Positions 1 to 64,000 of a stretch of DNA of 64,000 nucleotides are shown here, in pieces (within the stretch, counting starts at the first letter, position 1; each line of letters opens with the position of its first letter). The translations under genes were made by a program, and so were the position numbers. The stretch is taken from positions 36,207,025 to 36,271,024 of the forward strand of contig OX344763.1 of NCBI GenBank assembly GCA_947034895.1. The letters run 5' to 3'. The DNA comes from Rhytidiadelphus loreus (Eukaryota; Streptophyta; Bryopsida; Hypnales; Hylocomiaceae). The notes below the pieces were generated by a model. That model saw only the letters and a program-made list of their open reading frames with translations. It was not told the origin of the DNA and ran no database searches.

Positions 1-297
1 ATCCAAAAAAAAAATGGGAAGCCCCCCCCCAAAAATAGATAAAAAATAAAAGGTGGACTAACAGAAACATGCCTTAAAAGGGTCTCATGTTCATATAAAC
101 ACTTCTGGATTATTGGTTTGGAAACATGGTTCAACCATTCATAATTTCATTTCCAAGAAAATTTACTTGTAGGACATACTTCCATATTTCATAAATGCAT
201 TGACATTTTGTAATTCATATGCTTCAAATCATATAAATTCTACCAAATGGTAGTTCATACAATAAGAATGCAGTACTTGTTACTATTGAAGCCATTT
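1..297. other. AT-rich flank, no gene seen
   Basis: This stretch lies downstream (3') of the minus-strand transposase fragment. It is AT-rich, with short A runs and a poly-C run near position 21-30. I see no open frame, terminal inverted repeat or transposon end. If the transposase belongs to a larger element, that element's left terminus lies here or beyond the window. Confidence 0.5.
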
Positions 298-1006
298 CTA
301 CTCTAGAACTGTGATGATCCCTGCTTTTACAAGGAGAAGCTTCAATTCATTGAAGCTAAAACTTGGTGCATGAATGAATTTGTCTTCATAGATGTCCATC
401 TTGTAGAAATACCGAAATAGGTAGTACAAGTGCTTGCAATTCACATATTGTTGACGACCTCCAATAGCTGAAATACACATGTTGGTAAAGTCCGGGCATG
501 TGCAAGAGGGGTACATACCCACTGTAATTCGATACACATTTCGGTTATGATCACTCCCGGTCTCTAGAGACACAATTGCACCTAGTCCTGGAAAAGGCAA
601 CAATGTCACTCCAAGTATTAGTCCATTCACATTGCCAGCATTCTCCCACTTGTTTCGTTGTTCTGTAATTGGTACATTTGAGATTCGTCGTATGTTTTGA
701 CTGTTTCTAACCGTTGGATACATATGGGCATCATGTGGAGGTGGCTGATCATAAAATATGCTTTTGAAAACGTTGGACATATTGAATAGACGATGAGGAG
801 ACAATGTAGGACGCTCTTGCAGTCGAAATCCAGCATGCTGTAGGAGTAATGTCTCCTCTCGGTTCAAGTTGGTCCCCATGAGAACAGGCCACACCTCTGG
901 CACCTCCAGCCAACTATTACCCACTTCCGCTTAGTCCCCTTCACACATCGTTCAATGTCATCTGCACAGAACCAGAAGTCCGCCAGCACTTCGCGCTTAC
1001 TTCCAT
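298..1006 (-). pseudogene. Transposase C-terminal segment with SWIM zinc finger
   Basis: The open part runs from 924 to 298 (stop at 298). It contains PSCTCPDF followed by YVNCKHLYYLF, a SWIM zinc finger (CxC then CxH) of the kind found in plant MULE-like transposases, where it is thought to help DNA binding. Before it comes a conserved stretch, TNLNREETLLLQ...RPTLSPHRLFN. Upstream on the same strand, in another frame, the sequence 1000-930 reads VLADFWFCADDIERCVKGT, the preceding part of the same protein. A one-base frameshift near 930 separates the two. The segment ends abruptly at 1006, where the gypsy LTR begins. Confidence 0.7.
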
Positions 1007-2008
1007 TGTCGTGATGTAGGCCGTCTATTAGTTGAAATGATGTCCTATTTTCTATTAAAAGAATGTTTAGTGTTTAGTGTTGTGTGTACTTTGAGCTTGT
1101 GTTTGTAGTTTTGTTTAGTAGCCGGTTGTTAACCGGTTGGTTTGTAGTTGTTACTAGGGTTAAAGGGGCTAGGATTAGGGCTAGCCGCCTTTGGGGTTTG
1201 GGTGCCTACTTGATGCAAAGGCTGGTCCCTTGTCTCTCTCTCTTGTTTTTGGTGTGTTGGGTGGTGTGGGAGGCACTTTTGAGTGCTAGTTGTGTGTTGG
1301 TGTTGGAGATTTTATGAAAGAAGCATTGATGGAGGAGATTTTGTGTTGTGTTTTGGAGAAGTGTATTATGAATGCAAGGTTTTGGATCTGAGTTTTTGAT
1401 AAGTTGATCTATTATGATACCAAGTTTGAGATCTAGATCTATTATGGAGGAAAAGTTATGTGGCGGTGAAGTGGAGGTGTTGAGGTGTTAAGGCAACCAA
1501 GGAGGGTGTATTGAGGAGCTTGGATCTTATTGAGATTTTATCCAATGGACATGAGATTTGGAGGGTACCTTTCTTCACTTGTCTTATCTCTTGTGTCAAA
1601 ATTTTAGCTTCAATAGACTTGAGATCTAAAAGTTGTGCATAAAATACAATCGGGAAATAGGTTTTGGTAAGGGTTAGGAAGTCAGTAGTGGGAAAACGTC
1701 CACCAAAGTTGGACAGTATCTTAGATCGTTATGAAAATTGGTATGTGATTAGTTGGGTAGTTGATCTACAATGTGGTCAAGTTTCAAGTGATTTGGACCT
1801 ACTGTCCAAAAATTATGTGAAAGTAAAGATAGGTATGGCAGTTTCTAGGATATTGTGGAAATTGTAGGATAGGGATTTGGCAAAATGAGAGATTGAAAGT
1901 AGGTTTATTAGGATTTAGGGTGTTTATGAGTATTAGTGATTATATACAAAGCATCTCCATAGCAAAGACCCCTTGTTATTCCAAACCTACTAGCAAAACT
2001 TTGTGACA
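1007..2008 (+). repeat. 5' LTR of the gypsy element
   Basis: This is 1002 bp long, exactly the length of the 3' copy. Reading the two side by side I find only four substitutions (at the gtAggcc, tAgccgg, agcCgcc and aaTcggg positions), all transitions. The ends are TGTC...GACA. The small open frames in it are duplicated in both LTRs and have no recognisable product. Confidence 0.93.
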
Positions 2009-2013
2009 TCTTT

Positions 2014-2029
2014 TGGTGAACTAGACGTG
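2014..2029 (+). promoter_or_regulatory. Candidate tRNA primer-binding site
   Basis: Five bases after the 5' LTR the sequence reads TGGTGAACTAGACGTG. A TGG-starting stretch close to the LTR end is where a tRNA primer should pair for minus-strand synthesis. I cannot assign the tRNA from memory, so the position is supported but the primer identity is not. Confidence 0.45.
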
Positions 2030-2068
2030 AAAAGTTTGGAGTGGTGGTGTTTTGTATTTTGGTGAGCT

Positions 2069-3769
2069 ATGGGGGATCACAATGAAACAAGGGGTGGTCC
2101 TCTTGGTATGCTAGATGATGACACTATGAGGATGTTTGAGGCATTCAACTTGTTTATGAGGCAACAACAAGTTGATCAACGGAGAGAGGCATTGGCAACT
2201 AAAGCGTTGTATGCTATTGTGAACAAAATGGATCAATTTGATGGGAGGGACATTTCAAAATATATTCGATTTTATGCAAGAGAGATGGAATTGAACCGAG
2301 TTTCAGAGCATGAGATGGTGGAGAGTTTTGAGCTCTCCGTGGTTCCTGAGATTCGTGGGAGGGTGAGGGAGTTGAAAGAGAGTGATGGGGGGACTTGGGG
2401 GGCATTTATGTAAGCATTGAAGGAGGAGTTTTTTATGGAGGATTCGGAGAGGGTAACCAAGAGAACATTCTTGGAGTGGGTGGTGCGCCCTAATAAGGGC
2501 TTATCGGCAAATGAACTATTGAGGGAGTTCGAGCGCCAATATGTGCAATTGACAGGGACCGAGAAAACAACTTTGGATGTGGAAAAGACAGAATTGTTTA
2601 TACAAGCGACCGATTCATGGTTGCAAGAGATGCTTGAACCACTTTTGGAGGACCGAAATGAGGAGCATGGTTTAAAGACCGATTGGAAGGAGGTTGAAGG
2701 GGCCGTATCATTGCTTACAAAAAGACAACGACGGAGAGATAAGAGCATTGTAAGTGATCCTAAACCAGAAGCAACTCCGATGGCACATTCTTGTGGCAAA
2801 CATTCTTGTGGTAAACCATCTTGTGGTAAGCCACATATGCCTCCAAAACTTGATGATTTGGGGAATTCGGCTATGGATGAATTGGTCAAGGGTATGCGAG
2901 AGTTGAAATTGAAGATGGCCAAGATTGAAGAGAAAATTCATGGACATATTGATTCATCAAACCAATCCTCAAGGGCAAAATCAGGGTTAAGTGGAGGAAG
3001 ATTGCCTCCTCGTTGTATGTGGTGTGATAGTTTTGAACATTCATGAAGGGATTGTCCTCATTTCACCGAGGCATTGCGCAACGATATTGCATTTTTCAAA
3101 GAAGGAAGGATCCATTCAAGAGAGACTAGATTGCCATTGGAGACAAATTTTGGAAAAGGAGGCATGAAAGCATTGGTAGAAGGAACATCTAAAGTGCATG
3201 CAATATCAAGAAATGAGGGAGTAACTTATGGTGTTGGACTTGTTCGTGATTGTGCGGGTTCAAGTATTGAGCTATCGGGTCAAAAATGTGCATTATGGCC
3301 AGATGCTATGAAATTAGCAGAGACCAAAGAATTTACTAAGGATACTTTGCGTCTTGCCGGTGAGTCTATTCGGCAAACTATGGGTTGGGATGATCCCGTT
3401 GATAGCCTTTCGGTTCATGCTTATATAGCAAGGAGTCATCATGAAGCTGTGGTTGAAGAAAAATGCAAAAGGGATGATGTAGGGGAAGGTTCATCAAAAA
3501 GGGTTACTAGAGTGGAGAAAGGGAGGCAACAAGCCCGTGAAGAAGAAGTGAAAGATGCTTCTTCAAAAGAGAAAGCAAAGGCTCCGGCTTACAAATTGCA
3601 ATCGGATATCGAAGCGGCTACAAACTTGAAAAAAGTATTGGAGGATCGCATTTTGAGTGGAAAGGTGGAATTTACGCTTGGAGAAGTTCTTGGGATTGCC
3701 AAGCATGAGTTTCATGAGGTTATTATTGATATTATCAAGCGAAAGAGGCAACTATGGGTGATACTATGA
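2069..3769 (+). pseudogene. gag of the gypsy element, with two internal stops
   Basis: One frame runs through an N-terminal gag-like region, a CGK repeat near 2785-2840 (HSCGKHSCGKPSCGKP) and a CCHC zinc knuckle (CMWC...H...RDC, about 3016-3056). This is the nucleocapsid RNA-binding signature. The frame is cut by TAA at 2411 and by TGA at 3044, the second inside the knuckle itself. Both look like point decay. The frame ends with a stop at 3767-3769 and overlaps the start of the next frame at 3754, so protease may once have been reached by a frameshift or by a fused frame now broken. The ATG at 2069 is 60 bases after the LTR, a usual gag position. Confidence 0.8.
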
Positions 3770-4416
3770 CTTCAAATATACAAGGAGTAAGAAGGATGGA
3801 GGATGAAGGTGAAGAAAATGAGCATGTATATGGAGGTGTTTGTATGGGGCTTATTAGAGAAGAAGGAGAAATTCAAGCTTCAAGTCATTTTTCTCGTACT
3901 CATTGGGCAAGAGCTACAACGGAAACTTTGGTGAAATTAGGAGACATTGAAGAGCCTCTTGTCGCATTGATCAACCATGGTTCAAAGATCAATTTGATGT
4001 CCAAAGAATTATATGAGATGGGAAAATGGCCCATTGATACTGATCATGGATGGTTAATTCGTGCATCAAACAATTCTCGGGGAAGTTTATGTGGAGCTTG
4101 TCCAAACGTGAAGGTAATGATAGGTGATGTGAGTGATGAGCAAAATTTCTTTGTACAAGCCTCTTCCACCTATCCTATCATTCTTGGGCAACCATATATT
4201 ACATCAATGCGGATGGAAACAAAGGTCATGGATAATGGATCGGCTTATGCATAGATTAGAAGTCGAGATGGAAAGCGGGCAATTCAATTCTTGACTGTTT
4301 GTGCAAATCATGAACGAAACCGGGATACATTGAGGACTCGACCTTTGCTGAAGGTGAACAAAGAGTTTGGTGATCATCATGACTATATGGGGGATTTTCA
4401 CCATATGCCATTGTAA
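3754..4416 (+). pseudogene. Retroviral-type aspartic protease region, active site changed
   Basis: The frame contains LINHGSKINLMS (about 3967-4002) and, further on, a hydrophobic YPIILGQPYI stretch, which is the layout of gypsy aspartic proteases. The expected catalytic Asp before xGS is Asn here (AAC, 3973-3975), so the enzyme would not be active. TAG at 4252-4254 and TAA at 4414-4416 stop the frame. The protease would release gag and pol products inside the particle. Confidence 0.65.
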
Positions 4417-4478
4417 GGCGGGATTGCAATGGTAAAAGGGGTGATGGCTTCCCGCCTAGTAGAAAATTTGATGAGGCC

Positions 4479-7400
4479 ATGATGAAAAATTTAGTAGGTA
4501 TATCACGGGATGGAGCTATTGTGTTCAAAATTTTAAAAGAGTTGAAAAGGGAAGAGAAGCTTCATGCTAAAAATCTTGAGCATGAGTTGAAAAAGAATGG
4601 TGAGCTTTACAACGATGAGTATATATCGGGTATGTTTGAAGAATCATGTTTTAGTGATACAATGGAAGATTTATATTTGCTATTGGACTTGGATTTTGGT
4701 GGTGATGACAAAGTAGTAAAGGTGCATTCAACGGACTTTTATGATGAGATTAAAAGATTTATGGAGATGCGAGAGGCAATAGTGGAGACCAAATACAAGA
4801 CTGTAGCAAAGAAGGTTAAACCAGTGGCTTTACCACTTCCATTGGATTCTGAGAAGAAAGTGGAGAAGGCTTCTATGCAACCAAATTTGAGGGATACAAG
4901 GAAGATAGGGCATGAATTTACCAATGAAACATTGGATGGTTTGAAGATTGGAGGTGAAGATTTTTTATTGGATAATAAGAGAAAATCTTTTAAAGAAATG
5001 CTTTCACGCCATGGTAAGGCGTTTGCATTTGAATCTCATGAAATTGGGTGTGTTGATCCAAGTGTTGTGGGACCTATGGTTATTTTTACAATTCCACATG
5101 TACCTTGGAATTTAAGGCCTATTCCAGTACCAAGGGCTCATTTGCCAAAGCTAGTAGAATTACTCAATGAAAAGATTAAAATGGGAATTTTAGAGCCTTC
5201 TATTGCGCCATATTCAAATCGGTGGTTCACAGTGCCTAAGAAAAATGGAACATTCACTACAAAAAAACAGCCCTTATCGTGACTGCAAAAACGTGACTGT
5301 AGAGATTTTGCGACTGCAGCGTGACTTCACCTCCCTAATTGCACCATCGGAATCACGGTGAGAGCGTTGCAGTCGCGGTTTTGATTGCCAGATGAACAGG
5401 GAGTGAGCGATACAATTCATCTACAGTGTTTCGTCCACAGGGGGGCGACGACCATGTAACGTGGCTGACTGGAACGTCGCTGCAGAAGCCGCAGTCGTGT
5501 ATGAGTCGTGCGTATCAATGTCTGCGACTTCAATATGACTGCAGAGTGATTGAGAAATGACTTGGACGACTGCCAGAATGACTCCGGGCTATCATTTTCT
5601 TTAACTCTGCGATAAAGAAAAAGATAAAATTGTCTTTGCAGAAGTGCGACTGCAGGGTAGTTTTCTTTTGGGTATGGCAGCGACATATGACTGTAGTACC
5701 ATTGGCATGTTCTTCTTGCATATTACAAGAGGGGATGCAACAGGGGCAAATTTTAAATCTCCTCCGGGGGTGTGCTATGTTCAAAATGGATGAAACAGGG
5801 GTTAGATGTCATGCGAAACCACACAATATGATTTAATTTAAGGAGAGAGAGGGAGAGCCATGGGAGCATCATTGTTCAAATAAAACACATTGATCTATAT
5901 TGACAAATGAACGAATACTCATATGGCCCAAGGGATTCATGAACACCTGTATGCCATGTCCGATTTGTAATTTGTTTGTTTACACATCTGATGTCAAGGT
6001 TTGCGTTCATGCATTTGAGCTAAGGGTTTGGAAAAATGTGGAAAATAAAGGGAATACAAATTTGGAAAATTGTATTGAGCATTCTACTAGTGGCACTATT
6101 GATGGATCCCTCTGTGATTCCACCATCCACTTCCTGCAAGAATCCAACATCAAATGCAATTTGCAGGGATGTACAAGGAAAATAATAAGCCAACAACGGG
6201 AAAGGCACCGGAAGGGAAAATCACTTCGACAACGGACAATGAAAACACGACTTTAGGACTACTCCACTAAGTCATTTACAAGTTGCACTCAAGTTGCGGA
6301 ATGCAAAACGACTGCATCTTGACTTCAACACAACTCTAGACCCTCCGTAGCTCAATGGAGGCCAATACATGACTATTGTGCAATATAGTATACATTATTT
6401 GGGAAGGTGCAAGGTGAAATGAAAAAAAATTGATTTAAATGGGGTCAGAGTGGGAACTTACGCATACAAATACTATGTAATGGAGGCATTTGTCAACGCG
6501 TACTGATGGGCAATGTCACGCAGCTTTGTTGTCATAACATATGTTGTTCCTGCACCTTGGAGGACCTCTTCCGCATCACCATACTCTTTGTCTTCGTTTT
6601 TGTCCCCAAAAATTCAATTACACCCACTAAATTTATCGACTCCACCCAAATTGGCAATGTTTGAGGAACAATCAACCCTATAGGCTCTAGAGTGGATGGA
6701 TTTGCACATTTGTTGAACCTTAATTCTCTGTACATGCTTACAATTCCATTATTAAGCCTACCTCTAAGAACCACATTGCAAAAAAACTAGAACAGCATTA
6801 CTAACAGTGACAATGACCTTCTACGATTCTAATTCACTTGGGGCCAGCTATGACTTCCACATGACTGCACCTAGTCAAGTGGAAGTCATGTTACAGTATT
6901 GCAGTCAGATAACAACTTGGAAATGACTACATTACGACTTCTACACTACTAGAAAAAAAAATGCTAAGAAAATATCCTTTCCAATCTTCTTCTCAAATTT
7001 GTCCACAACTTTTGATTTGAGGTTCAAAATCCAAAACAGATTTTTGTAGATGAAAGCAAGATTCATTTTTCAACTTTTATTATTTCAAAGTTTTTTTAAA
7101 ACAATTAATCTACTATTCCTAAATGAGATCTAAAATGTAACTAATAATACAATTTTTGTGTTTTATATGTCCCACATGGTTTGTCTTGCCTCCTATCACT
7201 CCACTTGTATAAAAGGTTTGTCATTTCAACTCATCATATTCACACACTAAGTGGCTTTGAAAGCCATGTGACATATTTGTCAAATATTCTATATATGATA
7301 TATTTTATATTGAATATGGTGTATTGTATATGGTGTATGAATGTATGATGTATGTATATGGTGTATGATGTAATGTATATGGTGTATGATGTATTGTTGC

Positions 7401-10400
7401 AATATTTAAAATGTATTCATATGTGATTGTAGAATGTTTTTCATACATCGCCGCAACTCCAAACCCTAAATCCATATCACTTTAAAATGGCTACATAATG
7501 ACTTTTGATTTGCTTGTCCATGTCAGATTTGTAAAGGGTCTACTGCCTACATAAAAATCCATGTCAGATTATAGAAGGGTCCCCCGCAACTCTAGCATGA
7601 TTGCAACGCGACTGCATTCAGAATGTCCACGTCAGATTTAGAAGGGGTCAAACACAACTCTAACATGACTGCGACGCGACTGCGTTGAAAAAGCCCACGT
7701 CAGATTTAAAAGGGGTCAAACCCGACTGTAGCATGACTTCACCGTGACTGCGTTTGCAATGTCCACGTCAGATTTTCGAGGGGTCGAGTTCTTGTCCACC
7801 TAATCCAAAAAAGTAAGCACTTTCCACATGGCAACTTCACTTCATCTTTCTTAAGGCTCTCTTTCTTTATCTCCCCTCAACTGAGCCTGTTCTCATCCAA
7901 AGTTCCATCCGTCCCCACTTTGTTGGGTGATAATACGCTGCAGTCATTCTTGTAAATGACTTGTCCGAAATGACTCAAAAGCCACAGAGTCACATTTTCG
8001 TTTTGCGACTACAACATGACAGTTTTGCAGTCATTTAGCGCAGTCACGGTAAGGCCTTTTTTTTGTAGTGATTGAGGTTTATTCAAGATATGCAACCGGT
8101 GAATAAGGTGACCATTAGAAATATGGGCTCAAGTCCAATTGTTGATGAGTTTGCGGAGGCATTTGCCGGAAGAGTGATTTATTCAATGGGTGATTTATTT
8201 TCAGGTTATGACCAATTTCAATTGGCATTACAAAGTAGAGATTTAACTACAATGCGAATGCCATTGGGCTTGGTAAGGATGTGCACATTACCACAAGGGG
8301 CTACAAATTCTGTAGCACATATGATGAATGGAATGAATAAAGTATTGAGGGATTTCATTCCGGACAAGACTATGCCATTTCTTGATGACGTGCCTATTAA
8401 GGGATGTTTGGAGGAAGAAAAAGATGAGACTTTGGATTCAAAGGGGTGTCGAAAATTTGTTGCGAATCATATTATTGATTGTGAGAAGATCTTAACAAAG
8501 TTGGAAGATGTTCACTTGACATTATCAGGAGCAAAATCAATGTTTGGAGTTGAAGAAGTTTTGATTGTAGGACATATGTGTGGACCATACGGACGCAAAC
8601 CATCTATGGAAAAGGTAGATGCAATCAAGAAGATGAAAGAGTGTGCAAATATTACAGAAGTTCGGAGGTTTTTGGGAGCATGTATATTTTATCACATATG
8701 GATTCCACACTTTGCACACGTTGTGGATCTATTGTATTGCTTATTGAGGAAGGGACAAAAATTTAAATGGAAAGTGGAGCAAAGCAAAGCTATGAAAAAG
8801 TTGAAGAAACTTCTTTCTTCACCACCAACATTGAAGAAGATTATTTATGATTCAAACAAACCAGTGATATTGACGGTTGATGCTAGTCCAATAGGAATTG
8901 GAGGGGCTATTGGACAAGACGATGATGATGGGAAGAGATATGTGACTAGATTTGGAACAAAGGTTTTAAATGCTCGGCAACGAGATTATGCACAAGTGAA
9001 GAGGGAGTTATGGGGGGTGGTGACCGCTATGAAGAATGAGAAGGAATATTTAATTGGAGCATTAGTGGTCATGGAGACGGATTGTTTACCCCTCTTGGGT
9101 ATGATTTCAAGTTGTTCTACACCGGATATTGCAATGTTGAGGTGGATTGCATACATTAAATCTTTGAATCCAGAGTTCAAACATATTGCGGGAAAGGATA
9201 ATGCAATAGCGGATATGTTGTCACGGGCAAGATATGATGATGAAGAAAAGATGATTGATGATGAAGAAGATATAGGCATAGACTTTTATTCACATACATT
9301 GAAAAATGGAGAAAGTTTATGTTTAGCTACACCACTTGAGTTGTTTTCTGAGGAGTTGTATGATGGTGAATGGTTACAAATTGGGAAGTATTTGACTTCA
9401 TTGGAGCCACAAGAAGGATGGACGGACGAAGAATTTAAGAAGTTTCGAAGGAAGGCTTATGGATATTTTTTACAAGGAGGTTTTTTATGGAAACATCCAA
9501 AGCGAAGGGGTGGTGTGCCACAAAGAGTAGTATGTGGCTTTGAGATGCAACAAAATATCATTAGAGAGTTTCATGAGAGTTGGTGGGCGGGACATCGAGG
9601 TGTATGGGCAATTTTTGCAAAATTGAAGGACAAATATTGGTGGAAAGGCATGTACAAAGATGTAGCGGATTTTGTTGGATCGTGTGAGACTTGTCAGGTA
9701 TATTCAAATATATGCCATCGAGATGGATTGCATCCTACTTATCCATTAACCATTCATTATAGATGGGTGGTAGATCTTGTTGTGATGCCTATGGGACTTG
9801 AACAAAAGAAATATTTGGCACTTGCTAGGGAAGATTTGACAAACCAAGTTGAAGGGCGATCGTTGAGAACGAAGACAACGGAAGGAGTATGTCGATTTCT
9901 TTTGGAGGATGTTATTTGCCGGTATGGTTGCATTGGAAAAATCACTGCGGATAGGGGGGAGTTGGATGCTAGAGAAGCATGAGAGTTTTTTGGTAATTTG
10001 GGGATTAAACTTGCATTGACAATGGCTTATAATCCGGAAGGAAACGACAAAAGTGAGCGTGGACATTCACCAATTGTCATAGCTTTGGTTAAAGCTTGTG
10101 ACGACAAGATGAACGATTGGCCAAGACTTCTGCCATTTGCATTGTGGGCCGATCGTACTACTCATAGTACAGTTACTGGTTATATGCCAGCAAAGTTAAT
10201 GTTTGGGCAAAAACCAGTGATGCCAATTGAAGAGGTTGTTCCAACATGGAGTGTATTGCCTTGGGCGGATGGTCTTACTAGGGAAGACTTGTTGGCATTA
10301 CGCATTCGGCAACTTGAGAGAAGACCAAAAGATGTTGAGATTGCTACAAAGAGGTTGAAAGAGGCTAGATTGAAGAAGAAAGAGAGGTTTGATCAAAAAC

Positions 10401-10792
10401 ATCGATTGCGCCCAAAATCTATTCAAAATGGTGATTGGGTATTGGTCTATGATTCTAGCTTGGATAATCAACATAGTACGGCAAGGAAGTTTGCAAAGAG
10501 GTGGTTTGGGCCTTATGTTGTTATAAAGGTCTACGACAATGCCACATATTTACTACGAGAACTTGATGGGACAGAATTGAAGATTCCAATTGCGGGAAAG
10601 CGAATTAAAATCTTTCGAAGAATATTCAAAGAACAGTCAATAGAGGCTATTGAAGATGACGAGTTTGCCATTGAAGATGATGAGTTTGCCATTGAAGACA
10701 AGGGCGAGGATCAAGGTAGTGGAGTTGGAGTTCAACGAGCTGAAGATGAAGACTTTGAAGACTCTCAAGACTATCAATTCATCGAAGACTAG
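4479..10792 (+). pseudogene. pol: reverse transcriptase, RNase H and integrase, interrupted by a CACTA
   Basis: The upstream half (4479-5254) ends in the RT sequence YSNRWFTVPKKNGT. The second half resumes at 8071 with RFIQDMQPVNK and carries SGYDQFQLA, LPQGATNS and the catalytic FLDD (about 8378-8389). RNase H follows (TVDASPIGIGGAIG near 8875, DMLSRARY near 9215). Integrase comes next, with an HHCC zinc finger (H...GH...CETC, 9570-9700), catalytic Asp residues in WVVDLVV and TADRGE, and ERGH downstream. TGA at 9980 truncates it. The C-terminus ends in an acidic AIEDDEF repeat, with no chromodomain that I recognise. Domain order RT-RH-IN marks Ty3/gypsy. Removing the CACTA and one ATT restores the frame between the RT halves. 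Confidence 0.9.
5255..8070. mobile_element. CACTA (EnSpm) non-autonomous element inside gypsy RT
   Basis: The element begins CACTACAAAAAAACAG and ends TTTTTTTTGTAGTG. It is flanked by the 3-bp duplication ATT (5252-5254 and 8071-8073), diagnostic for CACTA elements. Both ends are packed with short GACTGCA/TGACTGCG-type subterminal motifs, where CACTA transposase would bind. The interior has an AT-rich GTATATGGTGTATGATGTA tandem near 7310-7400. Modest open frames (5900-6256 plus, 6532-6774 minus) have no recognised domain and may be captured or random. No transposase is visible. It is younger than the gypsy element. Confidence 0.92.
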
Positions 10793-10849
10793 TTTTGGCC
10801 CACATCATTTCTCTATAAACTAGTACATGCCAATGGATGTACAGGTTTA

Positions 10850-10860
10850 TAAGGGGTGGA
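10850..10860 (+). promoter_or_regulatory. Polypurine tract
   Basis: AAGGGGTGGA lies directly against the start of the 3' LTR at 10861. This is the place and composition expected for the plus-strand primer. It also fixes the LTR start at TGTCG rather than at the following TGATG. Confidence 0.65.
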
Positions 10861-11862
10861 TGTCGTGATGTGGGCCGTCTATTAGTTGAAATGATGTCCT
10901 ATTTTCTATTAAAAGAATGTTTAGTGTTTAGTGTTGTGTGTACTTTGAGCTTGTGTTTGTAGTTTTGTTTAGTGGCCGGTTGTTAACCGGTTGGTTTGTA
11001 GTTGTTACTAGGGTTAAAGGGGCTAGGATTAGGGCTAGCTGCCTTTGGGGTTTGGGTGCCTACTTGATGCAAAGGCTGGTCCCTTGTCTCTCTCTCTTGT
11101 TTTTGGTGTGTTGGGTGGTGTGGGAGGCACTTTTGAGTGCTAGTTGTGTGTTGGTGTTGGAGATTTTATGAAAGAAGCATTGATGGAGGAGATTTTGTGT
11201 TGTGTTTTGGAGAAGTGTATTATGAATGCAAGGTTTTGGATCTGAGTTTTTGATAAGTTGATCTATTATGATACCAAGTTTGAGATCTAGATCTATTATG
11301 GAGGAAAAGTTATGTGGCGGTGAAGTGGAGGTGTTGAGGTGTTAAGGCAACCAAGGAGGGTGTATTGAGGAGCTTGGATCTTATTGAGATTTTATCCAAT
11401 GGACATGAGATTTGGAGGGTACCTTTCTTCACTTGTCTTATCTCTTGTGTCAAAATTTTAGCTTCAATAGACTTGAGATCTAAAAGTTGTGCATAAAATA
11501 CAACCGGGAAATAGGTTTTGGTAAGGGTTAGGAAGTCAGTAGTGGGAAAACGTCCACCAAAGTTGGACAGTATCTTAGATCGTTATGAAAATTGGTATGT
11601 GATTAGTTGGGTAGTTGATCTACAATGTGGTCAAGTTTCAAGTGATTTGGACCTACTGTCCAAAAATTATGTGAAAGTAAAGATAGGTATGGCAGTTTCT
11701 AGGATATTGTGGAAATTGTAGGATAGGGATTTGGCAAAATGAGAGATTGAAAGTAGGTTTATTAGGATTTAGGGTGTTTATGAGTATTAGTGATTATATA
11801 CAAAGCATCTCCATAGCAAAGACCCCTTGTTATTCCAAACCTACTAGCAAAACTTTGTGACA
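10861..11862 (+). repeat. 3' LTR of the gypsy element
   Basis: This is the 1002-bp partner of 1007-2008 with four visible transitions. The near-identity dates the insertion as recent relative to the heavily decayed host transposase. It ends TTTGTGACA, then host sequence CCGT begins. Confidence 0.93.
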
Positions 11863-12175
11863 CCGTAATCTTCTTTTTTCCCACGATAGGTAGGAACAGG
11901 GGTTCCCTTCCGTCTTTTTGAAATTTTTGCAGTGCACCTGATATTTGACCCTCGTTGTTGAGCATGACATTTTGTGTTTGATTTGTGGTTGATTCTCGCA
12001 ATGTGCCACTTCGATGTGTCGCAGTCACTTTCGAACGCAATGCACATATGCGGTGAACTATTCACTTGAGCCTGTGTATACTTTCCCTCAACAGAGTTGA
12101 CAAAAGCAGTTGTAGACCTCGTTCGAACACGAGGTTGAGAGAAATTTACTTTATCTGGTCTATGTGAGTTGCTGG
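11863..12175 (-). pseudogene. Transposase internal segment between gypsy and LTR-like insertions
   Basis: On the minus strand this reads SHRPDKVNFSQPRVRTRS, then DCDTSKWHIARINHKS, CTAKISKRR and GKKEDYG, ending at the gypsy border. It supplies the part of the transposase that lies just before the region at 1006-930. Its upper border at 12175 carries CTGG, the decayed partner of CCGG at 14586-14589. No zinc finger or catalytic motif is recognisable here; the role of this linker in the protein is unknown to me. Confidence 0.65.
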
Positions 12176-12309
12176 TGTCGTATAGTAAATACATACATTG
12201 TATAAAAAGTATGTATATTATACGTTTTAGAAGATTCTTGATTCGGAGGAGAAACTTACTGATGACGCTTTCATTAGCTTCAAGATGACGCTTGTTAGCA
12301 ATGGAATTG

Positions 12310-12318
12310 TATATAAGG
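12310..12318 (+). promoter_or_regulatory. TATA box candidate for the LTR-like element ORF
   Basis: TATATAAGG lies 107 bases upstream of the ATG at 12425. The related copy at 57.8 kb has GTATAAGAAG at a similar distance before its reading frame. Position and conservation suggest a core promoter, but no transcript evidence is available. Confidence 0.45.
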
Positions 12319-12424
12319 TGAAAACCTTAGACAAACTTCATCAGTTCAAAGTAATCCTTTGAGTTTTTAGAATTTGTGTTTGGATTTGGAGTTCGATATT
12401 AAAATGTCGAACTAGAGGGTTTTT

Positions 12425-12862
12425 ATGGAGTCACAAGATGTTGAGTCTGAACCTGAGGCGGAATTAGAGCTTTCCTTATCACAGTTGCCTCATCAGCCAT
12501 TTCAGCCGGCGATTTCTATACCATTGCCTACCTCTATCATAGATGAGGCCGGACCTTCTCGTCCGTTGAAGAAACCTTGGGTGGACCGTCGTTGGCATGA
12601 GAATCTTGATAGGAATGCCCGTGCTTTAGTGATTCTACTTCAAGTAGGATGTGTTGAGCCTGGTACACATGATGTAACATTCGAAGCAAGCTACGAGGGC
12701 CTGAACGAAGACCAGTATTTTTTTATGATGAGGCCAGACATAGAAGGTATTGGCCATCAACGTTGTTTGAAAGGACCAGTGAATCCTTTAACCAAAGCTG
12801 AACGTGCAGATTACGTGGCCAACATTGTCAGGCGCATCCTCAAGTTCTTGCAGATGGAATAA
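12425..12862 (+). CDS. Conserved 145-aa protein of the LTR-like element, function unknown
   Basis: ATG to TAA without interruption, 145 residues. The N-terminal third is acidic then proline-rich (SLSQLPHQPFQP, GPSRPLKKPW). The C-terminal part is compact and conserved: VILLQ, then EGLNEDQYFFM, GHQR, NPLTKAE and RRILKFLQME. I recognise no known domain, signal peptide or membrane segment. A decayed relative at 57947-58381 has the same length without net indels. Over the last 77 codons the two share about 46 residues, and some 29 of those use different synonymous codons. This means the family evolved under selection for the protein. It may be an accessory or gag-like factor; that is speculation. 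Confidence 0.6.
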   Translation: MESQDVESEPEAELELSLSQLPHQPFQPAISIPLPTSIIDEAGPSRPLKKPWVDRRWHENLDRNARALVILLQVGCVEPGTHDVTFEASYEGLNEDQYFFMMRPDIEGIGHQRCLKGPVNPLTKAERADYVANIVRRILKFLQME

Positions 12863-13166
12863 CGCTCTTCATCGACTTCAGTTTTTACCTCCATTGGATG
12901 TTGGTTGGAGTTTAGTATGTAATATATGTTTTGGTGGTTCATTTGTGTGTTAAAAAAAAAAAAAATGGGAGTTTAGATGAAGTTTACCACTTTATTTTGA
13001 CCTTAGAGGTTGATTGGTTTTAGAAATTGAATAGGGACTTACCTTTAGGTATTTTTCTTGAACCAATGAATGTTGGGAGGCCCATGTGAGGTGTACATGA
13101 GCTGACCTCACTTACCTTAGGGGTCTAGAAGGTAGGTAGGGATTTTCTTGCTTCCTCTAATTCGGG

Positions 13167-13228
13167 TTGGTGTGTGGAAGTGGCTTGGTGTGTGGAAGTG
13201 GCTTGGTGTGTGGAAGTGGCTTGGTGTG
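13167..13228 (+). repeat. 18-bp tandem repeat inside LTR-like element
   Basis: TTGGTGTGTGGAAGTGGC occurs three times head to tail, followed by a partial fourth. A minus-strand open frame across it is an effect of the repeat, not a gene. Confidence 0.85.
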
Positions 13229-13559
13229 TGTTTTTGATGTGTGTGTGAGAATGGAGGGAGAAGCCGAATGTTTGATCGGCGATTACGGTGGTTGTACAAA
13301 ACTTTTTGAAATGAAAATTTGAGGGTTTGTTCTTCTTGAGATTGTGCTTCTAAAGAGACATGTCTTGCTTGATTTGGAGTTGTGAGTAAAAAGTTATGAG
13401 CATGAGAGTGGAGGAGGATCTTTTGCCACCCAACGAAGAGGAGCAGAGATTCAAGCGGTTGCCAAAGCTTGTGTTTTTTTTGCTACATCTTTGAAACTTT
13501 CAAGTATTATAAAAATGTTTTATAGCTTTTCATATACTCATAACTTAAAGCTTTAGAAG

Positions 13560-13925
13560 TAGTGAAGAGAAAGTTATGACTTCTTGAAATAGGAGAGGTC
13601 TGTTGCCTTTCAAAAGAGAAGGCCAAGACTTTGCATGTTCGTAACTTATGGATAGAAGATTAGAATAGTTTGAAATTTAAGGAGAAGTTAATTTGTAAAG
13701 CTAGCTTTTCAAGAAGCTATTATATTTGTATTTTGAAGAAGAATTGAAGAAGATATAGAATTTAGAAGTAGAAGAGGTCTTCTGCCTTTCAAAGGAGAAG
13801 GCCGAGACTTTACTTGTCCATAACTTTTGGACAGTATCTTAGTTTGATTTGAAATTTTGAGGGGTGTTAGATTATTTCATTAGCTTTTCAAATTGCTATT
13901 GCACTTAGCATTTGGAGCTTGGAAA
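13560..13925 (+). repeat. Two ~200-bp internal modules of the LTR-like element
   Basis: Two diverged units each run through TCTGCCTTTCAAA.GAGAAGGC, a cataactt phrase and AGCTTTTCAA.. .GCTATT. The copy at 57.7-62.7 kb has at least three such units (58855-59390). The family therefore varies in module number. Sequence between the units is simple AG/AT-rich DNA. Confidence 0.6.
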
Positions 13926-14585
13926 CGTTTTTGGCAGTAGATCAAAGAACACAGCCAAATTAGAATTTCGTTTCATGTTTCTTTTACATCTTTTGAAGAC
14001 TTCAAGGTTTGAAGATTTGAAGACATGAAAATATGAAGACATGAAGATTCGTGTGTTGTGGCTTGTGGCTTATTATTCCTAGCCGGATTTGGAGGCTCGT
14101 TGTTATTTCTTTGTTATTCCTATCCGGATTTGGAGGGTAGTTGTTTTCATTTCTGCATTGTAAGCTTTGTTGCGGGCTTTGTAGTCATTTCATTATGACA
14201 ATACTAGCCCCGTTTTATGTTTGTGGCGACGAAGTGGGATTGATCACCCACATGGTCGATCTTCTATGTTGTTCCTACTTGTAAAAGGCGATACCTGGTC
14301 ACCGTGGGTTTGAAGTTTAGAATCCAATCTTTCGGACGGCTCAACTCGTCGACTGGCCGTCCCATTTTACCCGTCTGAGGCCTTGTTTTTTATCACACGC
14401 CTTTACCTTTGGCCCCATAGAGCCACCACAGGGTAGATCAATGGAAGATTGAAGTGAAGATCAAGCGAAGATTGAAGAAAAGATTAATTGAAGATTCAAA
14501 TATCGTTACTTGTCTTCCATTTACACTCACAACCTACAGCCAGACACCCCGTGTGTTCCCAAAGTGCACTCCTCTCTACCCGACA

Positions 14586-16549
14586 CCGGCATCACCAATG
14601 GGTACATCTAACTTCCTCTTCGTGCTTCCAAATATTTCTTCTCCTTCCAAATGGGGTATGCGACTTCCAACACCTTCAGATCCGGGTAGTGTATTCAGCG
14701 CCTCTGCAATTTTCTTGGGATCTCCGCTGCGTCTTGCAGCTCTCAATTTCAACTCCCCCTTTGATGGACCAGAGCCAGATGCATGTCCCTTCAAGTAAGT
14801 GCGATAATTTGTCATCTGCATTCATGCACGGATACTATCGTCGCAAGTGACATCAAACAGATTGTTTCCTCGGTTTCCAGACATTTGAAGCCACTTGTTA
14901 TGCACTGTTTCCAACAAGTTTCATGAAGGCATGTCAGCCATCTCCTCCAAACTCAATCCCTAAAAATTCCCCCCATCCAAGAAAAACCACATTCAATGGA
15001 AAAGAATAGAAGCAATTACCACTGGAAATTGAAAACTACTAAGTTCATGTACGGCCGAATTTGCAATCCTAGGCCTTCATAAGTAATTAGAAAAAATTAA
15101 CAGTTATATACCATAAAACACAGAAGACCAATAAATTCTAACATTTATTTGGCTATGCAGAAACAAGCAAATAATAAAAGTATTGCAGTGAGCTTACCAT
15201 TTGCATGAAGCCTCCCCACTGCCTATAACGGAAATGCCAAAATGCAAGCCAATGGTTCAAGTGATGAAGTGCATCTTCTGTAGTAGCTCCAGAAGATAAC
15301 CACCATGACCGAATTGCTAGGTATTTGGTCTCCGCGTCCTCCATATTCTTTGAATCTTTGTATTGCTTACATAATGAGGTGTGTTGCTGTTGGAATGCTT
15401 CCTTGATATACTTCTGTGTGTGTTTTTGAAGTGAAGAACTCTAATGCAACAAACAAGTTCACTCCCGATTTTCCATTTTCTGATTGGCAGAGCCACTACC
15501 ATAGATGATACGAACCGCATTCCAATTGGCCATAGCACTATCGGCCATAAACCCCTTGAAGTTTGGGTTTTCTATTCCGTATCGTGACATGACAATATTC
15601 AAACATTTCTAAAAAAGCACTTGAATCTGGATATCTTCTGATTGCATATCACATGTGGAAATGGTCATCACCTTTTTGTACTCGGGGTCATACACGTGGC
15701 AAGCCATTGTGGTTCAGTCCTTCACACGCTTCACGTGGTCAAACATCATCCACGCATTCTGTAGATTCCCTCTTGGTTGCATGCGCTTCACCAGATCCAC
15801 TCCATTGTCGGGTCCTTCTGTAAGCATCTTGAAAATGTACACCTTCTCCTTCCCTTGTCCAGGGAAAACGCTGTCGTGAATGAATTCGAACTTCGCCTCT
15901 TTTTTCATGGTCATAATGTTGTCGATGACGCCTCCACAGTTGTTTGAGCGTAATGAAGATATCACGTTGCGGATGTTCGGACTGCTTAAGTACTCAAAGC
16001 GGTCCATGACCTCTTCTAGTTTTTGTCCTTTCAACATCTTCTTCTCTCTCTCCTCATTGTGAAACAAATAGGTTGTTAGGAAATCTTTGCTAGCAGAGAG
16101 AGCAATTGCGGAGTTGGTGGCCAGAGGTGTTTTGGCTACCTGCTCCGCAATGAGTCCACAAATCTTCTTTGCAGAGTCTCTGTACATGCCTTTTGCTACT
16201 GGATGACAATGATCTCCGATATGAATAGCAGCCCTATTCATTTTTGGATTATCACTACAACAATAGTAAATTCTAGCACTACATGTACTCGGACACGTAG
16301 GTGTAACTTTGCAAAGTTTACAAACTAGCGTGCAATCTTTGGGAGCAGTATCCCCTACTGCAAAAGGAAAGGTAGTACACCCGGTCCACTCTATTTCATT
16401 GCGTTTTTTCGTCCTGCTCAAGTAATCGCACATTGGATTCAGACAAGCAAGATGACCAACGCAGTATGACTTACGAAACTTTAAGTTATCACAGTTGTGG
16501 ATATTCGTGGTCAGAAGTTTGCACCAAGGATGCCCATCATAGCGCTTGT
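14586..16549 (-). pseudogene. Transposase middle segment: zinc region, DDE core, intron
   Basis: Exon 16549-15198 reads on from the N-terminal segment with HPWCKLL, IHNCDNLKFRKSYC, GHLACLNPMCDY (a Cys/His-rich GCM/WRKY-like zinc region). It then has FPGQGKEKVYIFKM, MMFDHVKRVKD and FKGFMADSAMANWNAVR (likely two catalytic Asp), and AIRSWWLSSGA. A GT-AG intron occupies 15197-14960. The next exon carries VHNKWLQMSGN, MQMTNYRTYLKG and IFGSTKRKLDVP. Premature stops include TGA at 15714 (Trp in relatives), a TAG near 15612 and TGA near 14822. The upper border touches the CACTA element, with TGT duplication at 16547-16549. Confidence 0.72.
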
Positions 16550-16870
16550 CACTAGTAGAAAATGATGTCCAGATCAACAAAAAATCATCAATTTTTTGTT
16601 AATGTGGGCACTGTATCGACCATTTTCACAATTTTTTGTTGATTTGGCACAAGGTAACAAAATGGTTAAATTTTTTTGTTAATTTTGGTAGTACAACGTC
16701 CAAATCAACAAAACTATAAACACTTTTTTGTTCATTTTCACAATTTTTTGTTGAATTGGCACAAGGTAACAAAATGGTTAAATTTTTTTGTTACTTTTGG
16801 TAGGTCAACGACCAAATCAACAAAACAATCAACAATTTAACACTTTTTTACTCACAATTCTGTGTTTTTT

Positions 16871-17230
16871 GAACTCAGCAGACTTTGGTGACCTTTTTGA
16901 CATAGTAAAACACTTTTTTTGAAAAAACTTTGAACTAAGAAAGGGTAGACAATAAAGTTAAATTTCACCTCCAAAAATCCGTTTGACATTTGAAGTCTCC
17001 AATCAAAAGTTATAGACAAAATTCAGAACGGGTGTTTAAAAATGTCAACAAAAAGGTCCATTTCAACCCCGCTCTGAATTTTATTTATAACTTTTAATTG
17101 GAGACTTCAAATGTCAAATGGATTTTTGGAGGTGAAAATTAGCTTGATTATCTAACTTTTCTTAGTTCAAAGTTTCTTGAAAAAAAGTATTTTACTATGC
17201 CCAAATGGTCACCAAAGTCTGTTGTTCTTA
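16871..17230. repeat. Palindrome 1 in CACTA element
   Basis: The left arm runs from CAGACTTTGGTGACC through TTTCACCTCCAAAAATCCG. The right arm is its complement, from GGATTTTTGGAGGTGAAA to GGTCACCAAAGTCTG. The centre is near 17045. The arms are long enough for a transcript to form a long hairpin. Confidence 0.85.
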
Positions 17231-17323
17231 CAAAATACACAAAATTATTAATTCAAGAACTACATGTCTATTGTAGAGTTTGAATTACATTTATATTGTT
17301 TTTGCATTTTTTTTTCTTTTTTG

Positions 17324-17686
17324 GTAAGAACAGCAGGTTTTGGTGACCGTTTTGGCATAGTAAAATATTTTTTTTCAAAAAACTTTGAACTAAGAAAAGT
17401 TATACAATCAAGCTAACTTTCACCTCCAAAAATCCGTTTAACATTTAAAGTCTCCAATAAAAAGTTATGGACAAAATTCAGAGCGGGGTTGAAATGAAAT
17501 TTTTCGTTGACTTTTTTAAACACCCGCTCTGAATTTTGTTTATAACTTTTGATTGGAGACTTCAAATGTCAAACGGATTTTTGGAGGTGAAATTAAGCGT
17601 GATAATCGAACTTTTCTTAGTTCAAAGTTTCTTCAAATAAAGTGTTTTACTATGCCAAAAAGGTCACCAAAGTCTGCTGTTCTTAC
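17324..17686. repeat. Palindrome 2 in CACTA element
   Basis: This is a second copy of the same inverted unit, from GTAAGAACAGCAGG to CTGCTGTTCTTAC, with the centre near 17500. It is clearly related to palindrome 1, so the element contains a tandem pair of hairpins. Confidence 0.85.
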
Positions 17687-17745
17687 AAAAAAAATGGAAA
17701 ACAATTTAAATGTAATTCTAATTTTCATTAGAACATGTAGAATTC

Positions 17746-17944
17746 GGGGTGGCTCAATGGTTAGAGTCTTGGACCCCAACCGTGAGGTCCAAGGTTCGAA
17801 CCTCCACGGTGGTGGCCGCCTACGTGGCATTGGTGTGCCACATAGCGGGCTGCCACGTGGTGCGACGGGGCTCTGCCACGTGGCATTTAAAAAAAATTAA
17901 TTTTAAATTTTTTTTAAAAAAATTAAAAAAAAAAAAAAAAAAAA
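17746..17944 (+). mobile_element. tRNA-derived SINE
   Basis: The 5' part looks like a tRNA: A box TGGCTCAATGG (17750-17760) and B box GGTTCGAACCT (17793-17803), the RNA polymerase III promoter. A GC-rich body follows with two GCCACGTGG palindromes, then an A-rich tail of more than 40 bases. It is far more GC-rich than its surroundings and sits inside a CACTA element. It is not a functional tRNA: the anticodon arm is over-extended. No clear target duplication was found. Confidence 0.72.
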
Positions 17945-18102
17945 TTATTGACCAAATTAACAAAAATAGTAACAAAAAAATCAACACTTTCTTGTTTCAT
18001 AGTGTCCAAGTCAACACGTCCAAATCAATAGAAAATGAACTAACAAAATCAACACTTTCTTGTCTATTTTTTGTTGATTTGGACGCAGATTTTCTACTAG
18101 TG

Positions 18103-18925
18103 TGTCCATCCCTTCTAAGTTCTTGGCTGCAGAGGAAGAAGAACATGACCGGCATGGAGGCAACTCGAAGATGACATCACCATTGAAAATTGGTGGAAGG
18201 AATTGTACATGATAGTGTTCCATAGCATTTAGGTCCATCATGGACAGTTCATTTCGAGATCGATGCATCGTGGCTAGTCTCTTCAAACACTCCATAATGC
18301 TTACTCTATCGGTAGGAAATGGATGCAACGAAGGACGTGAAAATAAAGACGGCGATTGACTTTGTGAAGGGGTACTACAGATTGACTTCATAAGAGTCAT
18401 TTCTACCAAGGAAGTGTGGATAGAGCTTGTTTTCTTGTGAAGAATGAAGTCAGGAGACTCTCCTTCTGATTCACTAGATATTTCTATGATTGGATCTAAT
18501 TTCTCAAGTTTCACCTTCTTCAGTACTACGTGTTTTGGAAAGACCGGTTCAACTTCACGAGGTGGACTAGGTGAAACGGCGTGTGCGACATAAGGCATGT
18601 CTACTGTTGAATTATCGGATTGGCGGCTAAGAATCTCAGTAGAGGCAACTACAATAGAAAGAGGAAGCCCGTATGCTCTATAATTTCCAGGAGCAAGGTC
18701 CCAGCACTGCGTTCCATCTTCCACACTCCTTAAAACAGGAACAGATTGTTGTAATTGACTTGATTCAAACATCTTTTTTTCTTCTTCAACATAGATGGAG
18801 TCTTCTACAAATCTGAAACGGACATGGAGAAGGTGTGATAGAACTCTAGCACGTCCTCTATCATCTAATGGAAACACAATAGGGACCTCATGTCCATCTA
18901 CTCGAATGCAAGCCATCATGTGCAC
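18103..18925 (-). pseudogene. Transposase N-terminal segment
   Basis: The frame opens at ATG 18925 and runs to the CACTA border at 18103. It begins VDGHEVPIVFPLDDRGRARV, has a serine/acidic region (EISSESEGESPDF) and leads into the zinc region after the CACTA. The last residues before the border (SSSSAAKNLEGM) continue directly into the sequence beyond the CACTA. A few codons upstream of the ATG are also open in frame, so the start is provisional. The gene points away from the ParB-methyltransferase gene. Confidence 0.62.
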
Positions 18926-20643
18926 ACGTAGAGGAACTTCTAGGAAAAACGTCAGTGCATTCTACGTGGGAGATGAGGTACAACAAAACTTCTGGAGTAT
19001 GTACTTCAACCCCCTTCTTTTTATAGTTGCTATTCTAATTTGTTCATGAAGAAGCTTTTTATTGAGCCGCTTTATCAGAGCCACTTTTGATTCTATCATG
19101 TAATGCTATAAAGGAAATATCTTTGTCATTCCTTTCACGTTAATTAAGCTCTTTCATTAACAACTATATAGGATAATATCGAAACAGAAATAGGTGGCTA
19201 GTCAAGGACAACACTACACCCAAGCTACTCTATATCACCCTCAAAAGTATACAAGCTTCTTACCAAAACTGTAAGTCTACATACGTCAAGGAACACTTAA
19301 AGAATACAATATATTTTGAAGAGGATTACAAATACATCCCAAGTGTAATAATAATTATTAAATTAGAATTGTAATTCACTTGAATTACATTAGAGGTGTA
19401 CCATTACAATGTATCCATACATTGTGGTAAATTTTTTATCCTAAACAACTGTAATCAGCCCTTGTCAGGGTTGTACACTTCGACACCGCTACACCGCGAC
19501 AGACAGATGTTGCACGACATCTAGTAGAGCCCGCGTGACGTCAAGTTGACCAAACGTCAAGTTGACCAAACGTCAAGTTGACTTTAAAAAAAATCCTCCT
19601 TTGTTTACGATTTTGACATATTCAAGTCTTATTTTTATAAAGTGTCTCAATTTAATAAATACACATAACATTTTAAATTCAGGTTCATAATTATAGTGAG
19701 ATTTCAAAGTTTTTTTGGCTGTGAAAATGGCCCTACTCGACAACATGTCTAGTAAACTCGACACTTCGTGACACGCGACATGCGACGTCAGACGTCATAC
19801 ACGACGCCAAAACTCAAAAATGTGTCAGACAAGACAACCCTGGCCCTTGTCCATAATGAAGAAGGTGTAACTTTTGGAAGTTCTTAATATCCCATGTCAT
19901 AGATGATACGATTTTGTCAGAAAACTGCCATACAACTATCAAATCTTATTGAGATTTCGTTGGACTGTGCACCTACAGATTTATGATACAGTCGGGTTTC
20001 TTTATGGGTGCAATTCATGAGGTCGCCAACATAATGAATCTCTTGCTTTTAAATATTTTGATTTTTCCTCGTGTGAAATCTACCTCAAGACTTCGGGATT
20101 CTGTTGGACCACTTCAATGCTATATTGAATAAGCAAGTGAAAGTGGGCTACAGTTCACTAGTACTCGAAAATTGCAGCGATATTGACGGTGATGTACACA
20201 TGTCCTTATATTTCTTTATGAGCCTTTGAAAGGATCCAATGATCTGACATTATTCTTGGACGTACTTTGCGTGGGCTTAATCTCATCAACTATGACAGCC
20301 AATATAATTTGGTGGCGATTCCATATCTTCAATTTTAGAAGAGCAACAATTATCTGTACAGCACTCGTCAATTACCTGACACGCGATTGTCATCCCACCT
20401 AACATACACTTCATTTTTAAGAACTACAAAATAGGAAGATAGTGTGCCATATAGTATCCATTTCTCTAGGTTCAGTTCTTGCAACCACTTGTAGTTGATA
20501 TGTTTTGAGTCCATGTAGTCACCTTTTACCACATGCATGTAGAGGCCCAGCTACCTCATATCTTTAGTCCCAAGCACCGGAAGAAGTGGAAGAGGCATAG
20601 TTCTTTTTATTTCTCATCTACAAAGGCATTGAAGAGATCTAGG
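18926..20643. other. Divergent intergenic region between transposase and methyltransferase genes
   Basis: About 1.7 kb separates two gene starts that face away from each other. It holds a 377-bp hAT MITE (19466-19842) and otherwise AT-rich DNA. If the two genes belong to one transposon this should contain a two-way promoter, but I see no convincing core elements. Confidence 0.5.
19466..19842. mobile_element. hAT-type MITE
   Basis: Ends CAGGGTTGT and ACAACCCTG form the terminal inverted repeat. They are flanked by a perfect 8-bp duplication GCCCTTGT (19458-19465 and 19843-19850), the hAT hallmark. Inside, ACGTCAAGTTGACCAA is repeated nearly three times near 19545-19585. No coding sequence is present. 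Confidence 0.92.
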
Positions 20644-23600
20644 ATGACGAGAGGTAAGAAAGTAGTTTCAAGGACAGCGCAAAGTACGGGAGGAGATTCT
20701 CGAAAAGCTCTTACATTTGGATTTGGACATGTTGGCGGCCATGAAGATGTGCAAGTTAAAAATGTTGATGCGGTTCAAGAAATGTCCAAGGAGGCCAATA
20801 GTGAACAACAAGATGCAAGAGAAGTCGAAGTAGTTAACGTAAGACTCCTTTGCCCCCATACTATTATTTAGAACTATCCTTTCTTGATATTCATCTAATG
20901 ACTTCAAAATTTTAGACAATACGCTTATGGTTTAGAATTTATTCATCCCACATCTCCTACTTCTCCAGAACTTCTCAATAGACCTTATTTGTGGACAAAG
21001 GTTGGGGGATTTCACATAGAGCTCGTTCTATAAGATAATACAATTGTAGACATATATTATTTTGAAACAAAGATTTTCTATTGCCTTCACTTATGTATAG
21101 AAGGTGCTCATTGTAAGAGGTGAGCCATATTAGAACCCTATGCTCTTCATTTTTAAGTCATAAAAATTCTGGAGCTACTTTAGGAAAGCTTTATTAATTC
21201 ATAAAATCAATTACGCTATATGTCAATTACACATGTTTTGGGAACCAAAAATACATCTTTGCACAAAATTATGTCCCAAGTGCCGGTTTAGGGTTCCCAA
21301 GATGGACATAATGACGACTGATGCTGGTGCCGATGCTTGCGTCGATGCTGGCACCGAGGTTGTTGCCGACGTTGGCAATGCTGGCGCCGATTTAAGTCGC
21401 GTAGGTTAGGGAATCTGGAGGGTAAGAAGCTGGTGGGCATCCCAGAAGGAATGTGAGGTGGTGGGCATGCTTGGTGACTGGGATAAATTAACTGCTTGAA
21501 TCGACATCCTTTGTTGAACCTCCATCAATGCGTTTATAATCTGGCGTCAAACTTGGGAATTTTAGAATTTTCAAATTAAAGTGATTCATGCATGCCACAT
21601 GTGGCGGTTAACTAGTGCAAGTTTCCACTGAAGACTAGAACAAGTCTTTCCCCGCATGTATACAAGAACCACGCAAGCCCGAATAATGATTTTGAAGCAA
21701 CCTTCGATTGTGAAGCTGACTTTCATACTCTATTCTCGTACTTGCAATAGGGAAGGATGACAAGAAACACGTGGAGCCGCTCGGGACAAGCCGAATCTCC
21801 TTTGCTTGCAGCTCGCGGAAGGCAGACCCCAAGTCGGGTGAATGCACAGGTATGCACAGCAGCTTCCGATCCCACCTCTCAACCTCTCATCTTTTGATGT
21901 CGATCTCCACGGTTGGTGACACAGTCTGAGTGTGTTTGTTTCACGGGAAGAATTGGTGATCCCGTTTTTGCATTTTGACTGCCTCCCTAGTTTCAAAGCC
22001 TCCATTGCTGACCGTAGACCGCCGAACCGCTTCCCCCGCTTCAAGAGTTTGCGAGCTTGAAAGTATGCAGGTTGACCAGCTTCGAGGTCGGCAGCGTCTA
22101 GCCGAATCTCAGTCCCCCCAACAGAATCTCAGTCCCCAAAACATTCGGCACGAGAAGATCCGTCGAGCAGAATCTCAGTCCCCCAAATCATTCGGCACAA
22201 GGAGATCCCCGAGCTGAATCTCAGTCCCCCGAATCATTCGGCACGAGGAGAGCCCTCGAGAAGAATAGCAGTCCCCCGTAGTCCCTATCTGATCGGGTCG
22301 AGACTGAAAACCCATTTCCGGGGGTCGGACAGGCCCTCCCCAGGGTTTAGTCGGATCTGATTGATCCCATGAGAGGGTCAGTCGGACCTCAGGAAACAAG
22401 TATAGGGCAGATGAAGTTGCGCCATTTGCTGTCTGAAATTTACAATGGCCTCCTTCGAATACAGATACCTTTTGATCGACTTGTTTCCTTCAAATGCATG
22501 CGTCTCCTTCCGATCGATGCGGTAATCTCCTAGGCATCTAGGTGACTACGGTTCAGGATTGAGAATATGTTTGTGTGAATCTGCAGGTCATGTTTATTTT
22601 TGGTCATCAGTCGAGTTCTGGTAGCGTGTTAGTCGGGTTGTGGTTATGTGCTCGTCGGGTTGTAGTTGTGGGTTTGGTTACGGGTCACTTGGATTCGAGG
22701 TTTTCGCAGGCTGCTGGTGGTTTACAGAAAGTGACGTTGCTTGAAGGTTTGAGATCTCGAAGGAGGGCCTTATTTGTGACCATTATTTCTAGAATGAAGT
22801 TCATGTTTACCAAAATTGCGTGTCAGCGCTTTTTCTAGAATGGGGTTCTTGTTTATCGAAATTGGGGGGTACGGAGGCCTATCACTGGGGGTCATTCGGA
22901 TCCGAAAAATCCCAAACGTGGATCTGTCTGACCCCCAGAAATGGGTTCAAAGCTTATTGCTTCGGCCGTCTTGCTTCGACAGTAGATCATAATCGTCGTT
23001 CGTCCTCGTTTGTCGACGTGGGTTGTCATTCGTTGTCATTTGTCCAAGGTTGTTTTCATTCGTCTAAAATGACCATGATCCAATGACATTTTCGTTTTTC
23101 ATCCATCCAGGTTCTAATTTTCTTTTTCATTGGTGACACTTTGTCCAACTTTGTCCATTCAACCTTGTTTGTGAAGCCAAATTTATTTGAAATTGTATTT
23201 TAGTGTTCTAATACGAATTATAAGTGTTTAAAAACGTGATCACGGGATAATGAGGACCAATTTAAGGGGGTCCACCAAACTCATATCAAGGATCAGTCGG
23301 ATCCAACTAATCCATTTTGAGGATTAGCTTGACTCCTTAAAAGAGGTACCCAATTTTGACCATTAAAGTTTATGTAATAGCCTTTCATTGAAGGTAGTTA
23401 GTTTTGTGATTGGAAATCTGGACTAATAGCGTAGGTTATATCAAGTAATAATGAATGTGAAGAAGTACCAATAAATATTTCAATTCATTTTTTGAGTAGA
23501 ATCTTCTTTACTTACTTTAATTTTTAAAAATTGCAAATCTGATTCTATTCCAGCTTCATAGAAATTCAGATCATTTTCTACTCTTTATTTTTTTTGGAGA

Positions 23601-26600
23601 TTATATGTTCTGGTACCACATTTTGGAGGTCAAGCAGAAGGTCTAATGACATTAGTCGGATCCGACTGAAGTCATATGGCTTTCTGTTGGACCCCCAGAA
23701 TGTGGTAACATCCGATTATTTTCAATCAGAAGTGTAGTTTTGAATTAGAAGGATGTTTCATTATCATATTTTGAAACAAATAATATGCTTTTGAATTGTG
23801 TTTATGGTTTTTATTTTAGACTGAAGAGATGTGGGCTTTTTTTGATTGATTGACAGGGTCTTGATCGTAGGCATGCATCGTCCTCTATGATATTGCCTAC
23901 CATTGTGCCAGTATCTCTTGCACCACGCCCTTCACAGCCTTACACCCCAACAAACATGGAGGTCTCCAGCGATTCAAAGAAAGAAGATACTGTAGTCCAG
24001 GACTTGGTAAGCTTTGATGATATTATGGATGCCACTGATCGTGCTACAGATACTCTAGAGCATAAAATGCATAGTCGGGTCAGCGACCATGATGCATCGA
24101 GACCTCCTGGTAGTCTCAGTAAGCCTATTCTACGAAAGTGTAGGACACCTGTTTTCTCTCCTGAGAGTTCCAAAACTGAGTATAGCTCGGATAGTGAGAT
24201 GTCTTGCTTGATTGATGGTCCAATGTTTGTAGACACTTGCTAGTGTGTTTCTAGCACTAATCAAGCGGCGCATGAAGTAGTGCTTATTCTTCTAAGTTCA
24301 GATGACGATGAAGATATAGAGATAGATTGAGTCCATTTTCTTGGCCTTTTTTTGGGACATATACCACTGACCCATGCATGTTGAGTATACCTTTAATGGT
24401 ACCGCCTATATATATAATGATTTTTTTGATCTTCCAATTTTGTTATACTTCCACATGCATAAAGAAATTATGGGTCTCATTTTTATCACATTTTCTGTAT
24501 TTTGAGTTTCATACCCTTATTTCTTTTCCAAGAATCATGAACAATTTTGTTTTCTCGTTTCTCAGATGGATGTGTCCCCTGCCAATTTATCACAAGTGGA
24601 GAAAGTAATGGAGACTCCAGGGACCGATGACATAGCTCAGCCGGAGATTGGAGATGAACGTGAAGGTGATGAAGACTTTGTGGAGGACAAAGAGAACGAG
24701 TTGTTGGAGGATGAGCTTCGAAGACTCTAGAAAGTAGATTGGGTGGCTACAATTTCATCTCTAAGAATGAAGCCAGATCAGTTGTTTCGGTTGCAAATAC
24801 CTCTTTGCAGGCTTGTGGCAATGCCTATGGTGCGTCCAACCCTCTCCTATGACCTAATAAAGCTTGAGCAAGAATTCGTGAACGGGTACCGAGATGGAGC
24901 TGCAGTATTCTATGTGACAACTACGAATGAGGCCGGAGAGAGCGCGGAGTTTTCTGAGATTGAAATGGAGGAGTGGGGGCCGCTGTGGAAAGAGAAGAAT
25001 GACATCTTCAACGAGTATGTGGAGTCTGTGCCTGAGCTCAAGTTCTTGAAGAACTTGAAATTCTATGTTTGTGATGGGAATCATCGTCGCCTAGCATGGA
25101 TGAACCACATCTCCAAACTTCATTCTACCAAGCGAGACTGGCATTGTTCAGTTGACTCCATCGTGTTGGATACAAAGGGGAAGATTGAGTTGGTCATGCA
25201 TGTCATGCATGACATAAACAAGTGAGTTTTCCTGCCAGAATTTATTTTTCCTCTCATTTTTTTTTCTCTCTTCATTTTTTTTCTCTCATCATTTTTTTTC
25301 GTCTATTCATTTTTTTTCCATTTGCTTTGGTTAACATTGAGGAAGTGTTCTTGGATCAATTGCAGATCTATGGAAGACTCCCATGTGAAGACCAATCTTG
25401 TACACACGTTGTATCGAGTTCAGAAGTACGGTCTTCTTCCTATGGAAAGGTTCAATGAGATGTTGAGACCGTCAGAGGTCAAACGATGTGGAGCCTTGAA
25501 AGTGAAGAAAACTTGGTATTCAATGCCAGTGGAGGTGTTCACATCCTTTGTTTTTCGGGTGAGAACCAGGTTGTGCACTTCCTCTTTTTTCAATTTCTTG
25601 TTTATATTTTTACTACTATTATTTATTTATTTACTCACACTTTGTGAATTTGCACAACAAGAAATTGTCCAAGCAGCAGATGCTGCAGTGAGAAGGTACA
25701 ACAAGGTCACCCCACTTGAAGAGAAGAGTCATGAAGGTGTCGCAAATGCCATGAGACTCGGAGCAAAAAAAAAATACCAAGCTATATGTCAAAATGATCA
25801 AGTTGGTAACCGTAGCCAATCCCGTTCACGGACCTGAGTTCCTAGCTGAAGTAAGTGTTGTGCTACCAAAATGACTTTATGGCGCTAATCTATGTTGAAG
25901 TTCAAATTCAAATTCGAATCTATCAATATTCTTGTATAGGTGGAAAAGCATTGGAGCAGTAATGAGGTATCGGAGATGACCCTAGAAAAACTCCAAATGG
26001 TGGCCACTTGCAATACAACTCCGTTTCACAAGATCAAGTTCTTGAAGTGGTGGAACTTGTCATTGCCATCATGGGATGCTAGGCAGTTTCCAACACGACC
26101 CGTATCGGAGACATTGCTAGGGCCCTTCTTGAATAGATGTGTATGGTACACAAGGGTAAGTGCTCACATGCACGGACTCTATCATTTCATAATGGAAGTC
26201 TTTTATTTGAATGGAATTTCAAATTATTTAAATTCTACCAATAGGTTGAAATCCACAGAAATTATAAATGATTTTGCATTTCTATAGATCGAAGATGCAG
26301 CTGTGGAGTACTTTGAGGATGTCGTAAGGCAAGACAACATCACGGTAAACATGAAAGTTCCACAGTAGCCTGAGTTCTTAGTGGATTACATAGAAGGATG
26401 TAGGAGGAAGATCTGGGATCAAGGATTTTTGGCAGTTCTTAGGGGAGCCAACTATTTCAAAAAAAGTGACTCCTTCATGACTTATGATGGATCTAAACGG
26501 GCAGTTCGAAGAGTTCTTTTCCGGTATTACTCTACCATTACGTATTTTTCTAATTTCGACCATGTGCAATGCCTTGAGTTTCTAATGAGTGATTTAGTGT

Positions 26601-28923
26601 TGAAGCTTATGATAAATTAATTGACTTGATAATATATTAATCCTTCTCCCTCCCTTATTCGATTGAAATGTCTTGTTGAATGACTTCTTTTGTTCATTTT
26701 GTAGTTACTTCAAGCATGAGCTCGAAGCAAAAGGAGCAATAGTGCGGAGCGATCTTCCTCCATTCCTTTTCACATGGTTGGACCGTAGTTCTGCGGATTG
26801 CATGTACACTGCAAACCAACTCCGCACTTATACCACGGCTCATCTCACTGGTGGAGGCTGGTACATTGACTGTCCGGTCTCCTACACTCATCCGTCAGAA
26901 GTTCATTTTAGGAACTCATTGGAGGGCATTGGCGCAATTGACATGGAAGTGGATGAGTTTGCAGGACTCACTGACAAACAGAGAAACATGGTCATTTCAA
27001 AGAGGGAAGCCAATGATAGGAAGAAAGGGGCTCGGTTCCAAGTTCTTTTGGAATCGAAGGAGAAGAAGGAGAAGGAAAAAGAGGAAAAATTGAAGGCCAA
27101 GTTGGCGGAAAAAGAGAAGGAGAAAGAAGAAAAGCTCCTGTCCAAAGGCAAGAAGAAGGACGACGGTGGTGTTGTTGTTCCAGCAGCATCGACGTTAGAC
27201 CAAGGCTCTCAAATGGAAGGCGGCACTCAAAGCGGGGTTACGAGGAAGGCAGCACTCATGCAACTAACTGAAGACGTCATCACTCAAGGGACACAAGTTA
27301 TCGTTCTTGGCGACGATGAATTGGAGAAGACTAAGGATTTAATCCTCAATATTTCAATTGAGGACCTTGTGGAGGATATGGAGATCGAGACGCCAACTTG
27401 GTATAGAGAGGTCATGGACTTCTGGAAAAAGGTATGTTTTTAATGACTTTGAAATTGCAAAGCCCCCTATGAAGTCTTGTATAAAGTTTAATATATGAAC
27501 ATTGTGTACATGGGTTATTGATGACACAAAGTATCGTCACGTTGCAGCTGTCGGCAGAGAAGTCTCGCATGTTCTACGGAGTGCCAAATGCTAGGCCTAG
27601 AGTAGACCTAGTATTTTTTGATTGCCCGGAAAACTTGCTTGTGCCGGGACTATCTTTTCCATCGACAATAGTGCCAATTTGGAACGCAGACTTGGAGAAT
27701 GAGGGTCTTCAAGCGGCATTTCAGTTTGCATTCAAACATTTGCAGGACCATGGCTGTATGATAATATTTTACTCATGGATCACCGATGTTAGAGGCAATA
27801 TTGCAGGATTGTGTGACACTTACCGTATGGTGAAGAAAAAAGAGTGGTGGGGCATGAATCGTCTCCACTTGACCTCAGCATTGGACACTGTCTAGTTCTA
27901 CGGTAAACTTCGGGTTTTTAGTTTCTGAAGTAGTGAGTGTCCTTTTCTAATGGATAATGTTATATTTGCATCTCATTTATATTTTATTTTTATAATTGCA
28001 GACGCAGAGGTTTGGAATTAGCCTCCTTGTGAAGGACTTTGGTGAGAAAGGGAAATCCAACTTCACTTTCAAACGCACATCAATGATGAAAAAGGCTGGT
28101 GTGGACATTGGTCGAGACGACATGTTGATGAACTACACAAAGGAGGATGACATGGCAATGAAAGACAGAAAGCTATGGCGGGGGGCTCGTGAAAAAGATC
28201 CCTGATTTTATTAACTCCTCATCAAAGCTACGACTGATGAAGGAGATCTGGTTCTTGATTGTACAGCATCAACAAGTGAATAATCTATTTCATTATTATC
28301 TATTCAAATTGAAATTGTATAAATCATCTCTTTCACTAATATTTTATATTCCCTTGACATCAAGTGCATCTATTACAGCTTGTCGTGGCACAGGCCGCCA
28401 CATAGTGGCTTTGGAGGAGAACAGTGACATTTTTGACGCCCTCCTCAAACCCATGAGGAAATCTGCTCTAGTGGTGGTGAAGGCCCCATCTAAACCACCA
28501 ACCTTTCAAGACTCACATGATTCAGATGAAATGCCTGTGGTGCCTCGGAAATTTGCTCAAAGGGGAAAATTCAATAAGTAAGTTTGCATATATCGAAGTC
28601 TTTCTTTCTATAGAAATATTTGTGTCTTAAAATTCTAATATTGTGTCATATTTGTTTGTAGCCATCAAGGATTGATGTCACCAGATTGGATGATGAAGAA
28701 ACGAAGTCTCCTCTACAGTCCAGAGAAGAGTTTTGATCTTCCACTCTATGCTGAGCACATGGCCACAACCTTTGCGGATTTTGGTTGCCATAAACCAAAA
28801 CGCCGGAAGGAAAGATATGCTCTAAATGTTCTACAGTTTATAGATGGATTAGCATCGGAGGGTAGAGAGACTTCAAAGTCGTCTCTTAATGAGGATTCTG
28901 CGACAGAATCCACTGCAATTTAG
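20644..28923 (+). pseudogene. ParB-like / beta-class DNA methyltransferase fusion, 12 exons, decayed
   Basis: Exons (approximate): 20644-20838, 23857-24330, 24566-25221, 25366-25558, 25661-25850, 25940-26155, 26288-26523, 26705-27431, 27548-27902, 28002-28275, 28365-28577, 28662-28923. Most introns are GT-AG. A ParB-like motif CDGNHRRLAW lies at 25070-25099. A Lys/Glu-rich coiled linker occupies 27055-27155. The methyltransferase follows: motif IV-like VDLVFFDCPE (27600-27631), then WRGAREKDP (28176-28202), then motif I-like VLDCTAST and ACRGTGRHIVALEEN (28251-28420). Order IV before I is that of beta-class N4-cytosine/N6-adenine methyltransferases. The C-terminus has KPKRRKERY, a possible nuclear signal. 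In-frame TAGs (24241, 24728, 26366, 27893) and frameshifts (near 25770 and 28203) disable it. The start at 20644 is the second of two in-frame ATGs (the other is 20533). The role in the element is unknown. Confidence 0.72.
21270..23150. repeat. GC-richer insertion in intron 1 with tandem repeats
   Basis: Intron 1 (20839-23856) is much longer than the other introns. Its middle is less AT-rich than its surroundings, suggesting an inserted element whose ends I could not find. At 22097-22262, units of about 50 bp share AATCTCAGTCCCC and CATTCGGCACGAG. Further on, variants of GTCGGATCCGAC and GACCCCCAGAA recur (22335-22395, 22890-22940, 23280-23330, 23650-23700). No protein is recognisable. Confidence 0.5.
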
Positions 28924-29639
28924 ATTCATGGAATAGACATATTTCATGAGTCAATCTATTATGTTTAGATTTTATTTATGATTGGATTTATGTGTTTCAT
29001 GGCTATATATAGAATGTCATTTTCTGTTCTTGGTTTTTTCATTGCGTGATTTCATTCAAACTTGATCACTATTGCTTATTGCAATAAAGTCTCATAGCAA
29101 AAAGTTTTATTTGACTTGCAATTCTTTTATATGAACTCACATTTTTCCAAAATGCCAATTCCCTCGATCCACGGTTGTAGGTACCTCATCATATGTATCG
29201 GAAAAAAAAAAGATAGGCTTACAAGCTCATAGGCTCACAGGCTCACATACTAGCAACCTTGCTGAAAATTATAAGAAGACAGGGGGGAGGGGGGAGGGAA
29301 TGAAAATCCAATTAAAAATTTTAATTGGATTTTGGGTGCATTGTGACATAGTTTGTTACAATACACCCAAAAGTGGCTGTAACAGCCATCCCCACTACCT
29401 CTAAAGATTATCTCTAAAGGTTATTGGTGCTCTATCTAGAGTAATTTCTCTACTTCTATCATCCATGGTAGTTTTCATCAACTTCCTCTAGATGTCACTA
29501 TTATTAGTGATGAAAAATTGAGGAGGTTGGGTCACATTTATTTATTTATTTATTGTTGGATGGCCTTGCTACAATCATTCATGTGCTAAAGCAAGTTAGG
29601 GCTCGGATAACTATCAATCTAGTCTATTTGCAGACTTGA
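28924..29639. other. AT-rich DNA after the methyltransferase gene
   Basis: The first ~80 bases still resemble the sequence after the second methyltransferase copy (41964 onward). Then there is no gene. An AGGCTCAC short tandem lies at 29215-29245 and a G-rich run at 29282-29299. No terminal inverted repeat partner of the left end was seen. Confidence 0.45.
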
Positions 29640-29830
29640 TGCAACTGACATAGTGGTGCCCAATGATCTTTCATGTTTTGTTTGTAGACAGAAGAAAGGC
29701 ACAGCTACTATGTTATTTTGTGATTAGTGCCAACACTATTGACATCTGACATTCTTGACTCTACCCTTATCGACTCTACCTTCAAAAGATTGGATTTGCC
29801 CTTGCTGTTTGAGGTCTTCAAGTCATGCTA
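29640..29830 (+). pseudogene. PHD-finger remnant
   Basis: In one frame the sequence reads SCFVCRQKKG, then MLFCD, then CQHY, then HLTF, then SKDWICPCC. This matches the C4HC3 spacing of a PHD zinc finger, which binds histone tails. Two stops interrupt it and one ligand Cys is lost. Nothing upstream or downstream is clear enough to name the parent gene; PHD fingers occur both in host chromatin proteins and in some large plant transposons. Confidence 0.55.
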
Positions 29831-32530
29831 CAAGTGCTAAAGATGTCTTAGAAATCAAATCACTTATGTTCATGATGACAACAATGCCAATTGAGTTGAT
29901 TAGGTATCAAACATATAGTACAAAATATTGGAATTTAGATTAGAGAATAGAGATTGACATGGAGATTTATCACCAAAAGCTTGTTGAAGACAATAAAAAA
30001 ATGGGGCTTACTATTGCAGGCAGCCTATAGTCTCTTGTCACACCATTTTGGACTCACTTTTGTATACATTAGCCTATCCACCACCCCAATTTAGAGGTAG
30101 AGAATTGTTGTATAGATTTTTCATCATGGCATTCAAATCCAACTACATCTATTGCATTGTCCTAGATACTTATTGGGGTGACATTGTTAATTAGGGGGTA
30201 CTTGAGAGTGTTGTTTTTACATATTCTAATTCGAATTTTGCTTTTGTATTTGATGTAGGTTGATTTGTTGCGTATTATGATCTTTATTCATACAACAACA
30301 TCATGTCAAATGGATGTAGTTTGCTAAACTACATTAGTTATGTAGTTTAGTCTTCTTTGGTAACCTTAGGCTATTTGAGACTTCAATTTGGGTGGCACTT
30401 GGTTTAGAGCTATTTAGAGTTTGAAGTATTAATTTGAAGGGTTTCCTTTATTTTGTTCTTGTCAATTAGAAGTCCTTAGTCATTTAACCCCCCTATGGAA
30501 AAGTTAACTCTATCTTTATGTAGAAGTTAATCCTTTGTTCATGTAGAAATTAACTACTTTATTTCAATAGAAATCTATCCTTTTGCAATCAGTCATTTTG
30601 TACATTCCAAAACACCTTACTTTTTAAAAAACAAGTCATTTTGAACGAGCATGGGTAATTCTAACTCCACCCTTGAGCTAGAACCTTACACATGGGTTTT
30701 GACGGCAATTTTAATAAAGAAATGTTAGGGTGATCAAAATAAGCGCCTTCCAAGCAATGGACACTTCAAATGATGTATTTTTTTGTTTCAAAGTCTAAAA
30801 GAAATCTCTAAAATTTTGGTTAAAAATTAGTACATTTGGTTGAATTGGTTAACTATGCTGATTTTATGATTTTATGAATCTAAATCAATTGTTATTGAAT
30901 CCTATCTCTAAATCTTGTTTTAAGGTTTTTAAAATGCTGAATTAGGTGAAATTTGAAAATTCCCTTTAAAAGTTATCAAAGGATGAAATTTAAACCCTAC
31001 TAGGCCTCAATAACTTCATCCATTGATAAAAAAATAGAAAATTAAGTCAAATTTTATCCAAATTTTATCCCTGGCGTTCTAATTAAGTATACTTTCTAAT
31101 CCTAAATTATTGCCTAATTTTGGTTAATTTTGTAATAGTTCATCCAAATGGGTTCCAAACTTCATCCACCATTATTTCATTAAAAAATAAATGAATTTTT
31201 AAATGAAAGATAGTTTTGGAATTCTTATTAGATTTTCTAAATGATACTTAGAATAAATATCCTTTAATTAATTCCAAAAGGTTTCCGATTAATGAGTTGT
31301 CTACTCTAATCTATCGATGGATTTTAATCTAAATTACTATTTTTAGGGTTTAAAAATCTTTTATGGAAAAAATCCAAAATTTACCTTTTTACCAAGGTAA
31401 TACACTTAGATTTTAACTTCCTAACTAAAAAGTTATTAATGGATGAAGTTATTGAGCGAGATTTTAATGGTTAAGTTCATCCAATTATTCCTTTTGGTTA
31501 AGAACTATTTTTTTAATCTAAAATTTTGATTAATTATTAAACTTATAGTTTTTTAAATGGTTACTCCTAAATCTAAGACTATAACTTAATGTGTTAATTT
31601 TAAAACATCTCAACAATTAAAAGAAATCAAAAGCAAAGACAAATTGTATTCACCTCTCCGATGAAGTTTTCGATTGTTCTGTCCTCGAGAATCACCAAGT
31701 GGATGGTTTCGTATGGTCTGTCGATTTTCATGTCTACTAATCCATTTAATTTCCCTTGTTAGATTGTTGTCGTTGTTGTAATTTTCTCTTTTCAATGTTT
31801 TGGGAGTATTTGGATAATTCCTAATTCCTTAGAAATTATTTAAATACCAAAACAATGATAATTCACTAAATCTAATCAAATCCAAAAAAATTGTTAAATG
31901 ATTTTAAATTTCCTAATTAGTTTTGGATTATTAGTTGGCAGCTTTGTCTTTTTCTATCGTCTTTTTAGGCCTAATAAAACAAATGCCCTCTACAATCCAA
32001 ATCCACTAAATTTCCTTCAGAATCTAATTAATAACTAACCAACAAAGAATAAAATAATCAAAGTATTTGGTTCAATAGTGATATTCCTTAACAATTAGTA
32101 TTTTAATGCTAAATTCTTCACGAGTAGAATTTTTCTTCTAATCTATTTCCTCTTAGTCTTCTCTCTCCCTAATTCTTCCTCATTTATTTTTTGAGATTTG
32201 ATGTTTGAGTGAGTATATGAGAAACTTGCAATCATACGAATTAGATTTCAATTTGAGAATACTGTAGATTAGCTTTGGCTATAATTATCAAAACCAAGGC
32301 AATAATAAAGTTCGTTTCTAGGGAGGTCTTTTCTAATAGGGTTACTTACTACAACGACATTAAGACGACAATAAAGAGAATAAAACAAACAAGGAATACA
32401 TGATTCCAACTAATATTAACTTAATTACCTCACAATTATTTAATTTAATTGTTTGAATTCTTTTTATTTCTTTTTATTTCTTTTTATTAATTAATTAATT
32501 AATTTTTACTCTCCACTCTTATAACCACCA
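29831..32530. other. AT-rich DNA without recognisable gene
   Basis: There are no long open frames and no repeats with clear ends. Scattered short frames near 29940-30250 may be the decayed continuation of the PHD-containing gene. From 30600 to 32500 I see only degenerate AT-rich sequence. Confidence 0.5.
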
Positions 32531-32537
32531 AGGTCTA

Positions 32538-35500
32538 AATATCACCCCAAATTGGATTTGCTCTTCAATCTCCTAGCAGGAATCTTTCATCTTTTCCAAC
32601 TCGGACTTGATCTTCACTAGCTCTGCAGGCACTTCCAACTTGGTATGAAGAAGCTCCCAGCTTGATTTTTTTGATATCTTAAATCTTCAAGTCCTTTTTA
32701 AATTGGGTTCACCAACACTATAGTCTCCTCGGTCTTTAATCTTCCCGAATCGGTTCTCACAGCTTTAACTACCAACTTGAGTCTTATCAGCATTTCCAAC
32801 CACCAGAGAATCTTCTGCCACCAACTTGGAACTAACTTCTATCACATCACAAATCTTCACTAAATTTTCCTTTTTGCAGAATGGACACTTCTTACAGTCC
32901 AACTTGGATTTACTTCTTTTAATACCATTTGACTCCATTACACTCAGTTCAATCACTACTTAACAGATCGACTAGGAATTTTAATACAAACAACCTCCAA
33001 ACTTCACCAAACCAATTTGGAAAAAGCCTTCAAGACGTTGTGCATCCCACAGCACATGCAAACAAATCACAGACCCAAATTGGACACATACACGCAACCA
33101 CAACCAACACACATCCCAATTTGGAATACATCCTCACACAAGCACGCCACAATTCGGCTTGAACTCAAATTATATTACCGAATTGGCAATTAAATCACCA
33201 TTTACAATTTTATGTTTTTCAAAAACTAATTGGATACACTCCAAGACTACATCATCCAATTACTCCAAATTGGATAATATCACTTTTCATCACCATTTAG
33301 CATTAACACCATTAGGAAATTTCTAGCTTATAATTTTCACTCAAACTATCTCAGAAATTTCTTCCATCACATCAACCTTCCGATTTGGAAATTCTATTTG
33401 CTATCACAACAATTCTACTCTCTGAAAACTCATGCCAAATTGGATATCACTCTATTGCTCCAAACTGAGCTCACATGTAACATCTACTCGGAATCTTGTA
33501 GTATACAAACTCTTCAACTTCCGGCAGTTACCAAATCTCACCACAATCAACTTAACCCCTAAAGGACCAGGGCCGTTCTTCTGTCAAAAACTACTCAAAA
33601 CTGCCATTTTTGCTGCATTCATCCAAAAAAACAAAAAAATACTTTTTTTAGAATCTAACCGTAGGATCTTGTACTTTACTAGTCTAGTATCATGTGGTAA
33701 AATTTTCATGGAGTTTGACCGTACAGATTGGAAGATATTAGCATTCAAAGTTGAAAAAAGAAAGTTTTTCTCAACACTAGCCTGCAATTTCAGATGACTT
33801 TGAATGCCATTTGGGGAAAAAAATTACACCATGGACCTTGAATTTAAAATTTTTTGTGTTGAAGAATTGAGTTGAAAGTCTAGAATTTAAAAAAAAAAAA
33901 AAACACGATTGATTTCCATTCTTTAAAAAATTGTTCAATAGAAGTAGGTCCAAGATTGAAAGAAAAACTAAATCTTTAATAGCTCTAAAATGGGATTGAA
34001 ACACAATAATCTCAACGGTGAGATTGTTCTAAATAGAAAATTTAACCTTGTTAAACAATTTTTGTTGAAAAATTGTGAAAATTGCATTCAGAATTGAATC
34101 CTATAAGTTATTTTTTCAAGAAGATGCTCAAATTGCCCGAAAAACAAGACTGTTCATAACTTTCACATTACTAATCCAAATGGAATGAATCAAAGCTTCA
34201 CATGTAGACAAAAATATGATCTTTAAGAAGAAAAAAATTAAAAAATTAATTTCAAATTTTTGTAGATTTATTTTTCTGCCCGGTGACGTGTAAATTATGT
34301 TTAAGATGCTATAACTTTTGCTCTCGGGCACCAATTGAAATAAAATTTATATTCCCACGAAGCTCATAAGTTTTCCTATCTTATAAGAAAGTTTCAAAAA
34401 AATTCACTGAAAATTGAGATCATAGGAACTTACCCGAAATTCATTTTGTCCCCCGAGGGGACAATGGTCCTTTAGGGGTTAAGCAATCACTGCACTTTTC
34501 CAAATAGGAAATTAATTATTACAGTGACTCACCATCCTTGCACACCTTCCGATTAGGAAAACTTGAATTCTCCTAATTGATAGTCTCCATAACCTGCATA
34601 ACTTTCCTAATTTGGAACAAAGCCATGCCTAGCATCCATGCTGACAGATTTAGCTTCTCCAATTAGGACTCGCATACACAATCAAACATTCACACATAAC
34701 CAAGCAAAACCCATTTGGCAAAATACACACACAAGAAAATAGAAAAACACAGCTCCAACTTGGATGGGACACGACTGGACTCTCTCACAGACGGTAAAGG
34801 AAAATAACTGAGAAAATCAACCAAATAGGAAATCAAAACCAGAGGTTGCCAAACTCCAAATCGGCCTGCTAATTGTCATCTACAACAACCAATTTGGAAC
34901 TGCAGCGCCAACTGCCACATCCTTACAAACCGCACTAATCTCCGACTTGGTTGGCCACCTTCTCCGATTTGGAACAAGACTTACTAACTGCACGATAAGT
35001 GACAGTTCTATTAGGAAAAATAAACCTCTCACTCACTAACTGGCTACCAATTCGTCACCCATTTGGAATCAGCCCAGTCAGCCGCTCCTTCCAAATATAA
35101 ATCTCTTATCAAATCAGAAGATATCCCATCCAATTAAGAATCTATTCATTCTTCTTTTACTCACTCCATTCCAACTTGGTAAAATGCCAATTGGCTAACA
35201 AAGTCATTCACCTCCCATCTTGGACTACAAACTCAAAAGAAAATCATTTAAGAAACACACTCCAATTTGATAAAAATATACAAAAGTACCAAATTGGTAA
35301 ACAAACACCACAAAAATATGTCAAAAACATTTAAAAAGTCTTAAAAACAAACACCAAAATAAAAGTTTAATGACCAATTAGGTGATCTACATAGTCTCAC
35401 TCCCACTTGTTTGCGTCCCTGCAAACATCTACTTGGCATGCCTTTTTGTCAATCGAGTAACTGGCACCAACTTGAGCCCTGGATCTTCCTCCTCCATACA

Positions 35501-36915
35501 CAACCTCGTAGCCAATTTGGAACGCTCCTGCATGACCGACTTTTGCCTGTTATAAAAATTCTTCATTGGCCCTGCACGTGTTCCCATTTCTTCACAAGCA
35601 TCAAAAATCATCACATTATGAGCTCCCGGTAGAAACTGGGTGATGCACATTAACTCCAATGTTCGCATCCATCTTGTTGAATGGTAATGCAACTTGGAAA
35701 AAATCTCAACATCGGTGCTCAGTCTTGTTCCCACCCGATAATCCACCACAAATTGGTAGTTATCACACAAGTATGCCAAGATCCCTACAAAAACACTCGC
35801 CCTAAAGTAGACTAGATCTCTATGATACTTATGCTTCGATGCAAATTGGGAATACGCATCTACACACTCTTGGACAGTATCAAATCTGCCAAGTATCTTC
35901 GGCTAGTTATACCACCTTGAATCCAATTTGGCTTTAGTCGACCACAGATATCGGTGTGAACATGGACAAAACCGTGGATCTGATGACACCGCAATTGGAG
36001 GTTTTAGAGTCCGAGTGGCCTTCTCCGTAAAGTCCATTACATCCATCGCTATAATTAGGGGTCTTCTGACATCAGCATGATCCTTAACCATCCATAACAA
36101 AGCTTCCCAACTCGGAAACGGTTGATCCTCAATCTCATCAAATAGCCTATCATAATTTCCCAAATATTGATCATCCCAACTTGAGGAAATAGGAACAGAT
36201 GGTATTGACCATGTAACCAACTTTGACATAAAACCCGACGGCATGGAACTCTCCTCTCCTATTTGTGGCTGCCTCAAGAACAACTTTGTAGAAAAATCCC
36301 AAATTAGAATATTTTGTAGCACCTTTACCTTAATCTTCACAGCCAATCGGGCTTTGGCCATTTCGAACTTGTTCACGTAAGCAGCGGGATGCACATCCAG
36401 GACTTGACCTCTAATAGCTCGTTCTTACACATTGCGGACCATTTCAAATAACCAATCTTGATTCTGGAATTTTTTCTCCAAATGGTATAAAGTCGCCATC
36501 CAAGTATTTTGGGAGACTGATCCTTTCATCTTAGAAGATGAGGCCATCGCTCCCACCGCCTCGGACACACCTTCTGTTAGTTTCTTCCCAACTTGGAGAC
36601 GTTGCTTCCCTGTGTAAGACATTGCGACCTTGCGCCTACGACATAAAACCGACTCCAACTCGGAATAAAATAAAAAAACTCGAGCTCCATAATCCCCGAT
36701 TAAGGTGAAGGCTAAGGTATTGTCCTCCAGTAACACATCTCCCCTTCCCACCATTTCTGCAAAGAGATTTTCACTCTTAAGTTGAATTGCTCTCGTCCAA
36801 ATTGCCTTGAATTTTGATTTAGAAATGTATTCTCTAAAGGAAAGGCATGTATACAGGAAAAAGATCTCTCTCTCCCATGCATACGCAAACTCCAAACTGT
36901 CTGTAGGTGGAATCA
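32538..36915. repeat. 4.4-kb tract studded with palindromic CCAANTTGG motif
   Basis: The 9-mer CCAAATTGG/CCAATTTGG/CCAACTTGG, or a one- to two-base variant, recurs roughly every 30-90 bases from 32538 to 36915. It continues through the pseudogene at 35429-36916. It is absent inside the inserted MITE 33556-34478. Exact copies include those near 32820, 32898, 33011, 33075, 33113, 33433, 34890, 35170, 35290 and 35513. I take the tract to be one ancient element with a reiterated protein-binding site; its ends are not defined. Confidence 0.55.
33556..34478. mobile_element. piggyBac-like MITE with TTAA target duplication
   Basis: Termini CCCCTAAAGGACCA and TGGTCCTTTAGGGG are perfect inverted repeats. 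They are flanked by TTAA at 33552-33555 and 34479-34482, the piggyBac target. The element is 923 bp with no coding sequence. A second, partial copy lies at 61054-61282. The insertion interrupts the CCAANTTGG tract cleanly. Confidence 0.88.
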
Positions 36916-36916
36916 A
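35429..36916 (-). pseudogene. Unidentified ~496-codon protein with two in-frame stops
   Basis: A single minus-strand frame runs from ATG 36916 to the stop at 35429, broken only by a TAA near 36422 and a TAG near 35903. The three parts read as one globular protein: FAYAWEREIFFLYTCLSFRE, VCRRRK-like basic stretch, PSWEALLWMVKDHADVRRPL, FCPCSHRYLWSTKAKLDSRW, AYLCDNYQFVVDYRVGT. I recognise no family. Length and setting would suit a gag-like or other structural transposon protein, which is speculation. The upstream side is cut off at 36917 by CACTA-derived DNA, so any promoter is gone. CCAANTTGG motifs occur within the coding part. Confidence 0.6.
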
Positions 36917-37494
36917 TTCGGAAAGTCATCATGTAGTTACAAATGACCCCTTTTTTTAATCCTTTTCTGAAATCTAGGATTATATTTTGAAATCTAGAAA
37001 ATGTGAATATTATTTTTTGAAATCTAGGATTATATTATGAAATCTAGGAAATGTGAATATTTTTCTTCTGAAATCTAAGATTGTATTCTAAAATCTATGA
37101 AATGTGAATATTATTTTTTAATATCTAAAAGATTTGAAGATTATTTTCAAGTTGTGGTGAAATGTGCAAAATGAGTACACCATATATCATACACCACATA
37201 CATGATTCATACATCATACACCATATACATGATTCATACATCATATACCATATACAAATACATGATACACAATACACTATATTTTGCATATGTGTCAAAT
37301 GGATTTTCAAGCCATTTAGTATGTGAATACAAAAAGTTCAAATAACAAACCTTTAATACAAGTGGGTGATAGAAGGCAAGACAAACCATGTAGAATTTGT
37401 AAAATTTTGATGCAATAGTAGAGTAGTGATGTGCAAGTCATTACGTAGTCGTGTTAGAGTAAATCGCAATCAAAATAGTAGAGTAATGATATGG
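36917..37494. mobile_element. CACTA-derived fragment with ~50-bp tandem repeats
   Basis: The segment is closely similar to 59772-60680 inside the CACTA at 59504-62220, including the GAAATCTAGGATTATATT tandem (three to four units here) and the CATACATCATACACCATATAC stretch. It is broken at 37494 by the LTR-like element. Neither CACTA terminus is present. Confidence 0.75.
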
Positions 37495-38400
37495 TGTCGG
37501 GTTGAGAGGAGCGCGCTTAGAGAACACACGGGGTGTTTGGTTGCAAGTTGTGAGTATAGATGAAAGGCAAGTAACAAAACTCGAATCTTCACTTAATCTT
37601 CTTTTCAATCTTCGCTTGATCTTCACTTCAATCTTTCGTTGACCTATCCTATGGTGGTTCTGTAGGGCCAAGGATAAAGGTGTGATAAGAAACAAGGCCT
37701 CGGACGGGTAAAACGGAACGGGTAAAACGGGACGGCCAAACCGGCAAACCACGAGCTAACCGTCCGAAAAATTGGCTCTTAAATTTCAAATCCACGGTGA
37801 CCACGAAGCGCCTTTCACTAGTGGGAACAACAAATAAGATTGACCATGTGGGCCATTAACCCCACTTCGTCGCCACAAATACAAAATTGAATGCTTACTG
37901 GATAATCAAAGCTCTTCAAGAGGTTTACAATGCTCGCAACAGGTTTACAATGCAGAAATTGAATTGCAACTAGCCTCCAAAACCGGCTGGGAATAACAGA
38001 AATGAAAATTAACTACAAGTCACAACACACTAGAGACCCTCAAAGCTTTTCAAATCTTCATCTTCAAGTCTTAAAGCCTTCACATCTTCAAAAATCTCTT
38101 CAAAACTCTAAAGGAACTCCAACTTCACCCTCAAACTACCTAAACTCCACTCAAAAAAAGAAGGCCGTAGACCTTCCTATGCTTCCACACTCATAACTTT
38201 TGCATTTCTTTTTCAAATTAAAATATTGATAGCTTTTCTGAGAGCTAACAAAATTTCTTATCACTCCTGCAACTTTCAAGTAATTCCAAAACTTCGGGAT
38301 AAATGGAATCCTTCTTAGTCCACACCTTTCTTTCTTTCTTGTTGCTGTCTGTTGTGGTCCTCTCCGTCGCCGCACCCACGTCCGTTCCCGTTCCCGTACT
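37495..38400 (-). mobile_element. LTR-like element (copy 3), truncated, inverted
   Basis: Reading the minus strand, this ends CCCGACA at 37495 like the other two copies. It contains the conserved tail with the GGGCCATTAACC-region counterpart of the 14200-14585 segment. It is inserted into the CACTA fragment, where CCAT borders it. The part that would carry the 145-residue ORF is missing. The inner border near 38400 is uncertain, where it meets a Myb-containing pseudogene. Confidence 0.65.
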
Positions 38401-38427
38401 ACAATCCTCGCGCTGTGCATTCATTAT

Positions 38428-40409
38428 TACTCACCCCACTGGCGTTCACTAGCGTTCACTGGTACTCGCCCACGTTTCTTTTTCAAATTTCTTCATTTAT
38501 CTTTTAAACTATTTAGATCTCTATTATTGTCAAAGATCTCTGGATTTTCACGTAAAATCCTAGTCCACTGTTTCCCATATTTTTCAACACCCTTTTTAAG
38601 GGTTTCCACCTCAAGAACAGTCCACTTTACATAATCTTTTTTTTTCTTTAGTGCTTTTAGAAGCCTTTTCTATAATTTTTTTTTCACTCCTAGATGAAGA
38701 GAATTCTTTGAAAGTGAAACGCCATCTACCAATGAATTTTTGTTATTAGTCAGTACTGTTCTAAAAAAATTTCGAGTACACTTAAAATTAAAGTTATTAG
38801 AACTCTCAAAACTCTCAATATTTCATAGATCTCCTCCTCCTTGACTGCTCTCCACACCACGTAACTTCTCCACACTTAATGGAGTGTCCTTTTCAAGTAA
38901 TAAGTCACTAAAAGAACTTTGCAATTCAGCCTACAATAACCCACAATAATAAAATATTAACATTTTAAAAAGATAATTAAACTTTATATACATAGTTAAT
39001 GTATGTGATAATACTTACATCATCAATCACAAATTCTTCTGTTCACTTGCAACTTACCACATTCTCACTTTCTTGAAGATTATACACTTCTTCTAAGTCT
39101 TCATCTCCTACATCAGCTTCCTCTAAAACCACTTTTTATGAGGTTGTCTTTTATTGCAAGATAGGAGGAAGAGTAGTGATCAAATCTATCTGACATACTT
39201 GAATGCAGCCATACTTGAATACAACCAAACGATGATGCCAAAACCATAATCCTCCGAATCGTTATGAGATAAATACCTATAATCTTGTGTGATGGCAAAG
39301 GAAGTGAATAGAGTACACTCGAAATGACCTTCCATAGTACCAAAGCCTTCATTCATTAAGACTTTCTCAAAGTTTGTCATGACTTCGGGAAATGCAACTT
39401 CAAAATACAAAGTCTTCTTCTTAACGAATTTCTCAGACAACGCATACAACTCGAGATATGGTTGTACAAACCTGCACTTCAAAATGCATATAAAATCTAC
39501 ATGAGACCTCCGCATTATGTATTAGTATTACAAATACGTTTAAAATTAAATTAATGTTGACACCATAAAATAAAATGTATTGAAAAAAAATGCCAATCTT
39601 ACCATTCTAATTGACAATGTTCGTACATGCCATACATATTAACCATCTTCGTTCTAGAAATTGTTTTCCCCCGTTTAATTGGCTTTCCCAATTGCTTTAG
39701 AATAGAAATCATGCCATATAGTTCTCTGATGTCATTTTAAGGGATCACGTCCTTTCTAAGAATTCCAATGCAGTTTTTAGACAATGTTAAACTCTCTTGA
39801 ATGGAGATTGAACCATTCAACTGTACGAAATTCACTTTATCTTTGTAAAAATCATAGGTATTTTCAAAAAACTTTTTTTTCCTATAGACCCATCAATATA
39901 AATTATTTATTGTCATTCTAGAAATATTAAATAATATTTAGTAACCCCAACAATACGAACAGAAAAGAAATGAATACAATGTATTTTCTCATTAAAGAAA
40001 AAGGCCTATTTTTACATAACTTTTGTAGAATAAAAAAAAAATGAATACTAAAATTGAAGTGATGCTTGAATTGCAGACCTTAGTAACCTCAACAATTGAA
40101 TGCTCCCGAGTTGGTGCAGGTAGTGCATGCATTGCTTTGCAATGTTACTCCATTTTGTTGAAGTTTAGTTCCATCTTCAAATTACAAAGTATCCACATGT
40201 ATTTAACATCGCCTTTGTGAACAAGTACAATGCCCCAAGCTTCTAAAATTCTCTTCTTTTCTATTAGATCATGTAGTTTCGTATGGTTTTTCTCTACTTT
40301 GTGCCTTGCAATATTTGTTTTCTCATATGAAAATGAACCGCATCGACATATATTGCATTGAATTGAAGGAATAACTTTTGTTTCATTTCTCTTTACTACA
40401 GCGTCTCCT
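38428..40409 (-). pseudogene. C2H2 finger / Myb-SANT pseudogene, unidentified
   Basis: Exon-like blocks on the minus strand, 40409-40141, 39905-39602, 39474-39000 and 38930-38428, are separated by introns with plausible GT/AG edges. The first has a zinc finger CNICRCGSFS...HKVEKNH (C2H2/BED-like). The third has YLELYALSEKFVKKK and YFEVAFPEVM, which I do not recognise, and HNDSEDYGFG. The last has a Myb/SANT repeat, WTVLEVETLKKGVEKYG...WTRIL, then KDK*RNL, where a TGA replaces the Trp of the KDKWRNL motif of telobox-type Myb proteins. Other stops are present. A zinc finger plus Myb suggests DNA binding, either in a host factor or in a transposon. Confidence 0.5.
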
Positions 40410-40884
40410 ATAAAAATATTAATATCAAGTCAAAAACAATAACAACAGTATCCAAAAAAAATTGAACGCACTTAATGAATAGTCTTCATGTCAATTTGCA
40501 TATATAATTTTTATTATAGTCCCAATGATGTGGTTCATTTTCAATTGAACAACAATATTAAAAAAAAAATACTCACTCTAACTAAAACAACAATTGTACA
40601 ACTAAACCTAAATATACTTCTATCATTTTTTTTTCCATGATATGGTGATGAAAAATATAATGAATTCAACTATAATTGCATCTATACAACCAAACTTAAA
40701 TCTACTCTTCTGAGATGACCCTCCATGACATGGTTGACCTCAAAGACAAAAACGATGCAATGGAAGAAATATTCCTATCAAATTATAACAGTACCTACAC
40801 AACCAAACCTATATATTTTTTAATTTCAGTGGCTATTTGCAACACCTAATATATTATTCATTTTTAATGTGTTCTTGATTGAAT

Positions 40885-41963
40885 ACTACCAAACAATGAA
40901 ATTTGGAATTACACTTTTGGTAAAAGACCTTGTCAAGGGAGTCAAATCGGCATTTGTTTTTCATCAAACACATTCTATAAAAAAGGTCAAAGTCAACCTT
41001 CAATAAGATAACACACTCATCAACTATACTACAGAGGATACAATGCTCATGAATGAACAAGTACCTTGGCGTGGGCCTCGAGAGAAAGACGCAAGGTTTT
41101 TCTAATTCTTCATAGAAGAGACAATCCACTACTAGAAAATTCAATTTTTTTGTTAATTTGAACGTGTTGATTTGGACAGAAATCAACAGTTTTTTATTCA
41201 AATCAACAGATTACTGTTGATTTTTGCCCAAATCAACATGTCTAAATCAACAAAAATATTGAATTTTTTAGAAGTGACCATTGAAGGAGATGTAGTTATA
41301 AACTGCACATCAGTTATTGGTTATTTTAAAATCTCATTATTTTAAATTAATTTTGTATTCTACATATAAATCATTCAATAAATCAATTGTATGTTGTTTA
41401 TAATAGGTGCATCAATTACGGCTTGCCGTAGTACGGGGTGGCACATTGTACCATTGGAGGAGGACAAGGACATTTTCAATGCCATTCTCTTGCTCATGCA
41501 AAACAGCACTTCGGCCGTGGTGATTACAAAATTAGCAATGGAGGTTGCATCATTTCAAGATCTAGATGCCATAGACATCGTAGTTCACAAATTTGCTTGG
41601 AAAACAAAATCTTGTAAGTAAGTTTTCAAACATTTCAATTCTATATACGTATGAAATTATATATGTTTCATAATTTTAATATACTTTATGTGTTTGTATA
41701 GCCGTCAGAGTTTGATGTTAACAGATGGAACTCGGCAAAAACGAAGGCTTCATTTGAGTCCAGACAAGTCTTTTGATTTGTCAATTTATGCAGAGTAATT
41801 GGCATTGGCTTTTGTGGAGTTTGGTTCCTCTAAGCCAAAGAAGCGTAGACCTAATTATGCTTTGAATGTTTTAGAGTTTGTAGATGTTAGTATATCTGAG
41901 GGTAGAGAGACTTCCGAAACCTCTATTAATGAGGATTTTGCGACCGAGTCTACTGCTACCTAG
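40885..41963 (+). pseudogene. Second copy of the ParB-methyltransferase gene, C-terminal part only
   Basis: From 40885 the sequence matches the exon at 28002: FGITLLVKDL, then a match to the motif WRGPREKDA near 41071-41097. A 150-bp MITE interrupts it at 41127-41276. The next exon (41404-41622) keeps ASITACRSTGWHIVPLEEDKDIF, the methyltransferase motif I and following acidic strand. The last exon (41702-41963) ends at TAG 41961. The exon borders match those of the first copy. In-frame stops are present. ParB and motif IV parts are absent, so the copy is 5'-truncated. It diverges moderately from copy 1. Confidence 0.72.
41127..41276. mobile_element. Short CACTA-type MITE
   Basis: The 150-bp element begins CACTACTAGAAAATTCAAT and ends ATTGAATTTTTTAGAAGTG, inverted repeats with about two mismatches. 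The interior is TTGTTGATTTGG-type repeats as in the larger CACTA elements. The flanks ATC and ACC do not match perfectly. It splits the second methyltransferase copy between two exons. Confidence 0.72.
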
Positions 41964-42336
41964 ATTCACGAGATTGACATATCTCGTGAGTTATTGTATT
42001 TAATATTGATTTTCATTATGAGTGGATTTCAAGGTTCTCTATCTGGACATAACGTTGACTTCTTTCGTTCGTTTGTCCATCAGCGTCGATCCTAACACGT
42101 CAGTATTGCCGTCAGTCAAATTTATTTTTTCTGGTGGCCAGTTCGTCACCTTGGACTCTTGGAGCAAACCAATCATCTAATTTTTTATTTTTTATTTTTT
42201 TTTGTGGACAGTCTATCCGTCAACTATTGAGGTCGACAGCCCGACCATCCAATTGACAACCTGACGTTTAAGTCGACAGATGGACCATCCAGGAAAAAAA
42301 AACTTTACATGTTTCATTTAGTCATGGTTGCCGGTG
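41964..42336. other. Unassigned DNA after methyltransferase copy 2
   Basis: About 80 bases continue to resemble the sequence after copy 1. Then comes a less AT-rich stretch (42050-42290) with repeated GTC.GT/GTCGAC-type words. No gene or element ends were found. Confidence 0.4.
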
Positions 42337-42509
42337 CGTTTTTTTTTGTTAATTTGAATATTGCACTATTCAAATCAACAAAATTTTGTAACCATCTTAT
42401 TAACATGTGTTGAAATCAACTAAAAATTGTAAAAAAATCCGATACAATACTTACTTTAGCAAAAATTTGTTGATGTTTTGTTGATTTAGTCACTATTTTA
42501 TTGTTAGTG
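42337..42509. mobile_element. Right-end remnant of a CACTA element
   Basis: This closely matches the last ~170 bases of the CACTA at 42748-44071, including TTGTTGATTTAGTCACT and a terminal TTGTTAGTG. No left end is present nearby. Confidence 0.6.
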
Positions 42510-42747
42510 CATTTAGAAAAAATGGTTTTATAATAAATTGAATTCGTTTGATAAATAACTATACAAATTCATTTTAAGCATATTCATATGGAACTGAATA
42601 TTAGGTCAAGTCAATTCTCATTATAGTACAATAATCTTCAAAATATCACAATCAAAATTCTTTAACATTATCCATTTGTAATGTTTTGATTAGATAAATA
42701 GAAAAATGAGCCTTGAAATGGATCAATATTAAAATTAAATTGGCAAA

Positions 42748-44071
42748 CACTAATAGAAAATTCAGTGACCAAATTAACAAAAATTCAACAAAAAATTGAC
42801 AAATTGACAAATAGTATGCCCATGTGTCTCATAAAATTTCAGTTCATTTGGCAAGGCCACCTAGGTCTTTACCAATGCATCACACATTCATTCACATGCA
42901 CATATAATAGTTATAATTGTATTTATCTAATTTTTATTAGTTTTTTTGTTTGCTTTGTGAATTCAGTACACTTTGGAAGACATTTATTCATAGTAAAACA
43001 ATTTTTTTCAAAAAACTTTAAACTAACAAAACTCGGTAAATTAAATTAAATTAAATTTCATCTTTAAAAATTCATTTGAGATTTCAACTCTCCAATCAAA
43101 AGTTATAGACATAATTCAGAAAGCAATTGAAATGTACAATTGTTTTTGGCATTTTCAAACATCTTTTTTGAGTTTTCTCCATAACTTTAGATTAAAAATT
43201 TCAAATGGTTTTATTGGAGATGAAAGGTAGCTTCATCTTACAACTTTTCTTCATTCAAAACTTTTTAAATAATGTTATTCTATTAAACCAAAACAGCCTT
43301 TAAAGTTTGTTGATTTTTAAAAACGTCAAATTGAGAATGATTTATTTTAGAAGAAAAATTTGATTGTATATACAAAATTCAACCATAGTCATTCATACAT
43401 TATTCTAATGTTGAAAATTTATTTGAAAGTTCTTTAAGTCAAAATGCTCAAAAGTCTACTATTTTTCATTTGGTTTTAAAAATCAACAAACTTCAAAGGC
43501 CGTTTTCGCATAGTAGAATAATATTTTTCAAAAAACTTCTCACTCAGTAAAAGTTATGAACAAAATTCAGTGAGGATGTTTAGAAATGTAAAAAAAATGT
43601 TCATTTCAAACCCTCTCTGAACTTTGTCCATAACTTTTAAATGGAGGGTAAATTTCAAACGGATTTTTGTAAATGAAAGTTAAATTGATTTACCAACTCT
43701 TCTTAGTTCAAAGTTTTAAGAAAAAAATTGTTTTACTATGTCTAAATGGCTCTTGAAGTCTGCTAATTTTAAAAAACACGAAATTATGAATAATTAAATT
43801 AAAGAAATAAAATTCCTTGTACATAGAAATTCAGCCTCGATGATTTAAACTTTTTTAAATTACGAAAACGCACTTCAAATTCTTGTAAGTCAAAATGAAC
43901 AAAAAAAATGTTGATTTGGGTGTTGCAATGACTAAATCAACAAAATTCTATGATTATTTTGTTAACTTGTGCCAAAATCAACTAAAAAATGTGAGAACAG
44001 ACGATATAGTATCCATTTTAATAGAATTTTGTTGATGTTTTGTTGATTTGGTCACTGTTTTTTTACTAGTG
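42748..44071. mobile_element. Non-autonomous CACTA with two palindromes
   Basis: Ends are CACTAATAGAAAATTCAGTG and CACTGTTTTTTTACTAGTG, flanked by AAA duplications (42745-42747 and 44072-44074). Inside are two hairpin units, about 42955-43325 and 43470-43780, built like those of the CACTA at 16550-18102 (pairs of TCAAAAGTTATGGAC and AAACGGATTTTTG). No coding sequence. Confidence 0.88.
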
Positions 44072-44759
44072 AAATAACAAATTTTTTGTTTGATAATGGC
44101 AAAACATGTGATTGTTTGCCTAATGCATCAAATAAAATAAAAATATTATAATGATTTAGACATGGATTATAAATTAATTGCACTATAAATATCACCATAT
44201 AGCCTTGAAAGTATAGGTTGTGATTTATAAAGAAGTTTCTATGAAGATGGTTTGGCAATTAATTTGCCTCGCACACATGTTTGGCATATGCTATTGAATT
44301 GGTAACTACTAGTTACAAATTGTATCTAGTAATATATAAGATATTTTTTTTCAACAAAGTAGAGCTTAAATAATCCAATCTTTCAAGCTAAAATGAAACT
44401 TTACTAACTTTACAAGATAAAACAAAGCTAAATACAACTAGTGCTTGCATCGTAATCCGATAAAAGTTACTTGTCACAACAAAGGCTATTTTCATTATTC
44501 TTTTGTTTTGTACAAAACCAGAGACTCTCACCAATTTAGAAATTTTCTTGAGAGATGAAAACCATTAATATGTACATTTTGATAGCTGATCAAGCTCTAA
44601 GGCTTAGAAAGAAAATACATAACACGCATGTAATGGTGGTACTTTTTGGCAATATCACCTTTACTTGTCCATCCAAGAAATAAAACACAATAGATTCAAC
44701 CATAGTTATCAAATTTTTGGTTTACTAAATTGAAAGATTATTTTAATTAATAATATTAT
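44072..44759. other. AT-rich DNA, no gene seen
   Basis: No open frame, repeat or transposon end recognised in this stretch. Confidence 0.45.
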
Positions 44760-45420
44760 CCTTTGAGATAATCTGATAATATATTATATAGCTACAGAGT
44801 CAAAGAGTGCATCACAAGACTCACCAAAGAGCGCATCACAAGACTCACCAAAGAGCGCATTACAAGACTCACCAAAGAATGCATCACAAGACTCACCAAA
44901 GAGCGCATCACAAGACTCACCTAAGAGTGCATCACAAGATTTACCAAAAAATGCATTACAAAATTCACCAATAAAAATATCTTCAACAACATGAATTTTG
45001 AAATCTTCAACTTTAAATGGATCTATAGCTTTTTGAATTTGAGCTTAGAGCTTCTTGTTTTTTTAGAACATCTTAACAAAATACTTTGATGTCTAGTAGC
45101 CATTTATGAAATGGTTCACTTTACAACATTTGTAATAAAAACGTAGCTCTGACGGATGCTTACTATGACTGTTATTAAAATAAATAGTATTTTTTTTTGT
45201 GTATATGGATTATCACGGCTGTAACTACCACAAAGTTTATATCCATTTTTTCTATATTTATGTGTCTAAGATTTAACATTAGAAAACTTAGCAACATGAG
45301 ACTCAAGAATTATAGTTCCAACTAGATAGGTCTTTGCATAACACAAAAAAACATTTGTTTGATTTTTCAACAATAAATAACAACGACATGAAATCTAAAT
45401 GGTGTTCAAATTTTATGATT
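44760..45420 (-). pseudogene. Decayed unidentified protein with GESCDALF repeats
   Basis: Minus-strand pieces read as protein: FLCYAKTYLVGTIILESHVAKF (about 45340-45270), KYRKNGYKLCGSYSRDNPY, YYKCCKVNHFINGY, then QIQKAIDPFKVEDFKIHVVE, which runs without a stop into seven GESCDALF repeats at 44983-44816. Several stops interrupt the upstream part. I recognise no family. The minus strand is preferred over the plus because the frame extends beyond the repeat on this side. Confidence 0.35.
44816..44983. repeat. 24-bp minisatellite, seven units, open on both strands
   Basis: Seven units of AGCGCATCACAAGACTCACC plus four bases. Each unit is a multiple of three, so it encodes SASQDSPK on the plus strand and GESCDALF on the minus strand. 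Substitutions between units increase toward the right end. Confidence 0.9.
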
Positions 45421-47339
45421 TTATATTGTTGTGCAAGTACAAAAGAGTTTGATGGAAATATTATGAGAATTTTTTCAATCATTTCTTCTTGAATAATAGT
45501 CTAACCACACACCCTCAATTATGTTATTATGTGATATAGTTTACTATTGATGGAAACGAGTATTAAAAAATTCAACACTTGTAAAGTTATAATTTGTAAA
45601 TGAGTCCAATCATGTAGGGCTTTAAAAGAAAAATGATTTTTTGGTAATCAAAGTAAGATTTGAGCTTATACCAAAGTTTATTTGAATTTTTAAGATTCAA
45701 ATACCTAAGCTATAAAGATGGAATAAGATGGTGACAGAGCAAAAATAAAGTTTTTAATGAAGTAGAGGTGGAAATGACTGTATTCGTATTCTAACTATAA
45801 TAAAAAGTAAGACAGTTTCATAATTTTTCTATAAATATATTTGTTTTCGTAATTTCTGCCTTTAATAAATAATTGTTGTCATGTATTTTTACTTGTGAAA
45901 AAAGAAGAGATTGAAGTCTCGATGACTCAATAGTAGTAGCAACCATTGAGATTATTGTACAAACTAGAAATAGCAATAGATGTCGAGGTACTCATGATAT
46001 AGTTTGGGAAAAAAATGACTTATAAGTAAAAATTTGAATTTGAAATGAAATAAAAGATTAAAAATAATAATAATAAAATAAAATAATAAATAATAAATAA
46101 TAAATAAATACATTAAATAAATAATAAATATAATAAATAATAAATAAAAATAAATAAAAAGATAAAAATGAAGGTGAAAATAAAGATTTAAAATATAAAA
46201 TTATAAATTAAAAGTCAAAGGTCAATTAGTAATAAATGAAAATAAAATAAAAAATAGTTGAAAATGGTGTATGTAGAGGGGTTGTGGAGAAGAAGCTTAG
46301 AAGTAAAGAAAGAGGTACTAAAAAAGATTGGAAACAACGTGAAGAGAGTTAAAAAGGTGAAGAGTTTCAAAAGATTTTTTTTTCAAATGGGGGTTTGAAA
46401 GGTAATATTTGAGCAAAGGTTGAAAGGCCGATGGAATCTGAAAAATAGTGAATAAAGAGCCAAAATTTGAATGAAAACAAAAGGAAGTTAATAAGAAGAT
46501 GTTTAAAAAAGTGGCTGTGAGGGCACTTATAGCAACTGTAGGTTTGCATATACAGGAAATGATGAGCCCTTTGAATGTAAGTTAACAAGCTTAGGTAAGT
46601 CTCCATTCAATGTTAACCAATTCAATTACGACAATTGCTAAAATACTTTGGTAAGAAATTTATCATTTAGTGCAATAACGACATGGTGACTTCATGTCAT
46701 CACCCTTACTAATACAATAAAGAAAGATTGAAAGTGCTGAAGAGTACTTAAGAGAGGCTCAACTTTCTGCTTCAATTTTTTGGTATGTATGTTTGTTTTT
46801 ATCATAATTTTTTTTACAAATGATAGTATATGTAATAGGAAATGTTTATTATTTTGTTATTTTTGAATTACATTTCATATTTAGTATGACATTTACAAGA
46901 TTCTTTTTATTTTAGAATATTAAATATCAAATTTTTGTACACAAATAATTTGAAAATTTTTAATAAGTGTACATGAAAATTTCTTAAGTGGTGCTCATGT
47001 GATTTTTTGCTATTATGACAATAAATAATGCTTTAAGTTATAAAAGACAAGTTAGGGAGGTTTCCAACTTTGGTGGTGGGACTTTTATAGGATTTCATTT
47101 TTTTCATTGTTATTGCTAAGTTCAAGGAAGAAATTGCATGGGCCCTACGTCTTCTGACTAAAGTCTAGACAATCAATAAATTATATTAAGAGGATAGTGT
47201 AGAAATCAAGTAATGAAATTCAAAAAAAATTTAAAAAAATTTATAGAATGAGTTTTTATGCATTTGAAAATTTGTCAAACATGTTGACTCTTTTTTTAAG
47301 AAGTAAATGTGTAAATAAAGTAAGGCTACAAATATATAA
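45421..47339. other. AT-rich DNA with a TAA-type microsatellite
   Basis: No gene recognised. At about 46050-46160 there is an (ATAATAAATA)n-type simple repeat. Minus-strand frames near 46370-46606 lack any domain. Confidence 0.5.
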
Positions 47340-47950
47340 AAAAATATTGTAGCATGTTTTATTTATAAATTTGTGAATGGATATACTCTGAAGCACATGG
47401 CAAATGATTTTAAAAATAAAGTTTCAACCATTAAAAAGTATGTTAATATTGTTTGTAATATACGATTTGTGATTTACAAAAGAAAATCTCAAATATATAT
47501 GACAACCAATCTGGAGGAGTGCATGATGATGGTCAATTCAAAATAACAAATTTATATAAAAATTTGAAAAAATGAGAGACTCTTTAAGAACCAACTCTAT
47601 TGGTAGAAGATGTCAATTGTACTTATTACTTGATTGAAGACGTTGCTTATCCCATTTGCACTTACTTGATGAAGAATTGAAAGGTTTTAAACGATTTTTT
47701 TTTTAAATTTGATAATTCTATTAATTCAGGAAGGATCATCATTGAACAAATGTTTGGTAAGTTGAAGAACAGATGAAGGATTTTGAAGAATTTCAATTTT
47801 CAGAATTAACAAAGCTACAACTAAGATAACTATAGCTTGTTGTTGAATGTGCAACTATAGTAAGTTATTGAACCAACTAAAGCCTTATGTAATTAATGCA
47901 GGTTTGAGAAGAGATTCACCATTTTGATTTGGAAATGTTAGATTACCCGT
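47340..47950 (+). pseudogene. PIF/Harbinger transposase remnant
   Basis: Across frames the sequence gives GGVHDDGQFKITNLYKNL (about 47510-47570), EDVAYPICTYLMK (about 47636-47680) and GRIIIEQMFGKLKNR followed by a TGA in place of Trp, then RILKNF (47730-47790). These are the C-terminal blocks of the Harbinger DDE nuclease, whose last catalytic acidic residue is the Glu of the IIEQxFGxLK block. Many stops and frameshifts are present. Confidence 0.65.
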
Positions 47951-50900
47951 AATTAAAGATGAAGAACGAGCAAAATATAAGGTAAAAATATTAAGGCAAA
48001 AATTGTTTAGACAATGGATTATAGAAAACCTTAATAACAAATTACTACAAATACATTCCACTTACATTTTTCTAACTTTGAATACAAATGCATGTATACA
48101 TAAATGTGAAATGATGTAAAAAAAAAGTTTTTATTTAATATAATAGAATTTGAACTAAATCCAAAGAAACCCAAAGAAAATCAAAGAAAATTTCATACAA
48201 TATTAGATTAACATTCCAATGTTTTAAAGTCTTGCAAATACATAACGCAAAAATTACAACATCTTAAAAGTACTAAAATAGTCCTTCATCTTCAACACTT
48301 CAACAAACAAAGTTATCATTTGCAATTGACCTTTCATTACTATCTTTTTATTATTTGTCTCTATAATCTTCTTTGTAATAAACAACTTTATCTTCTTCAC
48401 CTTCAGAATTCCCTTGAAGAAATTAATAATGGCGGAGGCAATAGATTCATCTTCAATAGCTGATTTTCTCTTTTTCTTTCAAATTTCTTATATTTTCTAT
48501 GATTTGTTTCTCACATTCCAATTGATTAATTACATGTGTGATTGTGTGTGTGGTGACTATGAAGAAGTAATATTTGTAAAAGGGATAACAAGAGGAATAC
48601 TAGGCAAAGTATTCTTCTCACCATCACTCATAATGTGAACTACTAAATGTTCCAAATGAACACCTTGTGTAAACCACGATAATGGTTTACATTTTAAAAT
48701 GTGGAAGTTTTTTTTTTAAATAAATTAAATTACATATTAGGGAGTATTAGAACGACGAATTAAACTTAAACTACAAATTAAGGAATTTTTCAATAGAATA
48801 CACTAAGAACTTTGAAAAATTAGTACTAAAACTTTTAAATGCAATTAGATAAAAATGAAAATAAAAGTCTAGGAAAAAAATAGGGATTTAAAACTAAAAA
48901 GAAGATGATCAAGATTTGATAGAGGTAGCCAAATTAGGCTAATGAAAAAATGATGATAAAATAAGAAATCAAAATATTACTAAGTAAAAAAATGAAAATA
49001 TAATTAAATAGGAGATCAAAAAGATCAAAACTACAAACAATACCAAATTCAAATGAAAACAAAACACTAGGAAGAGAAATCAGAATTAAAATTAAATTGC
49101 AAACCAATAAAATAGGAAGTACAAAAAATACAAAAGTGAATTAACAACAAAATAATAGAAGTAGAAAATTGAACTAGAAAAGTAAAAACTACCAACAAAA
49201 TAATGAATAGAAGCAAACACAAAAAAAATTGGTAAACTAAAATTACTAGTAGAACACTACAGTAGTGAGAATTACACTAAAAAAAGAGTTTTATAGTAAT
49301 TTAGGGGGTCTGGCACTAAATTAGCATAGTTTAAACCAAATTAACGCAATTACAATCATTTAGCACGATTTGCACTAATTTGACATTTTTTATAGTAAAA
49401 TAGTGATTTTATAGTAAATAAAGGTATGATGAAAGTAGTTAATAAAATTAATTCATTAGGAAGTTAAATTTAGTCAATTTTAGGGTTTGGTTATTTCTCT
49501 CTCAACTTCTTGTAACTTTGGTGTATGTGGGTGTTTTGTGAGCAATTTTAATGAATTATGTGTGTTTCAAATATAAATTATTATAGATTTAGATAGAAAA
49601 AAATGGTTGGACAATTTATCAAATAAAATTTATTGTTTTATGGAACAAAATGAGCAAAAAATGGAGAATTTGAAGGTCTGATGGGAAAAAATAGAAGAGA
49701 ATTAAAGATTTTTAAGTGAAATGAGGCTATCAATTTTGACGGTCAATTGTGAAAATATGAAAAATCGGATTGAGCCAAAATTCTTAAGAAGTGGTGTGCC
49801 TTAAAGTTAGTTTTTTTGAAAAGCTATGGCTCGCCCAATTTGAAGTAAGGACAAGGTTTGACAATTGATATTGTGTGAGGAGGTTTGTTGTTGCTACAAT
49901 TAAAAATTGTTAACTTTGATGAACGATTGTAAAAGATCGATAAGGTAAATTCAGCTGAATTTTGGAAGGTTTATGTACCTAAAAGTTAGCTATCTGAAAA
50001 ATTATGTCTCATCCAATTTGGAGCAAGGACGAGGTCAAAGCGACCAAATCAATGCACAAAGGTTTTTTGCCACGGTGACAATGACTAATTTTTGGATTTT
50101 ACCTTGATTCATTGATTGTTTGTTATGCTCCATTTAAGAAAAAAATTGTAATATAAATTACAAAAAACATAAAAACATTATACTTGCAACTAAATTTGTG
50201 TGAATTTCTATTATTTGAAGAAAAAATGTATGATTTTAATATGAATGGTGTTTAGATAAGATGCATACTTAAGTAGCATAAATTTTTAAAGTTTATGGGC
50301 AAGTGTAGAAGCGATGTCCAAATGAGATTAGAACTTAGTTTAAATCATTTGAAGCCCCTAAATGTACATTTGAGTTGGATTTTTGCTTGGAAAATTGCCT
50401 TAATTCACTTTAATATCTAATTAGATGCTTGAAGGATTGTAGAACTTATTATCATTTATCAGTGATTTTTGGAGTGCTGCCTTTTTGTTTAGCCAGAGTT
50501 ATTTAATCCAAAATGATCAAAAATTAACCAAAAATAATATTATAAAAATTCATTTAAGAGTTCATTGCTTGAAAGACAAATTAGGTAGAGGTCCCATATA
50601 CTCTTTGCTAGTCAACTCTAGGAATTTTTTTTGCCACCTACGGTAGAAATCTCTTATACATTAATCAACACTATGAAGGACACCATTGATTTTAGTAGTA
50701 CCATCAAAGATATTATCAAGGATTTCATACCATGGAGTCCAAGTAGGAGGTAGAGTTCTTGTTTCTTCTTGCTTTGCCTTCTCCTTTTAGTACATTGTCT
50801 TCATCTTTTTTCACTTCTCAAGCGTTTAACTTTAAATTCTCTAACGTTCATTAAAGAATTGTGCATTCAACTACCTCGTAAACGATTTTCAATTTACTTG

Positions 50901-51589
50901 TTTGAATGGTTTTTGTTATACTCTTATTACTTTTCTTCACACATGTCTACAAGAAACTTCAAAGCTCCCTCCATCCACTCCTTCAAATTTGAATAACCGC
51001 TCTTCTCTCTCTCTAAAAGCCCTTGAAAAGCAAGTTTTTCCTCATCACCAAGCATAAGTATTATCCCACTCCCTTTTGGAACTTCCATAATGACCCAAAA
51101 CCAAAATCCTTAATTCACTCTAACCAAAATTCAAAACTTATAGTTCAGTGTTTAGAGCAGTTGAGAAGAACAACAAAGTTTGTAGAGAAGGAGGAGAAGC
51201 CTCAAAGTTATAAGGAGGCATCCTAGATTCTAACAAAAAATATAGTATTATTTTTTTCCACTGTTTGGATAAGAGGCGCACAATAAAACCACTGTAGAAA
51301 TGGAGGTTGCAGATTTAATTTGCTTCGTTAGTGAAGGCTCAATGAAGATAAACTCACGGCTTTAAAACCTTTAAACTTGACGAATTTGAATGTCTAGTGT
51401 CAAATCACGTTTAAATGTTTAGAAGTTCAGATTTTGCGAATGTTTGGACGAAGTAGACATCATTTGCCAAACAGCATCTATCAGACGAATGGTCGGTCGA
51501 ACGGGCAGATAAAGAGGCAGTTGGTCGATTGGACAACCGGATAGTGTACGATTCGACCAATCAATCAATCAACCAATGTCTCGTCCACT
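47951..51589. other. AT-rich DNA, no supported gene
   Basis: Small frames at 48414-48638, 50769-50996 and 51023-51226 have no recognisable content. A minus-strand stretch near 48640-48250, rich in Lys and Glu, might be the decayed partner ORF of the Harbinger element, but the support is weak. No repeats with defined ends seen. Confidence 0.4.
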
Positions 51590-54430
51590 TTCGTGTGCTC
51601 TATAATATGCCATTGGAAAGATATCTTTGAGAGTTTTCCAATGGTACATAATGTGTCTAATTTAAACAAAGAATCCAACTATGGGACATCTCGAAAGATT
51701 AGAGTCTCTTTAGCCATCTGCCATCTAACCACCAATCTATCCCTCTTACAGACCATTCAACCGTCCTTCCGCTCGTTCGCAACAAAATGCAGCAAAAACT
51801 TGATTTTCATACCTTTCTTATGCATAGTAAAATATCTTTTTTCAAAAAAAATTGTACAAAATGGTTGGAAATCAAGTCATTAAATTTTTTTTGGCCTGCA
51901 AGGAGGGTTGTTTTAAGTTGATATTCATTGTTGAAAACCAATCAATGTTGTGTAAAATAAAATTTAATCAATTAATTTATAAATTTTAAATTTTAAAAAA
52001 AAATTCAAAATTAATATTTTAAAAATAATTCTTTGTTATTATGTAATGTAACAGTCGCTATGCCATATCAACAAGCAACTGCGACAGAGTTTTCAGGGTT
52101 CAGAACACAGTAAAATGTAGGGGAACATAAGGAGAACTTGCAACCCTTTACAAAGGCCAAAAAACATATAATGCAAGCTTCATCTCCAAAAATCCATTTT
52201 AGGTTTTGACCCTCCAACAAAAAGTTATGGATTAATTTCAAAGGAGGTGTTTGAAAATGTCTAGAAAAAGGCCATCCGTCCATTTGCCCCCTATCCGCCC
52301 GTCCATGGTAAAATGCAACAAAATTTGATTTTTAGACCTCTTTTACATATAGTACAATATCATTTTTCAAAAAAATTTGAATTACAAAAAGGTTGGAAAT
52401 CAAACCAAGTTTCATCTCCAAAATTTGTTTTAGGTTTCGACCTTTCAACAAAAAGTTATGGACCAATTTCAAAGGAGGTGTTTGAAAATGTCTAAAAAAA
52501 AGTTGTCCAACCATCCGACCCTCCGTTCACTCATTTGACCATTCATCCACCCATTTAACCTTCTATCCAACTGTATTGAATTAATGAATTTTAAAAAGTA
52601 CATATTTATTTTTGGAGACTACTATTCAATACTACAAGCATCCTATATAGCAATAATGTATACAAAGGAAGAGTAATTCAAGTTATTTTTTCACGCATTT
52701 AAATATGCACTGTAAATGCTATACCCTAAATCCTAGATCTTAAACCTTAAATTTTACATTAGTGAACAAAAACATTGGTGTAATGTGCGGAATATGTATG
52801 ACCTTTAATTTCTTTTAAATGTGATTATCATGATGTATTACATATGAACTTATGTATACTTCATAAACTTATTTATATATGTTTTCAACGTGTTCTTGAT
52901 TTTGTACATCAATTATGATGTGCCAATTTACAAATGTAGAATATACAATTAAGTGTTTCTTTAAGTTTTGTTGTAAAATGCATTAATAGTTTGAAACAAC
53001 AAAGTATACATAGTACAAGCAATTGTATTATTTTGTAATTGTATTAGAGGATGCTACAAAAAATGCCTTAAGCACTTTAGTGTAATTTAATGTTGTTCAA
53101 GATAAAATATTGCATTCATTATTCATACAACAAAAATACAATTGAAGTTCTCTTCCTACACCTTTATATCTATAAATTGTAAATCGTCAACAATATATCC
53201 CATACGAAAAATATTGGTGCTTAAATAGTTTAAAATATGATCGATCTTCAAATATGATGACCCCTCATTTATGACAATTATGACCCTCATTTATGTACGT
53301 TTGTAATGTAGTTCTACATCAAAAATGACATTTTCAATTCATCTTGTTATAAATAAGAAACATGCAATTGTAATTTCATAATTTGTTTTATGAGTATATT
53401 TTTTGGAACATCTTCAAAAAAATTGGAATCATTTTAATATATTTTGTGTTTTTCATTATACTAGATTAAACCTATTATTTTTAAATTTGCTAAGAATAAA
53501 AATTCAAAAAAAATTCTCCAAGCCTAATTTATTTGTGTTAAATAAAGACTAGAAAAGTCTAAGGAAAATGTTTTTTTTCCATCTCTATAATTTTTTTCAT
53601 TGAAAAAATATTATTGCTATATAGGATGCTTGTAGTATTGAATAGCAGTCTACAAAAGCAAATTTGTACTTTTTAAAATTCATTAATTCAATACAATTGG
53701 ATGGAAGGTCAGATGGTTGGACGAATGGTCAAATGAGTGAATAAGGGGTCAGATGGGCAGACGACCTTTTTCTAGACATTTTCAAACACCCCTTTTGAAA
53801 TTGTTCCATAACTTTTTTTTGGAGGGTCAAAACTAAAACGGATTTTTGGAAATGAAACTTGGCTTGATTTCCAACTATTTTGTAGTTCAAATTTTTTTGA
53901 AAAAAAATATTGTACTATGCGTAAAAGAGGTTTAAAAATTAAGTTTTGTTGCATTTTAGTATGGACGGGTGGATGGGCCGTTAGAGGGGCATACAAGGGG
54001 TCAAATGAACAGACATGGGGTCGGATGGATAGACGGCTTTTTTTTAGACATTTTCAAATACTTCCTTCAAAATTGGTCCATAACTTTTGTTGAAAGGTCA
54101 AAACCTAAACTAGATTTTTGAAGATAAACTTGGCTTGATTTCCAACCTTTTGTAGTTCAAAAAAAAGATATTTTATTATATGAAAATGAGGTCTAAAAAT
54201 CAAGTTTGTTGTATTTTACTATGAACAGTCAGATAGTCGAATGGTCGAACGATTGGACAAGTCGTTAGATGGCAAACAGCCAAGCAGACTCTAATTTTTG
54301 GAGATGTTCCATAGTTGGAGTTTTTGTCCAAATCGGATGCATTATATATCATTGAAAAGCTCTCAAAGATATGTTTTCAAGAGTATATTATATGGCTCCT
54401 CCAACCACCATCCAAAAAAATGTCCATCCG
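51590..54430. repeat. Long inverted repeat of ~1 kb arms around a ~1 kb centre
   Basis: The left arm (about 51590-52660) and right arm (about 53610-54430) are complementary over most of their length. For example, TGAATTAATGAATTTTAAAA at 52577 matches its complement near 53670-53690, and ATATCTTTGAGAG near 51619 pairs with CTCTCAAAGATAT near 54352. Each arm holds ~250-bp subunits repeated in tandem, containing AAAAGTTATGGACCAATTTC and AAGCCAAGTTTC-type phrases. No terminal duplication found. It resembles a foldback element. Confidence 0.7.
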
Positions 54431-55203
54431 CCCATTCACTAGACGGTGACACTTGATAATTTCAATTGACAATTGACATCCGGAGGTTAGTGCCTGTGGA
54501 CACTGGACATTTGGACACCTTGTCAACCTTGAAACCCCCACCTGCAACATTGCATAACCTTTGTTGGCTCCATGTGCACAAGCTAAGCATTGGGGAGTGA
54601 GATACAGGGCCTAAAGGCAATGGCACAAGACTTAGATGCATAGAAAGGGAGAAGGAGAGAAAAGAAGAGGGCATGGAGGCAAAATCTTCTCCAAAAATGA
54701 AATAAAAAATTAGGAGTACGAAAATTAAAGAAATATAAGACAAAAATAAAAGAGCATGTTGATAATGTATTCAGACTTAAAAACTAAACAAATGACAAAA
54801 GGATAACAACAACCAAAGTATGCAACAATGAATCTAGTATTCATTAGAAGAAAAGTTTAAGCATAAATAAGAAAAGAGAAGATGAATAGTTTTCTTCTCT
54901 AATTAATCTAAAGAATTCTTATCTAATCTCTAGTTGACTATTCAACTACGATGAGCTAGAGAGCATATCAAAATAATATATATTTCTTAAAAAATAAAAA
55001 TGCTTTCTATATGTTCATATGTTAATACAAAGTGTGGCAGCAGATTTGAACCTTACAATTGGAGCCTTACCTTACATTATTATACCTGAATGAAAAATAT
55101 TAAAATTCATTTTTTCAAAAAATTAAAAAAATAATTTTAGAATTAAATTTCTAAACTACAAAATCTTAGAGTACAAAATTTGAGCTAAAAAAATTATGTG
55201 GTA
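54431..55203. other. AT-rich DNA, no supported gene
   Basis: A minus-strand frame at 54462-54743 has no recognised domain. Nothing else is seen before the Stowaway element. Confidence 0.4.
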
Positions 55204-55373
55204 CTCCCTCCATCCCAAAATGATCTTCTAGTTCTTTCTAAAACAATATTTTTGGTTGTACATTGTGATGTGGAAAGAAGAGGGCCAGTCGTAGTTCCAA
55301 AAGTTATTTTAATGGAAATGAATGAAGCAAGCAGAGATTAAAATTCAGTAAGATCATTTTGGAATGGACGGAG
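55204..55373. mobile_element. Stowaway-type MITE (Tc1/mariner)
   Basis: 170 bp. The left end CTCCCTCCATCCCAAAATGA and the right-end complement CTCCGTCCATTCCAAAATGA match with two differences. It is flanked by TA on both sides (55202-55203 and 55374-55375). This is the classic plant Stowaway terminus and target. Confidence 0.93.
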
Positions 55374-55671
55374 TACAACTTTTGTTGAATCTATAGTTTG
55401 GATGGAAGAAGAGAAGGCTTTGCATTAGGGGGACTTACGGTTAGCTTTGAAATTTTTACATTTATAAGAGCATTGCCACCAATATTGTATAACAATCTCG
55501 ACAACGGCACTTCGTCCTTAGCGTGCTTTTTAACAGCAAACGGTTTCACACTAACAGTATGTCATGTTATAAATTTTGCATTTCTATGGCAAGGAAGGGC
55601 CTTTGTAGAGGGTAGTATTACAACTTACGCTATCTTAGATTCTTAGTCGACATAGACTATTTTCCCAATAG

Positions 55672-56935
55672 ATGTCAACGTGGAAACAATGGAAGGATTG
55701 GAAGGGGGCAGGGGGTGCGAAGAAAGGGAAGAACTTTTGTGAGGCAGAGGAGAAGCAACTTTGTTTTTCTTTTTTACACATTTCACATGATCCAAAGTAC
55801 AGAACTGGACAAAAGAGTGGAAATTTTTGGAAACGCATCGTAGAGTACTACAACGCAAACAAGCCAAAGGGTGGAGGATTTCGGCGAGTAAGATCGTTGA
55901 AGACAAAGTGGTTTGCCATCAAAGATGATGTAGGAAAATTTATGAATCTTTACAATTTAAAAGAGTCAGGAACAAGCTTGGAAAATGTTCTATTGTATGC
56001 CTTGGATCTTTACAAGTTGAAGTCAACCAAAGGTATTGCTTTTGCTTGTGTTTATGCTTGGAAGATCTTAAAGAATGTTCTATAATGGGAAGAAACAAAA
56101 AAGGAGGCAAGAAGGCAAGAAAGCAAGAAGAGGTTGGGGCTGTAAAGCGTTTTGCTCCAAATTCACAAACCATGACTCCTATTGAAGGCCACAAGTAAGA
56201 ATTCACAAAATAGGCCAATTGAACGGTGGTGGAGACAAAAAAATATTGAGCACTCAAACGTCCAAGTGGTAATCAAGCAGCAAAGAATGAACAACGAAAA
56301 GATAAAATCAAGAGAGTGCGATGAATCATTAAGCAAAGGCAACTAAAGAGATGGCAGCTACCTTGAAGATGAAATCACAAATTTTAGCAAATTAATCTGC
56401 TCTTGCATTGTTCTTTATGGCAAAGTCAACATGTCCTTTAGCTCAGGAGTTCTTATTATTGCAAAAATAGGAAGAAGTTCCTTAAATTCGGAGAAGAATG
56501 TTGAAGACACCACCAATTTTAACACTTACTCTTACCATAACATCCCCACCAACAAATTAGGGTGCTCGTGCAAATCGGCAGTATAGCCTTATAGGTACTT
56601 CTTATTCTCCACCCCCTTCACCAAGTCCTAGTCCTACTTCAAACTTAAACATTTTTAGTAGTCATAGTACTAGAGCTGGTACCATGAACGTAACTCAGAC
56701 CACAACAGGGTTTCAGTTTAGAGAAAGTGACAATCTTCAAATTTTGTCTTGTAACAAGGACTACTTACCATCAAATGATGATTTTCATAGTTTTTATGGA
56801 TATAGCCAAGGTTATGGTAGTTTCAACTTCAATCACAAAAATTCTCAATCTCGATACAATAGCTTTCTATTGAATAGTGCAAGTATAATTCATAAAACAG
56901 AAGAGGAGTATATAATCTTCAACTTGAATGTTTGA
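55672..56935 (+). pseudogene. Myb/NAM-associated protein, likely Harbinger partner ORF, decayed
   Basis: The first frame (55672-56083) contains ISHDPKYRTGQKSGNFWKRI, VRSLKTKWFAIKDDVGKF, SGTSLENVL and FACVYAWKILKNV. This is the layout of the plant Myb/SANT-like family with a NAM-associated C-terminus, often the DNA-binding partner ORF of PIF/Harbinger transposons. Decayed continuation (KATKEMAATLKMK) follows, then a Ser/Asn-rich tail (56684-56935). Stops separate the parts. About 200 bases upstream, GAGCATTGCCACCAATATTG resembles a Harbinger terminal sequence. Whether this was a transposon or a host gene copy is not settled. Confidence 0.55.
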
Positions 56936-57232
56936 CTAATTTTTTTAGGAAATTCAAGGTATAATGATTTCATACTTGTTTTCATTTATTAAATGCTATA
57001 GACTTATTTTTTTCAATCCTTCTAATTTTTTTGTGTTTAACTTGAATGTTCATTGTATTGTATCTTATATGATGAAATATATTCTTGCTTACTACTTGCA
57101 ATATTAAAATAATGTTCATGATTATGGCTATCAACATATGTATATGTGTAAGTTTATTTCATACATATTAACTTATGTATAAGTTGGACTACTGGATTCT
57201 TATAATATTGTATTGTATCATCTATACTATTA

Positions 57233-57744
57233 CACTAGTAGAAAATAAGCTATCAATGACTGTTGTTTATGATTACATAACCAATCATTCAAGACATTTA
57301 TGACAATAGGATGAATGAAATTGGATTTTGGATTCTAAGTCATAAAGGACAAATAATTACGGACATACTAGTCATTTATACCATGAGCTTTCTTTTTCAT
57401 CTTATGGTGATATGAAACTTTATTAGAGTGTAATTATATGGAGCACCACCAATGGCGCCCTGCTACATGGCTGTAAATCTAACATGCTGAATTGGTAGGT
57501 TTTTATTGGTTGGTTTTGGAGTGATCCTTTTTTATGTAAAAGGAATTTTAAACTGACGTGAAAAATATTCAATTCCCTGTCAGTCATTATGTAGATTGTT
57601 GTAGTCATTATGTAGGCTGATGTAATCATTTTATAGGCTGTTGTAGTCATTTTGTAGATTGTTGTAGTCATTATGTAGGTTGTTGTAGTCACTATATAGG
57701 CTATTGTAGTCATTATATAGGCTGTTGTAGTTATTATGTAGGCT
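57233..57744. mobile_element. Left part of a CACTA element invaded by the LTR-like element
   Basis: CACTAGTAGAAAATAAGC at 57233 is a CACTA terminus, preceded by TTA. It is followed by subterminal AATGAC/GTCATT words. At 57585-57745 a ~24-bp tandem (TGTTGTAGTCATTATGTAGGC) leads up to the LTR-like element. Similar AGTCAT-rich DNA resumes after 62671. No right CACTA terminus was found within the window, so the element may extend past 64000 or be truncated. Confidence 0.65.
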
Positions 57745-57745
57745 G
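57585..57745. repeat. 24-bp tandem repeat in CACTA subterminal region
   Basis: About six to seven diverged units of GTAGTCATTATGTAGGCTGTT. An antisense frame rich in Thr/Met across it is produced by the repeat and is not a gene. Confidence 0.85.
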
Positions 57746-57946
57746 TCGTTATCGTATTGTATATACATACATAATATAAAAAATTATTTATTATATATTA
57801 TTTGTATAGTTTCAAGGTGACACCTTCTTGTGGAGATGTAAGTTATCTGTATAAGAAGGGAGATCCATATGAAGCTGCATCGAATTGAGATATTGTCATT
57901 TGTTTTTCACTTTAGATTTAGAATGTCAAACTGAAAGATTTTTTTT

Positions 57947-58381
57947 GAGTTTCAAAATGAAGAGCCTCAATCAGAGGCTGAATTTGAATTTTCATTGTCG
58001 CAACTACCGAATGAACCGCTTCTGCTACGGAATTTGCCATTGCCATTTGTGCGTTCACGAGATGAGGTTGGTCCTTCTCAACCGCCAAAGCAGACTCATA
58101 TTAAGCAACAGTGGCATGGAAACCTTTAGCGGGATGCTCATACGTTCGTAATCTTGTTACAAATTAGACATATTGAACCCGATAGTCATGAAGTGACATT
58201 TGAAGGATGTTTTGAGGGTCTACATGACGACCAATACTATTATATGGTCAAGCCGATTAAAGAGAGTCGTGGCCACCAACGATGGTTAAAGGAGTTGGTC
58301 AATCCTTTAACAAAGGCGGATTGTGTTGAATATGTCGCTGCAACTATCAAGCGTATTCTCAAGTTCTTACAGATGGAGTAA
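57947..58381 (+). pseudogene. Decayed copy of the 145-aa LTR-like element protein
   Basis: This is colinear with 12428-12862 over 145 codons including the stop, with no net indel. The start ATG is lost (TTT) and TAG at 58127-58129 replaces an Asp codon. Conserved parts: SLSQLP, GPSQP, VILLQ, HDDQYYYM, GHQRWLK, NPLTKA, RILKFLQME. The last 77 codons are open from about 58154. Most conserved residues are encoded by different synonymous codons than in copy 1. Confidence 0.7.
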
Positions 58382-58854
58382 AGTTTGTCTTAAAATTCTA
58401 GTTTTTTACTTCTAATAGGATTGATTTTAAGTTAGTACTTATATTCATATTTGGAGCATTTTTATAGAAATAATTTTGTATAGTTATATATATGAAAGGA
58501 AAAGATGGAAGTAGTTTGCCTTTTAGATGAACTTTGAAGTGATTTTCCTTCTTAGTTTTATATAAATGAATAATTGTGAGGCCAAATATGAGGCCAATAG
58601 TTAAAGCCTTAGGAGCAAGTTCAAGGCTGATTGTCACTTATTTATGTAGTAAGGAGCAGTTGATAAGGTAGGAAAAAAGGTGGACACTATTCATCTTCTT
58701 TCTCGTTGTAGTTTAGAAGGACCCAAATGTTTGGAGGTGATTTGGTATGTGGAGTTCTACAAATTTTGGAATGAAAATTGGTGAATCTTAGTACCATATT
58801 GTTGTCTTTCCAAAAAATCATCTCTTGCTTGAATTGAAGTTGTGAGTTGAGATT

Positions 58855-59390
58855 TGTGCTAGTTTGAATGGAGGAAGATTTGTTGCCTTCCAATTGAAGG
58901 GGCAAAAACTTTGACCAACCATAAAGGACGGACATGTCTTTAGTTTGCAATGAAATTTAAAGAGGATGTAGTAAATTTTATGAGCTTTTCATAAAGCTAT
59001 CATTTGTCGTATTTAAAGCATTTATGAGTGAGTTATGAGTGAAAGTAAAGGAAGGTCAATTGCCTTCAATTCTTGAGGCCAAAACTTTCAGTGGCCACAA
59101 AAGATGGATAGAGTGTTAGTTTACAATGAAATTCGTAGAGGATGTAGAGCTTTTTATTAGCTTTCTATGAAGTTATCATTTATTGTATTTGAAATATTTT
59201 TTAGTAAATTGTGAACGTGGAAGTGAAGGAGGGTCTGCTACCCTCAAACTTTTAAACCAAAACTTTTAGACTAAAACTTTGAGTGGCCATAAAAATGGAC
59301 AAACTATTAGTTTGAATTGAGTTTTGAAGAAAAAGTAGAAATTTGTGTAAGCTTTTCAGAAAGCTATTATACATCTCATTTGAGGTTGTA
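58855..59390 (+). repeat. Three ~165-bp modules in LTR-like element
   Basis: Each unit runs through a TTGCC/CTACC-TTC.A phrase, AAAACTTT.A.TGGCCA.AAA, TTAGTTT..AATG and AGCTTT.. .AAGCTAT. Copy 1 has two comparable units at 13560-13925. Confidence 0.6.
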
Positions 59391-59810
59391 GAGCATCTGT
59401 GGCACTACACCAAAATTCAATCAAGGAGAAGGAATTGAAGTTGGAGGAGATTTGAAGAATTCAAGACTAAAAAACTCCACGTTTGAAGATTTGTTGTGAC
59501 TTGCACTACAAGAAAGTGGCCACAAATATGACTTCAATATATGACTGCCCTACAGTCATTCCGGATACATGTGACTACAGAATGATTTGGGGCCTTGGAG
59601 TCAAGTGGATAAGTCATTTATATATATATGACTTCTACTTTTATTATCACCAACGAACAAAAAAGTGAATGTAGAAATGGATGAAGGCTTTAGGGACTTC
59701 CAAAGTGGTAAAAAAAAAAAAATTTAAGGAAATGACTCCTATGTTGCTACATGGCCAGTCATTCTGAAGTCATCCCGTAGTCACAAATGACTCCTTTTTT
59801 TAAATCCTTT

Positions 59811-60350
59811 TCTGAAATATAGGATTATATTTTGAAATCTAGGAAATTTGAATATTATTTTTTGAAATCTAGGATTATATTCTAAAATCTAGAAAATGTG
59901 AGTATTTTTCTTGTGAAATCTAAAATTATATTCTAAAATCTAGGAAATGTGTATTATTTTTTGAAATCTAGAATTGTACTCTAAAATCTAGGAAATGTGA
60001 ATATTATTTTTTGAAATCTAGGATTATATTCTAAAATCTAGGAAATTTGAGTATTACTTTCTGAAATCTAGGATTATATTCTAAAATCTAGGAAATGTGT
60101 ATTATTTTTTGAAATCTAGAATTGTACTCTAAAATCTAGGAAATGTGAATATTATTTTTTGAAATCTAGGATTATATTCTAAAATCTAGGAAATTTAAAT
60201 ATTTTTCTTTTGAAATCTAGGATTGTATTCTAAAATCTAGGAAATGTGAATATTAATTTCTGAAATCTAAGAAATGTGTATTATTTTTTGAAATCTAGGA
60301 TTATATTCTAAAATTTAGGAAATGTGAATATTATTTTTTAATATCTAAAA
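59811..60350. repeat. ~50-bp tandem array in CACTA
   Basis: Around ten or more units of GAAATCTAGGATTATATTCT followed by AAAATCTAGGAAATGTGAAT and a T-rich spacer. The same array has only three to four units at 36966-37140. Confidence 0.88.
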
Positions 60351-61053
60351 GATTTGAAGATTATTTTCAAGTTGTGGTGAAATGTGCAAAATGAGTACAC
60401 CAAATATCGAACACCATATACATGATTCATACATCATATATCATATACAAATATATGATACACAATACACTATATTTTGCATATGTGTCAAATGGATCTT
60501 CAAGCCATTTAGTATGTGAATACAAAGAGTTCAAATAACAAGCCTTTTATACAAGTGGAGTAGTAGAAGGCAAGACAAACCATGTGGGATTTGTAAAATG
60601 TTGATGCAATAGTAGAGTAGTGATGTGGAAGTCATTACGTAGTCGTGTTAGAGTAAATCGCAATCAAAATAGTAGAGTAGTAACACGGAAGTCATTATGT
60701 AGTCACCTTAGAGTAAATCGTAGGCAAAATACAATCACATAGTTTACTCACTTTTGACTATGGCCTTCACAATGGAATTGATTAAGTTCAAATTGGAAGT
60801 TTAACAATGTTGTGAACAAAAACCAATGGATGAAACATAGACATTGTAAAAGTTATCAACCTAGTTCTATAAAAATTAGAACCAAAAATTGTTTTTCTAT
60901 CTCTTAGAGATGCTAAATGTCATCTAAATTTTAGTTTTTGGCCTTTGCATTGTCAATCTAACTTTATTTTTTTAATTTGTTTTGAAAAAAGCATTAGTAA
61001 ATAGAAAAAAAAAATCAAAAGAAAAATAAGTCTCCAAGAGTGCATCATTTTAA

Positions 61054-61282
61054 CCCCTGTAGGAGCAAGGCCTTTTTTCTACCAAAGAAACACTAAAAAC
61101 TATCATTTTTGTAGCAAAGAGTAAAAAAGAATTTAAAATGTTTTTTTTTGACACCTAACCGTAGGACCTTACACCCAACTAGTATTAAAAAGTGTGGAAA
61201 AAATTTCAGAATTTTTGACCGCATAGATTGCAAGATATTTGCATTTAAAGTGGAAAAAACAAGTTTTCCAACACATTGCAGG
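61054..61282. mobile_element. Partial piggyBac-like MITE
   Basis: CCCCTGTAGGAGCAAGGCC after TTAA (61050-61053) starts a segment that matches the left quarter of the element at 33556-34478 (phrases such as CTAACCGTAGGA and AGATTG.AAGATAT). The right end is missing. Confidence 0.7.
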
Positions 61283-62671
61283 ATTAGATAAAGACAAGAG
61301 TTAATGAAAATAATATGGACTTCAAAAAAGTAGGGATAATACCACAGAAAAGATTATGGGTGATAAAAAAAAAATAGAGAAGAGGAACCAAAAATAGGGA
61401 TCGTGAAAAAAAAAATCCATGCATGGGAAAAAATAAGAGAAAAAAGAGAGAGGGGTAATAAAAGGAAGATGATTTGCGGTACTCTTCAGACTTGAGAGGA
61501 CGGTACAAGTAGGAATAATAATCACACAAAAAAAAGAAAAAAATTTAGAAGAAGAAAATATATAGGGAGAACTCTTCATTTAAAATATATAAAATAAAAA
61601 GAGTAGGGTTCATGAATGAAAAGATGTACTGAAAAAACCTAGTGACGGAGAATAAAAAATAGGGATAAGAATTACGCTTTTAGATTTTGGAGGTATGTAC
61701 ATTCTTCTTTTACATTTTAGTCATTTAAAAGACCTAATTAAACTAAAAATGAAGTAAAATTTTGTGCTCAATGCAAATTCAAGGAAGAATAAAAAGTAAC
61801 ATAAGACCTAAACATAGAAGTCCAAGTCAAAAAACAAATACTACAAGAGAAATTCGTGAATTTCCAAAAATACTTCTATAATTTCTGTTTTAAATGGAAG
61901 AGGAAACTCATACCACAGTAAAAGAAGAATACATTAAAAGAAATAAAGCACCCTGTCTTTAAGGAAATACCCAAGTAAGCTGTCAAATCATGCTGAAGTC
62001 ATTGGGAAGTGACTATGTAGTCACAAACAAGTGACTCACAGTGACAATGTTTGACTCCTTGAAACCGCTCATCCTGCAATCGCGTTCGTGACTTCTGAAT
62101 GATTCGAAAGTTGTGGAGCCAGAAAATGTGGTGCAATTAGGGAGCTGCGGTCATTGTTTAGTCGCATCAGACATGCAGTCATTCTTCCGCAGTTGCAAAA
62201 TAGCCCAATTTCTTGTAGTGACTTGTAACTTATTATTCCTAGCCGGTTTTGAAGACTTATTGTTCTCAAATTTTTTGCATTGTAAACATTGTTGTGGGCC
62301 ATATAGATATCCAATAATAGTTGTTTTATGTTTGTGGCGATAAAGTGGGATTGATCACCCACATGGTCGATCTTCTATATTGTTCTCACTAGTGAAAGGC
62401 GCTTCTTGGTCACCGTGGGTTTGAAGTTTAGGAGCCAATCTTTCGGACGGTCAACTCATGATTTGGCTGTCCCGTTTTACCTGTTCAAGGCCTTGTTTTT
62501 TATCACACCTTTAACCTTGGCCCTATAGAGCCATCACAGGATAGGCTAACAGGGATGAATTTAAAGACTGAAGACTAAAGACAAAAGATTCAACAAACTT
62601 CAAAGCAGACTATTCTCAGTCACAGCTAGATACCCTGCGTATTCCCAAAGTGCGCTCCTCTCTACCCGACA

Positions 62672-64000
62672 CCATAGTCATTTCCAAGTGATTTTTAAGT
62701 TGAGTATAGTAATTAACAAAGTCATAAGTGTGTGCTTAAAGAGTCATTCTTCAAAATAGTGACTAGTATAGTTAGTCATGCAGTCATTGTATAGTTGAAT
62801 AAGAATACAATATGGACTCCAATATATAACTCAGAAAAATGATAGAAATAATAACATTGGAGTCATGTATACAATATTCATTACAAAAATGACTAGTTTG
62901 GTCACAATACAAGAATAAATGACTACATTTGTACTATATCTATGCTATAATTGACTATGACTACACTATGGTTGTACTATGATTACATTGTTACTACACT
63001 ATGATTATACTATAACTGCACTATATCAAAATCTAAATTGCTTGAATTGCTTGAATTACTTGAATTGTTTGAGTTGATTGGGTTGCCTGAGTTGCTTGAG
63101 TTGCTTAAATTACCTAAATTGTTTGAACTACCTAAATTGTCTGAACTATCTAAATTCAAAGACAACAAATAATAACAAACAAATAACAAACAGTAGAAAG
63201 CACTCAAGAAAATGTAAATTGTTACATCCAAAAGATAGAAGCTAACCTAAACCTTCATTTAGAAGAAAAATGAAAAAATGAAAAGAAATTGATGAGCAAG
63301 AAGCAAGGAAACAAAAACAAGAAGAAAAAGTCAAAAGAGATTGATGAATAAGAAGCAAGGAGGAGGCAAAAACAAGAGGAAAACATGAGAAGAAATGAAG
63401 CTTGAAAAAAAAGGCAAAAACAAGAAGAAAACATGAGAAGAGATAAAGCTTGAAAAAAAAAGCAAACTCAATAGGTGGCAGCTAACCTAAACCTAAACTT
63501 TAAATGAGAGACAAAATCTTTATTGTTCATTTTCAATAAGTGCAACTATAATGTGTATTTGACACGTTACATATCTTATGACTAAATAATGAATACAGAA
63601 GGAGAAAACAAAGACTAATTAATGACTACTCAATGACTGCATTCTAATCAATTACTAATGAATGATTAATCAATAACCAATAAATGATTAGTAACTAACA
63701 TGCAATTACAACATGCCACATGTCAACCTGCATAGAAATAGAAAGGCAACTGACCTAAAATGTGGTGGCTAATCTAAAATCTAACCGTTCATTTGCTATC
63801 AAAATACAATCTAAGACATCCATCTATCTATCAATTGTCCATTTGACCCCACCATCTTAACTAACCATTTGATCCATTCATTTGAGCTATTCATCTGATC
63901 CTACCATCTCAACCATCCATTTTATCCCACCATCTAATCTGTTCAACTGATCCATCCATCATTCCATCTCAACCATCCATTTGATCCGACCATCTGATCC
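62672..64000. repeat. Tandem- and simple-repeat-rich end of window
   Basis: 62672-62915 is rich in AGTCAT words like the CACTA subterminal DNA at 57.3 kb. At 62920-63030 lies ACTATGATTACA-type repeats, at 63035-63165 TTGCTTGAATTACC-type repeats, and at 63250-63460 units with AGAAGCAAGGA and AAACAAGAAGAAAA. At 63790-64000 units like ACCATCTGATCCATCCATTT run off the window. No gene is supported; a minus-strand Ser/Asn-rich frame at 63010-63231 is a repeat product. Confidence 0.6.

Follow-up and report, generated by a model that had tools for sequence, protein, structure and literature searches.

A spliced gene with ParB-like and methyltransferase folds in a DNA transposon: a candidate DNA-binding accessory factor with an altered catalytic motif

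Introduction

Does a DNA transposon whose host is probably a plant methylate its own DNA, or does it put a methyltransferase fold to some other use? The question is raised by a spliced gene on the plus strand of a 64,000-nucleotide stretch of genomic DNA (the window), at positions 20644-28923. An earlier, sequence-only reading interpreted this gene as a fusion of a ParB-like domain with an N6/N4 DNA methyltransferase, captured by a transposon that might use it to mark its own DNA or to evade silencing.

Results

Gene structure

All 12 exons that the sequence-only reading had proposed were located, with splice sites shared among copies. When intact, the gene encodes a product of ~1,215 aa: first comes a ParB/Srx-fold domain, then a ~450-aa middle region that includes a charged stretch, and finally a methyltransferase fold of the beta-class N6/N4 type. 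Exon 1 (20644-20838; 65 aa, beginning MTRGKKVV) retains its ATG and GT donor in most of the copies compared, with ACG in place of ATG in copy L012, and exon 2 (23857-24006; 50 aa) leads in phase 0 into exon 3 through the donor GTAAGC. Exon 3 (24566-25221) encodes an acidic N-terminal part and most of the ParB-like domain, which ends in exon 4 (25366-25558; EDSHVKTNLVHTLYRVQKYG). The middle region, where the charged linker seen earlier was confirmed, spans exons 5-8 (25658-25850, 25940-26155, 26288-26523 and 26705-27431). The methyltransferase fold occupies exon 9 (27548-27902), with VFFDCPENL at the motif IV position, exon 10 (28002-28275), as far as LDCTAST, and exon 11 (28364-28577), which contains the remainder of the motif I region (ACRGTGRHIVALEEN), the motif-I-like sequence straddling the exon 10/11 junction. 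Exon 12 (28662-28923) encodes the C-terminal part, and its tail, ASEGRETSKSSLNEDSATESTAI plus the stop codon, is the same in copies L022, L034, L035 and L036.

Exon 2 can be extended (24007-24332, plus strand) in a frame that runs to a conserved TGA and encodes an acidic tail ending in EVVLILLSSDDDEDIEID; this extension might represent an alternative splice form. A codon-position signal is detectable from ~24120 to 24332, and the tail is present in all 12 copies compared; the window copy, L019 and L020 share a TAG at 24241. Intron 1 (20839-23856) contains a 46-bp tandem repeat in 3.4 units at 22122-22277, and different tandem repeats occupy intron 1 of other copies. Such repeats, often with a copy-specific unit, were found in 14 of the 15 copies whose intron limits could be set (in the other 6 of 21 they could not), at a density not clearly higher than background in those 15.

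For the ten large exons, the GT-AG sites recur in copies with 63-65% protein identity; the comparison of exon 1 and 2 splice sites covered closer copies. Substitutions between copies concentrate at one codon position in exons, not in introns; this signal is faint in exon 1 and, beyond 28000, comes from a single copy; where it is thin, reading frames are preserved in divergent copies. Purifying selection is strong, with dN/dS of 0.08-0.12 in three pairs and 0.115 for the methyltransferase part alone. Codon-position signal, splice-site conservation and dN/dS together rule out chance or artefact as the origin of the gene.

The window copy itself is a relic, whereas intact copies exist elsewhere in the genome. 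It carries in-frame stops in exon 3 (24728-24730), exon 7 and exon 10 (two), frame shifts in exon 5 and near the end of exon 9, and AA at the acceptors of exons 5 and 11.

The transposon

A DNA transposon of 14-15 kb, with a SWIM-type transposase, short terminal inverted repeats and 10-bp target duplications, recurrently carries the gene as its second one; the gene's description as a spliced, multicopy gene within a transposon was borne out by the genome copies and the element ends. The two genes are divergently oriented, and 90 of the 150 listed gene copies have such a transposase within 40 kb. The same linkage is seen in 32 of the 61 listed copies at no more than 68% identity, and a recent one-off capture is ruled out, the linkage holding in divergent copies too.

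In the window, the element extends over 1-29261 in five pieces (1-1004, 11863-12169, 14584-16550, 18103-19466 and 19843-29261) that are separated by nested insertions and contiguous in copies A and B; the 19466/19843 join is contiguous in copy A and in L010, L011 and L013, and the extent is also based on the right end and copy L037. The right terminal inverted repeat region (29213-29261, plus strand) contains repeated GGCTCACA and ends in CTAGCAACCTTG. The left end and its target duplication were not found within 1.3 kb upstream of the window, where element sequence continues for the last 106 bases only. One nested insertion (1005-11862, plus strand) carries retrotransposon genes, with reverse transcriptase, RNase H and integrase domains at 8072-10789, and appears to be a gypsy-type retrotransposon.

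The transposase is encoded on the minus strand. A C-terminal piece (298-930) shows, as read by eye, a SWIM-type CxC..CxH pattern, and an N-terminal piece (15714-16598), the first few residues of which extend into the insertion at 16551, shows, likewise by eye, a zinc-finger-like Cys/His pattern; 133 genome copies of the N-terminal piece were scored, with open frames of up to 787 aa. A further N-terminal frame (18014-18961) is truncated by the insertion 16551-18102.

The 10-bp duplication was present in all three elements with both ends read, in one of them with 1 mismatch. Together with the terminal inverted repeats, it falls within the Mutator/MULE range of 8-11 bp given in the consulted part of PMC6446971. 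The MULE transposase domain PF10551 had no match in the transposase pieces. It occurs at 58 genome places: one lies 9.9 kb from the closest of the 133 transposase places listed, and the others are more than 31 kb from a listed transposase or on contigs without one. The target duplication and the SWIM pattern, not PF10551, suggest a Mutator assignment; by its sequence, the element might alternatively be of the KDZ/Zisupton type, with a target duplication of 8 bp in the passages seen of PMC12730594, or of the Sola type.

ParB-like domain

The N-terminal part of the product has the ParB N-terminal domain fold, in agreement with the initial assignment of CDGNHRRLAW in exon 3 as a ParB-like block. 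Among 120 members, there was no match to Pfam ParB (PF02195), and the weak profile matches were to DUF1015 (8/120, best 0.002), KMP11 (8/120) and DndB (1/120). The ParB-like family phrog_1033 was matched weakly in two of six cases (best E 0.11), and ParB was not among the matches of a PDB sequence search.

Methyltransferase fold and its altered motif

The C-terminal part has the beta-class N6/N4 methyltransferase fold, and VFFDCPE in exon 9 precedes LDCTAST/ACRGTGRHIVALEEN, the beta-class order of motif IV before motif I that had been proposed. Motif IV itself, for which [DNS]PP[YFW] is canonical, is mostly DC[PQH]EN. The word FDC[PQH]ENL occurs at 280 genome places in an unfiltered word count, against none for the exact word FDPP[YF]NL. 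In all 13 database relatives that extend over this motif, it reads DC[QP]ENL or DIPENF and never [DNS]PP[YFW]. The motif IV Cys and Glu are each conserved in 15 of the 16 fetched copies matching the search expression; the cysteine is absent from the distant relative P0029, which has DIPEN, and a single genome copy reads YPENL. Degenerate catalytic motifs in intact relatives, which the sequence-only reading had named as counting against it, are indeed present: L022 has DCPEN and L034 DCQEN. Motif I reads TA[SA]TG, retaining one of the two glycines of FxGxG, the SAM motif with which it was compared, and YGVG or CGVG in relatives P0029-P0031; the acid that follows (IVALEE) is conserved. Because motif IV is non-canonical in genome copies and relatives alike, classical 6mA/4mC catalysis by this protein is unlikely from its sequence, and the suggestion that the element uses N6/N4 methylation to mark its own DNA is not sustained.

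The altered motif IV aligns with DPPY of CcrM, a position that we take to differ from that of motif IV in C5 methyltransferases. The N4CMT of bdelloid rotifers is among the sequence and structure matches of the methyltransferase part. We know of no ParB fusion or transposon setting for that enzyme.

Relatives and possible donor

The full-length L019 product had no match at E<=0.01 among 5.8 billion proteins. Exon-size profiles retrieved 35 proteins at E<=1; at E<=10 the number rose to 479, and the best 120 of these were examined. Only one relative carries a name, P0009 of the moss Ceratodon purpureus, and it is from this protein that the host is taken to be probably a plant. A tblastn search of phages yielded 754 records with weak methyltransferase matches at E<=10; among the 20 matches listed, the best E is 4e-5 and identity is 21-25%. 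Two phage neighbourhoods contained no ParB-named gene, and neither these nor the tblastn search revealed a donor of the gene.

Discussion

Because the catalytic motif is changed, the protein probably helps its transposon by binding DNA and not by methylating it. With modest confidence, we favour the reading that this selection-kept ParB/Srx plus beta-class methyltransferase-fold protein is a DNA-binding accessory factor of the transposon and not a classical 6mA/4mC methylase; an anti-silencing or helper role through DNA binding appears to fit better than such catalysis. DNA binding or clamping, perhaps under the control of a nucleotide, would fall to the ParB part, and the methyltransferase fold may serve to read DNA or to bind SAM. 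By analogy, the protein could act like VANC of Arabidopsis VANDAL, which attaches to its own element and lifts silencing. A more specific version, in which a nucleotide-switched ParB clamp sits on the copy-specific intron-1 repeats and a catalytically dead methyltransferase fold serves as reader, the two jointly blocking host silencing and tuned by the alternative short form, seems decidedly improbable.

The closest rival to DNA-binding anti-silencing is a factor required for integration, comparable to the product of mudrB in maize MuDR, that bridges DNA or binds element ends and plays no part in silencing. The recurrence of the second gene next to the transposase is in keeping with this, as are the second ORFs (mudrB, mutB, vanB/vanC) that, in the portion seen of PMC6446971, are frequent in MULEs; yet the present data fit both alternatives, and we regard the helper as possible but rather unlikely. 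First-look candidates number 1418 for the transposase piece (protein search) and 278 for the ParB exon region (DNA search), which might mean that some elements lack the gene, but these searches differ in kind, and the methyltransferase exon has 1109 (protein search). An active enzyme would bind its own element, methylate adenine N6 or cytosine N4, mark the copies and keep them open, as the Ectocarpus authors suggest for their element in the accessible text of PMC12477816. The domain pair matches phage ParB-N6_N4 methyltransferase fusions (PMC12704722, in part) and the algal proteins, and the fold, the SAM-side acid and the strong selection on the methyltransferase part are as expected of an enzyme; motif IV, however, has neither the double proline nor the aromatic residue in the genome copies and the relatives, and we consider activity of this kind unlikely. 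A new reaction, for instance attack of the conserved cysteine on cytosine C5, would account for the wide conservation of DC.EN under strong selection, but the cysteine is missing from P0029, the YPENL copy departs from the motif, and the altered motif occupies the CcrM DPPY position, which makes altered chemistry very improbable.

The gene takes a poorly known class of accessory proteins of transposons past algae, probably into a land plant, and into a different type of element. It also carries a warning: although the fold is kept by selection, the DNA methylase role with which the class was credited is unlikely for at least this branch. With hundreds of copies, the anti-silencing question can be addressed from long-read methylation data alone.

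A ParB-methyltransferase gene in a eukaryotic transposon is not the novelty it had first seemed, as transposons of brown, green and red algae carry such proteins, according to the text seen of PMC12477816. The accessory protein of the Ectocarpus transposon Sola1-1_Ec32 (~1,100 aa), predicted by its authors to be an N4/N6 enzyme, likewise combines ParB-like and DNA methyltransferase domains and is encoded antisense to the transposase of a giant DNA transposon. The present gene has the features of that algal class as described there (a transposon-borne ParB-like plus N4/N6 methyltransferase-like protein, antisense to the transposase), a likeness set by the description and not by the Ectocarpus sequence. 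It differs in its altered motif IV, in the 10-bp target duplication, in a transposase not shown to be Sola or EnSpm, and in a host that is probably a plant and not a brown alga. Among the literature titles and abstract openings surveyed, the pair in a transposon appears in PMC12477816 only, and none shows it in a land plant; the passages seen of PMC3493329 and PMC3671162 hold nothing on such proteins.

Phage ParB-N6_N4 methyltransferase fusions also unite both folds in one protein, but belong to prokaryotic viruses (PMC12704722, as far as seen), and the likeness is drawn from the two folds. The bdelloid N4CMT is likewise a eukaryotic beta-class methyltransferase, but one tied to real 4mC (PMC8885841, in the part consulted). 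The TET/JBP genes captured by several DNA transposon superfamilies in fungi offer another case of a DNA-modifying fold taken up by transposons, although of a different enzyme family and thought to be active (PMC12730594, from passages). With VANC, a DUF1985/DUF287 protein, no named domain is shared; it is nonetheless, like the gene described here, a spliced extra gene beside a transposase, and VANDAL elements also carry variable tandem repeats in their non-coding parts (PMC5735166 and PMC10398659, from excerpts).

Gene structure and intact copies

The ParB/methyltransferase (ParB/MTase) gene comprises 12 exons on the forward strand of the window, and exon mapping confirmed the boundaries, 20644 and 28923, proposed in the sequence-only reading. 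For the ten large exons, the splice sites are also found in divergent copies; for exons 1 and 2, they recur in the closer copies, where they were compared. The codon-position signal is consistent with this exon model, being weak in exon 1 and derived from a single copy beyond position 28000. The window copy is dead because it contains stop codons in exons 3, 7 and 10, frameshifts in exons 5 and 9, and AA at the acceptors of exons 5 and 11.

Joined, the ten large exons encode 1,101 amino acids at locus L022 (with L033) and 1,104 at L034, in both cases with the final stop codon as the only one; L035, translated from an inner start, is open through 1,071 amino acids. Exon 3 is taken to be internal, given that the ATG at its start is replaced in L035 and that an acceptor precedes it in the window copy, L022, L034 and L035. 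With exons 1 and 2 (65 and 50 amino acids in the window), the full protein would comprise about 1,215 amino acids, a value based on the exon 1 and 2 lengths of the window copy rather than those of L034 or L035.

Read-through of the exon 2 donor into intron 2 (window 24007-24332) opens a frame for an acidic protein with a conserved tail and stop codon, interrupted by an internal stop in the window, L019 and L020. A short acidic isoform sharing the common N-terminus is possible. Three hydrophobic-acidic motifs, VVLILLSSDDDED, VIVLGDDE and PIIEISSESEGE, occur at 24276-24332, in exon 8 and in the N-terminal part of the transposase (18014-18961, reverse strand); we take them to resemble SUMO-interaction motifs.

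Transposon structure, linkage and selection

Two complete elements from neighbouring stretches, A and B, can be aligned with the window over a span that starts close to its first base and reaches 29261. Relative to both, the window carries nested insertions at 1005-11862, 12170-14583 and 16551-18102, and relative to A and others, at 19467-19842. One nested insertion has, at 16865-17690, a pair of 380-nt arms with 88% complementarity, and parts of this insertion match stretches in several related elements. The element ends are inverted (CA..G..GCTAGC.TG.GAGC), and the end positions give net lengths of about 14.7 kb (A) and 14.1 kb (B). By eye, 10-bp target duplications flank the elements, perfect in B (CTTTGCCCAA) and L022 (ATACACCTTC) and with one mismatch in A. 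The transposase is encoded on the strand opposite to the ParB/MTase gene, has open frames reaching 787 amino acids in the genome, and ends in a SWIM-like CxC..CxH pattern recognized by eye. A passage in PMC6446971 gives 8-11 bp for MULE target duplications; as the Pfam MULE model does not match the transposase, it is from the 10-bp duplication that we infer a Mutator-like element. Away from the listed transposase copies, matches to PF10551 (MULE) at E<=1 occur at 58 places in the genome, and 32 of these exceed the cut-off. In the window, three adjoining long open frames at 35429-36925 (reverse strand), with no Pfam match, perhaps represent another transposon gene.

The search of the genome (407 Mb, 489 contigs) listed 150 of 1,109 candidate copies of the MTase exon, which carries the motif IV position, and 133 of 1,418 candidate transposase copies. 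A listed, divergent transposase lies within 40 kb of 90 of the 150 MTase-exon copies (median 10.95 kb), against a mean of 1.2 and a maximum of 5 under random placement; a same-strand transposase accompanies 4. As both listings are capped, the remaining 60 may also have a transposase nearby. The exon is free of stops in 116 of the 150 copies. The dN/dS ratio is 0.081 for L034/L035 (ParB, 0.056; MTase, 0.115), and 0.106 for L022/L034 and 0.124 for L022/L035, with dS saturated in both of the latter pairs. A fragment at 40818-42029 (forward strand) of the window, comprising the last exons, represents another, divergent copy of the gene and is 85-90% identical to L035.

Catalytic motif

In the alignment with CcrM, DPPYNL stands opposite DCQENL. 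An expression requiring the flanking D and N yielded 16 motif IV matches across the 30 loci L009-L038 (CPENL, 9; CLENL, 2; CQENL, 2; CHENL, CPKNL and YPENL, 1 each); the window copy has CPENL. The word FDC[PQH]ENL occurs at 280 places in the genome (reversed-word control, 0), word matches whose membership of the ParB/MTase gene is only partly traced, and FDPP[YF]NL at none in the whole genome (control, 1). On contig C1, 21 of 50 such FDC[PQH]ENL words fall inside a listed MTase exon and 8 more have a listed transposase no farther than 40 kb away; the exact word is present in 21 of the 29 listed C1 exons and absent from 8. Among 35 related database proteins, the 13 that cover this stretch have DCQENL (9), DCPENL (3) or DIPENF (1), a fourteenth match (P0031), located elsewhere in its protein, being left out of the count; [DNS]PP[YFW] is found in none of the 35. 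In N6/N4 methyltransferases, the motif IV prolines and aromatic residue hold the flipped base, which makes ordinary N6 or N4 transfer by this protein unlikely. SAM binding may persist, because one glycine of motif I and the acidic residue after it are retained.

Relatives and proposed function

The ParB exon profile detected 479 related database proteins at E<=10, the best 120 of which (P0036-P0155; E 2.4e-67 or better) have neither a Pfam family nor a descriptive name. The only named relative of the family is a moss protein. Transposon-borne ParB-methyltransferase proteins are already known as a class from algae (PMC12477816), and earlier land-plant reports may exist. The passage concerned in that paper describes neither a host with a moss as its only named family relative nor a transposon with 10-bp duplications; the complete exon structure, the selection estimates, the number of copies and the change in the catalytic motif likewise go beyond it.

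Three features suggest that the protein would act as a DNA-binding accessory protein of the transposon: it combines the two folds, selection maintains it in a form that lacks the canonical motif, and its gene often lies near a transposase gene. The best studied analogue for this role is VANC, the anti-silencing protein of Arabidopsis VANDAL elements. Of the 15 copies that could be bounded, 14 contain a tandem repeat in intron 1, and the repeat unit frequently varies from copy to copy; because repeat density in this intron is not clearly higher than in its neighbourhood, we treat a possible VANC-like feature here as a lead. As described in a passage of PMC5735166, VANC binds motifs in its own element, often in tandem repeats, and brings about a loss of methylation.
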